Assembly: GCF_015207665.1 (NCBI RefSeq)
Contig: NZ_JADEWL010000038.1
Coordinates: forward strand, 1 to 49,501
DNA: 49,501 bases
From: Plectonema cf. radiosum LEGE 06105
GTDB taxonomy: Bacteria > Cyanobacteriota > Cyanobacteriia > Cyanobacteriales > Nostocaceae
Reading direction: 5' to 3'
How positions within the stretch are numbered: position 1 is the stretch's first letter; every line of letters begins with the position of its first letter. This document shows positions 1-49,501 of the stretch, piece after piece. Under the pieces are notes generated by a model, which searched no databases, was not told where the DNA came from, and was given only the letters and a program-made list of their open reading frames with translations. The translations under genes were made by a program, and so were the position numbers.

Positions 1-127
1 GAAGCTTTAGAAAAATTACGGGCTTTGGAGCATGATGATGTGTATGTGTTTATTGGGGAAAGGGGTCAACGCTTGACTTCTGCTTCCGTACAAAGATTGA
101 TTACTAGATTGGGGAAAAACGCAAAAC
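1..127. repeat. Terminal direct repeat, left copy (circular-contig overlap)
   Basis: Bases 1-127 are identical to bases 49375-49501, and the reading frame of the recombinase gene runs straight through the overlap. This is what an assembler leaves when it closes a circle with a 127-bp overlap, 127 being a common maximum k-mer length. I infer a circular molecule of 49,374 bp. Confidence 0.95.
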
Positions 128-309
128 TAACAGTTAAGGTACATCCCCATCAGCTACGCCATGCCTGTGGTTATTTTTTAATTAACAAAGGTGAATCCAC
201 CAGGGCTGTACAAGATTTCTTGGGTCACAGGAATATCATGCACACTGAAAGATACACCAAGTACAATGCCAATCGATTTAGAAATATTGATTGGAGTTTT
301 GAAGAGTAA
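1..309 (+). CDS. Tyrosine recombinase/integrase, 3' part (5' part at 49099-49501)
   Basis: This is the C-terminal part of a small FimB/FimE-sized tyrosine recombinase whose 5' part lies at the other end of the window. Joined across the circle the protein is 194 residues from ATG 49099. The catalytic set is complete: R53 (GLRLSE), K78 (RLKGS), H142-Q-L-R145, H168 (LGHRN) and Y177 (TERYTKY). H142 onward is encoded here. It lacks the N-terminal core-binding domain of long integrases such as XerC/D, so it is essentially a bare catalytic domain. Likely roles are plasmid multimer resolution or inversion/integration at a site not identified. The Panacea gene follows 54 bp downstream. Confidence 0.9.
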   Translation, partial: EALEKLRALEHDDVYVFIGERGQRLTSASVQRLITRLGKNAKLTVKVHPHQLRHACGYFLINKGESTRAVQDFLGHRNIMHTERYTKYNANRFRNIDWSFEE

Positions 310-362
310 ATAAGCGTGCAAGATGTTTTTGGTACAATTGTATTGTAAAGGAGGTGAAATGT

Positions 363-827
363 ATGGTTAAGGTTCAAGATATAGCTGATTACTTTATTTG
401 GTTAGCAAACTATACTGGCTCTTTTATTAGTAATCTCAAGCTGCAAAAGTTGGTTTACTACGCTCAGGCTTGGTATTTGGCGATTCATGATAAGCCTTTG
501 TTTGATGAAGATTTTGAAGCTTGGATACATGGTCCGGTTATTCCAGAACTATACAAGGAATATTGTGGATTCAAATGGAAGCCCATCTTGAAAGAAGTGG
601 AGGAGCCTTTCTTCACTGAAGAAATTAAACAATTTCTTGACGAAGTTACAGATGTGTACTTTGGTCTTGATGCTTACGAACTGGAGCAAATGACACACTC
701 TGAAGCTCCTTGGATTGAAGCTAGGGGTGATTTGCCGACCGATGCTTCTTGTAATGAGATTATTAGTAAGGAGTCAATGAGGGAGTATTTTAAGCCCCGT
801 GTCGAAGAAGAAGATTCCGCAGCCTAA
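363..827 (+). CDS. Panacea-domain (DUF4065/SocA-like) antitoxin
   Basis: A 154-residue protein with the Panacea/DUF4065 signature: a QDIADYFIWLA start, the LKLQKLVYYAQAWYLA helix, and AWIHGPVIPELYKEY. Panacea proteins are antitoxins that neutralise many unrelated toxins (PanAT pairs). The domain also occurs in SocA and phage GepA proteins. I chose ATG 363 because AAAGGAGG at 346-353 is spaced correctly for it; a GTG at 354 overlaps that ribosome site. The gene overlaps the next one by 29 bp, which supports a co-expressed two-gene toxin-antitoxin unit. A short AT-rich gap separates it from the recombinase, so it may have its own promoter. Confidence 0.85.
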   Translation: MVKVQDIADYFIWLANYTGSFISNLKLQKLVYYAQAWYLAIHDKPLFDEDFEAWIHGPVIPELYKEYCGFKWKPILKEVEEPFFTEEIKQFLDEVTDVYFGLDAYELEQMTHSEAPWIEARGDLPTDASCNEIISKESMREYFKPRVEEEDSAA

Positions 828-1236
828 GCGCAATATCCAGTCTCGTGAAGGAATAAAACCTACTTCAATCCCAAAGCGGAAGGGCATCTGCTTTTCTTAC
901 AAGTACTTCCAGAGCAATCACGATAAGTTCTCAGTTACCAACAACCAGCCAGAGTACTTAGTAGTATTTCTTGAAAGATTGAGAGATGTTAGTAACTATA
1001 GCTTCCAAGAACTTTTGAGTAATCGTAGCAAAGCGTTACGCTGTCACCCGATTGATTGGTCGGATACTACCGAATCGTGTTTTGGCATTCCAAATGAAGA
1101 TGATTTAGTAGATACGCCTTATCAATTTTCTATATCTTCTAACAAATATGGTAGGGTGCATGGATTTTTTATTGAGGAAGTCTTTTACATTGTTTGGCTT
1201 GACCCCAATCACAGATTGTACTCTGGGAAGAAATAG
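799..1236 (+). CDS. Probable toxin partner of the Panacea antitoxin
   Basis: A 145-residue protein starting at GTG 799, inside the end of the Panacea gene (29-bp overlap), which implies translational coupling. The N-terminus is basic (MSKKKIPQPKR). The C-terminal half has a compact pattern, YQFSISSNKYGRVHGFF then FYIVWLDPNHRLY. I associate this pattern with small beta-rich ribonuclease-like toxins encoded beside Panacea antitoxins, but I cannot name the family. The role as cognate toxin is inferred from position and overlap, not from catalytic residues. An alternative ATG start is not obvious in the first 30 codons. It converges with the parB-like gene, with only about 60 bp between them. Confidence 0.6.
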   Translation: MSKKKIPQPKRNIQSREGIKPTSIPKRKGICFSYKYFQSNHDKFSVTNNQPEYLVVFLERLRDVSNYSFQELLSNRSKALRCHPIDWSDTTESCFGIPNEDDLVDTPYQFSISSNKYGRVHGFFIEEVFYIVWLDPNHRLYSGKK

Positions 1237-1297
1237 AATTGAAAAAGGCAGGTTAATTGTTTAGTTTTTTAGCAGCATTGCAGAAAATGCGTCATGG

Positions 1298-1909
1298 CTA
1301 CTCATCCACCTGGGTACCCAGGTTTTTGAATTGTTCTAACGCTTCTACTGCTCCAACTTCATTTACTAGTCGGATAAAACAGAATGTCAGCGCTTCTAGC
1401 AAATCACTTCTATCCATTTCTATTCCTTCATCTGCCAAATCCATCAGCGTTCGGTTAATCTGCCTGCTCAGTTTTTTGGGAATGCGGAAAGTTGTTTGGG
1501 TATAGTCGGGATTTTCTCGTTTAGCTAATTTATCTGGTGTTTTTTTGGTAGTTGTGGGTTGTTGGGTTTCTTGCTGTTCAGATGGTTGAGTTTTTGGGTA
1601 CCCAGATGTCTCACTACTTTCTTGTCCAGTTTTAGATTCTTGAGTAGTTGACTTTTTGGATGATTGGGTTTCTTGCTGTTCGGATGGTTGGGTTGTTGGG
1701 TATCCAGATTCCTCATTGCTTTGTGCAGTTTTAGATTCTTGAGTAGCTGACTTTTTGGATGATTGGGTTTTTTGCTGTTCAGATGGTTGGGTTTTTGGGT
1801 ACCCAGATTTTTGACTACTTTCTTGTGCTGCCCCCAGGGCTTCACTAAATCTGCTCACTCGGGAAGTGCTTGAATTACTTCGCTTTTTATTTCCGCCCAG
1901 TCCTGCCAT
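1298..1909 (-). CDS. Plasmid partition RHH protein (ParB/ParG-like) with internal repeats
   Basis: A 203-residue partner of the ParA encoded just upstream. It starts MAGLGGNKKR at ATG 1909, with AGGAGG 9 bases before it, and overlaps the parA end by 55 bp. Residues about 40-125 are a low-complexity linker of three ~33-residue repeats, each containing SGYP(K/T)TQPSEQQ(E/K)TQ. The C-terminal third (TTFRIPKKLSRQINRTLMDLA...RSDLLEALTFCFIRL) looks like a ribbon-helix-helix DNA-binding domain. The expected role is binding the plasmid centromere and stimulating the ParA ATPase. The repeats carry the DNA sequence TGGGTACCCA or a one-base variant, which also occurs upstream of parA. The gene may therefore contain its own protein's binding sites. 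Confidence 0.8.
   Translation of the reverse strand: MAGLGGNKKRSNSSTSRVSRFSEALGAAQESSQKSGYPKTQPSEQQKTQSSKKSATQESKTAQSNEESGYPTTQPSEQQETQSSKKSTTQESKTGQESSETSGYPKTQPSEQQETQQPTTTKKTPDKLAKRENPDYTQTTFRIPKKLSRQINRTLMDLADEGIEMDRSDLLEALTFCFIRLVNEVGAVEALEQFKNLGTQVDE
1308..1323. promoter_or_regulatory. 16-bp perfect palindrome, candidate partition site
   Basis: ACCTGGGTACCCAGGT is a perfect 16-bp palindrome overlapping the last codons of the parB-like gene, where it encodes L-G-T-Q-V. Its core TGGGTACCCA recurs at 1595, 1796 and 2539, and with one change at 1697. Confidence 0.6.
1595..1604. promoter_or_regulatory. TGGGTACCCA site, candidate partition site
   Basis: A perfect 10-bp palindrome inside the parB-like repeat region, encoding G-Y-P. 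This is a different codon phase from the copy at 1308. Confidence 0.55.
1697..1706. promoter_or_regulatory. TGGGTATCCA, one-mismatch partition-site variant
   Basis: A degenerate copy, 102 bp from the copy at 1595 and 99 bp from the one at 1796, matching the ~100-bp tandem repeat of the coding region. Confidence 0.4.
1796..1805. promoter_or_regulatory. TGGGTACCCA site, candidate partition site
   Basis: A perfect copy of the 10-bp palindrome inside the parB-like coding region, in the first of the three protein repeats. Confidence 0.55.
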
Positions 1910-2457
1910 GCTACTTTACCTCCTCTTACCTTATATACAGGAACTCCTGATGTTACTGCATCCTTGTATGCCTTATAAAACCGAATACCCCGGCTAAAAA
2001 CTGGATACCCCTGACAATAGAGCGCTTCCATTGCTTCTTGTCCGTCTTTTTGTGGCGGTGGTGGAATCATTGTTAACAACACTCGCCAATTAGTTTCCGG
2101 TGGCAATGATTTAGCCATCAGCGCCATAGCATCTATGCCTAACAAATCAGGAGGTGTGGGAATAATAAGTAAATCGCATCCCCTAGCCAGTTCTTCCACT
2201 TCTGCTCCCGTGGGTCTAGCAGGGGTATCAAAAATTATGAATTCAAACCTCTGCTTACGCATTAATTTTGCAGCTTCCTTTTCTCCGCATACCTGAAACG
2301 GTAAATTACCAGGTCTAGCCCAAGTGGTTGCAGACCGATTTTGGTCAGCGTCAATAACTAAAGTTGCACCGTCCTCACTAAATAACGTTGCAAGGCAGAT
2401 AGCCGAAGTAGTTTTGGACACTCCGCCCTTGAAAGAACTCAGAGAGATGATTGGCAT
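1855..2457 (-). CDS. parA: ParA-family partition ATPase
   Basis: A 200-residue ParA/MinD-type ATPase with a deviant Walker A motif near its start (K10-G-G-V-S-K15-T-T), a DADQN switch motif (LVIDADQNRSATTW), and FIIFDTPA as the Walker B region. It lacks an N-terminal DNA-binding domain, so it is the short ParA type that works with a small RHH partner. I chose ATG 2457 because a purine-rich AGGGGGAG ribosome site precedes it. A longer reading from 2514 adds 19 residues with no similarity to ParA. It overlaps the parB-like gene by 55 bp, forming a two-gene operon. The TGGGTACCCA site at 2539 lies just upstream and could serve as operator, centromere or both. Confidence 0.92.
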   Translation of the reverse strand: MPIISLSSFKGGVSKTTSAICLATLFSEDGATLVIDADQNRSATTWARPGNLPFQVCGEKEAAKLMRKQRFEFIIFDTPARPTGAEVEELARGCDLLIIPTPPDLLGIDAMALMAKSLPPETNWRVLLTMIPPPPQKDGQEAMEALYCQGYPVFSRGIRFYKAYKDAVTSGVPVYKVRGGKVAWQDWAEIKSEVIQALPE

Positions 2458-2538
2458 AGCCTCCCCCTCATTAGAAATAGAAGTATCATAACGCACGCTG
2501 GTATCTGGATACACATATAATCTGGATGTATGAATGTT

Positions 2539-2548
2539 TGGGTACCCA
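2539..2548. promoter_or_regulatory. TGGGTACCCA site upstream of parA
   Basis: A perfect copy of the palindrome in the non-coding DNA upstream of parA, followed by GGT as in the copy at 1308. The position suits an operator for parAB autoregulation or part of a centromere. Confidence 0.55.
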
Positions 2549-2838
2549 GGTATTTAAGTTTATAAGAGGTCGTCGCGTCCAAAACGGGAATTTTGTACGC
2601 TAAGAAATTTAGTTAAACTCTCAAATCTTTGTTCAGATTGAGTTATAGCTTAATAGAAAAAAATAAAACTACTAATATGTTTCTCAAATTTGCTATTGAT
2701 TTCTTCATAGTAACCATGTACTATGTGAAAGTTTATCAGTATTAATTTGTGGAAAATGTGACTTACATTTGGTAAAGCCTAACAACACAGGAGATAACAG
2801 GTAAAATCGAAAACGCAAGCAAATACGTAATATAGCCG
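2549..2838. other. AT-rich divergent intergenic region, parA / SNF2 helicase
   Basis: Non-coding DNA between the leftward par operon and the rightward defence module. It should hold both promoters, but no -10/-35 pair is clear enough to mark. Confidence 0.5.
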
Positions 2839-5800
2839 ATGGTAGAGCAACTGATTGGGAAACGGATTCAAATTCCAGGGCAGTTTACTGGTGCTGTAAC
2901 TGTTGAGCAGTTTGATGTTGTTGATGATACATTACTACTGACGGTTCGCACCAAAGAAGGGGAGTTGCGCGAAGCAATTTTGAGTAATTCTGAACTGTCA
3001 GAAATTCTTGCTGCACAACAGCAAACATCAGTTGCGACTGTTGACGGTAATGGATTTTTCTTGTTTGTTGAGTCAGCACGGATAAAAACGGCGTTTGCTT
3101 ATGACCCGCATTTTGCTGTAAGTCTCAGTGGTGTACGTCCTTTACCCCACCAGATAGAAGCGGTCTACGAGAGAATTTTACCCCAAGTGCGGCTGCGGTT
3201 TTTACTTGCTGATGACCCCGGTGCGGGTAAAACAATTATGGCGGGGTTATTGTTAAAGGAATTAAAGTTACGAAATGCTATTGACCGAGTGTTAATTCTT
3301 GCACCAGCACCGCTAACGATACAATGGCAGGATGAATTACGAAGTAAGTTTTCGGAAACTTTTGAAGTTGTTAACTCAAATCTGGCGAAAAATCAGTTAG
3401 CTGGTAATCCTTGGGAAAGGTTTCGTCAGTGTATTGCTTCGATTGATTTTGCTAAACGCGAAGATATTGCCCCAGGTATTTTACAAGTAGATTGGGATTT
3501 GGTAATTATTGATGAAGCGCATAAGTGTTCGGCACGTACCCAAGGGGATGATTTACGCCGGACTGGACGTTATAAAATAGCAGAAGAATTATCAAAAATT
3601 ACAGAGAGAATTTTATTATTAACGGCTACACCACACCAAGGTGATGTCAATCAGTTCCATAATTTTTTACGGTTACTTGACCCAGAACAATTTATTTCTG
3701 ATGAAATTAATCCGCAGTTACTAAAATTAGATGATAGTCCTTGGTTTCTGCGACGAATTAAAGAGGAATTAAGAGATTTTCAGGGGCGGAAATTATTTAA
3801 AGAGAGAATTGCTAGAACTGTTCCATTTACTCTCTCTGCTGCCGAGCATCATTTGTACGAGCAAATTACTAACTATATTAATACTTATTTAGGTCAAACT
3901 AAAGGACGAAAGCAAGCAGCAGTGGCATTAGCTAGGACGGTTTTACAACGACGTTTAGCTAGTAGTTTGAAAGCAATTTTTAATTCTTTAGAAAGACGTA
4001 AACAGCGATTTACGCAACTTGTTGAGGAGTTAGATAAACTATCACCTAAAGAACAAAAACAACATTTAATTAATTTGGGTAAATTCGTTGACCCAGAGGT
4101 AGAAAGCGATGATTGCGAAGAAGAACAGTTAGAAGAATTAGCAATTGAATCCACAGTTGCAGAGCAAGTAGACCAATTGCGAGAAGAATTACGAGAATTA
4201 AATAGATTAGTTAAACTGACTCAACAAGTAATTGATATTGGCACGGAGACTAAGTTAAATCGATTTAAAGAATGTTTGTCAAAGGCTGAATTTGACGAAT
4301 TACAAGATGGTCGAGGTAAGTTATTAATTTTTACTGAGCATAGAGATACTTTAGAATATCTCAAGAAAAGTTTAAAAGAATGGGGTTATAGTACCTGCGA
4401 AATTCATGGGGGAATGAATGTTTTAGCTAGAAAAAATGCTCAGAAGGATTTTCAATTACATAAACAAATTTGTTTGGCAACAGAAGCAGCAGGTGAAGGG
4501 ATTAATTTGCAATTCTGTCGGTTAATGATTAATTATGACCTTCCTTGGAACCCCAACCGTTTAGAACAACGTATGGGCAGAATTCACCGGATTGGGCAAG
4601 AAAATAAGGTTTATATTTTTAATTTTGTGGCGGTGAATACAGTAGAAGGTCGAGTATTAGATAAGTTATTAACCAAGTTAGAAGAAATTCGCGCTGCAAT
4701 GGGGGATAGGGTTTTTGATGTCATTGGTCAATTATTACAATTAAACGATATTAGATTTGAGGAATTAGTAAGAGAAGCAACTTATACTAAAGCCAATGAA
4801 GACGAAGTTTTAGAACAAATAGAACATCTTGACCCTAAACGGTTAGATGCCTTAGAAGAAGCAACTGGTGTGGCTTTAGCAACTTCTCATGTGGATTTAA
4901 CGCAGATTCGCCGCACTCAAAGTCAAGATTATGTGTCAGAAGAACAGCGTTTAATGCCCCGTTATGTAGAAGAATTCTTTAAACGCGCCTGTGAATTTAT
5001 GCGAGTAAATTTAGATAACCGTGCGGATGGTTTGTGGCGGGTAAGTTATGTCAAAGAGGAATTTCGCTCGAATAATTTAGAAGCAGTACGCAGGTTAGGA
5101 ACACCAGATAAAGAATATTTAAAACTGACATTTTATAAAGAGCATTTAGCAGCACCAGTTCACCAAGATGCGGATTTATTATCACCCGGACATCCATTAT
5201 TTGCAGCAATTATTGAACGTTTGGATATCCAATTGTGGGATAAAATAGCACAAAAATCCGCTGTATTTATCGACGCTGATGCCAAACAACCCTACCGAAT
5301 TCACTTTTTTGAAGTCCGAGTGGCTGGTGTGGGGCGACAAGGAAAGGATACAGTTCTTAAAGCGCGGTTATGTGCAGTTGCAGAAAAATCTACGGGGGAA
5401 CTGGCATTAATTTCGCCGGATTGTCTCCATGATTTAGCCCCTGCCCAATCATATCCTGACTTGGCAATTTATCCCCCTACCCCCCAGGAACAACAAAAAG
5501 TTGAAAACTGGTTGAAAGTGAAGGTGCAACGTCCTTTAATGGATATGGAAAGGAAGCAACGCCAAAGAGAATTACAAATTCGCCAAGATTATTTACAAAA
5601 GGCGATGGAGTCTGCTATTGGGGAAGCCCAACGCACCCAGATGAAGTTAGCAGCCAAGGTTGCTGGAGGTGACGAAACCTACCGCGTAGTCAGGGACAAT
5701 GCCCAGAACAAGGTACGGTATTTGCAAGAACGATACAAAAATAAACAAAGTGAGTTGGAATATCTTAAAATAATTCGTCCTGGGCGTGTAGCATATTTAG

Positions 5801-6267
5801 GAACTGCACTAGTACATCACGCACCTGTAGAAGCATCAAACTATCCGGGGATGCAAAATGACCCAGAGGTGGAAGCTTTTGCTATGCAGTATGTGATGGA
5901 CTACGAACGCCAGCGCGGTTGGGAACCGGAAGATGTGAGCAACAAACGGGATGGTAGTGGTTTTGACATCCGTAGTCTTGGACAAGTAGATGAAGTAACG
6001 GGAGTAGCACCCGTGCGGCGAATTGAGGTGAAAGGACGGGCGCAGTGCAACCAGCAAGTTTCCCTGACAATCAATGAGTGGCGAAAAGCACAGCAGCTTA
6101 GAGATTCTTACTGGCTATATGTGGTTTGGGGATGTAATACTGATAATCCGCAGTTGTTGATGATACAAAATCCCGCTAAGGTATTGGCGGGGGATGCGAA
6201 GGAAATCAAGCAGGTGACGCGGTATATTGTAGAGGCTGAAGCGTTGCAGCGTAATGCTGTAATTTAG
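2839..6267 (+). CDS. SNF2-family helicase with C-terminal DUF3883 nuclease-like domain
   Basis: An 1142-residue SF2/SNF2 ATPase. Motif I is DDPGAGKT (125-132), motif II is DEAH (225-228), motif III is LLTATPHQGD, and motif VI is QRMGRIHRIGQ (about 577-587). A coiled helical region spans about 330-470. The last 150 residues match the DUF3883 pattern, with GSGFDIR around D1043 and IEVKG with E1063 and K1065. This D...ExK spacing suits a PD-(D/E)xK-like nuclease fold, so helicase and cleavage or recognition may sit in one chain. It resembles DISARM DrmD-type helicases, but no drmA, drmB or drmC is nearby. It heads a defence-like cluster with the DUF1156 methylase 118 bp downstream. The role in restriction of foreign DNA is inferred. 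Confidence 0.85.
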   Translation: MVEQLIGKRIQIPGQFTGAVTVEQFDVVDDTLLLTVRTKEGELREAILSNSELSEILAAQQQTSVATVDGNGFFLFVESARIKTAFAYDPHFAVSLSGVRPLPHQIEAVYERILPQVRLRFLLADDPGAGKTIMAGLLLKELKLRNAIDRVLILAPAPLTIQWQDELRSKFSETFEVVNSNLAKNQLAGNPWERFRQCIASIDFAKREDIAPGILQVDWDLVIIDEAHKCSARTQGDDLRRTGRYKIAEELSKITERILLLTATPHQGDVNQFHNFLRLLDPEQFISDEINPQLLKLDDSPWFLRRIKEELRDFQGRKLFKERIARTVPFTLSAAEHHLYEQITNYINTYLGQTKGRKQAAVALARTVLQRRLASSLKAIFNSLERRKQRFTQLVEELDKLSPKEQKQHLINLGKFVDPEVESDDCEEEQLEELAIESTVAEQVDQLREELRELNRLVKLTQQVIDIGTETKLNRFKECLSKAEFDELQDGRGKLLIFTEHRDTLEYLKKSLKEWGYSTCEIHGGMNVLARKNAQKDFQLHKQICLATEAAGEGINLQFCRLMINYDLPWNPNRLEQRMGRIHRIGQENKVYIFNFVAVNTVEGRVLDKLLTKLEEIRAAMGDRVFDVIGQLLQLNDIRFEELVREATYTKANEDEVLEQIEHLDPKRLDALEEATGVALATSHVDLTQIRRTQSQDYVSEEQRLMPRYVEEFFKRACEFMRVNLDNRADGLWRVSYVKEEFRSNNLEAVRRLGTPDKEYLKLTFYKEHLAAPVHQDADLLSPGHPLFAAIIERLDIQLWDKIAQKSAVFIDADAKQPYRIHFFEVRVAGVGRQGKDTVLKARLCAVAEKSTGELALISPDCLHDLAPAQSYPDLAIYPPTPQEQQKVENWLKVKVQRPLMDMERKQRQRELQIRQDYLQKAMESAIGEAQRTQMKLAAKVAGGDETYRVVRDNAQNKVRYLQERYKNKQSELEYLKIIRPGRVAYLGTALVHHAPVEASNYPGMQNDPEVEAFAMQYVMDYERQRGWEPEDVSNKRDGSGFDIRSLGQVDEVTGVAPVRRIEVKGRAQCNQQVSLTINEWRKAQQLRDSYWLYVVWGCNTDNPQLLMIQNPAKVLAGDAKEIKQVTRYIVEAEALQRNAVI

Positions 6268-6272
6268 TTATT

Positions 6273-6280
6273 GCGATCGC
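6273..6280. other. HIP1 octamer GCGATCGC
   Basis: Highly iterated palindrome of cyanobacterial genomes. Further copies are at 15754, 15818, 32446 and 35681. Five copies were noticed in the window. Confidence 0.9.
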
Positions 6281-6385
6281 GCAGCTTAGATTACATAGCA
6301 CAAAGTAATCCCGGTCTACAACAATTGCTTTACTTTATTTTGTTATGCTTGCATGATGTTTTATGTTTAAACAATCTAAAATCAA

Positions 6386-9247
6386 ATGACCAACGACCGT
6401 CGCCTAATTGAAGATTTTATTCCCATTCGTGAAATATCTGCTGAATCTGCCCGCGAGAAATCTATTAGAAAAGGACATATTTCTACACTACATTTATGGT
6501 GGGCAAGAAGACCTTTAGTAGCAGCAAGGGCGGCGGTTTTTGCTTCTTTAGTAGCAGCACCAGAATCTTCTCAAAAACGCACAGCTTTAAGTAAGGCGAT
6601 GATTGATTTGTGCAAGTGGGAAGCGGGAGAAGTTACTATTAATAAAGCCAAAAGACAGATATTAGAAGCACAACGAGAAAGGTTAAATTTACCAGCGAAT
6701 ACACCATTAAATCAAGTACCACCACCGAAGGTTTTAGATATGTTTTCTGGTGGTGGGGCAATTCCTTTAGAAGCGTTACGTTTGGGTTGTGAAACCTACG
6801 CTGTTGAGCTTAATCCTGTGGCTCATATTATTGAGCTTTGTACTTTAGTTTATCCACAAAAGTACGGTAAAAAATTAGCAGATGAGGTAGAGAAATGGGG
6901 TAATTGGGTAATCGAAAAGGTAAGGGAAGAAATTGGTGATTTATATCCAAATATAGAGAATGCGGAATCAAGAAATGGGGCTGAGGATAAAGCAGAACAA
7001 AGCGACGTACAATTAGATTTATTTTCTCAAAATCAATCCAAAAATCAAAAATCAAAAATTGGACTTACACCAGTAGCTTATTTATGGACGCGCACGGTGA
7101 AATGTCCTAACCCTGGTTGTGGTGCTGCGGTTCCTTTGGTGCGCCAAACTTGGTTGTGTAAAAAACCTAAAAAATATGTAGCGTTGAAGGTTATTCCCAA
7201 CCAAGAGACAAAACAAGTTGAGTTTGAAGTAGTAGAAGCAGAAACAGAAAAAGCACTAGGTTTTGACCCATCTTCTGGTAGTTCTCGCGGTAATTCTACT
7301 TGTAGGCATTGTGGAACTACTGTTAATAAAGCTTATGTCAAAGAACAGGGTAAGGCTAGTAATATTGGTCAGCAATTAATGGCGATTGTTTGCACTACTC
7401 CTGGTGAAAAAGGTAAAACTTATTTATCTGGTAAATCTTACAATTCTTATATTCCTGACGAAGCTGATTTAAAAAATAGATTAGAAAACCTTTGTGCAGA
7501 AACAGGTTTAACAATTCCCAATGAACCGATTTTTTCTGCTGATACAAGAGCATTTTTTACTCATCTTTATGGTTTAGATAATTTTGGTAAGTTATTCACA
7601 TCCCGTCAATTGCTGTCGCTGATGACGTTTGTTAAGTGGGTACGGTTAGCGCATCAGGAGATGTTGCAGCAAGGGTGTGAGGAGGAGTTAGCGAAGGCTA
7701 TAGGGACTTGTGTAGCTATTACTGCTAGTCGTACAACAGATTACAGTTCAAGTCTTTGTACTTGGAATTATACAGGAGGAAGAGGAAGCAAAAATACGTT
7801 TTCTCGCCAAGCACTACCTATGGTTTGGGATTTTGCTGAATCCGCAGCTTTTAATCCTTTGGGAGCAAATTATAAAGCTGGAATAACAGCAATGTCTGCT
7901 ACATTGCCACTGTATTTTTTTAATAAGTCAGCATCAGTTATTCGTTGTTCTGCAACATCTTTACCAATAGAAGAAAATACATTAGACGCGGTAATTACAG
8001 ACCCACCATATTTTGATTCTGTCCCCTACGCTGACTTATCAGATTTCTTTTATGTATGGTTAAAACGCTCAATTGGACATCTTTATCCGGAACATTTTTC
8101 TAGTCAATTAACTCCCAAGAAAAACGAAGCCATCATGGAACCTTCCCGACATGGGAGAGATAAGAAAAAAGCCGCACAAGCCTATGAAGAAATGATGCAT
8201 AAAGCATTCTGTGAAGCTAACAGAGTACTAAAAACAAACGGCATGATGGTTGTAGTTTATGCCCATAAAACTACATCAGGTTGGTCAACGTTAATTGATT
8301 CTCTCAGACGGGCAAAATTTACCATAACCGAAGCATGGCCCCTTGATACTGAAATGGGGGCACGGTTACGCGGTCAAAATTCAGCCGCACTAGCTTCCAG
8401 TATTTTCCTAATTTCCCGCAAACGCACAGATGCCAAAATCGGTGACTACGCAATGGACGTGCGCCCAGAACTTGCAGAAATCGTTCGCGACCGCGTAAAA
8501 ACCCTGATGGCAGAAGGCGTTACTGGTGCTGATTTAGTCATCGCTTGCATCGGTGCTGGCTTACGCGCCTACACTCAATACGACCGCGTAGAACTTCCCA
8601 ACGGTGACGAATTAGACGCTAATTCCTTCCTTGACGAAGTACAAAAAGAAGTTTTAGAAGCAGTTTTAACCGACGTGTTACTGTGCGATAAAAAAGGTGT
8701 TTCTGCCGTCGATAAACCCACCCAATATTACATTTTGGGACGCTACGAATACGGGGAAGCTATTGTAGAATTTGACGAAGCTAACACCTTAGCCCGTGGT
8801 GTTGGTGTAGAACTTGACAGCGCTGGAGGGTTAACGGATGGCAAACTGGGACTGGTAAAGAAAACTAAAAACCAAGTACAATTACGAGACTATACAGAAC
8901 GCGGTGCGGATGAAGATTTGGGCATTCAAAAAACAGAAAAACAACAACAATTTAATGTCAAACCCCAAGCCCTTGGTACAGCACCAACATTAATAGATAT
9001 TCTCCATCGCTTGCTGTGGCTGCAAGAAAATAAACCCCAAGAAATTAGCAATTTTTTAACATTATCCCAACCAGATGCTACCCAATTACGTCTCGTTGCT
9101 CAAGCTTTAGCTGGACGTGCATTAACACCAGAAGCGGGTGCAGAAATTGTTAATAATAACCGCACCAAAGAACAACAACAAATTGATACCTTGTTAGCTT
9201 CTTGGAAACGAGTAATAGAAGATAATTTATTTACTCAAAGTAAGTGA
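6386..9247 (+). CDS. DUF1156 DNA methyltransferase
   Basis: A 953-residue amino-methyltransferase with the DUF1156 N-terminus (ESAREKSIRKGHISTLHLWWARRPL). SAM-binding motif I is VLDMFSGGGA (from 116) and the catalytic motif is DPPY (539-542). A long insert between them carries zinc-ribbon-like cysteines (CPNPGC and CRHC). DPPY methylases of this kind modify adenine N6 or cytosine N4. DUF1156 genes are repeatedly found beside DUF499 ATPases and SNF2-type helicases in bacterial defence islands. Here it would mark self DNA for the neighbouring helicase/nuclease. A linker near residues 217-225 is encoded by a 7-bp tandem repeat. A hairpin terminator follows at 9269. Confidence 0.88.
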   Translation: MTNDRRLIEDFIPIREISAESAREKSIRKGHISTLHLWWARRPLVAARAAVFASLVAAPESSQKRTALSKAMIDLCKWEAGEVTINKAKRQILEAQRERLNLPANTPLNQVPPPKVLDMFSGGGAIPLEALRLGCETYAVELNPVAHIIELCTLVYPQKYGKKLADEVEKWGNWVIEKVREEIGDLYPNIENAESRNGAEDKAEQSDVQLDLFSQNQSKNQKSKIGLTPVAYLWTRTVKCPNPGCGAAVPLVRQTWLCKKPKKYVALKVIPNQETKQVEFEVVEAETEKALGFDPSSGSSRGNSTCRHCGTTVNKAYVKEQGKASNIGQQLMAIVCTTPGEKGKTYLSGKSYNSYIPDEADLKNRLENLCAETGLTIPNEPIFSADTRAFFTHLYGLDNFGKLFTSRQLLSLMTFVKWVRLAHQEMLQQGCEEELAKAIGTCVAITASRTTDYSSSLCTWNYTGGRGSKNTFSRQALPMVWDFAESAAFNPLGANYKAGITAMSATLPLYFFNKSASVIRCSATSLPIEENTLDAVITDPPYFDSVPYADLSDFFYVWLKRSIGHLYPEHFSSQLTPKKNEAIMEPSRHGRDKKKAAQAYEEMMHKAFCEANRVLKTNGMMVVVYAHKTTSGWSTLIDSLRRAKFTITEAWPLDTEMGARLRGQNSAALASSIFLISRKRTDAKIGDYAMDVRPELAEIVRDRVKTLMAEGVTGADLVIACIGAGLRAYTQYDRVELPNGDELDANSFLDEVQKEVLEAVLTDVLLCDKKGVSAVDKPTQYYILGRYEYGEAIVEFDEANTLARGVGVELDSAGGLTDGKLGLVKKTKNQVQLRDYTERGADEDLGIQKTEKQQQFNVKPQALGTAPTLIDILHRLLWLQENKPQEISNFLTLSQPDATQLRLVAQALAGRALTPEAGAEIVNNNRTKEQQQIDTLLASWKRVIEDNLFTQSK
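7037..7060. repeat. 7-bp tandem repeat (TCAAAAA) in the methylase gene
   Basis: About three units of a TCAAAAA-type heptamer, encoding a basic linker of the methylase. Heptamer repeats are typical of filamentous cyanobacterial genomes. Confidence 0.6.
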
Positions 9248-9268
9248 TTTATCTAAAGTTCTAATTTG

Positions 9269-9296
9269 ATAGAGGCATCGTATATGATACCTCTAT
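9269..9296. terminator. Hairpin between convergent genes, probable bidirectional terminator
   Basis: Arms ATAGAGGCATC (9269-9279) and GATACCTCTAT (9286-9296) pair over 11 bp with one mismatch and a 6-base loop. It lies between the methylase stop and the end of the leftward 105-residue gene. There is no long T run, so the terminator call is moderate. Confidence 0.55.
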
Positions 9297-9342
9297 ACAT
9301 TGAATAAGGGTAATAAACTACATAAATTCAATGCAAGTTAGT

Positions 9343-9660
9343 TTATTTTTTAAGTTTACGAATTTGCTCTACTATATGGTTTTCTATTTCTCTTTTATGG
9401 GTACTAGTGGCACTTCGCTGGTAGTTTCTTCCGGCTTCTTGGATAAACTTGCGTTTATCACTTGAAGAACTATTGGGTTTCATACCCGATTTCTTCATTT
9501 GTTTTTGTAGTTCAACCCAAGTAGTTTCAGCCGTAGCTTCACCTATTTCTACAAGTGCTTGTGGCAACAATCTTTTTGCTTCCTTATGAATATCATCTTC
9601 TGTCTCAAGTGACCTAAGATTAACATTACCAATCTTAATTTTTAAGTCAATTTTACTCAT
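9343..9660 (-). CDS. Hypothetical protein, antisense within the defence cluster
   Basis: A 105-residue basic, hydrophilic, probably helical protein with no family I recognise. It starts at ATG 9660 with a strong GCAGGAGG ribosome site 8-9 bases upstream, so it is likely expressed. It lies on the opposite strand between the DUF1156 methylase and the DUF499 ATPase, and it ends at a hairpin shared with the methylase. There is no signal peptide or membrane segment. The C-terminal half is rich in Lys, Arg and Ser (KKSGMKPNSSSSDKRKF), so it may bind nucleic acid. Its position suggests a regulator or accessory factor of the defence module, but that is speculation. Confidence 0.65.
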   Translation of the reverse strand: MSKIDLKIKIGNVNLRSLETEDDIHKEAKRLLPQALVEIGEATAETTWVELQKQMKKSGMKPNSSSSDKRKFIQEAGRNYQRSATSTHKREIENHIVEQIRKLKK

Positions 9661-9837
9661 ACAATAATTCCTCCTGCAAGAAATTAATCAATGACATTAC
9701 CGTATTATTATAGAACTTATGTACTAAGTATATCTTTTTATGCAAGTAGTTTTTAATTCATTGTGACCAAAGACTACACATAAGCTAGGGATGGAAAGTA
9801 ATAATAGAAACAATCCCACGTTAAAACATAAAATCCT

Positions 9838-12771
9838 ATGAGTAGCGCTTATCAAATAAAACCTTGGACACAGATAGTCACTCCCCACGCTGATATTATC
9901 AGTGGTAATTTAGATAACGCTACTTACGCAGCCAGTTTGGGTGCAGTGATTCGTCAAGACCCCAAATGTCCAATTGTGTACAGGGATGCGCGTGATTTCT
10001 ACGCTGCTACGTACTTGACCACAGCATTAAAAAAACTACTCTCAGACGTACTAAAAGGATTACAGGGAGATGCAGGGGATAGGGTATTACAACTCCGCAC
10101 ACCCTTCGGTGGTGGTAAAACTCATTCCCTGATTGGTCTCTACCACATCACCAAAAACCGCGCTTCATTACAAGATATTCCTCAATTAGATACTTTACCC
10201 GACCCCGGTAACGTGCGGGTTGCTTATTTTATTGGTTTAGATATTGATGTAAATACAGGTATTCAAGTAGAACCGGACTTAAGAATATTTACACCTTGGG
10301 GATATTTAGCATGGCAAATTGGTGGACATGAAGCCTATTCTTTAGTGCAAACCGCAGACCAACAATACATTGCCCCTGGTAACGATATATTAAGGAAAAT
10401 ATTAGGCGACCAAGCCAATTTAATACTTATAGATGAACTACTAATTTATATTGAAAACGCGATGGCGAAACAGGTGGGAGACTCTACCTTTGGTCGTCAA
10501 GTTCTTACTTTTATCCAAAAATTAACAGAAGTTGTCCGCGAATCTGACAAAACAGTTTTAGTATATTCCCTACAAGCAAGTGTGGGAGAATCTTTTGGGA
10601 ATGAAGGCTTATTAAGCGCTTTAGATAAATTAGTTAGTCGCATTGACGCTAAAAAAGAACCTGTTTCCGGTGATGAAGTCATGCGGGTTGTGCAACGGCG
10701 TTTATTTAGCAATATTGGCGACACAACTATTATCCAAGAAATTGCCAAACAACAAGCAGAATTATTCCGCAAGTTCCGCGAAAGTTATGCAGAAACTAAC
10801 CGAGAAAAACAGCAAGTACAACAAGAAGCCGATTTATTAGCAGAAAGAATTTTATCAAGTTATCCGTTTCATCCCGACTTAATCGATTTAATGTATCATC
10901 GTTGGGGTAGTCTTCCTAGCTATCAACGTACTCGCGGTGCTTTGCAATTTCTAGCATCCATAACTTACGCATTATGGCAAGGACAAGATAATTCTTGGTT
11001 AATTACTCCCGCTAATATCCCCTTTGAAAACGACGTTACAAGGAGTTCTTTTTTCACTCAAGTAGGGGAAAGAGATGCTTATAATGCAGTATTAGGCGCA
11101 GACTTAACTGGTCGGAAAGGTAAAGCAAAAATAGTAGATAATCGCATCGCTAATGATGCACCAGCACTGGCGCATTTAAAAGTAGGAACTCGGTTAGCTT
11201 CAGCAATTTTAATGTATTCCTTTGGAGCAAGAAGCGGGGAAGATAGGGGTGTTTTGGAACAAGATATTACAGCAGCTTGTTTAGCACCAGGATTAGACCG
11301 TACCACCATCACAGCAGCTTTAAGTGACCTGCGAGAACAATTACTTTACCTGCATTATGTCGGTCGCCGTTATCGGTTTGAAACCAAACCCAATCTTAAC
11401 AAGTTAATTGCTGATGAAGAAAGCAAAGTTGGTGGTGATGAAGTATTACAAAAAATCCGCGATGAATTAAGTAAGACTTTAGGAATATCATCCAGAAACG
11501 GAGAGGTAAATAATAGAGGTAAAGTTGTATTGTGGGCTAAAGATGCAACGGCAATTACAGATAAAATATCGCAATTTAGTATCGCTTATCTTGACCCCAG
11601 TTGGGCAGAAAAAAGCCAGGAATTAATCTTAGCTGATACTTTAGATTGGTTAGAAAATCGCGGTAACGATAAACGGGAATATAAAAATGCAATAGCTTTT
11701 GTAGTTCCTAATAAAGTTCAAATGGATAAAGCACGCAAAGGTGCTAGAACCGCATTGGCTATAACTTCGCTGATTGACCAAAAAAACAAGTATAAATTTT
11801 CCTCAGAAGACTTAGAAGAACTAACTGGTAAAATTAAAGATTCCACCAGCGAAATTGGTGCAGCAATTCGCCGTCTTTATGATTATATCTTGTTGCCATT
11901 ACCAGATACAAGTTCCAACCCAATACGGTTAGAGAATATAGATTTACAATCACAGTTAAATACCAGTCAAAATTTACAAGAAAGAGTACTAGATGCGCTC
12001 AAAAATCACGTTTTTGATTCAATTACTCCTGCTAAATTAATGCGCTTATCTGGTTTAGAAAATCCAGAAAATGAATATATCACAGCGGAAGAATTAGTCA
12101 GTTACTTCTTCCGCTTTCCTAATTTTCCCAAAATGTTAGGTGTAGATGGAATTAAAAAAGCGATTCTCAAAGCAATCGAACAAGGTATGATTGGTTATGT
12201 ACCATCGATGACAATAAGTAGCAGCACACCCATAGTAGAAAATCCCAGTTTAATCAGCTATGAGAAAGTAATTCCTGCCGATGAATTAGACCTTGCTGGT
12301 TATCTTTTATCTCCAAATTTAGTGAATAAATTGCGTTCCCTCGCATCTGAAAATGAAGTAGAAACAACTTCAAATGAAGAGGAAGATAATACTAATAATA
12401 CTGACGGTGAAGATGATAGTTCGGGTGGCTTTGATAGCACCACATCAAAAACAGTTGAGACAGTCCCAGAAGAGAAAAAGACCGTTGAATATAAATCAGA
12501 AACAAGTAGTATCGAACGCACAATTTTAACTGATATTATTAACGGTAAACAACCTGCACATTACTACAAATTGACTTCCGTTACCGATAAATCAAAAATC
12601 TTTGAACTATTTCAGATGTTACAGACATTATCAGATAAAGCAGAGAGAATGACTATCAAAATAGAAGTACAAGCGCACACACAAGATAAATTTGATCCAA
12701 CTTGGATACGTAATGCTATTGAAGAACCACTTGATGAAATGGATATTCAAGCATCTACACGTTTGGAATAA
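9838..12771 (+). CDS. DUF499-family P-loop ATPase
   Basis: A 977-residue ATPase of the DUF499 family. The Walker A motif is F-GGGKTHS (G91-S97), in the LRTPFGGGKTHSLIG context typical of the family. Walker B is LILIDE with D199 and E200. The remainder is helical, and an acidic Asn/Asp/Ser-rich linker lies near residues 840-870 (NEEEDNTNNTDGEDD). DUF499 proteins are partners of DUF1156 methylases in predicted defence systems, and their biochemical activity is not established. It is separated from the methylase by the leftward 105-residue gene, so it probably has its own promoter in 9661-9837. A role as the ATP-driven switch of the system is inferred. Confidence 0.85.
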   Translation: MSSAYQIKPWTQIVTPHADIISGNLDNATYAASLGAVIRQDPKCPIVYRDARDFYAATYLTTALKKLLSDVLKGLQGDAGDRVLQLRTPFGGGKTHSLIGLYHITKNRASLQDIPQLDTLPDPGNVRVAYFIGLDIDVNTGIQVEPDLRIFTPWGYLAWQIGGHEAYSLVQTADQQYIAPGNDILRKILGDQANLILIDELLIYIENAMAKQVGDSTFGRQVLTFIQKLTEVVRESDKTVLVYSLQASVGESFGNEGLLSALDKLVSRIDAKKEPVSGDEVMRVVQRRLFSNIGDTTIIQEIAKQQAELFRKFRESYAETNREKQQVQQEADLLAERILSSYPFHPDLIDLMYHRWGSLPSYQRTRGALQFLASITYALWQGQDNSWLITPANIPFENDVTRSSFFTQVGERDAYNAVLGADLTGRKGKAKIVDNRIANDAPALAHLKVGTRLASAILMYSFGARSGEDRGVLEQDITAACLAPGLDRTTITAALSDLREQLLYLHYVGRRYRFETKPNLNKLIADEESKVGGDEVLQKIRDELSKTLGISSRNGEVNNRGKVVLWAKDATAITDKISQFSIAYLDPSWAEKSQELILADTLDWLENRGNDKREYKNAIAFVVPNKVQMDKARKGARTALAITSLIDQKNKYKFSSEDLEELTGKIKDSTSEIGAAIRRLYDYILLPLPDTSSNPIRLENIDLQSQLNTSQNLQERVLDALKNHVFDSITPAKLMRLSGLENPENEYITAEELVSYFFRFPNFPKMLGVDGIKKAILKAIEQGMIGYVPSMTISSSTPIVENPSLISYEKVIPADELDLAGYLLSPNLVNKLRSLASENEVETTSNEEEDNTNNTDGEDDSSGGFDSTTSKTVETVPEEKKTVEYKSETSSIERTILTDIINGKQPAHYYKLTSVTDKSKIFELFQMLQTLSDKAERMTIKIEVQAHTQDKFDPTWIRNAIEEPLDEMDIQASTRLE

Positions 12772-12995
12772 ATGGGCGTAAAGCGAAGCTGCTACGAGTC
12801 ACTATACCACGGATGAAAGCTTTGTGTGGGTAGAAGCATAAGCTTGCCAAAAAGGCAATATTATGGTTTCATTTACAGTAATACTTTCAGGCGTGGCGAC
12901 TCATGACACGCTCGCTAGTTTTACCTCAATCTGAGTAAAATAGAAGTACATAAATTTGATAAAAACATTGATTAATTGAATACGTTTATCTACAC

Positions 12996-15900
12996 TTAAT
13001 CTTCTAACTCTGCCCAAATATCTTCTCTATGAGCATCAGAGGTATAACCTTCAGCAATGCTGCGTAACATTGCGGCAGTTCTGGGATAAGCATCTCCTAG
13101 TAAAATTGCATCAAATTGATAGGTATTGGCTAATTGTCTTTCTTGAGTTCCACCTTCACCTATTAATTTTGTCCAAACTCCGCGCTTGTTAAAAACACCA
13201 GTTGCTATCCCCCGTTCCATCTTTTTACTCGCAACTTCTTCAATAATTTCTCGGACTGCGATATCCGGCCATATATCGTCTGATGATTGGGACCATCTCA
13301 CTTTGTAAGACAAATACCTCATTAAACTGTATAACTTTGATTCTATAGCCATACAGAAAAGATATATTTGCCAAAGAGGGACTCTTTCTCGTGATTTCGG
13401 TGCATATGCTAAAACATGACCAATTTTTATATCTGCTATTTTACTCCTACCGCTTTCCTGGCTGGCTGCCCTTACCTGTAATACCCAATTTCTTAATTGC
13501 TCCAAATCAACAGTCCCATCTTCTTTAAGACCAGGTACTTGATGCCATGATTCAAGCAATTCATATCCTAAATTCGCACGAGTTAAAGTAGCTTGATCAA
13601 TTTCCATTGCTTCATCTCTATCATCTTCTGGCTTATACACAAAGTTCAAAATATATACAAAAAATAGAGGGTTTCTGGAAAGTTCTTGGTAAAGAAGTTT
13701 AGGTTGTCGTTTGGAATTAACCAGTAACGGTAAATACATCCACTCCAAAACAGCAAGTTTGTTATCTTCAATGTTGTCTGCTTTTTCTAGAACATCAAAA
13801 ATCTCTTCAATGTAATGATTACTAAGATTGATATCAGGTACTGGTTTTTCTGTGTAAGGGTCAACTGAGACGACTTTTTCAAGGATAGCTACCAATAAGT
13901 TTGACGGTAAGAATTGAGTTTTATCATCATAATATAAACCGACTAGGTTTAGTGCTGCATAGGGGCGATTAAAATCTAACAACTTAACACTTGCTTTTTC
14001 ACAGTCATCTTTTTTTACCCAACCTGCGGAAATAGTCTGCCAATATAAATTTTCTAATTCCTCACCGAAGGGAACTAACAAATCCCAAGTGCGTTTGTCA
14101 AACGGCAATGCATAGAAAAAATTGATTACTTGTTGTGCAGACCAATGGTTATTTTGTGCGTAAGAAAGGATATTTTCTGCCCAATCCCATCCACAATTTT
14201 CAAGACGGCGACGTATAAATCCTATTGCGAAAACATTAAGTGGATTTTTCTCATTTCCGAGAGTTTCTTGAAGTAAGCTTATTTCAACTTCTTCTGTAAT
14301 CGTTTCTATATTAGCAATTGCTACACCTAACAAACTAGGCTCTTTAACAATCTCTGCCATTTCTAAAAGAACATTTATATCAGCTTGAAAGTAAACTTTC
14401 CTCGCTGCTGCTGTTTGAGCCTGCTTAATTTTTCTATCTCTTGCTTTCCAATCGCCATAAATACGCTCTTTATGAATACAATATAAGAAGTTAGGATTGA
14501 AGGAGAATAACCAGGAATAACGATATATTATATTTTTGGGTTCAAACTTTTGGTATAGCAAGTAAAATTTGTCAAGGTAATCCGTAGGTAATGCCCACTT
14601 AGTATCAGAATATTTTTTGTGTTTGTGAATTATTTCTCTCAGGGTATCACAGATTATTGCTAAGTCTTTTTGTGGGATATTGGTGGTATCTAATGCAAGT
14701 AAATGATTAATACTTTTATCTTGTAATTGAGGTGGAAGAGATTCTATTTTCTTAATTACATCACACAATCTTTTACTATCAGTCCCCATATTAGAAAGAA
14801 CTCGCTGCATAATAGCATCTATATTTTTCCAGTATTCAGCCCCAGTAACTTTTGGTGTAGAGTCTGCATTCCAATCTCGCCAACGAGGTTTATAAATTGG
14901 GTGTGAAATACCGCCGCTAATTTCTGGAAGCAAGTTATATATAACTTGCCATGCAATATCTGGTTCACGAGTAATAAGTGTATCAATAACTCGCAAGCGT
15001 TGAGCCAAATTAGCTGGTGTTTGAGGATTCCAGCATAGAAAAATTTCACACAAGCTACGAAATGGACGATTGACAATTTTTCCGCCTGGGTCTAGTCTAG
15101 AAAGTTTTCCAAGAATCAGCGTAACTTGTGAAAGATATTGCGGTTCCCAAACAAGCACCTCCAAAGCCCAAAGCAAGCCCGTGTGAGGAGCAGCAGCACC
15201 AAAAGATTCCTCTTGTAAAAATAATTCCACTAAGATGGGATTATCTCCTGACAGCCCTTCGTCAACAGCTTCCAAAAATGCTTCTGGTGAGGCTTCTGCG
15301 AGAGTAGGTAAAAAATATGCTAGTGATGCCCAAATCTGCCAGCCAACATGGGAACTTAACAACTGATGTATAATTCCAGTGACCCTTTGCTGCGCGGATA
15401 TTATATCTTGAGTTTCCGGAGGTAGCTCCCGTGTTGCTAAAATCGCCAAAGTTTCTACCAGTCCTTCTCTAAGAAAACCTGAGTTCGGCAACTCCTTACC
15501 ATATATGCTGGCTGCATATCGTTGTTCTAAAGGTAACTCATATCGTGGGTCAAGGGTTCCTAAAACCGAGAGGGTAACGTTTTTAAATTCTTCCAGGTCG
15601 TCACGAACAAGAAAGTGTGATAAAAGATGCCATGAATCTTCGCGGGAAATTAACTGCCAAACACTTCCTAGTCGTCGAACAGGAGGGTCAGAACTATTTA
15701 CCCAGCGTGATATATCTGCTTCAACTTCTTTATAAGATTTGCGAGCTAGTTTGGCGATCGCTTCTCTGTCACCTTCTTGTGTATCATCCCATGCTCCAAC
15801 CAGTAAAACTGGAATTAGCGATCGCACATTTTCTGGTTTTGCCCAATCGGGAGTATGTAATTCTGGTGCAACTGCAATTAGCCGCCGTAAAACGTTGAGA

Positions 15901-16898
15901 TTTCGTTTAGAATTTTTAATTAAGTTATAAGCTCGTTCTTCTGATATCCCCATACTTATCAAAGCCTGCCTAAATTCTGTTTTATCAGGACGAGAAAGCA
16001 CTAATCCATCTAAGCCAGGTCTAATTTCTCTACCAATGGGGATAAAAATATGATGCTTTGTTGGTAAAAATTTTGGTTGCTCAAATGCTGGTATTAAGAT
16101 TAGTGATTCTTGGGTGCTAGCAAAATACCGCCATGAGGACTCATTCTGAACAATAATACACCGAGATAAATATTCTACACTTTGTTCCTGTGGCATTTGA
16201 TGAATAACCGCCGCAAAAAATGCAATTACTTCTTCACAGGTATCTGCTTGGATAGTAAGCTTTGATGGTTCTGCTTGCAACCAATTGTGTACTTCTTCAA
16301 CTTCTTTCTCTCTACCCGCAAGGTATAACTGTGTACTCATTACTGGGGAAGTAGAATTTTGCCACTCATCCCAAAAGCTGCCGATATCCTGAGCTTCTTC
16401 CGACCACTTACCCATTAACCCAGCTAACCAAGCATGAACAGCAGGAGCCTGTTCTAACCACTGCTCTAAGTCATCAGCATCATAAGCCCGTACATCAGCC
16501 CATATTCTCTCTCTTTTCTTTTCCCTCTCCCACTTATCCTTATTACCCCACCGTCGGGGAGTAACGAAAATAAAGGTGGTTTCAGCACAAACCAATCCTA
16601 AAGAATTAGTAGCACGCTTCTTATAATCACCATCTGCCTTCCCCTTTATATCTTTGTTAACTCCAAGTTCCCATACTGAATAGCCATTAGGAACAAAACT
16701 ATTGCCTAATGGTGCGTCTACAATGCCATCCCATCCCCCTACTTGAATACTCTCACCAGATGGAAAACCAACACGTTGGGGTTGCTGGACTGTAGCATGA
16801 ATTAGTAAGCGTAATAACTGGGGAATTCGTGCGCGAGCATCTAGCCTATTTGCCCATGTAATTAAATCAGTTGCATCAACCCACTTTAATGGAACCAT
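12996..16898 (-). CDS. 1300-residue protein: REase-like N-terminus, degenerate NTPase, helical solenoid
   Basis: A very large protein on the strand opposite to the DUF499 gene. Residues 1-160 look like a restriction-nuclease fold: GGWDG with D57, then SVWELG with E77, then a Lys-rich KADGDYKKR and a TTFIFVTPRRW strand. The canonical E-x-K is not preserved. Residues about 190-430 resemble a STAND-type NTPase region, but LTIQADTCEEVIAFFAAV stands where a Walker A GxxGxGK(T/S) would be, so nucleotide binding is doubtful. The remainder (430-1300) is helical, probably repeat-based. This layout of effector, regulatory core and helical sensor recalls Avs/NLR-like defence proteins. I infer a defence role from layout and location only. 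A known family name was not recognised. Confidence 0.65.
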   Translation of the reverse strand: MVPLKWVDATDLITWANRLDARARIPQLLRLLIHATVQQPQRVGFPSGESIQVGGWDGIVDAPLGNSFVPNGYSVWELGVNKDIKGKADGDYKKRATNSLGLVCAETTFIFVTPRRWGNKDKWEREKKRERIWADVRAYDADDLEQWLEQAPAVHAWLAGLMGKWSEEAQDIGSFWDEWQNSTSPVMSTQLYLAGREKEVEEVHNWLQAEPSKLTIQADTCEEVIAFFAAVIHQMPQEQSVEYLSRCIIVQNESSWRYFASTQESLILIPAFEQPKFLPTKHHIFIPIGREIRPGLDGLVLSRPDKTEFRQALISMGISEERAYNLIKNSKRNLNVLRRLIAVAPELHTPDWAKPENVRSLIPVLLVGAWDDTQEGDREAIAKLARKSYKEVEADISRWVNSSDPPVRRLGSVWQLISREDSWHLLSHFLVRDDLEEFKNVTLSVLGTLDPRYELPLEQRYAASIYGKELPNSGFLREGLVETLAILATRELPPETQDIISAQQRVTGIIHQLLSSHVGWQIWASLAYFLPTLAEASPEAFLEAVDEGLSGDNPILVELFLQEESFGAAAPHTGLLWALEVLVWEPQYLSQVTLILGKLSRLDPGGKIVNRPFRSLCEIFLCWNPQTPANLAQRLRVIDTLITREPDIAWQVIYNLLPEISGGISHPIYKPRWRDWNADSTPKVTGAEYWKNIDAIMQRVLSNMGTDSKRLCDVIKKIESLPPQLQDKSINHLLALDTTNIPQKDLAIICDTLREIIHKHKKYSDTKWALPTDYLDKFYLLYQKFEPKNIIYRYSWLFSFNPNFLYCIHKERIYGDWKARDRKIKQAQTAAARKVYFQADINVLLEMAEIVKEPSLLGVAIANIETITEEVEISLLQETLGNEKNPLNVFAIGFIRRRLENCGWDWAENILSYAQNNHWSAQQVINFFYALPFDKRTWDLLVPFGEELENLYWQTISAGWVKKDDCEKASVKLLDFNRPYAALNLVGLYYDDKTQFLPSNLLVAILEKVVSVDPYTEKPVPDINLSNHYIEEIFDVLEKADNIEDNKLAVLEWMYLPLLVNSKRQPKLLYQELSRNPLFFVYILNFVYKPEDDRDEAMEIDQATLTRANLGYELLESWHQVPGLKEDGTVDLEQLRNWVLQVRAASQESGRSKIADIKIGHVLAYAPKSRERVPLWQIYLFCMAIESKLYSLMRYLSYKVRWSQSSDDIWPDIAVREIIEEVASKKMERGIATGVFNKRGVWTKLIGEGGTQERQLANTYQFDAILLGDAYPRTAAMLRSIAEGYTSDAHREDIWAELED

Positions 16899-16961
16899 AG
16901 TTAATTTTTTAAGTTATAAAAATAAAATTAATTAATTACGACTAAGATAATGAAGAAAACT

Positions 16962-16995
16962 GAAGGAGTGGGCTATGAATGTAAACCACCCCTTC
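16962..16995 (-). terminator. Hairpin downstream of the 55-residue gene
   Basis: GAAGGAGTGG (16962-16971) pairs with CCACCCCTTC (16986-16995) with one mismatch and a 14-base loop. On the minus strand it is followed by a T-rich stretch, so it can end transcription of the small gene at 17062-17229. Confidence 0.5.
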
Positions 16996-17061
16996 AATAA
17001 ACGAAACCTAAGACCTATACTGAGTTGCGTTCAGTCTTCACACTGGACGCAATGCGCGTTA

Positions 17062-17229
17062 TTAGTCCTCCTTACGAACACCTTTAAAAGGTTCTCCGCT
17101 TTGCTTCACGTCCATAAACTGTCCGGTTTCAGCATTACGCTTCACCCATTGTTCGGTAGCAGGATTGTAAGCTTGGCTGCGGTTGTCCACAGCACCACGG
17201 CGATAGCCCTTGCCTGTATTCTTTGCCAT
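17062..17229 (-). CDS. Small conserved hypothetical protein (55 aa)
   Basis: A 55-residue protein beginning MAKNTGKGYRRGAVDNRSQ, with the pattern NPATEQWVKRNAETGQFMDVK and ending FKGVRKED. I recognise this as a widespread small bacterial family of unknown function, but I cannot name it. ATG 17229 is preceded by GGAGGTGATAAAG, a near-perfect ribosome site. Longer readings to 17316 lack one. It is divergent from the Xre-ImmA gene, and the two probably share the AT-rich region 17230-17334. Confidence 0.8.
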   Translation of the reverse strand: MAKNTGKGYRRGAVDNRSQAYNPATEQWVKRNAETGQFMDVKQSGEPFKGVRKED

Positions 17230-17334
17230 ATCTTTATCACCTCCTTCAGATATATGTAAAAATGCTTTGACATTTTCTATTATAATTAAGAAAAATGCTG
17301 TCAACAGCTTTGACATATTTTTTTTATACCTTTA

Positions 17335-17367
17335 GCGATGCTCCTTCGGAGCCGCTACGCTAACGCA
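17335..17367. repeat. Nostoc-type interspersed palindromic repeat
   Basis: The stretch contains GCGATGCTCCTTCGGAGCCG followed by CTACGCTAACGC, with a GCTCC/GGAGC stem. Repeats of this form are scattered in Nostocales genomes. It lies just upstream of the Xre-ImmA start, within its likely 5' leader. Confidence 0.65.
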
Positions 17368-17381
17368 CTCAATAATCAGCC

Positions 17382-18488
17382 ATGAAAGAGATCATTGCTG
17401 CGAACCTGATCCGCTACCGTAAAAGTCTGGGCTTGTCTCAAGAACAACTTGCAGAACAAGCCGGGGTAACTCGCCAGAGTATCAATAACTACGAGAACGC
17501 CAAAACTTTACCAGACAGCAAAATCCTCTCTGCTCTGGCAAGTGTTTTGGGCATTACACTCGATGATTTGTTACGCTCACAAGGTGAAGGATTACCCAAC
17601 TTCCGGTTCCGCGCTCATGTAACATTCGCCAAAAATACCCACCAGTTTGCGGCTCAAGTGCTACGAATGCTGCAAACTTATAAGGCTCTAGAAGAAGCGG
17701 TAGGTTATCCGACCTATACCCCAGAAAGCACACCTTGTCACTGCGTCTCAGGTAATGAAAAACGCATTCAAGCAATTGCTGCTCAGTTTCGTCACCGTTT
17801 GGGATTGGGAGATGCTCCTATTGCTAACCTGTTTCAATCTGTAGAAGAAATCGGCTTAAAAGTTTTACGCTCCTCCGTTCCCATTAAAGGTTTCTTTGGT
17901 CTCAGTGCCTGTAGTGAAGTGAGCGGTGCTTTTGTTTTGGTAAATACCCATAACATCACCATCGAACGTCAATTATTTACCCTTGCCCATGAGATTGGAC
18001 ACCTAATTTTTCACCGAGTAGAGTACCAAGACACTTTAGTTGAGGAAGGAACTTCATATGAAGAAAAAGCACGAGAGCAGGTTGCTAATTACTTTGCAGG
18101 TCATCTACTTGTTCCTCAAGCTGAATTTGAGCGGATGTACGCCCTTACCAAGGATATTGTCAAACTAAAACGGCATTTTCGGGTGAGTTACTTAGTCATT
18201 TTGCACCGTTTAAATGAAATGGAAATTATCGATTTTGCTAAAGAAAAAGCAAAAATCTGTGCAATCTATAAAAAGCAACATGATGGTGCATCTTTGCAAA
18301 ATTCAATGGAATTACCACCAGCACTAGCTACGGAGGATTATCCAGAAAATGAACGTTATGAATTTTTAATTTGGCAGTCCTTAAATTTGGGCAAGATTTC
18401 AGAAATGAAAGCAGCAGAACTTCTCAACTTAACTGTTGAAAAACTGCGGGTACGTCGTCAAGAAAATAAGGTTTATGAAGTCGTTTAA
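17382..18488 (+). CDS. Xre-family regulator fused to ImmA/IrrE metallopeptidase
   Basis: A 368-residue protein with an N-terminal HTH of Xre type (residues 5-62, GLSQEQLAEQAGVTRQSINNYE) and a C-terminal ImmA/IrrE (DUF955) zinc peptidase carrying HEIGH at 203-207 and E232 in REQVANYF. Proteins of this layout act as self-contained repressors relieved by proteolysis, and as antitoxin-like partners of PIN toxins. The next gene, a PIN-like protein, begins inside its last codons (14-bp overlap), which supports a toxin-antitoxin or damage-response pair. It starts at ATG 17382. The ribosome site is weak, and the upstream interspersed repeat may have replaced part of the leader. Confidence 0.9.
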   Translation: MKEIIAANLIRYRKSLGLSQEQLAEQAGVTRQSINNYENAKTLPDSKILSALASVLGITLDDLLRSQGEGLPNFRFRAHVTFAKNTHQFAAQVLRMLQTYKALEEAVGYPTYTPESTPCHCVSGNEKRIQAIAAQFRHRLGLGDAPIANLFQSVEEIGLKVLRSSVPIKGFFGLSACSEVSGAFVLVNTHNITIERQLFTLAHEIGHLIFHRVEYQDTLVEEGTSYEEKAREQVANYFAGHLLVPQAEFERMYALTKDIVKLKRHFRVSYLVILHRLNEMEIIDFAKEKAKICAIYKKQHDGASLQNSMELPPALATEDYPENERYEFLIWQSLNLGKISEMKAAELLNLTVEKLRVRRQENKVYEVV

Positions 18489-18987
18489 AGGAAAAGGAAC
18501 AATTCTTGACGCAACAGCACTCATTGATTTTTGCTGGCTAAACGAGTGGGAGTGGTTAGAACAGCACTATAAGCCGTTGTACATTGCCCAGGAAGTTCTG
18601 GACTCAGATCAACTGGAACTTCCCACCCGTGAAGCCGCAAAAACTTACCTAACAGCGCTCAATCTCTCAACAGAAGAAATGTTCGCCAGTTTTCTAGAAT
18701 TTGGCGCAAAAAAACCTCTCTTGAGTGCCGCAGACCGTTCTACAATTGCCATTGCCCGTCATCAGTTGCTTATTTGCGCCAGTGATGACGGGCTAGTTGT
18801 TGAAACTTGTAAAACATACAACATTGCCTATACCAGAACACTGCGATTATTCGGTGAGATGGTAGAAACTAAACACAAAACAGTGATAGAGGTGGAAGCA
18901 ATGGCTGATAAGTTAATCGAGGAGCGGGGTAAACATATTTCCCCCAAAGTTTTGACAGATTGGAAAACAAGTTTACAAAAATTTTGA
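18475..18987 (+). CDS. PIN-domain protein, probable toxin partner of Xre-ImmA
   Basis: A 170-residue protein with PIN-fold acidic positions: ILDATALIDF near the N-terminus, then SAADRSTIAIAR, then CASDDGLVVETC. These correspond to the metal-binding Asp/Glu set of PIN ribonucleases. I chose ATG 18475 (MKSFKGKGT), which overlaps the Xre-ImmA stop by 14 bp. The alternative from 18436 would overlap by 53 bp. Pairing of Xre-ImmA (COG2856) with PIN proteins is a described toxin-antitoxin-like arrangement. Whether this one cleaves RNA is unknown. Confidence 0.78.
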   Translation: MKSFKGKGTILDATALIDFCWLNEWEWLEQHYKPLYIAQEVLDSDQLELPTREAAKTYLTALNLSTEEMFASFLEFGAKKPLLSAADRSTIAIARHQLLICASDDGLVVETCKTYNIAYTRTLRLFGEMVETKHKTVIEVEAMADKLIEERGKHISPKVLTDWKTSLQKF

Positions 18988-19065
18988 AGTAATTGGCATT
19001 GTTGAGTAAATAATCTAGCACTTACCTCTCCGCCGTAACAGTTACTCTTTATAAGTATTGAATAT

Positions 19066-19488
19066 CTATATTGTTTCGGTCATCAAAATTGGCTTGTTAC
19101 CAAAAGAATTAAACATAGCCATTTCATGAATTTCTTTTATGCTGAATCTTTTAATTGCTGACTTAGTAGCTAAAAGACAAATATCGTCATGGGAGTATTT
19201 CTTAGTAAGTAGAGTTTCCTTAGATAAAACATGAGAGTTTAATTTATCAAGTTTTTCCCCGTTTATAAAAGGAACTATAACAATTGGAATTTTGGTTTCG
19301 GAGTCAAAATTGATGCAATATCCAACCATTAATTTACATTCTTGTAATTTAGTTTTATCTTCACCAATAACAGTAGAAAATATTTCCAGTTTCTCTTCTT
19401 CTTGTGTGACTATTTCAATTGATAGTCCTGTGGATTTTGGCTTACCCCAATTTGGGTCTAGCTGTTTTCTACGTTTAGCTTCTCCCAT
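19066..19488 (-). CDS. Hypothetical protein with MGEAKRRK start
   Basis: A 140-residue protein starting MGEAKRRKQLDPNWGKP, a start shared by several small bacterial proteins of unknown function. AAAGGAG lies a few bases upstream of ATG 19488. The remainder is mixed alpha/beta with no motif I can assign. There are no membrane segments. It stands alone between the PIN gene and the second recombinase, which it follows in the same orientation. Confidence 0.7.
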   Translation of the reverse strand: MGEAKRRKQLDPNWGKPKSTGLSIEIVTQEEEKLEIFSTVIGEDKTKLQECKLMVGYCINFDSETKIPIVIVPFINGEKLDKLNSHVLSKETLLTKKYSHDDICLLATKSAIKRFSIKEIHEMAMFNSFGNKPILMTETI

Positions 19489-19540
19489 ATTTCTCCTTTA
19501 AATAATCTGCCGTACTCTTGTTAGTAACGCAGAGCGAGAA

Positions 19541-19578
19541 GGTGAGCAACACCCCTCATTATTATCGTAACGCTCACC
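19541..19578 (-). terminator. Inverted repeat downstream of second recombinase
   Basis: GGTGAGC (19541-19547) pairs with GCTCACC (19572-19578) across 24 bases. It lies just past the recombinase stop and may be a terminator. A recombination site is the alternative. Confidence 0.4.
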
Positions 19579-19588
19579 CCGTATTTAT

Positions 19589-20149
19589 TTAAAACCCAAT
19601 CACAGAAATAGCCTTCTTCCGGTCTTCAGGACTAACTTCCAGATATTTTTGTAAAACCCCCAAATCATTATGCCCGCTAATATCCTGTATGTGACGTAAA
19701 GGAACACCAGCATTACACATTTGAGTTAAAGCAGTTCTGCGGAAACTATGGGTAGAAGCACCATCAACACCAATACGCTTGCAAGCAGAACGTAAAATCT
19801 TATCAGCCATAAAACGGCTCAAATGCTCGCTGACACCATGCTTACCCGGAAACAAAGCCTTATGAGGAGTTTTGCGGGGAGTATAATCTTCCAAAATAGC
19901 AGCTAAAGCAGGCTGAATGTCTACTACACGGGTTTTTAACTTACCTTTAGTGGTAGACTTGCGGAAAGTAATAGTTAAATTTTTGATATCAGTAGTTTTT
20001 AACGCCAGGGCTTCAGAAATGCGACAGCCAGAAAACAAACAAATGGCAAACAAAGCTTTATCCCGCGATTTTGTAAACCCGTGCGTAAACAATCTTTGCA
20101 TTTCTTCGGCAGTTAAAATCTTCCCTTGCCCATTGCCGTTTACCTTCAT
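19589..20149 (-). CDS. Tyrosine recombinase/integrase
   Basis: A 186-residue catalytic-domain-only tyrosine recombinase. The full catalytic set is visible: R43 (GCRISEAL), K68 or K70 (TTKGK), H134-S-F-R137, H160 (SGHND) and Y169 (QKYLE). Like the recombinase spanning the window ends, it lacks a core-binding domain. It is only distantly similar to that one (for example HSFRRTAL against HQLRHACG), so the two are not a recent duplication. Possible roles are multimer resolution, or integration of the adjacent toxin-antitoxin/Uma2 stretch. The 500-bp gene-free region upstream could hold its target. Confidence 0.88.
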   Translation of the reverse strand: MKVNGNGQGKILTAEEMQRLFTHGFTKSRDKALFAICLFSGCRISEALALKTTDIKNLTITFRKSTTKGKLKTRVVDIQPALAAILEDYTPRKTPHKALFPGKHGVSEHLSRFMADKILRSACKRIGVDGASTHSFRRTALTQMCNAGVPLRHIQDISGHNDLGVLQKYLEVSPEDRKKAISVIGF

Positions 20150-20651
20150 AACCCCGATATTTTTTTATTAAAGAAGATAATTACACGTTAGATGAGTATC
20201 GTGTACAAACTGCCTCAAAGCCTTGTGGAAACGTGCAATAATATCTTACCACCTTCCCCGTATTTAATTTACTTATTTGTAGTCAGGACGACTCTATCGG
20301 TCTTTCAGGGATTTTTGATAACCGTTGTTTATAAGGTCAAGTTAGCAACACTTCTCACACTGTTGACATACAGGGCTATTAACGCAGGAGAGCAGTTACA
20401 TCTATACGCTCGTCTATACATTGTCTACCGTCCAAGATGCATATTGTTTTCGGTTATTAATTTCATATAAATAAACCCTTCTTTTGATTAGCTGCCGGGT
20501 GCTGCTGTTACCGTGTGCGGTAGCATCGGTTAAGTGGTAGCCGCTATGCCATCTTAATTCTTCTACCATCTGCACAATGGAGCATTTGCTCCTACCACAA
20601 AGCTGTTAGTTTCAGATAGTATATAGATAAAACTAAAATATTTTAGTAAAT
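20150..20651. other. Gene-free region between recombinase and toxin-antitoxin pair
   Basis: No convincing gene. It holds short inverted repeats (TACCG TGTG CGGTA near 20515, and GCGG/CCGC flanking 20517-20546) and, at its right end, the operator-like palindrome at 20632. A recombinase target site is possible but not identified. Confidence 0.5.
20632..20647. promoter_or_regulatory. 16-bp palindrome before antitoxin gene, probable operator
   Basis: ACTAAAATATTTTAGT is a perfect 16-bp palindrome ending 4 bases before ATG 20652. Its place over the ribosome-binding region suits autoregulation by the antitoxin or the toxin-antitoxin complex. Confidence 0.6.
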
Positions 20652-21092
20652 ATGGCTAAAACCTCGATACTGAATTCTTTTATTCAACATTTAGAATCTC
20701 TTTCTTTACGGGAATTACTTCTTGTTAAACAAAAAGTTGATGAATTGATTCAAAAGAAAACGTTTTCTCCTTATCGGACTACTATCAATAGTCAACAATA
20801 CCCAAGTAACTTACAAGGTCAATTCACTGAAACATATTACATAAATACCTATATAGGGTTAGAGTCAGAATTTACCTCGGTGCAACCAGTAACGTCTTTA
20901 TCGACAACTTTAACCAAAATAAAGAAACATCAAGAATATGACGAAGTTAAAAATGAATCGGAAGTTAAAGATAATTCTTTAGAAAATGCAATTAATCTTG
21001 TAGATGAATGGATGACCGATGAATCGGGTTACGATGAAGAGGTATACCCAGAAATTGAAAATGCATTAAAGAAAAATCGAGCATCTTTTTAA
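20652..21092 (+). CDS. Antitoxin-like protein upstream of PIN toxin
   Basis: A 146-residue protein. The N-terminus is helical and could dimerise or bind DNA (FIQHLESLSLRELLLVKQKVDELIQKK). The middle is Ser/Thr-rich. The C-terminus (NLVDEWMTDESGYDEEVYPEIENAL) carries the D-E-S-G-Y-D-E motif seen in many cyanobacterial antitoxins of type II pairs. The PIN gene follows after 8 bp. A perfect palindrome overlaps the start region. The antitoxin role is inferred from motif and position. Confidence 0.75.
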   Translation: MAKTSILNSFIQHLESLSLRELLLVKQKVDELIQKKTFSPYRTTINSQQYPSNLQGQFTETYYINTYIGLESEFTSVQPVTSLSTTLTKIKKHQEYDEVKNESEVKDNSLENAINLVDEWMTDESGYDEEVYPEIENALKKNRASF

Positions 21093-21100
21093 TTATTTAC

Positions 21101-21565
21101 ATGAATCAAGTTATAGTTCCAGATGCTCACCCATTAAGTCAATTAACACATCCTAGAATAAAGCCAGGTGTTCAAAAATGGTTAAAATCCCTAGATAAAG
21201 AAACGGTTATCAAAGTAGCAGAAATAACTGATTATGAACTTCGTCGCGAACTATTGAGGACTGGAAAACAGAAAAGTATTGACCGGCTTAATAAATTCAA
21301 TCAAGAAGTTGGGCTAATTCCACTTAATTCAGCAGTAATGCAAAAAGCTGCTGAGTTATGGGCTTGGACAAGAAATAAAGGAAAGCCAACAGCAAGCAAC
21401 GATAGTTTAGACGGTGATGTAATTTTAGTATCCCAAGCTATTATTCAATTAAATAATTTTGATAAAATCACTATTGCTACTACAAATATAAAACATATAT
21501 CACTATTTAAAGAAAAAGGAATCGATGTTTTAGACTGGGAAGAAACTCTTAAATCTTTTAATTAA
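21101..21565 (+). CDS. PIN-domain (VapC-like) toxin
   Basis: A 154-residue PIN-like protein. The likely acidic residues lie in IVPDAHPLSQLTHP (D8), ITDYELRRELL (E and D near 48-55), DSLDGDVILVSQA (D near 103-106) and the IATTN strand. PIN toxins cleave RNA with one or two Mg2+ ions held by such residues. It follows an antitoxin-like gene by 8 bp with the same orientation. Length is slightly above the usual 130-140 residues of VapC. Confidence 0.8.
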   Translation: MNQVIVPDAHPLSQLTHPRIKPGVQKWLKSLDKETVIKVAEITDYELRRELLRTGKQKSIDRLNKFNQEVGLIPLNSAVMQKAAELWAWTRNKGKPTASNDSLDGDVILVSQAIIQLNNFDKITIATTNIKHISLFKEKGIDVLDWEETLKSFN

Positions 21566-21704
21566 AACTGAATCAGGTTTTTATTGTATCGGGCTAAAAC
21601 TAGGCGAAAAAATACCCCAATGTGCGTAGCGGCTGGGGCAATCGCAATGGGGTTAAAGGAACTGCTTGGAGCAGTAAGATGATATTGATTTATATTTTTG
21701 GTTT

Positions 21705-22323
21705 TCAATTTATAGTAGAGTATTGAAAAATTTGGTTGGCGGTCAGTTTTAATTCTGGGAATGTTTTTAATTTAATTACTTCATCATCTCTATATAAAGT
21801 ACTTTTATACTCACCATTTTCTAATTGACAAACGGCTTTTTGTTGGGCGTTTTGGATTACCAATAAATTGCCTACCTCCCTTACCCAAAAAATCAACAAT
21901 TAAATATTCTGGTATGCCTATAGTTTCGTAATCGTCAAGTTTCAAAGCATAATCGTCATGCCAATTAGTGCTTACAACTTCTACCACTAATGGTATTGAT
22001 TCGCTGCTCGAAACTGTAGATACTTGGTCAAACAAGGGTTCATTTTTTAAATTACGATTATCCAATACCAGCACGTCGGGGTAGTAAGCCGAGTCTTTAT
22101 CTTCTGGTTTAACTAATACTTTTGACGGAATAAGGTAAGGTAAATTTAAACGGTCAAACTCCACAATTATTTTTCTAGCTAAAAATCCTACAATATTTTG
22201 ATGTTTACCAATTGGTCGCGCTACTTCAACAATTATCCCATCATGTAATTCATATTGTTTGTTCTCAGGTACCCAGTTGGCGAATTCAGAGAATGTTACA
22301 GTATTGTTTGTTGTTTGAGTCAT
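21705..22323 (-). pseudogene. Uma2-family nuclease gene with a +1 frameshift
   Basis: The N-terminal 160 residues form a normal Uma2 (DUF820) protein: ENKQYELHDGIIVE, PDVLVL, LVVEVVSTNW and DDYETIGIPEYLIVD. The frame then breaks after FIGNPKRPTK and stops at 21811. The expected end (KAVCQLENGEYKS through FPELKLTANQIF) continues in another frame down to the stop at 21705. One extra A in a run of five (T5 on the plus strand at 21837-21841) explains the shift: with four A the two parts join as PTKAVCQLENGEY. It may be a real mutation, an assembly error, or slippage at the run. Uma2 proteins are PD-(D/E)xK-like and abundant in cyanobacteria, with unknown function. Confidence 0.85.
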
Positions 22324-22375
22324 ATCTTCTATGAAGGAAGAATAAATAAACTGTGTTATGGCATTTGTTAATTGG

Positions 22376-22549
22376 TTAAATTCTTTTTCTTAATTCTTCT
22401 ATCAATCGCTCATTATCATCTTTCCCAACTACAACACCAGGTTTTTTTCTAACTATTGCGAGATAGTATTGAAAAGCTTCTTCGTCCTGGGGATGGGATT
22501 TTACATATTCTCGCAATTCCGCTTCATTTAATTCTTTATAATCGCTCAT
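22376..22549 (-). CDS. DUF6887-like small protein
   Basis: A 57-residue protein starting MSDYKELNEAELREYVKSHP, with DEEAFQYYLAIVR. This is the pattern of DUF6887-type proteins common in cyanobacteria. A longer reading from 22600 adds a polar 17-residue start without similarity, so I prefer ATG 22549. It follows the 86-residue gene at 22607-22867 in the same direction. Function unknown; related families sit beside DUF6888-type partners in putative toxin-antitoxin pairs, but no partner is present here. Confidence 0.65.
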   Translation of the reverse strand: MSDYKELNEAELREYVKSHPQDEEAFQYYLAIVRKKPGVVVGKDDNERLIEELRKRI

Positions 22550-22606
22550 CTTATAATCGTTTCTCTGTTGGCTATTTTTGCTTGAGTCATTGCTTTTCAT
22601 TGTGGC

Positions 22607-22867
22607 TCAAACCACTTTTTTAACCGTATATCCTTTACTACATTTTTGAACTAGTAGCCATCTTTTAGAAGTCTTGCTTAATGCTGGCATTACCCGGAAA
22701 TTGAATACGTCTTCCCATGTTTCTACGCTGTAAATAGAACAAAATTCTAGCTCAAGCTTTTTAAATTCCGAATAATCTTCATTGTCAATTGCGGTTAAGA
22801 ATGAAACAACTTTACTTGTTGGTATTTGAGTTGCTAGTTCAGACAAGTTTGGTTGATTAGCAGTCAT
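22607..22867 (-). CDS. Hypothetical protein, paralogue of the gene at 23925
   Basis: An 86-residue protein sharing the pattern A-I-x8-F-x-K-L-E-x-E-F-x7-E-x-W-x3-F-N-F-R-x2-P-A-L with the protein encoded at 23925-24170, and both have a RWLL(V/I)Q strand near the end. I do not recognise the family. There is no membrane segment. It starts at ATG 22867 in an A-rich leader with a weak ribosome site. It lies 43 bp after the broken antitoxin gene. Confidence 0.65.
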   Translation of the reverse strand: MTANQPNLSELATQIPTSKVVSFLTAIDNEDYSEFKKLELEFCSIYSVETWEDVFNFRVMPALSKTSKRWLLVQKCSKGYTVKKVV

Positions 22868-22910
22868 GTTTTTAATTTAATTCAATAGGAGAGTGCATTC
22901 TATTTGATAT

Positions 22911-23129
22911 TCATTCACTAGCTAATTCTTGTTTTACTTGTTCCCAAGAAATAGAGCCATTTCTTTTGATATCTTCCCGACCTTCTTGTACGGCTTTAAT
23001 GTCTTCTAAATCTTCTTTTTTGCGGATATCTAAAAGTTATATGACATCTTCTAAGGTGTCATCATAAGCTTCTTCTAGCCGCTCGTGAATTGCTTTAAGT
23101 AATACTTGTCTTCTAGTTGTAGATTCCAT
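22911..23129 (-). pseudogene. Antitoxin-like gene with in-frame stop
   Basis: A 73-codon frame beginning METTTRR-like (actually M-E-S-T-T-R-R-Q) and ending ISWEQVKQELASE, a typical end of small Phd/RelB-like or DUF2281-like cyanobacterial antitoxins. Codon 31 (23037-23039) is TAA. The frame then stays open and protein-like (DIRKKEDLEDIKAVQEGREDIKRNGS) to TGA at 22911. A single nonsense change has therefore cut the protein, or it is read as a 30-residue fragment. No toxin gene follows in place, so the pair has probably decayed. Confidence 0.7.
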
Positions 23130-23209
23130 TTTTCGTTGTCTGGAGGAGAATGTTTAATTTTTATAACTCCTTTTTGTACAATTGATATCAATTATGATTA
23201 TGATATTAG

Positions 23210-23836
23210 TCAAATCCCCTGCTCAAATTGTTCCCAAGCATCTACTTGGTTTGGAATAGTTACACATTCAGATAAAAATGCAATATTCAACTCTGGTATA
23301 AGCTCAGAAGATTGGATTTCTTCATAACCAAAGTTAAGTGCGAATTGTTTTAAATCGCGCAGGTAATAAAGGCTAAATTTATTTTTCTTCCAAAACCAAA
23401 CTTCTGTTACTCCCAACCTGCTATAAGTTTCTAATTTTTTGATGCTACCGCTGGTAATAGTTACTTCTATAGCTAAATCCGGGATTTCTTTTTCATCATC
23501 ATCAAAACAGTAGCATTCGTCCGGTTCTACCCCAGCTTGCTTCAACCGATTTCTAACAGTCGTGCTACCCATTGAAAAGTGGTTTATTTTTTTCTTACAA
23601 AAATAAAATTCTAAAAGGAACCCGATTCGAGATTTAACATTTTCATGTTTTTTGGAAGGTGACACGATTTCTAATACTTCATCTAAATAAGTAACTCGGT
23701 AATGTGAATTGTCTTCTAGTTTGGCGAGTATCAATTCATAACTGTCCCAAGAAACGTCACTGATAGTCAACCGTATGGATGAGCTATCGCCGAAAGTTTC
23801 CTTGCTGTCTTCTATTAACTCTTTGAAACTAACCAT
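23210..23836 (-). CDS. Uma2-family (DUF820) nuclease-like protein
   Basis: A 208-residue intact member of the Uma2 family. The visible core is EIVSPSKKHENVKSRI, EPDECYCF, IPDLAIEVTITSG, KLETYSRLGVTEVWFW and LYYL. The D-x-A-I-E-V segment corresponds to the PD-(D/E)xK catalytic strands. Uma2 proteins are present in many copies in cyanobacteria. Their substrate is not established. It is only distantly similar to the frameshifted copy at 21705, so it is not a recent duplicate. Confidence 0.85.
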   Translation of the reverse strand: MVSFKELIEDSKETFGDSSSIRLTISDVSWDSYELILAKLEDNSHYRVTYLDEVLEIVSPSKKHENVKSRIGFLLEFYFCKKKINHFSMGSTTVRNRLKQAGVEPDECYCFDDDEKEIPDLAIEVTITSGSIKKLETYSRLGVTEVWFWKKNKFSLYYLRDLKQFALNFGYEEIQSSELIPELNIAFLSECVTIPNQVDAWEQFEQGI

Positions 23837-23924
23837 ATTTTTCTCCTACGTTCTTGTTCGGGCTGCTGCATTAGAAACACCCCACTTCCGGAGAGCGCAT
23901 TGGTTCGTGCTTCCGGCATCGGTT

Positions 23925-24170
23925 TTAAACCGCTTCCATCTCAACAACTTCACCCCCGCACCATTGAATCAGTAGCCAACGGTCAGAATCTTTATCTAAA
24001 GCTGGCTTGATGCGAAAGTTAAACTCGTATTGCCACGCTTCTATACCATATTGGGCAACAAATTCTTTTTCTAATTTACAAAACTTGTCCCAATTTCGCT
24101 CCCCAATCGCAACGAAAAATGGGGCAATCGCTTTTATTGGTTTCGCTTCTACACTAAGCATTTGGGTCAT
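23925..24170 (-). CDS. Hypothetical protein, paralogue of the gene at 22607
   Basis: An 81-residue protein from ATG 24170 (MTQMLSVEAKPIKAI). It shares the pattern KLEKEF...EAW...FNFRIKPALDKDSDRWLLIQ with the 86-residue protein at 22607-22867. A reading from 24248 adds a hydrophobic 26-residue start that looks untranslated. It closes a leftward series of small genes that begins at 24887. Function unknown. Confidence 0.6.
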   Translation of the reverse strand: MTQMLSVEAKPIKAIAPFFVAIGERNWDKFCKLEKEFVAQYGIEAWQYEFNFRIKPALDKDSDRWLLIQWCGGEVVEMEAV

Positions 24171-24248
24171 CCGAAAAAATACAAATAATAGGTAAATATG
24201 AAGGAAGTGAGAGGCAATTGACGTACTCGCGAGATGCCGCCACACCAA

Positions 24249-24539
24249 TTAAGCAACATCCGCCGATTCTATAAATTCAAGCAATGGAGGGAAGATTTTA
24301 GCCCTATCACTAGAAACGATAACTAAGCTCACGGTCGAGTGTGAATTGCGAATGTAATTGTTAAGAACTGCAAAAGCTTTAGTAGTCAAATAATGTGCAT
24401 TTTTTAAAACTACTACTGGTTTTGCGGTTTTATTTTCTGCAAGGAGTTGTTGTACTTGAGATATTAAATTTTCAATATCTTCCGCTTTGTATGCCGTATG
24501 GGCATCAAAATCAATTACTGAATCACATACGCAATACAT
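24249..24539 (-). CDS. Small protein resembling part of a clamp-loader/AAA+ core
   Basis: A 96-residue protein. PVVVLKNAHYLTTKAFAVLNNYI followed by STVSLVIVSSDRAKIFPPLLEFIES resembles the Walker B to sensor-1 stretch of DNA polymerase III delta-prime-type proteins, where an 'ID.A..L...A.NALLK.LEEP' helix precedes a sensor strand. There is no Walker A, and the protein is far shorter than a clamp-loader subunit. The start ATG overlaps the previous gene's stop (TAATG), so the two are translationally coupled. Either a captured fragment or chance similarity. Confidence 0.5.
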   Translation of the reverse strand: MYCVCDSVIDFDAHTAYKAEDIENLISQVQQLLAENKTAKPVVVLKNAHYLTTKAFAVLNNYIRNSHSTVSLVIVSSDRAKIFPPLLEFIESADVA

Positions 24540-24718
24540 TATTTTTCGTCCTCTTCTTTATTCTCTATTTTCTCAAAAGTTCCATCCGCTCGCCTTCGCC
24601 ATCCGTCAACAATCAAGTCATCTTCTGGGTCGCGTGGCTTAGATGGGTCACGCCAATCACGAATAGAATCATCTTCTGGTTTCTTATCTTTTTTGTTTGG
24701 CGGGTTGTTCTCGTTCAT
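24539..24718 (-). CDS. Small charged hypothetical protein
   Basis: A 59-residue, highly polar protein (MNENNPPNKKDKKPEDD...DGWRRRADGTFEKIENKEEDEK), probably disordered. I chose ATG 24718 because GGAGG lies just upstream. It overlaps the end of the RHH gene by 35 bp and the next gene's start by one base, so it is the middle of a coupled three-gene run. Function unknown. Confidence 0.6.
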   Translation of the reverse strand: MNENNPPNKKDKKPEDDSIRDWRDPSKPRDPEDDLIVDGWRRRADGTFEKIENKEEDEK

Positions 24719-24887
24719 CTTCCTCCGGGTCAAAGTCGGGGGCAACTTCTGCAAGCCACTTTTCAATCAGTTCATTGATAATTTTGTCCATATCCTTCCC
24801 TGCTTTGAGCGCTTCAATCTTAAAGCGCAGGTGAATATTCTTTGGTACGCGAGCGCGTACATAAACAACATCTTTAGCTCTAGGCAT
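24684..24887 (-). CDS. Small ribbon-helix-helix-like DNA-binding protein
   Basis: A 67-residue protein. YVRARVPKNIHLRFKIEALKAGKDMDKIINELIEKWL has the beta-strand and two-helix pattern of RHH regulators (CopG/ParG-like), with a short acidic then basic tail. It is divergent from the parM-like gene and separated from it by a region holding AGCTATnnAGCTAT sites. It may be the autorepressor of this region or a centromere-binding protein of the actin-type partition locus. It leads a coupled run of three small genes. Confidence 0.75.
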   Translation of the reverse strand: MPRAKDVVYVRARVPKNIHLRFKIEALKAGKDMDKIINELIEKWLAEVAPDFDPEEDEREQPAKQKR

Positions 24888-24897
24888 TACTTAATAT

Positions 24898-24911
24898 ATA
24901 GCTTTATAGCT
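24898..24911. promoter_or_regulatory. Inverted paired AGCTAT site
   Basis: Reads ATAGCTTTATAGCT, which on the minus strand is AGCTATnnAGCTAT. It lies 10 bp upstream of the small RHH gene. Confidence 0.65.
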
Positions 24912-24947
24912 CTAATATACATAATGTATACGTGTTACTTATGGTGG

Positions 24948-24961
24948 AGCTATGGAGCTAT
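24948..24961. promoter_or_regulatory. Paired AGCTAT site
   Basis: AGCTATGGAGCTAT: two half-sites 8 bp apart in direct orientation. Confidence 0.7.
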
Positions 24962-24979
24962 AAGTAATTATGGTCATGG

Positions 24980-24985
24980 AGCTAT
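24980..24985. promoter_or_regulatory. Single AGCTAT half-site
   Basis: A lone copy, within ATGGAGCTATAAA, between the two paired sites. Confidence 0.5.
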
Positions 24986-24996
24986 AAATATTATGG

Positions 24997-25010
24997 AGCT
25001 ATAGAGCTAT
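24997..25010. promoter_or_regulatory. Paired AGCTAT site
   Basis: AGCTATAGAGCTAT: third paired site, same 8-bp spacing. Taken together, the array at 24898-25010 is probably the centromere and/or operator of the ParM-type locus. Confidence 0.7.
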
Positions 25011-25322
25011 ATTAGAAATGTAACGGACACAGAGGAACGCTCTTTGGATGGATGAGGACGGAAGCGCAACGCCGCTTTTGTCGTCTTCCCACCCCTCTCA
25101 ATAAATCTGAAAGCCAAGTATAATCAATGTTTAAGCAATCTAACAATTTAAGCCAGCCTTATGACTTGAAGCGGCTCGTTGACGCAGTGAATAACAAAAA
25201 GGCAAGGCGACAGCGCCCCTTTTCAGGAACAAGCGTGAAAGTAGAACGGAAAGGGCAGAGCCAATCTTCCTGCTGATTAGCATCAGCCCGAAACGGCTGT
25301 TACTAGTCATGAAGGAGAAATT
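25011..25322. other. Leader region of the parM-like gene
   Basis: About 310 bp without a firm gene. A 49-codon frame at 25127-25276 (starting MFKQSNNLSQPYDLKR) looks partly protein-like but has no ribosome site, so I do not call it. A CAGCC/GGCTG hairpin lies near 25287-25302, just upstream of the AAGGAG site of the parM-like gene. Confidence 0.45.
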
Positions 25323-26297
25323 ATGGATACACTTTGCGCTGATATCGGTAACTTTAGCGTTTTAACTGCTGTTGTGGGGAATAAACCCGCAAGCATTAAT
25401 AAAATGCGTTCTTTGATTGTAGACGTTACCCACAAAGGTGATGTCCGCGATGGTTTAACAGCGGACGATAGCCCCTTGGTGGAAGTTAAAGGCAAGTTCT
25501 TTAAACTAGGTCGCCAAGCTGGGAGACAGCCAAACTGTTTGAGTGCGGCGGAAGCGGGTAAAAATCAAGCGGAAATATTTTTACCAATGTTGCTTGCAAA
25601 TACACCTGACGGTTTTGAGGGTTCGGTTTCAATGCTTGTCCCCGCATTTTCCAAGTCGGCAGAGACTTGGATTAGAACAGCTATTTTGGGTACTCATGAG
25701 TACAGTGTTAATAAACGCACGCGAATTGCATCTTTTACGGATATTGAATTTCACCGCGAATCTGACACAGCTTTACATTATGCATACATAAGAGGTATTG
25801 TTCCTCAAACTGAGGGAACATTGTTAATTGATATTGGCGGTGGAACGGTTAATGCGGTAATCGCAACGTTTGAGGATGGGGAATTGGATATACTTTGGCG
25901 CGATTCTTTTGATAATCGCGGAGGTATTGCTCTAGCTAAAGGAATTCTTGACACCGACTATGTAAAGGCACAAAAGACAATGAAAACTGCCGATATTATG
26001 GACGCGATTGCGAACGGGAAACGTTACATCGGAAATCGTCCAGACCGCAGTTTTGAGCCTGTTTTTGATGACTGTGTTAAGGCTTGGTTTAAGGCAATCC
26101 GCGTAACTGTCATGTCTGCTGCTGATGCCTATTTGGATGATGTTAACAACATTGTTTGGATGGGTGGCAGTGTTGAATTACTACGCCCTCAACTGGAAGG
26201 TAAAGACGGGCAATTAGTATTCCCATCACCTCAAGAAGCAAACATTAATGCTTTGATTCATCTCTGCGGTGGCGATGTGGAGGTAGTTGCAGCATGA
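25323..26297 (+). CDS. ParM/StbA-like actin-type partition ATPase
   Basis: A 324-residue actin-fold ATPase. The phosphate-1 loop is ADIGNFS (5-11), the phosphate-2 loop is LLIDIGGGTVNAV (about 167-179), and the adenosine motif is NIVWMGGSVELL. Such proteins form filaments that push plasmid copies apart, nucleated by an RHH adaptor bound to a centromere. The start has AAGGAG 8 bases upstream. The next gene begins in its stop codon (ATGA overlap) and is the likely adaptor. The upstream AGCTAT array is the likely centromere. The length matches ParM-type proteins. Confidence 0.88.
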   Translation: MDTLCADIGNFSVLTAVVGNKPASINKMRSLIVDVTHKGDVRDGLTADDSPLVEVKGKFFKLGRQAGRQPNCLSAAEAGKNQAEIFLPMLLANTPDGFEGSVSMLVPAFSKSAETWIRTAILGTHEYSVNKRTRIASFTDIEFHRESDTALHYAYIRGIVPQTEGTLLIDIGGGTVNAVIATFEDGELDILWRDSFDNRGGIALAKGILDTDYVKAQKTMKTADIMDAIANGKRYIGNRPDRSFEPVFDDCVKAWFKAIRVTVMSAADAYLDDVNNIVWMGGSVELLRPQLEGKDGQLVFPSPQEANINALIHLCGGDVEVVAA

Positions 26298-26671
26298 GTA
26301 GCCCCCGAATCACTTTGAAGGGTGCGACTCAAGAGGCTTGCAACAGAATTCTGAATCAAACACCGATTGAGACTTACACCGAACTTTTTAAACTCCTGTT
26401 AATGCGATATGAACGGGAGTTTATAGAAGCCACTAACGGTTATCTTCGGCAATCTCCGGTTACATCACATCCAGATGGGGTTGCACTACAACTAAACAAG
26501 GTTATAGATAAGCCACTGATAAAACCAGACCAACTACATCCAGATAAGGTTGTGGCGCAACCAAGTATGGGTGCAGAGGAACAAGTTAAACCACAGTCGG
26601 ACAGAAGGGTACAGGTTGACCCACAACGCTCCCTATCTGCAAAACAAATGTTGATGGATTTTGACGATTAA
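26294..26671 (+). CDS. ParR-like adaptor protein
   Basis: A 125-residue protein translationally coupled to the parM-like gene (4-bp overlap). The first 50 residues (RITLKGATQEACNRIL...TYTELFKLLLMRYEREFIEA) suit an RHH DNA-binding domain. The remainder is a polar Pro/Gln-rich tail ending SAKQMLMDFDD, and ParR proteins contact the ParM filament through a C-terminal region. The assignment rests on layout and position. Confidence 0.78.
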   Translation: MSSPRITLKGATQEACNRILNQTPIETYTELFKLLLMRYEREFIEATNGYLRQSPVTSHPDGVALQLNKVIDKPLIKPDQLHPDKVVAQPSMGAEEQVKPQSDRRVQVDPQRSLSAKQMLMDFDD

Positions 26672-26673
26672 AA

Positions 26674-26832
26674 ATGACACAGAAACGAATAGTACTTAAC
26701 CCAAAACATACCGACAAAGCACAAAAAATACTTGCACAAACTGGCATTGATAACTGTAGTCAGTTATTTAGCATCTTGCTTGTAAATTTTGGCGATGACT
26801 TAATCAAAAGACTTAAAGGGGATTGTCAATAA
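26674..26832 (+). CDS. Second short ParR-like/RHH protein (52 aa)
   Basis: A 52-residue protein (MTQKRIVLNPKHTDKAQKIL...) beginning 2 bp after the ParR-like gene. RIVLN...AQKILAQTGIDNCSQLFSILLVNFGDDLIKRL lines up with RITLK...CNRILNQTPIETYTELFKLLLMRYEREFIEA of its neighbour, so it looks like a duplicated DNA-binding domain without the tail. It could bind the same sites without joining the filament, acting as a competitor or repressor. Its stop overlaps the ATG of a further short frame (TAATG). Confidence 0.65.
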   Translation: MTQKRIVLNPKHTDKAQKILAQTGIDNCSQLFSILLVNFGDDLIKRLKGDCQ

Positions 26833-27002
26833 TGGATTTGCTTACCCTCCCGATTGCACAATGGCACTTACGTTTAAATGGCTTTGCAATCAAGAAGATT
26901 TTCAAAAACTAGTTCTTGATAGCCTGCGTACTAGCCGATGTGTCTTTAGTTGATGCATGGCACTTTATTGAGGCAGCTATAAAGTTACGCTCAGAAAATT
27001 AA
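26832..27002 (+). pseudogene. Short frame interrupted by an in-frame stop
   Basis: A 57-codon frame coupled to the previous gene through TAATG. It reads MDLLTLPIAQWHLRLNGFAI and on to TAG at 26910-26912, then stays open and protein-like (LADVSLVDAWHFIEAAIKL) to TAA at 27000. It may be a small gene broken by one change, or only a 26-residue peptide. Family not recognised. Confidence 0.35.
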
Positions 27003-27084
27003 CAAGCACTCCCCAGACCGCGAATCCGGGAAGTGCTGGGATGCATCTGCCGCAAACAAATACAACACGAAGGATTATACAGCA

Positions 27085-27345
27085 ATGTCAAAACCACTTG
27101 GATACTACTCTCTAGATGTCAATAATAATGCCTTGTTGAGAGACATGACTGAGAGTTGGGGAGAGGGTCTAGACCATATTTCGGAAGCGGACACATTATG
27201 GTTAATTGCCCGTATCGCTCATGAGGCTTGGCAGCAAGAACCAACCAACTCAGCGCCATCATCAGAAGCGGAAGAGGTTGTCGATAGGCTGCATGAGTTG
27301 AGCTATCACGAAAAGCAATGGTTGCTGCAAGCTCTCACTCAGTAA
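27085..27345 (+). CDS. Hypothetical protein
   Basis: An 86-residue acidic helical protein (MSKPLGYYSLDVNNNALLRDM). The pattern SEADTLWLIARIAHEAW and the C-terminal VVDRLHELSYHEKQWLLQAL suggest a helical bundle. I have no name for it, though similar small proteins occur on cyanobacterial plasmids and chromosomes. It begins a run of four genes in the same direction up to the terminator at 30298. Confidence 0.7.
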   Translation: MSKPLGYYSLDVNNNALLRDMTESWGEGLDHISEADTLWLIARIAHEAWQQEPTNSAPSSEAEEVVDRLHELSYHEKQWLLQALTQ

Positions 27346-27405
27346 GGATGCTCTTTGACATTGTGTCCCCAAACATCCTGCATTAAAACAACCTATTTTT
27401 TAACT

Positions 27406-27927
27406 ATGAAAGAAAAATACGAACAGTTTCGCGAATCCCTTCTAGACCTTGGGATTAAGCCATCTAACCTTATGTTTGGCGGATTGTTGGTAATTGGTGC
27501 TATAGCATCAATTCCCTCTATCCAAAAGCATCAAGCCAGAACAGATTTAATCCGTGCTGATATCAAGGCAAGGGAAGCAAAAGCTGAAGCCCTAAACCGT
27601 CAATTTGAATACGAACAACGTCAGGAAGAAGTAGCCAATAAAAGGTATAAATCATGTCTTCCTGTTGTGGGTAAAGAATACCGTAATAGAACCCATTATT
27701 TTACAGGTTTGAAGGAAGGAGATAAGCCCAAGGATAGGATTTCAGGGAAATATTTACCCTCCGGTACTGTAGTCTGCGACGCGCATGGGGTCACTGGGGT
27801 AATTAACCAAGATGGAGCAGTAAGCTATACCGCTTACACTGGCAATCGCGATTTGGTTCAATCTCGGTTATCTAGGTTCAGAGGTTCGCAATATTCACAG
27901 CCAGTAAACATTATTGAGGACAAGTAA
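27406..27927 (+). CDS. Membrane-anchored hypothetical protein
   Basis: A 173-residue protein from ATG 27406. It has one membrane segment near residues 20-36 (NLMFGGLLVIGAIASI), then a charged helix likely to form a coiled coil (TDLIRADIKAREAKAEALNRQF), then a small soluble domain with a paired CLPVVG...TVVCDAHG pattern. It starts 2 bp before the end-to-start junction with the next membrane-protein gene. The context suggests a membrane complex with the two genes after it. Confidence 0.65.
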   Translation: MKEKYEQFRESLLDLGIKPSNLMFGGLLVIGAIASIPSIQKHQARTDLIRADIKAREAKAEALNRQFEYEQRQEEVANKRYKSCLPVVGKEYRNRTHYFTGLKEGDKPKDRISGKYLPSGTVVCDAHGVTGVINQDGAVSYTAYTGNRDLVQSRLSRFRGSQYSQPVNIIEDK

Positions 27928-27929
27928 TT

Positions 27930-28640
27930 ATGGGATTAGGTGGAAATAAATCAAGCAGCAGCAAGTCTGACAACACTAGAACCTACAACTACAACGGTAC
28001 TCAAAAACCGCCGTTCATGTTGCAAATATTAATTTGGGTGATAACGGGAATAATTATTAGTATTATCCTCGCCAACATCAAGCCTTATGAAATTATTGCA
28101 GCGCGGTATTTTAGAGGAATTACATATTCAGACCTAACTAATTTCTTATCAAGCTTGTGGGTAATTGGTGGAATTTTTAGCTTATTCATGCGCTTCATTA
28201 ATTTTGGATTCGGTACATTGTTATGGGCTGGGATTCAAATACTAGAATTAATTCCTTCTGAACTACTAGGACATGAGAAATTTCTAGATAAAAACATACA
28301 GAAAGCGGGTAGAAATCAGTATGCATCGTCTAATAATGACTCATGGGAAGTTAAGTTAGCTAAGAAATTAAGAAATAGTTGCAGCACTGAAGTGTTACGC
28401 TTTCTCATCATCTTAGGCGTGTGTGTATACGTTGTAGATTTCTTCCTATGTTTGACTGTCTTTCCCCCAGTTAAAGGCGGTGGAGATGTTTGGAAACTGT
28501 TAGATATTGTCCAGTATCAGCAGTTCTCAAAAATTGATTGGGAAAACATTATTAGAGCAGTAACAACTGTTGGCGCGGTGCAATTCTTGCTCAAACTACG
28601 CAAGATTATTGTGCAAATAATTCGCGATTTAAGAGATTAA
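27930..28640 (+). CDS. Polytopic membrane protein, hypothetical
   Basis: A 236-residue protein. A Ser/Asn-rich start (MGLGGNKSSSSKSDN) is followed by membrane segments near 32-50 (ILIWVITGIIISIILANI), 74-95 (LWVIGGIFSLFM), 155-175 (FLIILGVCVYVVDFFLCL) and probably a fourth near 205-215. It starts 2 bp after the previous gene. Family not recognised. It may be the membrane partner of the ATPase encoded next. Confidence 0.65.
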   Translation: MGLGGNKSSSSKSDNTRTYNYNGTQKPPFMLQILIWVITGIIISIILANIKPYEIIAARYFRGITYSDLTNFLSSLWVIGGIFSLFMRFINFGFGTLLWAGIQILELIPSELLGHEKFLDKNIQKAGRNQYASSNNDSWEVKLAKKLRNSCSTEVLRFLIILGVCVYVVDFFLCLTVFPPVKGGGDVWKLLDIVQYQQFSKIDWENIIRAVTTVGAVQFLLKLRKIIVQIIRDLRD

Positions 28641-28728
28641 GAAATACATAAAGCGGGCAAGCTTAAAAACCAATAGGGGGTGTAATTCCCCAACTCGCTA
28701 TGTCCAATATTGTTATCAATTAATTGTC

Positions 28729-30279
28729 ATGACTAATTTTGACCCGCAGGGCGATTTTAAGGATATTGAGCATTGGGAGCTAATCGCAGAACGCAAAGCA
28801 TCTAATACAGGCATGGCTGCTTCTATTATTGGAGGTGTGTTAGCTGGTGGTGCAGGTATTGCGTTTGGTGTTGAATTGTTGGGTGGAATAGCGGCTGTTT
28901 GGTGCATAAAATCAGCCTGGGATGCATCCAAAAACATTGGTAAAAGATTGCGATTGGTGCGGGACTGTGGTTGTAATGCATTCTTGTTAGATGAAGACCA
29001 ATTTAGGACTTACGTTAAGCAGTTTGGAGAAGAAACTGTAATTGAGGAATTGAGCTTTGCTAAAGAAACTGGAGTAGAATTATCACCCTTTGCTGAAAGC
29101 TGGTTTAGGACTTGCAATAAACAACTCAAAGGTTACTCCGAACAAATGGCATTGACTCAATCCGTCGCTTTGGGAGTGCAACAGCCAGTATTAAGCGTTC
29201 CAAATAAGATTGCGTCTGTCCCCGAACCATTTGTGCAAACTCAAGTAGATGTTTGGAGCAGTACGGATGATAAAGAAATTGACATTGTGGGTGAGATGAC
29301 AGACCGCATTAGCAATATTTTTATTGTTGGTCTGGGCGGTTCTGGTAAGGGGATGTTACTGGCTAATGCTTTAAGAGAAGTCAAACGGAAGCATCCAGAT
29401 AAGAAAATCTTTCTTGTTAATGGAAAAGTAGACCCCAAAGAAAGCGGATATTTTGAAGGAATTGTGGACGTTGAGAAACCGCTGCACTGCGAAAGTGCTA
29501 AACCTCAAACAGTTGCAGCGTGGTTTGAAGCTGCGATGTTCGATTATGATGCGTTCGCGGTTGAAAATAACGGAGCGCTGCTTGTCATTGATGAAGGAAC
29601 GATTATTGGCGCAAGATTAAAAACAGCCAAATGTACCACTTTAACTGATAAGTTAATCGGCATTACTTCCTGTGGTGGTAGCAGTGGTAAAAATGTTTGG
29701 TTTGTCGCTCAAACTCCTTTTGTTGGTGCCAATGGCAGCGATACATCAGGTATTAGTCAGCTAACACCAATTGTGTTAGTTACCAGCAACAATTTATCAG
29801 TAGTAGATAGCTGGAAGAGAGCGTCATTATTTAAGAAGTTTGACACGGAAGAAATTGCAGAATTAGTTGACCAAAGCGAATGTAATAGAGCCGTTTACTT
29901 TGGTAAAACCGCTCAATGGTACTCCTTACCAAAGCTTACTAACTATTCTGCTTTTAACAGAGACAAGGGCGAGTATATTGGTGATGTAAAATTTGCTGAT
30001 ATTCAGAATCAAGATACAGTTATTCAATCCACTATTGCAGCAATTGAGTTATCAGAAAATGCTCAAAAAGTTCTTGATTGGTTAGAAAATAAGGAAGCCG
30101 GTCAATGGTTCTACTATCGCAGTTCTTTATATAACAAACGCGACAATGCTTTTGCAATGATGCTTAGTAGATTAGGGTTACTAAATAACGAATCCGCGCT
30201 TGAAGATGTCTTTTTAGAATTACTTGAAGCGGAAAATATAGATATCTCAGATGACGGACTAGGAATCAAGCTGTTGTAA
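28729..30279 (+). CDS. Membrane-anchored P-loop ATPase (VirD4/HerA-like?)
   Basis: A 516-residue protein. Two membrane segments near 30-60 (GMAASIIGGVLAGGAGIAF, then GGIAAVWCIKSAW) precede an ATPase domain with Walker A GLGGSGKG (G201-G208, catalytic K207) and Walker B LLVIDE (D288, E289). A C-terminal winged-helix-like part follows (VLDWLENKEAGQWFYYRSSL). An N-terminal anchor plus such an ATPase fits type IV coupling proteins or DNA translocases, but no conserved coupling-protein motif beyond the P-loop is clear. A relaxase is encoded elsewhere on the plasmid, so a role in DNA delivery is possible. Confidence 0.65.
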   Translation: MTNFDPQGDFKDIEHWELIAERKASNTGMAASIIGGVLAGGAGIAFGVELLGGIAAVWCIKSAWDASKNIGKRLRLVRDCGCNAFLLDEDQFRTYVKQFGEETVIEELSFAKETGVELSPFAESWFRTCNKQLKGYSEQMALTQSVALGVQQPVLSVPNKIASVPEPFVQTQVDVWSSTDDKEIDIVGEMTDRISNIFIVGLGGSGKGMLLANALREVKRKHPDKKIFLVNGKVDPKESGYFEGIVDVEKPLHCESAKPQTVAAWFEAAMFDYDAFAVENNGALLVIDEGTIIGARLKTAKCTTLTDKLIGITSCGGSSGKNVWFVAQTPFVGANGSDTSGISQLTPIVLVTSNNLSVVDSWKRASLFKKFDTEEIAELVDQSECNRAVYFGKTAQWYSLPKLTNYSAFNRDKGEYIGDVKFADIQNQDTVIQSTIAAIELSENAQKVLDWLENKEAGQWFYYRSSLYNKRDNAFAMMLSRLGLLNNESALEDVFLELLEAENIDISDDGLGIKLL

Positions 30280-30282
30280 CTT

Positions 30283-30383
30283 AACCTGTAACTGTAACTG
30301 TAACAGACGGCTGTAACTCCTGTAAATGCGTTCTGTTACAGCTTTTTTTTGATATATGGTTTTGTTACGTTACGCCGTTACAA
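30283..30383. repeat. Cluster of TGTAAC / GTTAC motifs
   Basis: TGTAAC occurs at least five times on the plus strand between 30284 and 30318, and GTTAC (its complement) several times from 30335 to 30380. Part is explained by the terminator stem. The remaining copies could be protein-binding sites. Confidence 0.5.
30298..30350 (+). terminator. Rho-independent terminator
   Basis: CTGTAACAG (30298-30306) pairs perfectly with CTGTTACAG (30333-30341), followed by C and eight T. It closes the rightward operon ending at 30279. Confidence 0.85.
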
Positions 30384-30517
30384 GGTGAGATAATGTTAGT
30401 TATTTTAAATACAAAGAGCGATTAAATATTATAAATTCATTAATTATGATATATCTGCGTTAAAAATATTCGGTAGGTTTTAGCGTGTATATTTATGTTG
30501 ATTAAATAGGATAAATT

Positions 30518-30613
30518 ATGAGTGATAATCCAATTGGAAAAAATTACACGTACAACATAGACTGTCAAATAACAAATGATTTTTTAGATGGTATACAATT
30601 GGGCATTAAATAA
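30518..30613 (+). CDS. Possible 31-residue peptide
   Basis: A short frame (MSDNPIGKNYTYNIDC...) with only a weak AGGA upstream. It is not in frame with the gene that follows at 30640 and may be a remnant. Low confidence. Confidence 0.25.
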   Translation: MSDNPIGKNYTYNIDCQITNDFLDGIQLGIK

Positions 30614-30639
30614 ACACATATACGAAATAGTTTCTACTA

Positions 30640-31023
30640 TTGGGAAAAACATTTACGTGGTACAGTTTTACTAGTAAAGCTCAAAATATGGATAGAATGA
30701 ATAAACTATACAATTCTGCGAATCTTAATGGAGAAGAAATACAGTATAAACAATACTTTGAAAAATTAGTAAATGAATTTGGCATTGATTGTGAAATTTA
30801 TATTAGGAAAGAAGATTTTGATAGGATGTTGGCTGTGGGCGTAGTTAATCGTTCCCCGCAACGACAAGTAGCTGTAACAATTTACTTAAAATACGCTAAT
30901 TTACCAATTTCCAACCCTCTTAAACCAAGTGTAATTGAGAGAGTAAAAAATCATTTTAGATCATCAAGTCTAGAAGATTTAGTACTTAATATTCCTGTTC
31001 GTAAAAGCACTGAGCTAGCTTAA
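30640..31023 (+). CDS. Hypothetical protein, possibly truncated
   Basis: A 127-residue frame from TTG 30640. ATG 30688 is the first ATG and would give 111 residues. Neither has a good ribosome site, so the 5' end may be lost. The content is mixed alpha/beta (DCEIYIRKEDFDRML, VAVTIYLKYANLP) with no known motif. It converges with the leftward 85-residue gene, and a hairpin lies between the two. Confidence 0.5.
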   Translation: MGKTFTWYSFTSKAQNMDRMNKLYNSANLNGEEIQYKQYFEKLVNEFGIDCEIYIRKEDFDRMLAVGVVNRSPQRQVAVTIYLKYANLPISNPLKPSVIERVKNHFRSSSLEDLVLNIPVRKSTELA

Positions 31024-31085
31024 TCCAGAGCAATCCCATAACAAAAAGCCACTCCCTAAAACATTTAAGCGTTCTACCGTCCTTG

Positions 31086-31113
31086 ATACCCCGTCCCAAT
31101 GCGAACGGGGTAT
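31086..31113. terminator. Hairpin terminator between convergent genes
   Basis: ATACCCCGT (31086-31094) and ACGGGGTAT (31105-31113) form a perfect 9-bp stem with a 10-base loop, followed by TT. It probably serves both flanking genes. Confidence 0.7.
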
Positions 31114-31123
31114 TTGAATGTGC

Positions 31124-31381
31124 TTAATCCCCCCTTTCCAAAGAACGCGCTATGAGATAAGCCTCTTCTGCTGTGTACTGAGTACCTATGCCGCCCACAA
31201 CATTCACTATGTACGAATGCTTGCTCTTATGACTAATCCTATCTAGGTCAATAGAAGATTCGGTATGCCCAAATACCTGATAGTTTTTTCGAGTTTCTTC
31301 AACCATCCATACGGTAATCTTCCGAAATTCATAGTTAGCAAAAACTTCAGCCGCGTGTCTAGCTTTTTCCAAGTCGGTCAT
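31124..31381 (-). CDS. Hypothetical protein (85 aa)
   Basis: An 85-residue protein starting MTDLEKARHAAEVFANYEF at ATG 31381, with GGAGG 8 bases before it. A TTG at 31396 would place the ribosome site inside the gene. The mixed alpha/beta content (KITVWMVEETRKNYQVF, HSYIVNVVGGIGTQYTAEEAYLIARSLE) shows no motif I can assign. It is divergent from the pPIWI_RE island, 270 bp away. Confidence 0.6.
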   Translation of the reverse strand: MTDLEKARHAAEVFANYEFRKITVWMVEETRKNYQVFGHTESSIDLDRISHKSKHSYIVNVVGGIGTQYTAEEAYLIARSLERGD

Positions 31382-31652
31382 CACCTGCTCCTCCAATCCC
31401 TTCTGCCATTAATTTACCATTTCACTTAATACATGGGTACTAGCAATCAGCTATTTTGTGGTGTAACAATTCTTTACAAGCTGCTCCAACGCACCCTCGT
31501 CGGATTCATTCCCATAAGTACAGTCCAATACCTCAAGTTGTAACTTAAACTCGATAATTGGAAAAATATTTAAAAAAATTAGTTTTTTGTACATCCAACT
31601 CACTAATTATCAGTTACTATTGTAAAAATTATGTTTTTTGGGGTAGTAAATC

Positions 31653-32888
31653 GTGGTCAAACTCGATATACCCATACTTGAGCAAATTTCTGCGGGTCTA
31701 ATTCAGGTGCAAGCAAAAAAGGGGAAACTTTATCCTTACCCTCATAACTTGCAGATGGGTTACGACAGCGTAGTTTTAGCATTTTTAGTGGGCGGGAAAC
31801 CAGGGGATGCGCCAGCTAGCGTCCCAGAGTTTTGCAAGCTTTGCGAGCAGCCCTTTGAAGAATGGGGAGTGGAAATTGATGACGAGATAGACGGATACGA
31901 CACTCTGCTTTTTTTGGGGGAACCTACCGAACTGGCGATTGAATTAGCAGAAGCTTTTGGTGGAAGCGTCCTCTCGCAAGAACAATCTCGAATTGCAACA
32001 AAATTATTTCAACACTGTCAGTCACATCCACAAGGAATACAAATTTACACCAAGTTCCGAAAATTTATTATTGAGCATCCTGTTTTATCCAACCAGGAGT
32101 TCGTGGAAGCGAAAGGGTCTTTTGGACTCGGTATTGGGCTATCAGATTTATTAGATGAGTGCTACGAACCCGTACCAAGTTGCTACCAGTTAAAAGGAAA
32201 CTTTTATGGCTGCCCGTACTGTCAAGCATTAGCATCAATAAATCCGCAAGAACAAGTAATTGCCAACCCTAACTGTAATCGCTGTCCACCCGGACGCAGA
32301 CTCAAGCGAAAAGTAAAACTACCTCCGGACTGTCTAAAACTTAAGCGTGGCATCGAACGCTTTTGGTTTTACCCCGGACGTGCGGAAATTCGACTGTACC
32401 AGAAGTTAACAGACTTGGGACTGGAAGTAGAACTTTATCCAGAATGCGATCGCTACGACTTAAGAATTAAATTTGAGTCGGGTGAGGTATGGGCGCTTGA
32501 TTTGAAGGATTACTCTAATCCCTATCTGTTAGTAAGGAATTTAGGTGATGAACCAATACCCAACGAACCCGAATGGGATGTTGGATATATCGTTATCCCT
32601 ACGGAACGAAAGAAAGAACGTCCTGCTTATCTTAAAGAACTTAAATCGCGATGGCGGTGGGAGAATGTTAAACCCGTCTTTGACGATGCCATTTTTGCAT
32701 TAGCTAAGAAAAAAGTGGGTAAGCACGTCGTTCAACCGCAAGCGAGTAGCGATACAAGCCCCACAAAAAGTAAACAAATTTTGGCTGGTGTTCGTGGTGA
32801 TACAAGTTCAACCAAAAGTAAGCCTCTGGATTCAAAAAGCGCAAAGAATGATAAAAGTCCCGCTAAAAACAAAGGGAGAAAGACATGA
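31653..32888 (+). CDS. pPIWI_RE-associated REase protein with zinc ribbon
   Basis: A 411-residue protein from GTG 31653, the first gene of the island. A zinc ribbon is formed by C187-x2-C190 and C208-x2-C211 (GCPYC and NCNRC). After it, IRLYQKLTDLGLEVELYPECDRYDLRIKF and WALDLKDY give D269 and D283-L-K285, the PD-(D/E)xK nuclease pattern. The tail is Ser/Lys-rich and disordered. In the three-gene island described by Burroughs, Iyer and Aravind, a REase-fold protein accompanies a DinG-type helicase and the pPIWI_RE protein. It is proposed to cut the invading DNA. It overlaps the helicase gene by 4 bp (ATGA). Confidence 0.82.
   Translation: MVKLDIPILEQISAGLIQVQAKKGKLYPYPHNLQMGYDSVVLAFLVGGKPGDAPASVPEFCKLCEQPFEEWGVEIDDEIDGYDTLLFLGEPTELAIELAEAFGGSVLSQEQSRIATKLFQHCQSHPQGIQIYTKFRKFIIEHPVLSNQEFVEAKGSFGLGIGLSDLLDECYEPVPSCYQLKGNFYGCPYCQALASINPQEQVIANPNCNRCPPGRRLKRKVKLPPDCLKLKRGIERFWFYPGRAEIRLYQKLTDLGLEVELYPECDRYDLRIKFESGEVWALDLKDYSNPYLLVRNLGDEPIPNEPEWDVGYIVIPTERKKERPAYLKELKSRWRWENVKPVFDDAIFALAKKKVGKHVVQPQASSDTSPTKSKQILAGVRGDTSSTKSKPLDSKSAKNDKSPAKNKGRKT
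32446..32453. other. HIP1 octamer GCGATCGC
   Basis: Cyanobacterial highly iterated palindrome inside the REase gene. Confidence 0.9.
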
Positions 32889-35800
32889 GAGAAACAAGGT
32901 CTTGGCGCTACAAAGCGACAAAATCCCTGACGTTACAAACAAATTTACATAAAGACCAAATTGAAGCGTTAGTCGATTTGGAGTTATGTTTGTTTGCTAT
33001 TGAAAAGTTGGGTATTCAATCTGAAATTGATACAGCAATTTCTGTGTGGTTTCTAATTTCTAATCGGTTTTATTTGTTTCCACGATTAACTTCATTAGTA
33101 GAGACAGCAGAAGCAAAGAGAACGCTATTTAATCTCAGGCAGTTGGTTCCGTATTTATCAAACGAAGATGTTACAGAACAATTGCTAAAGATATACAGTC
33201 AAATTCCCTCGAAGTACCGAGCCTACGATGTTGATGATAAAACTTATCGGTTCGCCCGAAAATCCATGCCTTCTATCTGGGGCAACCGTTTTGAGCGTTT
33301 TGAGGAATTGCTTAGTAACAAATTGAAGTATCGCCAGCGTACTGTTAAATATGCAGAACCCGGTAAAGAATATCGCTTTCGGTCTGGAGAAAACACTTAC
33401 AGCGTCAGAATTCCAGAGGATTTACCCATATACCAAGGCAGGGTTATATCAGTACATCGTGAGAATAACAAAGCAATCTCTGTTACACGAAAAGAAATGG
33501 AGTCGGCAGCAAATCTTCTAGATGAACGCTGCGGTCAAAACTATAAGAGGCGTTTATCAGATATCATCCTTGAGCATTTTCAAGGAATGGGATTTGTTGA
33601 AATCGACACAATAGTGTTCGACGGAGTAAAAAACTTGGTTGGACTGCTAAATGCAGGTAAATCGACGCTAATTGAAATTCTGACTGTAGCGGCAGCACAA
33701 AAAGGACACCGAGTTGGTATTGTCTTTAACGAAGTTGTGACGTGCCTAAGAATGGCAAGTTTACTCAAAAAAGTTGGTTTACGGGTATCGGTAGTAATTG
33801 GTCAAAGGAGTCGAAAAACTCATCTTGAGAACTGGCATAGTGTAGATGGTGGAATGGATGGCTTCACGCACTTATCTACAGCTTGTCCTTTAAGCCAATA
33901 CTTTCAGCCCTCAAATCCTTCTTCCCCTCCCTGCTTCGATTTAAGAGAAGTAAAAGACTTGGAAGAAAGTGATGATAACACCAACAACAACGGTAATAAT
34001 AAAAACAAGAGCAATGGAAATGGTGCAAGAGTTTGTCCGCTGATTGGGCAGTGTCCGAGACACCGAGATGCTAACGAGCTTGCGTCAGTTGATGTCATTT
34101 TAACTACAGTAGCTGCTGCTATATTCACTCGTCCTCTACCGCACGTAAGTCCACAGTCAATTACTTACTATGAATTGATGTACCGGACTTGCAGTATCGT
34201 GTTTTTCGACGAGTGCGACAAGGTGCAATCGAACCTTGATTCAACATTTTTACCCGCTATCAAGCTAATTGAGAGGGGAAGTAATGGGTTTCTAGACCAG
34301 GTAGTAACATGGACGCGAACAACTAAACTACGTAATTCTAGAAACGACCTGCGACAGCTTGCTTTTGGGCAATTTAATCATGCTCTGCAAAATGCCGATA
34401 CCCTTGTTGATAATATTTGCACGCAATTGCAACTATCACCTGATGAAAGCAAATGGTTGGCTTCAGAATTCTTTACCTGTTCGTCCCTTGCGAGAGAATT
34501 TGTATTAGAAATTGCTGCTTCTGAAGGTATAGATACTGACTCATCTACTTTTATTCTTGATAAAAACCCTGTATATAAGGAATTAGCTGATTTCCTGCTA
34601 GGCGATTGGAAAAACTCCTGGCTTGCTGAGTATGCAATGAGACTTCAGAGCGAAAACTACCAAGAACAGCAGGAAACAATTACAAAGATACAAGAAGAAC
34701 TCACTAAAAAAGGCTGGCTGAAGGCAATTAGGGATAAGTGGGGATTTTGTAGCAAGTTTGCATTGTTCCTAAAACTAGTCCTTTTCGTGTCATTTTTTCA
34801 ACAGTCAATAAAAACTGCATACGGACTGGAGCAGCAAGTTGACGGAGCCGACGAAATTGTTTTCTTCAATCGCATTCCACGAGACTTTTACGGACTGATA
34901 CCGGGACTAGCCTCTGGTTTAGTTTGTGGGTTCAAGTTGGAACAACAAGAAAATCAATTGACACTTTGGTACTTCCAAGCACTAGGACAAGGACGCTGGC
35001 TCTTGGAGAACTTTTCCAATTGTTTTGCTGACGAAGGTACGCAAGGAGCGCACGCTTTGCTACTAAGCGGTACAAGTTGGGCGGGGTTAAGTCCTACATA
35101 TCATGTCGAACGCCAAGTTGATTACTTGCTACGTCCAAAGGTTAAAAAGTCTATAGAAGCGATTTCTGAAAGTATTTTTCACTTTTCTCCTTGTTTTTAT
35201 CCTGACGGTAAACCCGTGCGTGTTTCTGGATCAACAAATAAGGAAGAAGGGTTATTGCAAATAGTGCGTTCGCTACTTAGTCAAACTGATATCTTGCAAC
35301 GTGATTTTGACTCGCTACCTGAAGGAAGAAAGCGTTTAATTTGGTATGTCAATAGTTATGAGCAGGTTAATTTTATTTATGATGCCATCCAGAGTATTGA
35401 TACTGGCTCGTATTGGAAAGAGCGGGTAGCAGCTTTGACTTCGCGTTCGCCACTGGAGGAAATTGACGAATCTTTGATTTCTCGCAGTAACGTTGAAAAC
35501 TTTGGTGATACTAATCGAGCGATTTTGATTGTACCAACAGCAGCGATTGGGCGAGGTAAGAACATTTTAAATAAACAAGGATTAAGTGCATTTGGTGGAG
35601 CTTATTTCCTAATTCGTCCACATCCCGCACCTGATGACCTCGAATACAAATTTCGACTGGCATTGTGGAGAGAAAGAAAGGCGATCGCAGGACCTAGGGA
35701 GGGAAACTTTATTGAAGCTTGTCAAGACTGGCGTAGCAAAGGCTATGGCATCTTTCTCAAAAGTCTTGACACCCGAATACAGTATTCCTACAAGGGGCTA

Positions 35801-36100
35801 AACAAAGAAGTACGCGAAGGACTCATTTGGAATTTGATGGTGCTTACCTGGCAGGCTATTGCTCGAACAATTCGTGGCAACCAACCTACCTTAGTCCGTT
35901 TTATCGATGCAGCATGGGCACCCAACCTTGCCCAGAAGAAAGCTGAAACTGAACAAGATTCCTTACTTAAAGGATTTAAGTATGTTTTGCAACCCTACTT
36001 TGGCAAAACTAGAACAGGCTATGACCAAATCGACCTCGCGCTAGTGCGGTCGCTTTACGAACCTTTTTACCGTGCATTGGAGAAAATTGATGGCATCTAA
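32885..36100 (+). CDS. DinG/XPD-like helicase of the pPIWI_RE island
   Basis: A 1071-residue SF2 helicase. Walker A is GLLNAGKS (253-260) and Walker B is FFDECD (D442-D445, a DEAH-box variant). Between them are four cysteines, C334, C350, C384 and C390 (ACPLS, PPCFD, RVCPLIGQCPRHR), in the place where DinG/XPD helicases bind a 4Fe-4S cluster. A poly-Asn linker lies at about 360-380. The C-terminal helicase motifs are partly visible (LIWYVNSYEQV, ILIVPTAAIGRGKNI). In the described island this helicase is proposed to unwind RNA-DNA hybrids or R-loops so that they can be recognised or cut. Coupled to the REase gene by an ATGA overlap. Confidence 0.85.
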   Translation: MRETRSWRYKATKSLTLQTNLHKDQIEALVDLELCLFAIEKLGIQSEIDTAISVWFLISNRFYLFPRLTSLVETAEAKRTLFNLRQLVPYLSNEDVTEQLLKIYSQIPSKYRAYDVDDKTYRFARKSMPSIWGNRFERFEELLSNKLKYRQRTVKYAEPGKEYRFRSGENTYSVRIPEDLPIYQGRVISVHRENNKAISVTRKEMESAANLLDERCGQNYKRRLSDIILEHFQGMGFVEIDTIVFDGVKNLVGLLNAGKSTLIEILTVAAAQKGHRVGIVFNEVVTCLRMASLLKKVGLRVSVVIGQRSRKTHLENWHSVDGGMDGFTHLSTACPLSQYFQPSNPSSPPCFDLREVKDLEESDDNTNNNGNNKNKSNGNGARVCPLIGQCPRHRDANELASVDVILTTVAAAIFTRPLPHVSPQSITYYELMYRTCSIVFFDECDKVQSNLDSTFLPAIKLIERGSNGFLDQVVTWTRTTKLRNSRNDLRQLAFGQFNHALQNADTLVDNICTQLQLSPDESKWLASEFFTCSSLAREFVLEIAASEGIDTDSSTFILDKNPVYKELADFLLGDWKNSWLAEYAMRLQSENYQEQQETITKIQEELTKKGWLKAIRDKWGFCSKFALFLKLVLFVSFFQQSIKTAYGLEQQVDGADEIVFFNRIPRDFYGLIPGLASGLVCGFKLEQQENQLTLWYFQALGQGRWLLENFSNCFADEGTQGAHALLLSGTSWAGLSPTYHVERQVDYLLRPKVKKSIEAISESIFHFSPCFYPDGKPVRVSGSTNKEEGLLQIVRSLLSQTDILQRDFDSLPEGRKRLIWYVNSYEQVNFIYDAIQSIDTGSYWKERVAALTSRSPLEEIDESLISRSNVENFGDTNRAILIVPTAAIGRGKNILNKQGLSAFGGAYFLIRPHPAPDDLEYKFRLALWRERKAIAGPREGNFIEACQDWRSKGYGIFLKSLDTRIQYSYKGLNKEVREGLIWNLMVLTWQAIARTIRGNQPTLVRFIDAAWAPNLAQKKAETEQDSLLKGFKYVLQPYFGKTRTGYDQIDLALVRSLYEPFYRALEKIDGI

Positions 36101-36137
36101 ATCTAATTTGATACAATTATAAGTTTTGCAATTTCCA

Positions 36138-38804
36138 ATGCAAATATCACTATCGTTTGACTTATACTCACTAGTCGTTCCACAAGATTGGAAGAAATTA
36201 TTTGACAAATTACAGCAACGGAAAAATGGTAGAAGCTACATTTCACTACCAGTAGAAAGTCTTAATCATGCACTTCAACTTTTGTTAGATGATGAAATTT
36301 TATTTCCTTCAAAAAATGCATTCAAGCTGAAATCAAACACCAAGTGGTTGTATACCAAAACTGATAAAGTTTCTACTGACTACATTGCAACCGTTGTCAA
36401 AACATGGTTAAGAATTTCTCTTCAAAATACTAAGTCTTTGACAGAAGCTGATATTGCAGAAATTAATTCTCTATCTGGTGACGATTTACACTTTGAGAAA
36501 GTACAACTTCCAGAAAAAGTTTGGACTATTGAGGATGATAAGTTAGAAATTAACTCGTTATACTACAATCTCATCCCATATCTCTTAGCTAGTGCAATAG
36601 CATCTGAACCCCTCAAACTCATTGACCCCACAACTGGCGAGGTATTCAAAGAAGTAGTGTTTCGCTCTTGCTGTGTTGATAATGGTGATGTTGCAGAACT
36701 TATTAGCTGGTCGCCTGAGTCAGAAACTAAAGAAGTGACAGATAAAGATACTAAAAAAAAGAAAAAGACACGGCACTATTACTCCTACCGTATAAATTTT
36801 GCACTTCATTATGCGGCAGATGGAAAACCATACATAAGTTGTAATTATGGCATACGGCGTTGGGTAAGTTGGGAGTTAGGCTATTTATCTTCGCGGGTGA
36901 CAGTTTATGTCAATCCAACAAATTCTACGAGATTTGCACCCTGCCAATTGAAATTCGTGAAAAAGAAAAAGGATGCTCATGATAAGAAAAATGATGACAA
37001 GAAAAAAAATATTGAATTTGAAGGGCATCTTGCACGTTTAATCAGCGAACTTAACTTCCGAGATAAGTTTACAGCTTTGGAAGTAATCAATAATCCCTGC
37101 AAACAAGATGAACTTGCTTGGGGGGTGGTTTACAACAACAATATGTCTCATTCGCACAATGCTGGTATTGGATTATTTCCTCAAGACATTGAAATATTTC
37201 ATAACTGTTGCAGAGAGAAAATACAAAAAGTTTTTGGTGATGTATTTCCCACTATAGAAACTTACATTCGTTGCGATAACAAGCAAGCAGTCAAAAAAAC
37301 TAGCTCTGGATATAAAGCAGTAGGAAAGTTTATTAAATCACATTTTGCTATTGAAAGTGAAGAGATTCCATTCTATATTCCGCAGGATTTGAGACTCATT
37401 TTATTATCACAAACTACGGCTTCCAATAAATTAATTTACTTACTCGCATCCAAATACGGTATTAACGATGTTGTTGTGTATGAACTAGGAGCTAATGGAG
37501 CAGAATTAACAGGAAAAAATTGGGATTCAGAAATAAAAGAGAGAATCAAAAAAATCCTAAACACCTTGAAGACTAATTACGCATCATCCAATAAACAAAC
37601 AATAACTTTAATCGAAATATTACCCAAAGACAACTTTTGGAGAGATGCTAGCCAAGACCCAAAACCTTGTTTTCGTCCTGCACTAGCGATGCTTGGCAGT
37701 GTCACCGACCATTTTGTGGCTGAAGATGATGAAGAAGACCGTCAAGATGCTTTAAGTGAAGAAGAACTCAACAACGCAATTAATGAAAGAGAAGAAACAA
37801 TAGAAGCGAATAAACAACAAGGAAAGTTTGCAAAAATCTCTCTTAAAAGTAATTTAGCCTATCGTATGGAATCATCGCTTAAAAGTTTACTATCGATGGC
37901 TGGCGCACACACAATTACTAATATAGAGGCAGAAAATTTTCCCTCTGATGTTGCTAGTATAGGCGTTTATCTCATTCCTTACTATACAGATGACAGCACT
38001 TATCTTCCTGTTGCAGTGAAGAAAGATAAAACAGGTATTACTGCCAAAGCTTATGGTTGTAATAATTGGCTTGATTTTCATACATTTCAAGTAAAAATGG
38101 CATCAGGCTTGAAAGAAATTACTCCCATTAAGTTAAATCCGAGCAAAATTCAGGATTGGGTATTTAATAATTTATTCCAAGAATGTCAACAACCTACACT
38201 TTTTTATTTTGATACAACTAATCTTCGTAATCGCGGTTTAGTTTTTCTTCAGAAACAGTTTTGGAGAAAGCATTATCTTGCTTTTAGATCTGATAAAAAT
38301 GAACCTATTTCTTATATACCCACATCAAATTATCCACATATTAGGGTAGCCAGTATCATTGCACCTAATAATGAACATGAAGTGCCTATTTATCGCGTTT
38401 GTGATGAAGATGGCGAATTGAAAGGGCATACTGCGGGGGTATTTTACCCTTCATCTCTTGATTCTGAGTGTGGAAACTATTATTTGAGTAACCAGCGTCC
38501 TGAAACCCGTAGTGGAGGTATTTTAAATGAGAGCAAATTAGTTTACTTAGCCAAAACTAAAGGAGCAAATAAAGGGCAACTGAAAAAACCAAATCCTCGC
38601 GCTCAAGGGTACAATCCCCGTGGCGTTATTCTAAACCTGATACTTCAAGAAGGAGACTGCTTTAGCGATTGGGCAACGTTAGTTCAATGTCAGCGACTTT
38701 ACGGTATGATTGAGTATCTTGACGCTACAATTTTCGCCGAAGGACTCCACCGTGCTGCGAAACTTAATAAGTATCGACCAATCCAAGCTATTCGCGAGCC
38801 GTAA
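36138..38804 (+). CDS. pPIWI_RE protein (prokaryotic PIWI-RE, RNase H-like)
   Basis: An 888-residue protein from ATG 36138; a TTG at 36126 is also in frame. It has the layout of pPIWI_RE proteins: an N-terminal module, a MID-like centre (about 400-520) and a C-terminal RNase H-like PIWI domain. The PIWI domain starts near LFYFDTTNLRNRG (D692, R697), continues with IRVASIIAPNNEHE (R736, E746/E748, candidates for the family's Arg-Glu pair), and ends NPRAQGYNPRGV...GMIEYLDATIFAEGLHRA. Two Lys-rich inserts (near 210-220 and 275-290) are unusual. The family is predicted to use a nucleic-acid guide to restrict plasmids or phages, without experimental proof that I know of. 37 bp after the helicase gene. 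Confidence 0.85.
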   Translation: MQISLSFDLYSLVVPQDWKKLFDKLQQRKNGRSYISLPVESLNHALQLLLDDEILFPSKNAFKLKSNTKWLYTKTDKVSTDYIATVVKTWLRISLQNTKSLTEADIAEINSLSGDDLHFEKVQLPEKVWTIEDDKLEINSLYYNLIPYLLASAIASEPLKLIDPTTGEVFKEVVFRSCCVDNGDVAELISWSPESETKEVTDKDTKKKKKTRHYYSYRINFALHYAADGKPYISCNYGIRRWVSWELGYLSSRVTVYVNPTNSTRFAPCQLKFVKKKKDAHDKKNDDKKKNIEFEGHLARLISELNFRDKFTALEVINNPCKQDELAWGVVYNNNMSHSHNAGIGLFPQDIEIFHNCCREKIQKVFGDVFPTIETYIRCDNKQAVKKTSSGYKAVGKFIKSHFAIESEEIPFYIPQDLRLILLSQTTASNKLIYLLASKYGINDVVVYELGANGAELTGKNWDSEIKERIKKILNTLKTNYASSNKQTITLIEILPKDNFWRDASQDPKPCFRPALAMLGSVTDHFVAEDDEEDRQDALSEEELNNAINEREETIEANKQQGKFAKISLKSNLAYRMESSLKSLLSMAGAHTITNIEAENFPSDVASIGVYLIPYYTDDSTYLPVAVKKDKTGITAKAYGCNNWLDFHTFQVKMASGLKEITPIKLNPSKIQDWVFNNLFQECQQPTLFYFDTTNLRNRGLVFLQKQFWRKHYLAFRSDKNEPISYIPTSNYPHIRVASIIAPNNEHEVPIYRVCDEDGELKGHTAGVFYPSSLDSECGNYYLSNQRPETRSGGILNESKLVYLAKTKGANKGQLKKPNPRAQGYNPRGVILNLILQEGDCFSDWATLVQCQRLYGMIEYLDATIFAEGLHRAAKLNKYRPIQAIREP

Positions 38805-38993
38805 TAAGCTAACTTTTCACGGGATGTAGAAAAGGGGAAATGCGAAGGGTGGTTTCAAGTAAGCATTTGGTAAAGCAACAGCAACCGTCACCACCTACCC
38901 CACCACAGTCCCGCCCTTTACTCCAAGGTAGTTTCATAAAAATTTTTAATTTTTGTGCTATTTAGGGATTTTGAACAACAAGATACTTCCTTG

Positions 38994-39911
38994 TTAATTG
39001 CGCTTTGGCTTTTGCTTCGGTTTGGGATTACTACCTATGTGGTTTTCAATTCTTTGCAGTTTTACATACGCATATCCCATTTGCTCTTTGGTTTTATAAA
39101 TCTGCTCTTGTGTAAAGTGTGATAACCCAGGTGGTGGTGAAATCTCAAAAACTGCTCTAGTAACTACTGCTAATATCACACAGAAAATCAACATTAAGAG
39201 AAACCAACCTACCAAGGTAAGCAACACATCAACTCTACAAATCAAGTCCAAAATCCTGTTTTTTATTCGTTCCCAAATTCTTGATATCCCTATCTTTTGG
39301 CGCTGTACTATGGTAGCTGCTATCTTCTTCTGGTATCTCGCTAAGTCCTCTGTCTCCCTCCTTATCTTGCTCAACTCCCTGTCGTGATAAGTCGTCAATT
39401 GATGCATTTGGTATTGGCTCAATTCCATTCTCAATGGCTGATTGCTCGTCAGTGATTGGTTCAAGCTCACTAACTGTTGTTTCAACGTCGGTATTTCTTG
39501 CGCGACGTTTCTCAAAATTGGTGAGATTTCGCTCAAGTTCTTCAATTGCTCCGACTGTTCTTGTGATGTTAAATCGAGCGCGTTCAATGCTGTCCCAAGC
39601 TTGTTGCACCTTGCTGCTAAATTGTTGATTGTTTCGCTTTGGTCTGCCGCTGCTTTCAGCTGCTCCGCTGTTAGTTCCGTCCACTCGTCTAATTCTCCTT
39701 GAAGTTCTTCAAATAAATCTTTCCAATCTTGAGGTGCTGTTTCTGTTAACTGTGCCAAGTAACCGATATATTGCACCAAGCGAAACGCTGGGTCTTCTGG
39801 TCGCATTCCAGAATCCATAGCAAAACGCAACACTTCCGCTTGGAATACTGGTGGTTTGTCTTCTAATAACTTGTCTAAATGAGATGGTTGTTTTTTACCT
39901 TTAGAAGCCAT
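38994..39911 (-). CDS. Coiled-coil membrane protein, mobilisation-associated (DUF6753-like)
   Basis: A 305-residue protein. The N-terminus (HLDKLLEDKPPVFQAEVLRFAMDSGMRPEDPAFRLVQYIGYLA) is a conserved start of a cyanobacterial plasmid family that I associate with DUF6753. Residues about 85-200 form a long coiled coil. One strong membrane segment lies near 228-250 (VDVLLTLVGWFLLMLIFCVIL), and the end is basic (KPKQKPKRN). In other plasmids such genes lie near ParA-like and small DNA-binding genes linked to mobilisation, as here. A role in anchoring the transfer complex is inferred. Confidence 0.7.
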   Translation of the reverse strand: MASKGKKQPSHLDKLLEDKPPVFQAEVLRFAMDSGMRPEDPAFRLVQYIGYLAQLTETAPQDWKDLFEELQGELDEWTELTAEQLKAAADQSETINNLAARCNKLGTALNALDLTSQEQSEQLKNLSEISPILRNVAQEIPTLKQQLVSLNQSLTSNQPLRMELSQYQMHQLTTYHDRELSKIRRETEDLARYQKKIAATIVQRQKIGISRIWERIKNRILDLICRVDVLLTLVGWFLLMLIFCVILAVVTRAVFEISPPPGLSHFTQEQIYKTKEQMGYAYVKLQRIENHIGSNPKPKQKPKRN

Positions 39912-40175
39912 GAATTTACCTCACACAAAAAATTCTTCTTTCCATTGGTCAATTCTTACTTTTAGTAGTCATTTATTTACCTCATACAAAAAGTCTTTTT
40001 AAGATGGTCGCGGTGCTGAAAAATTACTTTTTACTTTAAAGGGGGTTGTAAAATTGGGATGCATTGTACGTTAAGCAATTAACTTATTCAATTTTTTTTA
40101 GAGAAATATGCTCGGAGTACCATGGTGGATTTATTGAAACGCTTGGGATTGAGAGTTGCGGGTTTCAGTTTCTAT

Positions 40176-40937
40176 TCACTTAAGCCCTAATAGAATTTCT
40201 GCTTTCTCAAAGTTACTTTTAGCTGTGTCCACCCACCCAAATAATCTCGACTGATTGCTCAATGTAAGAGCATCATGTTCCAAAGCTTCGGAGAAGGACA
40301 AATCATTCGAGTCAATGAAATCAAAAATATCGTCAAACAATTCTGGTAAATCTAACTCGATTGCACCATAAGATAATGCCGTTTGCCGTGCTTTGGAATT
40401 GTTGTAGCGGGTAAACTTTTCTCCGGTTCCCCAATACAAGTTTTTGACCAGCACATAATCTACTCGATTACCGCAAAACTCCAACAATCTTTTTAACTGC
40501 ACCACCGAATCTTTTACCCGACCCAAAACACTAACCATCGTGATGCGATAACCCAAACGTTCTGCATTTTGAAATAAATGAATATCGTCAGCCAAACTCT
40601 CAAAATATTCAGCAGCACCAGCAGGTAAATCTACCAAAGAAACTTGAGGGGATAAAGAAAGTAAATCATCTTGCAGTGCATCTGCTCCACCTCTTTGATT
40701 TAGCTTGAGAGTTTTAACCCCCTCCGAAACCTTGTTGTAATGTCTCCACAATTGTGGATTTGATGGGTCACATTCGTAAGCAATACAATTAACATTTTTT
40801 GAGCGATAAATATCTAAAAGTATTCGAGCTACAACGCTTTTACCCGTCCCCCCTTTATCACCCGTTATCATCACAATTCTTCTCAAAGTTTGTGACTTTT
40901 TAGATTTCTCACTTTTAGTACTTTTAGCTTTAGTCAT
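40176..40937 (-). CDS. ParA/TraL-like P-loop ATPase
   Basis: A 253-residue ATPase. A basic 20-residue start precedes IVMITGDKGGTGKSVVARIL, with Walker A at K28-G-G-T-G-K33-S. It lacks the second lysine spacing of classical ParA switch sequences and has AYECDPSNPQLW instead of a DADQN motif, so it is closer to TraL/CobQ-type ATPases of mobilisation loci. Walker B is probably VSLVDLPAG. It overlaps the upstream gene by 4 bp (ATGA). Together with that gene and the coiled-coil protein it forms a leftward operon that faces away from the mobC-mobA genes. Confidence 0.78.
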   Translation of the reverse strand: MTKAKSTKSEKSKKSQTLRRIVMITGDKGGTGKSVVARILLDIYRSKNVNCIAYECDPSNPQLWRHYNKVSEGVKTLKLNQRGGADALQDDLLSLSPQVSLVDLPAGAAEYFESLADDIHLFQNAERLGYRITMVSVLGRVKDSVVQLKRLLEFCGNRVDYVLVKNLYWGTGEKFTRYNNSKARQTALSYGAIELDLPELFDDIFDFIDSNDLSFSEALEHDALTLSNQSRLFGWVDTAKSNFEKAEILLGLK

Positions 40938-41470
40938 AAATCGTCATCGCTATAGATTTGAGGCTGAAAACTATGTGCATTACCCGGTGACTTTGAATCT
41001 TTCCTATTACCTTTTTGAGCTTGAGTTTTTACAGGATTTTCTTCTTGAGATTTAACTTTTCTTGACCGTGTGGTTTGTCTCTTCAAATTGCTTTTATTTC
41101 CGTTCTCAATTGGTTGACTCGATTCAGCATTATGTCTTATAGAAGTACTCTCTTCTCCCTTCTCTAATTCATCTCCTTCAACTTCCGTTGTCTTCTTATT
41201 TTTACGGCGAGTGTTCTTATTAATCTCACTCAATAAATACTTCAATCGGCTACCGCTGATATTAATACCTAACCCAGATAACACTTCTGCAATTTCTTCA
41301 TAGGTATAATTCTTTTTCAAGGCTCCATTTATATATCGCCTCATTTGACGAATAGCTTCCTTAGCAGAAACATCGGGTAGCTCCTTCGGTTTCAATTCCT
41401 TTAATGCGTTGATAGCTTCTGGAATCAAATCCTTATCTATCCTGTCCGATTCTTGTTGTGATGTAGTCAC
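40934..41470 (-). CDS. Mobilisation-associated DNA-binding protein
   Basis: A 178-residue protein. Residues about 35-85 (KEAIRQMRRYINGALKKNYTYEEIAEVLSGLGINISGSRLKYLLSEI) form an HTH-like module found in many cyanobacterial plasmid proteins of the type '...KGYTYEEIAELL...GI.IS...LK.YL'. The remainder is a long disordered, charged tail. It faces the mobC gene across the 770-bp probable oriT region and is coupled to the ParA-like gene by a 4-bp overlap. Binding to oriT or control of transfer genes is a reasonable inference. Confidence 0.72.
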   Translation of the reverse strand: MTTSQQESDRIDKDLIPEAINALKELKPKELPDVSAKEAIRQMRRYINGALKKNYTYEEIAEVLSGLGINISGSRLKYLLSEINKNTRRKNKKTTEVEGDELEKGEESTSIRHNAESSQPIENGNKSNLKRQTTRSRKVKSQEENPVKTQAQKGNRKDSKSPGNAHSFQPQIYSDDDL

Positions 41471-41957
41471 CGTATTGATTTATATACCTCCAGGAAGGAA
41501 TGAAAAATTATATTGAATTTCATTGATATAAAATACGAATGTTGTTGTTATTTTTATTCAAATCTAAGACATCATCACCACTTTATATTCTCTCCAAAAA
41601 ATATTTTAAATTCTGTTGACTCTTCTCTAAAAAAGTAATCCTGTAATAGATATATTTTAAATAAAAAAATAAAAATTATGGAAATATTTATACTACTTTC
41701 GACAGATGTTTTTGGATTAAATTAGTTAAAACATTAAATTTAATCCGTCTCCGGAGTTTTATCTCATTTCATTACTCCTGCATGGTATGATATTATTTAA
41801 TATTTAAATACGAACCTTCGCTCATATAAATAGATGTAAGATTTTTGTATAACTGAGCGCTCCGGGGTTTCAATCTTCCTCGTCTTCTAATTTGTTTTAC
41901 GACTTCCGAATTTTTTAGTCGTGGAGCTTTACTCGTCTCCCCTGGTTTTTTTTAGTA

Positions 41958-41977
41958 GGCGGCGCGTGAATGCCGCC
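41958..41977. other. GC hairpin in the oriT region
   Basis: GGCGGC and GCCGCC form a 6-bp stem around the 8-base loop GCGTGAAT. Confidence 0.6.
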
Positions 41978-42167
41978 CGATTCCGAAGTTCTGGCGATGT
42001 GAATTCCTTCTACTCTTCTCGTCTTCCCCCAGTCTCGGCTCCCCAGTTTCTCGTTCTCAAGAAGGCTTCCGGTTCCGCTAGTCCTCTCGTCTCCCGGTGC
42101 GTGGGTTAGTAGCGAGTCATGCCTTTTAGCTAGCGCTAAACCTCGCGTAGCTCGGATGGCAGGCTCG

Positions 42168-42191
42168 CTTAAGTGGGAGTATCCCCCTTAA
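42168..42191. repeat. Imperfect inverted repeat near the mobC start
   Basis: CTTAAGTGGG and CCCCCTTAAG pair with one mismatch around AGTAT. Relaxase recognition sites usually include such an inverted repeat beside the nick site. Confidence 0.5.
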
Positions 42192-42243
42192 GAAACCCCC
42201 TTTTGGAGTTGCGTCATAAATACTCGTTATTACTCCGTTCCTT

Positions 42244-42660
42244 ATGCCACGTCGTTGTACATCCAAAGCCACAAGACGAACACACATTTATCAAGTGCGA
42301 TTAAGTGACTTGGAATTAGATTGGTTACGCATGAAAGCTATTGATGCTGGAGTGCCTCAAAGTGTTTTAATACGCCGCTTAACTTTAGGTAAACCATTAC
42401 CAAAAAGAATCAGTAAAATATCGCTCAAAACTTATCAGGAATTAAGCCGAATTGGAAACAATCTTAATCAGCTTTCTAAAGCATCTAATACTGCTATAAA
42501 AATGGGTTGTCAACCGCCAGTTGATTTAGAAATATTAGAGGAACTTTTAGACGTAGTTATAAGCGTAGGAAGACAACTCACACAACTTATAGACTGTGAC
42601 GAGGATTCAGAAGAATTAGATGAGGATTTAGTTGATGATTGGGAAGCAGAAGAAGGGTAG
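42244..42660 (+). CDS. mobC: MobC-like relaxosome protein
   Basis: A 138-residue protein. An RHH-like start (THIYQVRLSDLELDWLRMKAIDAGVPQSVLIRRLTLG) is followed by the MobC segment (KTYQELSRIGNNLNQLSKASNTA) and an acidic end. MobC-type proteins bind oriT next to the relaxase and help strand separation. The relaxase gene begins inside its end (26-bp overlap). The start is ATG 42244, with no strong ribosome site. Confidence 0.85.
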   Translation: MPRRCTSKATRRTHIYQVRLSDLELDWLRMKAIDAGVPQSVLIRRLTLGKPLPKRISKISLKTYQELSRIGNNLNQLSKASNTAIKMGCQPPVDLEILEELLDVVISVGRQLTQLIDCDEDSEELDEDLVDDWEAEEG

Positions 42661-43552
42661 AGGATTTAGGGGTTTATTAGATTATTTAGAACAAGATTCG
42701 GACGATACATTAATTGGCGGTAATATGTTTGGTGAGAATGCGAGGGAATTAGCAAAAGAATTTAAAATTTCTAGACAACTAAACCCAGAAGTTGAACGCG
42801 CAGTTTATCATGTATCTTTATCCGCTGCACCCGATGATTATATAGATGAAGAATTGTGGAAAGAAATTGCTCAAAAGTATCTTGAGAATATGGGCTTTGA
42901 CTGCAACCAATATGCAATTTACAGACACTCCAATACTGACAACGACCACATTCACATTGTCGCTAGTCGCATTAGATTAGATACCGGGAAAGTAGTGCAT
43001 GATGGTTGGGATTATTTACGCTCAGAGAAGGTACTGAGAGAAATAGAAAAAGACTATGGTTTATTCCAAGTAAAAAGTAGAGAAAAGCAACAAAAAGCGC
43101 CCAGCACGGGACAAGTTAAACGTATTGAAAGAGAACAGGAAGAATATGATAATGGTCTACGTCAAACACCACCAGAAAAGCCGATAAAACAGAAGTTACA
43201 ACAAGTAATTAATAAAGCAACTTTGGATAAACCAACACTACCATTGATGATTGCCAGATTGCAGATAGAAGGTATTCAAGTAAGAGCCGGATTTACCCGT
43301 ACTGGTAAATCAAAAGGGATTTCATATTGCATTGACGAACAAGCATTTAGCGGGACTAATTTAGGTGCTGCTTATACGTTCAATGGATTGCAAAAACATC
43401 GGGGAGTAGATTATCAATCAGAACGTGATTCGGAACCCATTAAAAAACTAATATCTAATCCCAATTTAGCTCTTGAAATTGCTCAAAGATATCACCAGCA
43501 GCAAGAAGAATTAAAACGACAAAAACAAAAGTCTAAAGGTATTGAACGATAA
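42635..43552 (+). CDS. mobA: MOB-type relaxase/mobilisation nuclease
   Basis: A 305-residue relaxase. The metal-binding 3-His motif is H98-x6-H105-I-H107 (RHSNTDNDHIHIVASR). The start MIGKQKKGRGFRGLLDYLEQD is typical of MOB relaxases of the VirD2-like (PF03432) family, although a catalytic tyrosine is not certain: Y17 of LLDYLEQ is the best candidate. It nicks oriT and leads the strand during transfer. There is no helicase domain, so a helper plasmid's transfer machinery would be required. Start ATG 42635, with a TTG immediately before it. Confidence 0.88.
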   Translation: MIGKQKKGRGFRGLLDYLEQDSDDTLIGGNMFGENARELAKEFKISRQLNPEVERAVYHVSLSAAPDDYIDEELWKEIAQKYLENMGFDCNQYAIYRHSNTDNDHIHIVASRIRLDTGKVVHDGWDYLRSEKVLREIEKDYGLFQVKSREKQQKAPSTGQVKRIEREQEEYDNGLRQTPPEKPIKQKLQQVINKATLDKPTLPLMIARLQIEGIQVRAGFTRTGKSKGISYCIDEQAFSGTNLGAAYTFNGLQKHRGVDYQSERDSEPIKKLISNPNLALEIAQRYHQQQEELKRQKQKSKGIER

Positions 43553-43957
43553 ACAATAATCCGCTTCAAATAAATGCTCGGATTTTAATCCCGGCAGACG
43601 ACTGGTGGGCGCTCATTCCGCTTCACTCCACTCGCTCGCCCTAGCGGTACCAGCACCGCCCACTTAACTATCGGTTGGATGATTAATTACTAGTAGGGCG
43701 GGCTGGCACTCCGCTACGCCGCTAGGTCGCCACCAGTCGTTAATTTTAAATAACTAGAAATAGTTGTATAAAAATATAAAATTACTCAGCAGGAATTGCA
43801 ATCGATTAACGGTTGCACAAGAAAATTAACTGAAAAAAGTTTAAATATAAATTGCAAACGTTGATGTCCCAGACAACTACAATTCGGATTTAATCCCGTG
43901 TCACCCAATTGGTATTTAAATATATATATTTACAACACGTTGACACCAATAAACATT
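43553..43957. other. Gene-free region with large inverted repeat
   Basis: Non-coding DNA between the convergent relaxase and replication genes. Its main content is the nested inverted repeat at 43598-43740. The remainder is AT-rich. Confidence 0.7.
43598..43740. repeat. 143-bp nested inverted repeat
   Basis: The outer arms ACGACTGGTGG (43598-43608) and CCACCAGTCGT (43730-43740) are perfect complements. Inside them CCTAGCGG pairs with CCGCTAGG, and GCACCGCCC pairs imperfectly with GGGCGGGC. The arms are GC-rich against an AT-rich surround. A long stem-loop or cruciform is possible. Confidence 0.75.
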
Positions 43958-46900
43958 TCACCCCTCTACACCAACCCCAGCTTTAACTAATTCCCGCTCC
44001 AACCAAGCTTGCAACACCCCATCCCTATCGTCGTCGGGCGGCACAAATTCATAAATCATGTGACGGTTGCCCCTACTTCCCTGACGGGCGATATATTGCA
44101 GCTTGCACCCCAGCTTTGACAGCAGTTTTTGCACTACTGCAATGGGCGAATCTTTATCAGAAATAGTAATGCCCAGATAATTTTTAATAATATACTTGTA
44201 CTGTTTGGCTAATTGCTCCGTGCGCTGCACTTCCGGGTCAATCTTCTTCCATTGTTTACCCGGTTCCATTATGGTTGACACGCCCAACTCTTCTAGCAAT
44301 CTTACTGACCCCAAGAACTGCCCCCGGTTAAAATCGGGTTGCCACACTGCCCCCGAACCTTCTTCTAGCGCTTTTTTGGCTTTGCGGGCATCGTGTGGGA
44401 CGACGAACTGACTACCAATGGTGAGATAATAGTACAGCCGCAATTGGGGATACCAGCCGTTATCGTCTTTTTCTACAATATCTGGTGTCACCGGCACATC
44501 ATAACGTTTCTCCAGTTCAGTTTTGCGTTCTCGGTAGCGTTCCTCTTGTGTTTTAGCCCGTTTTTCTTTGGCTTTTACGTACTCGCTATCCGTATAAGTT
44601 TCTGAATTACTTACTGCAATACATTCTTCTTCATATAAATTATTTCTGACTTCTTTTACCTGCTCGGCTACTTCCACAGCACTTTCTTTTGATAAAAGCA
44701 ATAAATAAATCATCCAGCTGTGACGTTCTTCAACGGGAGAAAGCCCCATAAGCCCCGAATTTTTGAGCAACATATATTTGGAACGATGGGACAATTCTTT
44801 ACAAGCAAGTCTTTGGGAAGCCGGAATAATGTTATAACCATCCGCAGCCAGTCCTTCTAAAATTGTTTCTCGGTAGCGTGCCATACCTGCATTAATTACG
44901 CAGGCTTTGGCAGCCCAGGTATTGAGCGATTCCCGTTGGAATCCCCAATCAATTGCCCCAAAGTCATAATCTTCTTGGTGATCCGCAGCTGTCAGTAATT
45001 GTATATTGGCTCTTGTAGCCGCATGAGAGCTCAATATCAGCGAACGAATCGAGGTAGAACCGTTACCAATCCTGCAACCCCTCAAGCCATATTGAGAAAT
45101 CCAAACGTGACGGGGTACCGTTTCTCGCAAACGCGCCAGGGTTTGTCGGACTGAGTTTTCTGGCTGTACGCCGCTTGCTATACTCCATACCCCAGTAAAA
45201 TGATTTTTCAGGTCAATTGACACCCCGGTTTCCAGGCAAGGGGAAACAATCACAATGTCATATAGGGGTAAAATTTCGTTTAAACGAGAAATACAGCCAT
45301 AAGCTTCATGATTGGGGTCGGACACGGATTCCGAATCAATTCGCAAGATGCGCTTGCCAGGAAAACGATTCCGCAGCATTTTCTCTAATGCTTGGGTACT
45401 CCAGCGAGATTTAGCTTTTTGGGCAGTACAGCATACTAACGGTTTCCCCCCCGCTTTAATATCTTCTATAAGTTCTGCAACCAACTTACGGGGGTCTTTG
45501 CCTTCATAAACGTAACAATCCCCCGCTTGATGTTGGTATTCGTTAACAATTACATATGGCTTGACATCAAATGTCACAGAAGAACGCACGAACTTAATAT
45601 CAACGTCGCTGACATCAGCAGAAGACAGGTAAATTTTTCCTTCGCTGCTGCTCAAAACATTTTCAAATAACTGCATTAAGTTGCGTAAAACCGTTACCCG
45701 ATGTTTTTTAACCTCCGTATTACTATTTAAAAGATGCCAGAACACCTGGTCTGCTTCATCAACGATGACAACTGCATTTGACCAATCCCAGGGGTCAAAT
45801 CTTGCCGATGATTGTTTATGCATGGAATCGACACATAGCCCATAACCCAAAACTCCACCAGTCTCCGATGTTTTAAGTTCTGTAACATAATCAATCCCAA
45901 AGCGGTTGCATAACGCTTCTCCCAGCTGTACGCGATGGGTTAACACCAAAACTTTTTGGGAGCGTTCTTGGGCTTTAGCCACCTCAGCAACCAACCATTC
46001 GGTTTTACCAGTACCTTTAGCCGCTTTAACCACAATTAATTTGGCGCGTTCGGGTACGGACAGTTCACCAATAAACCGCTGATTGAGCGCTACGTCGGGT
46101 GGATAGGTCAAAAGGGTATACAGGTTCACTTGCCATTTTGAGAGGGGTTGAGCGGCGTTGTAGAGCGCGTAAAATGCATCTTTACCTCTGGCTGCTATAA
46201 AATCATCAACTCCCTTCTCTCCCCCATAAGGTAAATCAATTATTTTTACCTGACAGCCACCCTCTACAAGCAAACGCGCCGTTTTATAAATTGCTTTTCT
46301 TACCTTAAGAACCGTTTCCGGCTTGCTGTCGCGGTCAAAGCATATGTAAAATTCTCTGCCTGGGGTACAAAAGAATTCCAAATCTGGAATTAAAAACGGT
46401 TTACCTGCCTTTGACGAGAAGCCAGAACCAAAACCCTTTCCCCTTCTGCCTTCTGCCTCCTGCCTGCTGCCTTCTTCATTTTTAGGATTGCGGTAGCCAC
46501 CGTTAACCCCAGGAAGAGAAATAGCAGCATAGCCAGCAGTTAGTAACGCCCCTGCCTTCTTAGCGCCTTCGCATAAGGTGATGGGTACGTTGTTCTTCCA
46601 CACCCAATACCAGAAACCCTTCGGATTGTGCTTGTCTTCTTCGCTTATAGGGATACCACAACGCTCGCTGACTTTCTCCCAAATCGCATCCGGGACGTAA
46701 AGTAAGAACACCCGCGTCGGTTCTAGGGGAGGATGTTCGTATTTGATGACTTTGTTAACTTTCTTTGAGTCATTTCTGGGGGAATTGGGCTTAAAGCATC
46801 CCCACTCCATCTCCTTCCAACCGTTTAACGGATCAATCCCATTGCACCACCAGCCCCCATGCTCAATGTGGCAATATCTTTTTAAATCCCTGTCCCGCAA

Positions 46901-47248
46901 GCGTCCGTCATTACGGCGAGAGATTTTGGGGCTGTAAAGTAAGTAATCGTAGGGCGTGTAGCCTTCCAATGATTTGACATTGAGCCGGATGATTTCTTCG
47001 TCTACGGCGCTATCGAGCCATTCTGTAAGGTGGGAATGTTCTAAGAAGCGCTCGGATTGGAAGTATGGCAAGCCTTCTGGGGAATCGGAAGACGTGGTGG
47101 GAATTTCCCCTTCGTCACCACGTTCAGTTATTTCTTGTCCCCGCATTCTCGGGTTGGGGCGTTCCTGCGTTCCCTTGTCCCCACGTTCCCGTGTGGGTAA
47201 AGGTGTGATATTTGGTTTTATTTCGTCAAATTCGCGGGTAAATGCCAT
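43958..47248 (-). CDS. Plasmid replication protein, CyRepA1 type (Toprim-like + helicase)
   Basis: A 1096-residue protein. The Toprim-like (DUF3854) part has ITLCEGAKK with E227 and YICFDRDSK with D305 and D307. The SF2-type helicase part has AAKGTGKT (409-416) and VDEAD (496-500), followed by an ETGVSIDL motif and a QTLARLRE motif VI-like stretch. Primase-like and helicase activities in one chain are typical of the CyRepA1 family. GGAGG precedes ATG 47248. The N-terminal 50 residues are Arg/Gly/Glu-rich and probably disordered. Residues 258-276 are encoded by a 7-bp tandem repeat. The long gene-free region upstream is the likely origin. Confidence 0.88.
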   Translation of the reverse strand: MAFTREFDEIKPNITPLPTRERGDKGTQERPNPRMRGQEITERGDEGEIPTTSSDSPEGLPYFQSERFLEHSHLTEWLDSAVDEEIIRLNVKSLEGYTPYDYLLYSPKISRRNDGRLRDRDLKRYCHIEHGGWWCNGIDPLNGWKEMEWGCFKPNSPRNDSKKVNKVIKYEHPPLEPTRVFLLYVPDAIWEKVSERCGIPISEEDKHNPKGFWYWVWKNNVPITLCEGAKKAGALLTAGYAAISLPGVNGGYRNPKNEEGSRQEAEGRRGKGFGSGFSSKAGKPFLIPDLEFFCTPGREFYICFDRDSKPETVLKVRKAIYKTARLLVEGGCQVKIIDLPYGGEKGVDDFIAARGKDAFYALYNAAQPLSKWQVNLYTLLTYPPDVALNQRFIGELSVPERAKLIVVKAAKGTGKTEWLVAEVAKAQERSQKVLVLTHRVQLGEALCNRFGIDYVTELKTSETGGVLGYGLCVDSMHKQSSARFDPWDWSNAVVIVDEADQVFWHLLNSNTEVKKHRVTVLRNLMQLFENVLSSSEGKIYLSSADVSDVDIKFVRSSVTFDVKPYVIVNEYQHQAGDCYVYEGKDPRKLVAELIEDIKAGGKPLVCCTAQKAKSRWSTQALEKMLRNRFPGKRILRIDSESVSDPNHEAYGCISRLNEILPLYDIVIVSPCLETGVSIDLKNHFTGVWSIASGVQPENSVRQTLARLRETVPRHVWISQYGLRGCRIGNGSTSIRSLILSSHAATRANIQLLTAADHQEDYDFGAIDWGFQRESLNTWAAKACVINAGMARYRETILEGLAADGYNIIPASQRLACKELSHRSKYMLLKNSGLMGLSPVEERHSWMIYLLLLSKESAVEVAEQVKEVRNNLYEEECIAVSNSETYTDSEYVKAKEKRAKTQEERYRERKTELEKRYDVPVTPDIVEKDDNGWYPQLRLYYYLTIGSQFVVPHDARKAKKALEEGSGAVWQPDFNRGQFLGSVRLLEELGVSTIMEPGKQWKKIDPEVQRTEQLAKQYKYIIKNYLGITISDKDSPIAVVQKLLSKLGCKLQYIARQGSRGNRHMIYEFVPPDDDRDGVLQAWLERELVKAGVGVEG
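46437..46471. repeat. 7-bp tandem repeat inside the replication gene
   Basis: Five heptamers in a row on the plus strand: TTTCCCC, TTCTGCC, TTCTGCC, TCCTGCC, TGCTGCC. They encode a Gly/Arg/Glu-rich insert (SRQEAEGRRGKG) between the Toprim motifs. Heptamer STRR repeats are common in heterocystous cyanobacteria. Confidence 0.8.
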
Positions 47249-47597
47249 TTTTTTTGTATCCTCCGATGATTTTTCTTCTGTTCATCGGGGCTACTTGCTT
47301 TTCTAGGGGTGGGGTGTGGTATGAGATTGACCCATTCCCGGTATTAGTGTTAAACCAGCAGAACTAAAATTGGGGCGCTATCTAAATAGGCAGAATTGAT
47401 AAATTGTCTTTGGGTGTTAAAGATTTGATAATTTTTTTTGTAATGCAGATGCAAGAAAAATTATTTATGGCTTTCTCAATAACTGGTGTAACCCATATAT
47501 AGAGAGCGTATTGACTAAAATCAACACCGCTTTTTCAATTTCTGTCAATTGATATCACCTGAAAATAGTTGTGCAAGGCGCGACCCCCAATCGCTTA

Positions 47598-47710
47598 GAC
47601 ATTGTTAAATTGGAATTGCTTTTTAACGGTTGGCTGTTTGTTCCCATTTCTAGTACATGAACAATGCCTATATGGGGTAAACAACCGCGTATATGTTGAT
47701 GAACAATGTC
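47598..47710. repeat. Iteron-like AACAATGYC copies
   Basis: ATGAACAATGCC at 47657-47668 and ATGAACAATGTC at 47699-47710 lie 42 bp apart (about four helical turns). GACATTGTT at 47598-47606 is the same 9-mer inverted. Confidence 0.5.
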
Positions 47711-47763
47711 AGATATGAAGCAAGCAGCAACCGATTTCCTACGACTAAAGTCGCCGCGTCTTA

Positions 47764-47796
47764 CTCCAAGCGCGTCTTGGAGCAGTCAAGCTTGAC
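47764..47796. other. Hairpin and adjacent 12-bp palindrome
   Basis: CTCCAAG (47764-47770) pairs with CTTGGAG (47776-47782), and GTCAAGCTTGAC (47785-47796) is self-complementary. Two dyads back to back in the origin candidate region. Confidence 0.55.
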
Positions 47797-48063
47797 CCTA
47801 GCCTGTGGATGGCGAAGGAATGTAGAAAACAGTTTATGACTGAAAATCAAAGTATTCACGACAATATCCTCCTGATTGGAGGCATTTAGCCGTTAAATTT
47901 CTCCCATTAATACTCGTGGCGGTTCTAATCTTGAACTAAATCGTTTTTTCGACTGCTTTCTCAAGATGTCTGTTGTTTTCAGCGTCGGCTTTATCAGCTG
48001 ATAACGCATCGAATAATGATGATTAAACTCGCAAGCTAGAGTCAAGAGAAACTGTAGAGCTAA

Positions 48064-48093
48064 ATGCCTTTTCTTTTTTTTTCAAAAAGGCAT
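48064..48093. terminator. Stem-loop with T-rich loop
   Basis: ATGCCTTTT (48064-48072) pairs with AAAAGGCAT (48085-48093). T-rich on one side. It resembles a terminator, although no gene ends beside it. Confidence 0.5.
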
Positions 48094-48101
48094 ATGATTC
48101 T

Positions 48102-48138
48102 CTCACCCTTGTATGCTACAATCACAATCAAGGGTGAG
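48102..48138. other. 10-bp perfect inverted repeat
   Basis: CTCACCCTTG (48102-48111) and CAAGGGTGAG (48129-48138) are perfect complements 17 bases apart, directly after the previous stem-loop. Possible regulatory RNA end or protein site. Confidence 0.6.
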
Positions 48139-49045
48139 TTGAGTAGAGTCGTTGTGTTTCAAACAAGCAGTTTGGTTCGTGACCTTGCCAAGTCTTTTCT
48201 GCCAACACTGATGTTTTAACGGCTCACCTGATTATTTTTACTATCTAACATATACTCCTGATGTTTGCTGAACCTCCTTTATCTGTAGATTGAACTAAGA
48301 CTTATTTGCAGATTTACTGTGACCATGTTAACACTTTTCGGCTTTTTTAAAATAAAATTGCCGATAAATTTGTGTTGACTTTTTTTCTCTCTGAAAATAG
48401 TTTCCCTGCAAAGCGGAAAATCAGTTACCAAACCGTACATAGGTATTATTTACTAATAGTTTCTTTGAGCGCATTACAAAGTTCTTCCCTCAATGAATCA
48501 CAGGGGAATTACTATTAGAAAAGCCGGACTAAAATTTGTTTCAAGTTAAAGTATTTCTACACACAACGGAGTTCGATGATGTGTATAAAACTTACGAGGG
48601 AACTGTAAACAATAAAAAATGTATCTGTTACCTTCTTAAATATTATTCCTCCTTCAAACAATAAGAAAACTCATATCATCTTATAGGAAAAGCTGTTTAC
48701 TTGATGAACGAAGAAGTAAAAGAAAACAAACATTAACTATTGGAGTGGCTATACTGCCTCAACACTTCGCAGGTGCTGTCCCATTCCTGTCATTAATTTG
48801 AGTAGTTATTGCAAGAATCATTTTTGATATCAACCCCATACACAGCTCCGGCATAATGTCATCCTATATATCGCGCTTTACTACATAATCTATATTTATA
48901 GTTCAAGGTGAGGTCGTATATACCAACGTATAGATAAAGGCAGCTTATATTTTGATGGAAAAACAAGGTTTTGGCATTACCGGAAGATAAGTTTTGCTTA
49001 ATGTGGGGGGAAGTGTAACGAAAGAATAGGGGTTTAAGGCTGATT

Positions 49046-49081
49046 TAACTGTTAGTTAAATGTTTTTTTTACTAACAGTTA
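49046..49081. other. 11-bp inverted repeat just upstream of the recombinase
   Basis: TAACTGTTAGT (49046-49056) and ACTAACAGTTA (49071-49081) are perfect complements around a 14-base spacer containing T8. The position directly before the recombinase start suits a recombination site or operator. Confidence 0.6.
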
Positions 49082-49098
49082 TGATTTATCATAAAAAT

Positions 49099-49501
49099 AT
49101 GAAAGAGTTCAAACGCTTGCCTAATAAGGAATATAGGTCTAGGGAGTATCTTACACCCAAAGAAATACATTCTCTGCTGAAAGCAGCGCTTTCTTATGGT
49201 CGAAACTGTGTCAGGAACTATGCTTTGGTACTGTTAATGTTCCGTCATGGGCTGCGATTATCTGAAGCCATTAATTTAAGATGGGATGCGATATCTTTTG
49301 CAGACCGTGAAATTTTTGTCCAGCGTTTAAAAGGTAGTGATAGCAGCGTTCATCCTCTTGTTGATGACGAAATTGAAGCTTTAGAAAAATTACGGGCTTT
49401 GGAGCATGATGATGTGTATGTGTTTATTGGGGAAAGGGGTCAACGCTTGACTTCTGCTTCCGTACAAAGATTGATTACTAGATTGGGGAAAAACGCAAAA
49501 C
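49099..49501 (+). CDS. Tyrosine recombinase/integrase, 5' part (continues at base 1-309)
   Basis: The N-terminal part of the recombinase that continues at base 128 after the terminal overlap. It starts at ATG 49099 (MKEFKRLPNKEYRSREYLTPKEIHSLL). An in-frame ATG at 49081 overlaps the inverted repeat and is less likely. R53 (FRHGLRLSEAINL) and K78 (RLKGSDSS) of the catalytic set are encoded here. Neither ATG has a good ribosome site. Confidence 0.88.
   Translation, partial: MKEFKRLPNKEYRSREYLTPKEIHSLLKAALSYGRNCVRNYALVLLMFRHGLRLSEAINLRWDAISFADREIFVQRLKGSDSSVHPLVDDEIEALEKLRALEHDDVYVFIGERGQRLTSASVQRLITRLGKNAK
49375..49501. repeat. Terminal direct repeat, right copy
   Basis: Identical to bases 1-127. 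It should be removed before any copy-number or length statement about the plasmid. Confidence 0.95.

Follow-up and report, generated by a model that had tools for sequence, protein, structure and literature searches.

Three-gene pPIWI-RE islands were predicted by Burroughs, Iyer and Aravind in 2013 to destroy invading DNA (PMC3702460); no in vivo defence test of this prediction was present among the literature matches listed. PsPIWI-RE of Pseudomonas stutzeri, with residues D525 and D610, cuts single-stranded DNA with RNA guides, and the phenotype of its knockout is ciprofloxacin sensitivity, not defence (PMC10991935). Two further kinds of system share parts with these islands: DdmDE, a ssDNA-guided pAgo system in which DdmD unwinds and nicks (PMC12904381), and the type IV-A CRISPR systems, which are often plasmid-borne, carry a DinG helicase and have been proposed to act against competing plasmids (PMC11551745, PMC11519345); their helicase CasDinG unwinds dsDNA and RNA/DNA (PMC10450177).

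We analysed a stretch of 49,501 nucleotides of Plectonema cf. radiosum LEGE 06105 (NZ_JADEWL010000038.1, 1 to 49,501, forward), hereafter the window, on which all coordinates are based. The contig ends are identical over 127 bp, so that the plasmid closes to a circle of some 49,374 bp, and a relaxase is encoded on the same plasmid (PF03432, 1.9e-38). Among the window ORFs, three at 31653-38804, all on the same strand, make up a REase–DinG–PIWI trio (Table 1). Genes 1 and 2 overlap by 4 bp, and gene 3 follows gene 2 after 25 bp if it starts at TTG, or after 37 bp if it starts at the ATG at 36138, giving products of 892 and 888 aa, respectively; gene 3 residue numbers are counted here from the TTG. 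The order REase-helicase-PIWI was found in 32 of 34 named loci, and the other two (L042 and L058) start within the helicase gene.

Table 1. Features of the island in the window.
Feature	Coordinates	Strand	Evidence
Inverted repeat AGTTACTA-N24-TAGTAAAT (conserved; the window copy is imperfect)	31612..31651	+	alignment, RNA fold
Gene 1, Y domain, zinc ribbon and PD-(D/E)xK-type REase, 411 aa, GTG start	31653..32888	+	PF18156, PF18154, PprRE
Gene 2, DinG-type SF2 helicase, four-Cys (FeS-type) region, N-terminal Z domain, 1071 aa	32885..36100	+	PF18155, PprDinG
Gene 3, Argonaute-like X-MID-PIWI protein, 892/888 aa	36126..38804	+	PF13111, PprPIWI, predicted fold

The gene 1 product matched PF18154 (4.9e-28) and PF18156 (2.8e-19) over their cut-offs, and PprRE of PADLOC (6.4e-47). 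It carries Cys187/190/208/211 and the D269 and D283-L-K285 that the first-pass annotation had pointed out. We aligned every single-frame REase of the set (60 rows, omitting three loci without a whole REase; of the 32 named loci that have a REase, an earlier alignment took 30, all but L053 and L061, together with the window). The catalytic residues E245, D266, D269, D283 and K285 were invariant in 60/60 rows, and Cys187, Cys190 and Cys208 were kept in 60, 59 and 58 of 60, the exceptions being L080 and L025. The fourth cysteine, Cys211, was conserved in only 13/60 rows. Against PDB structures the REase model gave no match at E <= 1e-3, and its weak matches included nucleases such as EcoO109I, Hjc, HindIII and DdmD, among unrelated folds; a PDB sequence search with the REase gave no match.

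The gene 2 product matched PF18155 (4.1e-25) and PprDinG (5.6e-149). Walker A begins at 253, DE lies at 442-443, and the four cysteines previously noted between them are Cys334/350/384/390. These cysteines, G258-K259, D442-E443, R994 and R997 were invariant in 13/13 helicases; when every single-frame helicase of the set was counted (60 rows, omitting three split-helicase loci), the sole departure among rows with a letter was C334S in L083. Cys436 also falls between Walker A and DE. The helicase query gave no match in a PDB sequence search.

The gene 3 product matched PF13111 (1.7e-32) and, in PADLOC, RNaseH_pPIWI_RE (1.1e-10) and PprPIWI (4.9e-52), while the MID profile PF18157 scored 25.0 bits, just below its cut-off of 26.6. 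PF13032 was not among the matches to gene 3 up to E 10 and was not found in its own genome, which led us to take PF13111 as search key. Among the Pfam families that the first-pass annotation had named, PF13111, PF18154, PF18155 and PF18156 were recovered, PF18157 fell under its cut-off and PF13032 was missing. The main E-values lie far beyond chance.

The AF2 model of gene 3 (pLDDT 77.2, pTM 0.72) had T. thermophilus Argonaute 4n76 as its top Foldseek match (6.6e-12), and the alignment spans almost the full length of guided Argonautes, with modest TM-scores (0.28-0.40 by query). Argonaute or PIWI systems are named in the titles of 48 of the 50 PDB matches listed, which include a DdmDE chain (9bgk_E, rank 43) and SPARSA (8y7z_B, rank 46); the titles of the other two, 4kpy_B and 8xih_B, do not say. 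A BFVD fold search returned nothing at 1e-3. The PDB sequence matches of the PIWI protein, only WD-repeat at E 0.38 or worse, were taken as chance.

In gene order, X, Y and Z domains, zinc ribbon, REase, Cys-rich DinG helicase, MID-PIWI and tight spacing the trio resembles the pPIWI-RE island (PMC3702460), and like PsPIWI-RE its PIWI protein adjoins a dinG and a nuclease gene (PMC10991935). The claims that the trio is of the kind described in 2013, that it lies on a plasmid with 4-bp and 37-bp junctions (the latter with the ATG start), and that gene 3 has a PIWI-like fold all held. The outcome named in the first-pass annotation as refuting, a third protein without pPIWI_RE family hits or a predicted structure lacking PIWI/MID folds, did not occur. 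What the earlier interpretation overlooked, while correct on family, gene order, plasmid and Argonaute-like fold, are losses in this branch and an exchange of the PIWI cassette.

The window PIWI and its 11 closest relatives (12 in total) lack both residues that give the family its name and that are described as absolutely conserved (PMC3702460). The R column, which holds R in 43/43 other PIWIs, has S, N or A in 12/12 clade members (S743 in the window). The E column, with E in 39/43 other PIWIs (exceptions L025, L073, L083 and L091), has F, I, L or M in the clade and E in 0/12 (I835 in the window). Both columns, equated with the published R and E of the PIWI sheet extension from conservation, order and position, were unchanged under four MAFFT modes. 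At the first RNase H Asp column (615), D occurs in only 2/55 PIWIs and Y in 12/12 of the clade. The second, D696, is present in the window protein and retained by 11/12 of the clade; these columns were placed by fold position and conservation, in an alignment without an active control or PsPIWI-RE. By this alignment gene 3 has no complete RNase H site. A MID column with Gln in 37/43 other PIWIs has Asp or Lys in the window clade, so that binding of the guide 5′ end may be altered or lost.

The 55 PIWIs were counted after dropping duplicates (L019, L035, L081, L082), split PIWIs (L021, L028, L042, L046, L089) and short or cut ones (L029, L053, L058). Longer versions, L072-L076, replaced L048, L050, L057, L059 and L062, giant proteins were trimmed to their first 1050 residues (L076: 1150), L083 and L090 entered by annotated coordinates, and of two PIWI-matching genes the first was taken as L091. 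A PF13032 search of 398 genomes from the phylum to which L057's genome belongs gave three matches, two over cut-off; one match, L093, which is outside the 55-row counts, has Tyr and His at the two Asp places by HMM alignment. Some relatives encode giant PIWI-ATPase fusion proteins, whose middle part spans 1400 aa.

These residues bear on whether the PIWI protein could be an active RNA-guided nuclease like PsPIWI-RE, whose RNA-guided biochemistry was already published (PMC10991935), a point that the first-pass annotation missed. The two belong to the same broad family and D696 is kept, but D525A or D610A alone abolished PsPIWI-RE cleavage (PMC10991935), and the window clade has Tyr in the column taken to be that of the first Asp. 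We rejected an active PIWI as very improbable. With the REase catalytic residues invariant and the first catalytic Asp of the PIWI protein missing, the REase is most likely the component that cuts. This branch opens the 2013 model to a direct test: should the PIWI protein be unable to cut, the REase has to do so.

In DdmDE, helicase and nuclease are combined in a single DdmD, accompanied by the DdmE pAgo. The trio is like DdmDE in bringing together an Argonaute-like protein, a helicase and a nuclease, with an Argonaute part that in DdmDE is non-cutting, and differs from it in that DdmD is a fusion and its pAgo is ssDNA-guided (PMC12904381), whereas here nuclease and helicase are encoded by a gene each, and the helicase, with the profiles PprDinG and pPIWI_RE_Z, is of the DinG type. 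From the analysis as a whole we lean towards the trio being a plasmid-carried, nucleic-acid-directed DNA interference system, in which a non-cutting Argonaute-like sensor would recruit helicase and nuclease as in DdmDE. The gene 3 product, guide-loaded or on an RNA-DNA hybrid, would recognise foreign DNA, from plasmids or phages, leave it uncut and bring in the DinG helicase, which would open the DNA and travel along it, and the zinc-ribbon PD-(D/E)xK nuclease would cut the exposed DNA. We infer the guide dependence and the action on plasmids or phages. To our knowledge, PsPIWI-RE is the only experimentally tested relative, and that this sole one is an active RNA-guided nuclease with a non-defence phenotype speaks against our reading. 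So do the altered MID column, the modest TM-scores of the PIWI matches, the lack of a PDB match of the REase model at E <= 1e-3, the single plasmid record that window gene 3 matches, and the absence of any visible guide, guide-processing gene or target.

Guides may also be dispensable. In the original model of Burroughs and colleagues, the PIWI protein binds RNA-DNA hybrids of the invader arising from transcription or replication, after which unwinding is left to the helicase and cutting to the REase; DinG was argued to act on R-loops and hybrids (PMC3702460). The clade, without the MID Gln, R and E, yet with the PIWI fold retained, would fit this, as would the lack of any visible guide source, on which the first-pass annotation was right: when the window was scanned for direct repeats, no CRISPR-like array appeared, and only one coding repeat (1520-1819). 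The trio shares plasmid location and a DinG helicase with type IV-A CRISPR, a system that is CRISPR-RNP guided, nuclease-independent and without PIWI (PMC11551745, PMC11519345). PsPIWI-RE, however, employs guides in vitro (PMC10991935), and guided Argonautes are matched in fold over almost their entire extent; we regard guide-free sensing as rather unlikely.

The islands were found in 13/386 genomes of the phylum sample and 19/217 of the family. Gene 1 matched in 23 plasmid records and window gene 3 in only one. With the helicase as query, no match came up in 50,697 phage records or, with two patterns, in viral contigs. Among relatives whose annotation was read, restriction or BREX genes adjoin the islands L015, L089 and L014, the last of these on a plasmid of Calothrix PCC 7716; the other islands have no such obvious neighbours. 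Both the patchy distribution and these neighbours argue against a housekeeping role in replication, stress tolerance or plasmid maintenance instead of defence, which the greater ciprofloxacin sensitivity of the PsPIWI-RE knockout (PMC10991935) would favour and which we hold to be improbable.

One base upstream of the gene 1 GTG lies the end of an inverted repeat (Table 1), which was alignable in 12/12 window-clade islands and came out best of an unguided inverted-repeat scan in 9/12 (not in the window, L034 and L039). In the window it folds as an RNA hairpin (z -3.3). Pairing was kept in 92% of cells but no covariation measure exceeded shuffles, so this candidate element may be either a DNA operator or an RNA leader hairpin. 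Rfam gave a single match, below gathering, and a sigma-70 promoter scan of 31400-31800 gave none, with 1.2 expected by chance.

Among islands whose REase and helicase are 95-97% identical, the PIWI gene alone was replaced (57-60%), at least twice (AU p 2.3e-18, 1.1e-50 and 1.4e-65). Neither this cassette exchange, nor the leader repeat, nor the giant ATPase fusions of relatives occur in the available portion of the 2013 description (PMC3702460). Across 12 comparisons dN/dS was 0.087-0.299, indicating purifying selection on all three genes, and the non-catalytic PIWI thus still seems needed. Decay into a non-functional island, which broken relatives (L040 with a split helicase, L042 and L046 with a split PIWI) might suggest, was rejected as highly improbable in view of these values and the three intact frames of the window.

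As only the PIWI gene is replaced, it appears to be the part under pressure to change, whether for recognising targets or for escaping an inhibitor. Were the system purely guided, a new specificity would call for no PIWI exchange, and this weighs against the interference system that we prefer. We tentatively raise the possibility that PIWI is an exchangeable specificity subunit, a non-cutting Argonaute scaffold that has given up R/E bridge, MID Gln and catalysis, and that its gene moves almost in full between otherwise near-identical nuclease-helicase pairs. A swapped PIWI may be likened to the HsdS subunits, which retarget type I restriction enzymes; part of the recognition would on this view reside in the protein, and not in a guide alone. 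The natural pairs L030/L036 and L014/L038, which differ mainly in PIWI, are ready-made swaps separating recognition from destruction.

The position and arrangement of the three genes proposed in the first-pass annotation were borne out by the reading frames, and profile searches matched gene 1 to pPIWI_RE_Y and pPIWI_RE_REase, gene 2 to pPIWI_RE_Z and PADLOC PprDinG, and gene 3 to pPIWI_RE_X and PADLOC PprPIWI/RNaseH_pPIWI_RE, which places the third protein in the pPIWI_RE families as had been proposed. The trio is of a kind already known (PMC3702460). The PIWI half of gene 3 is divergent, since PF13032, the RNase H model now in Pfam, did not match it and it fell 1.6 bits under the cut-off of the MID model. 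Its AlphaFold2 model (24 sequences, pLDDT 77.2, pTM 0.72) matches Argonautes across most of their length (T. thermophilus Argonaute, 6.6e-12), in agreement with the PIWI-like C-terminus noted earlier; TM-scores are modest, 0.28-0.40 by query, at 7-11% identity. Among the 50 listed of 119 structure matches at E ≤ 1e-3, 48 name Argonaute or PIWI in their titles, DdmDE and SPARSA included, and the titles of the other two (4kpy_B, 8xih_B) do not say. The REase model is of good quality (pLDDT 84.4, pTM 0.78) and had no PDB match at E ≤ 1e-3, its weak matches including PD-(D/E)xK enzymes and DdmD mixed with unrelated folds; the REase assignment therefore rests on family profile and motif.

Coordinates of the island, its leader and other loci discussed in the text
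Feature	Sequence	Positions	Remark
pPIWI_RE trio (REase, DinG helicase, PIWI)	window	31653-38804	
Leader inverted repeat	window	31612-31651	stops one base short of the gene 1 GTG
HmaA, HmaB, HmaC and following 1300-aa protein	window	2839-12771	Hma: helicase, methylase, ATPase
HTH-metallopeptidase gene and following small gene	window	17382-18984	
Divided giant third gene	L091, Azospirillum ramasamyi	5599-15375	846-aa and 2403-aa proteins
Homologue of the giant's ATPase half	L095, Agrobacterium leguminum Ti-type plasmid	7579-13491	5.9-kb gene

Scanning genome contigs turned up 34 named loci, of which the closest to the window are cyanobacterial. Eleven of them (L030-L040; helicase identity 68-91%) form with the window a close clade of 12 islands, and come from Nostoc, Calothrix, Scytonematopsis, Symplocastrum, Lyngbya, Tolypothrix, Chamaesiphon, Dulcicalothrix and Microcoleus; L035 is the same plasmid as L014, from Calothrix PCC 7716. 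Gene 3 had matches in 19 of 217 genomes of the window's family, including seven (the window's genome among them) with at least 55% identity along almost the entire protein, and PF13111 in 13 of 386 genomes of the phylum sample, again counting its own. Plasmid records were matched by gene 1 in 23 cases and by gene 3 in just one, and the helicase as query found no match in phages and viral contigs. Among the relatives, islands adjoin Eco29kI-type RM genes (L014), HaeIII-family endonuclease and adenine methylase genes (L015) or BREX genes (L089). The helicase or PIWI is broken into several frames in L040, L042, L046, L021, L028 and L089, and in L090 an IS3-type transposase gene occupies the expected helicase place, where a 128-aa matching frame is the only helicase remnant.

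All three genes are under purifying selection (dN/dS 0.087-0.299, 12 comparisons). REase residues E245, D266, D269, D283 and K285 are present in 60/60 aligned rows, as is zinc cysteine C187, with C190 in 59, C208 in 58 and the fourth, C211, in 13 only. In the helicase, Cys334/350/384/390, G258-K259, D442-E443, R994 and R997 are invariant (13/13); over 60 rows the sole lettered departure is C334S in L083, with gaps at some other sites in 1-3 cut or broken rows. In the PIWI, window residue Y615, within model strand 610-618, stands at the position of the first RNase H Asp; this column is Y throughout the clade (12/12) and D in only 2 of 55 PIWIs (L026, L027), and 35 of 55 have D in the second Asp column (window D696). 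As loss of either catalytic Asp abolishes cleavage by the Pseudomonas stutzeri relative PsPIWI-RE (PMC10991935), the window PIWI is most likely non-cutting.

The pPIWI-RE family takes its name from an R and an E that were described as absolutely conserved and predicted to bridge across an extension of the PIWI sheet (PMC3702460); the window's clade appears to lack both. All 43 non-clade PIWIs have R in column 743, and 39 of the 43 have E in column 835; within the clade, column 743 is S, N or A (9, 2 and 1 islands) and column 835 F, I, L or M (7, 3, 1 and 1), a loss unchanged across four MAFFT modes. The two positions fall in model strands 739-745 and 833-839. Column 835 is the sole E column so conserved, and between the second Asp and 835 the only R columns so conserved are 743 and 745 (R in 40/43 non-clade PIWIs, I or L in the clade), both lost in the clade. 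The order agrees with PsPIWI-RE, where R639 precedes E718 (PMC10991935); the R-to-E spacing of 79 there is near, not equal to, the median of 87 (range 67-133) in the aligned PIWIs, and the second-Asp-to-R spacing is 29 versus 38-59. In the same paper, PsPIWI-RE still cleaved with R639A or E718A. The clade has D or K at a MID column where 37/43 non-clade PIWIs have Q.

Within the clade, the PIWI has also been exchanged as a cassette. L030 and L036 share 97% identity in REase (dS 0.12) and helicase (dS 0.14) and 60% in PIWI (dS 1.32); L014 and L038 share 95% (dS 0.20), 95% (dS 0.25) and 57% (dS 1.50), respectively. In 200-base steps, DNA identity of the first pair is 0.88-0.98 across REase and helicase and 0.52-0.72 within the PIWI, and that of the second falls from 0.85-0.99 to 0.49-0.69 before climbing back to 0.84 and 0.89 where the PIWI ends and in the flank. 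In both pairs the drop lies at the helicase stop, and in L014/L038 identity recovers about 180 bases ahead of the PIWI stop. The helicase tree groups L030 with L036 and L014 with L038 (both 100/99), the PIWI tree groups L036, L038 and L040 (100/100), and the swapped groupings, picked after the identities were seen, were rejected by the AU test (p 2.3e-18 for the helicase, 1.1e-50 and 1.4e-65 for the PIWI). Exchange is recurrent but not universal, since 5 of the 18 listed pairs with helicase identity of at least 0.90 show PIWI identity ≤0.70 and 13 do not; within the clade the listing covered only pairs above 0.90, and the five are not independent. L084/L088 is another candidate (helicase 99, REase 90, PIWI 69), and the window PIWI is of the same type as that of L030 (87%). 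That the PIWI gets exchanged suggests that it is the place where specificity or counter-defence acts.

The leader inverted repeat can be aligned across all 12 clade islands, and in nine of them it was the top-scoring upstream inverted repeat of an unguided scan. Its arms measure 15-18 bases in L014, L030, L032, L033, L036, L038 and L040 and 8 bases in L031 and L037, the L031 repeat scoring no better than a third of shuffles; a different repeat scored highest in that scan for L034, L039 and the window, none better than chance. Five sequences folded as RNA hairpins gave z of -2.6 to -5.4, and in a covariation analysis pair changes were too few to favour an RNA element rather than a DNA operator.

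Read most simply, the Argonaute-like PIWI would recognise without cutting, and helicase and nuclease would act as separate proteins. Guide loading, the type of target, assembly into a complex and a defence function are inferred. This division of labour, with recognition apart from helicase and nuclease, resembles that of DdmDE (PMC12904381). The helicase role would also resemble that in plasmid-borne type IV-A CRISPR; a repeat scan of the window found no CRISPR-like array. The names DdmD and DdmE appear to be swapped in one place of the PMC12904381 text. Among the literature matches listed (preprints and most subscription journals lay outside the scope), PMC10991935 is the one experimental paper on the pPIWI-RE family, and none reports an in vivo defence test. 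The R/E loss, cassette exchange, leader repeat and giant ATPase fusions are absent from the consulted text of PMC3702460 and PMC10991935.

These fusions are giant third genes of about 3000-3200 aa in Bradyrhizobium, Sphingomonas, Pseudoroseomonas and a Gemmataceae MAG (L072-L076, L092, L049); the L049 giant is incomplete, being cut off at the edge of the retrieved stretch. A Pfam scan of L049, L050 and L059 gave the layout as pPIWI-RE (~950 aa), some 1400 aa without a family match and a conserved AAA_22 ATPase, STAND-like by our reading. In L091 the giant is divided into two proteins, and a WYL regulator gene adjoins the island there and in L092. The L095 homologue of the ATPase half (49% identical over 98%), annotated merely as ATP-binding protein, neighbours WYL, ThiF-family and patatin-like phospholipase genes, so the ATPase may be a module common to several defence-like loci.

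The window is one contig of a 7.6-Mb genome and, as the first and last 127 bases are identical, was taken as a closed circle of ~49,374 bp; the plasmid encodes a relaxase of MobA/VirD2 type. It carries a further defence system, HmaA (6e-207), HmaB (8e-143) and HmaC (6e-127), followed on the opposite strand by a 1300-aa protein that matched neither PADLOC (E 0.001) nor Pfam (E 0.01) profiles. Elsewhere on the plasmid, an HTH-metallopeptidase gene like those of RmrA/CapP-type proteins precedes a small gene with a weak resemblance to PDC-S70.
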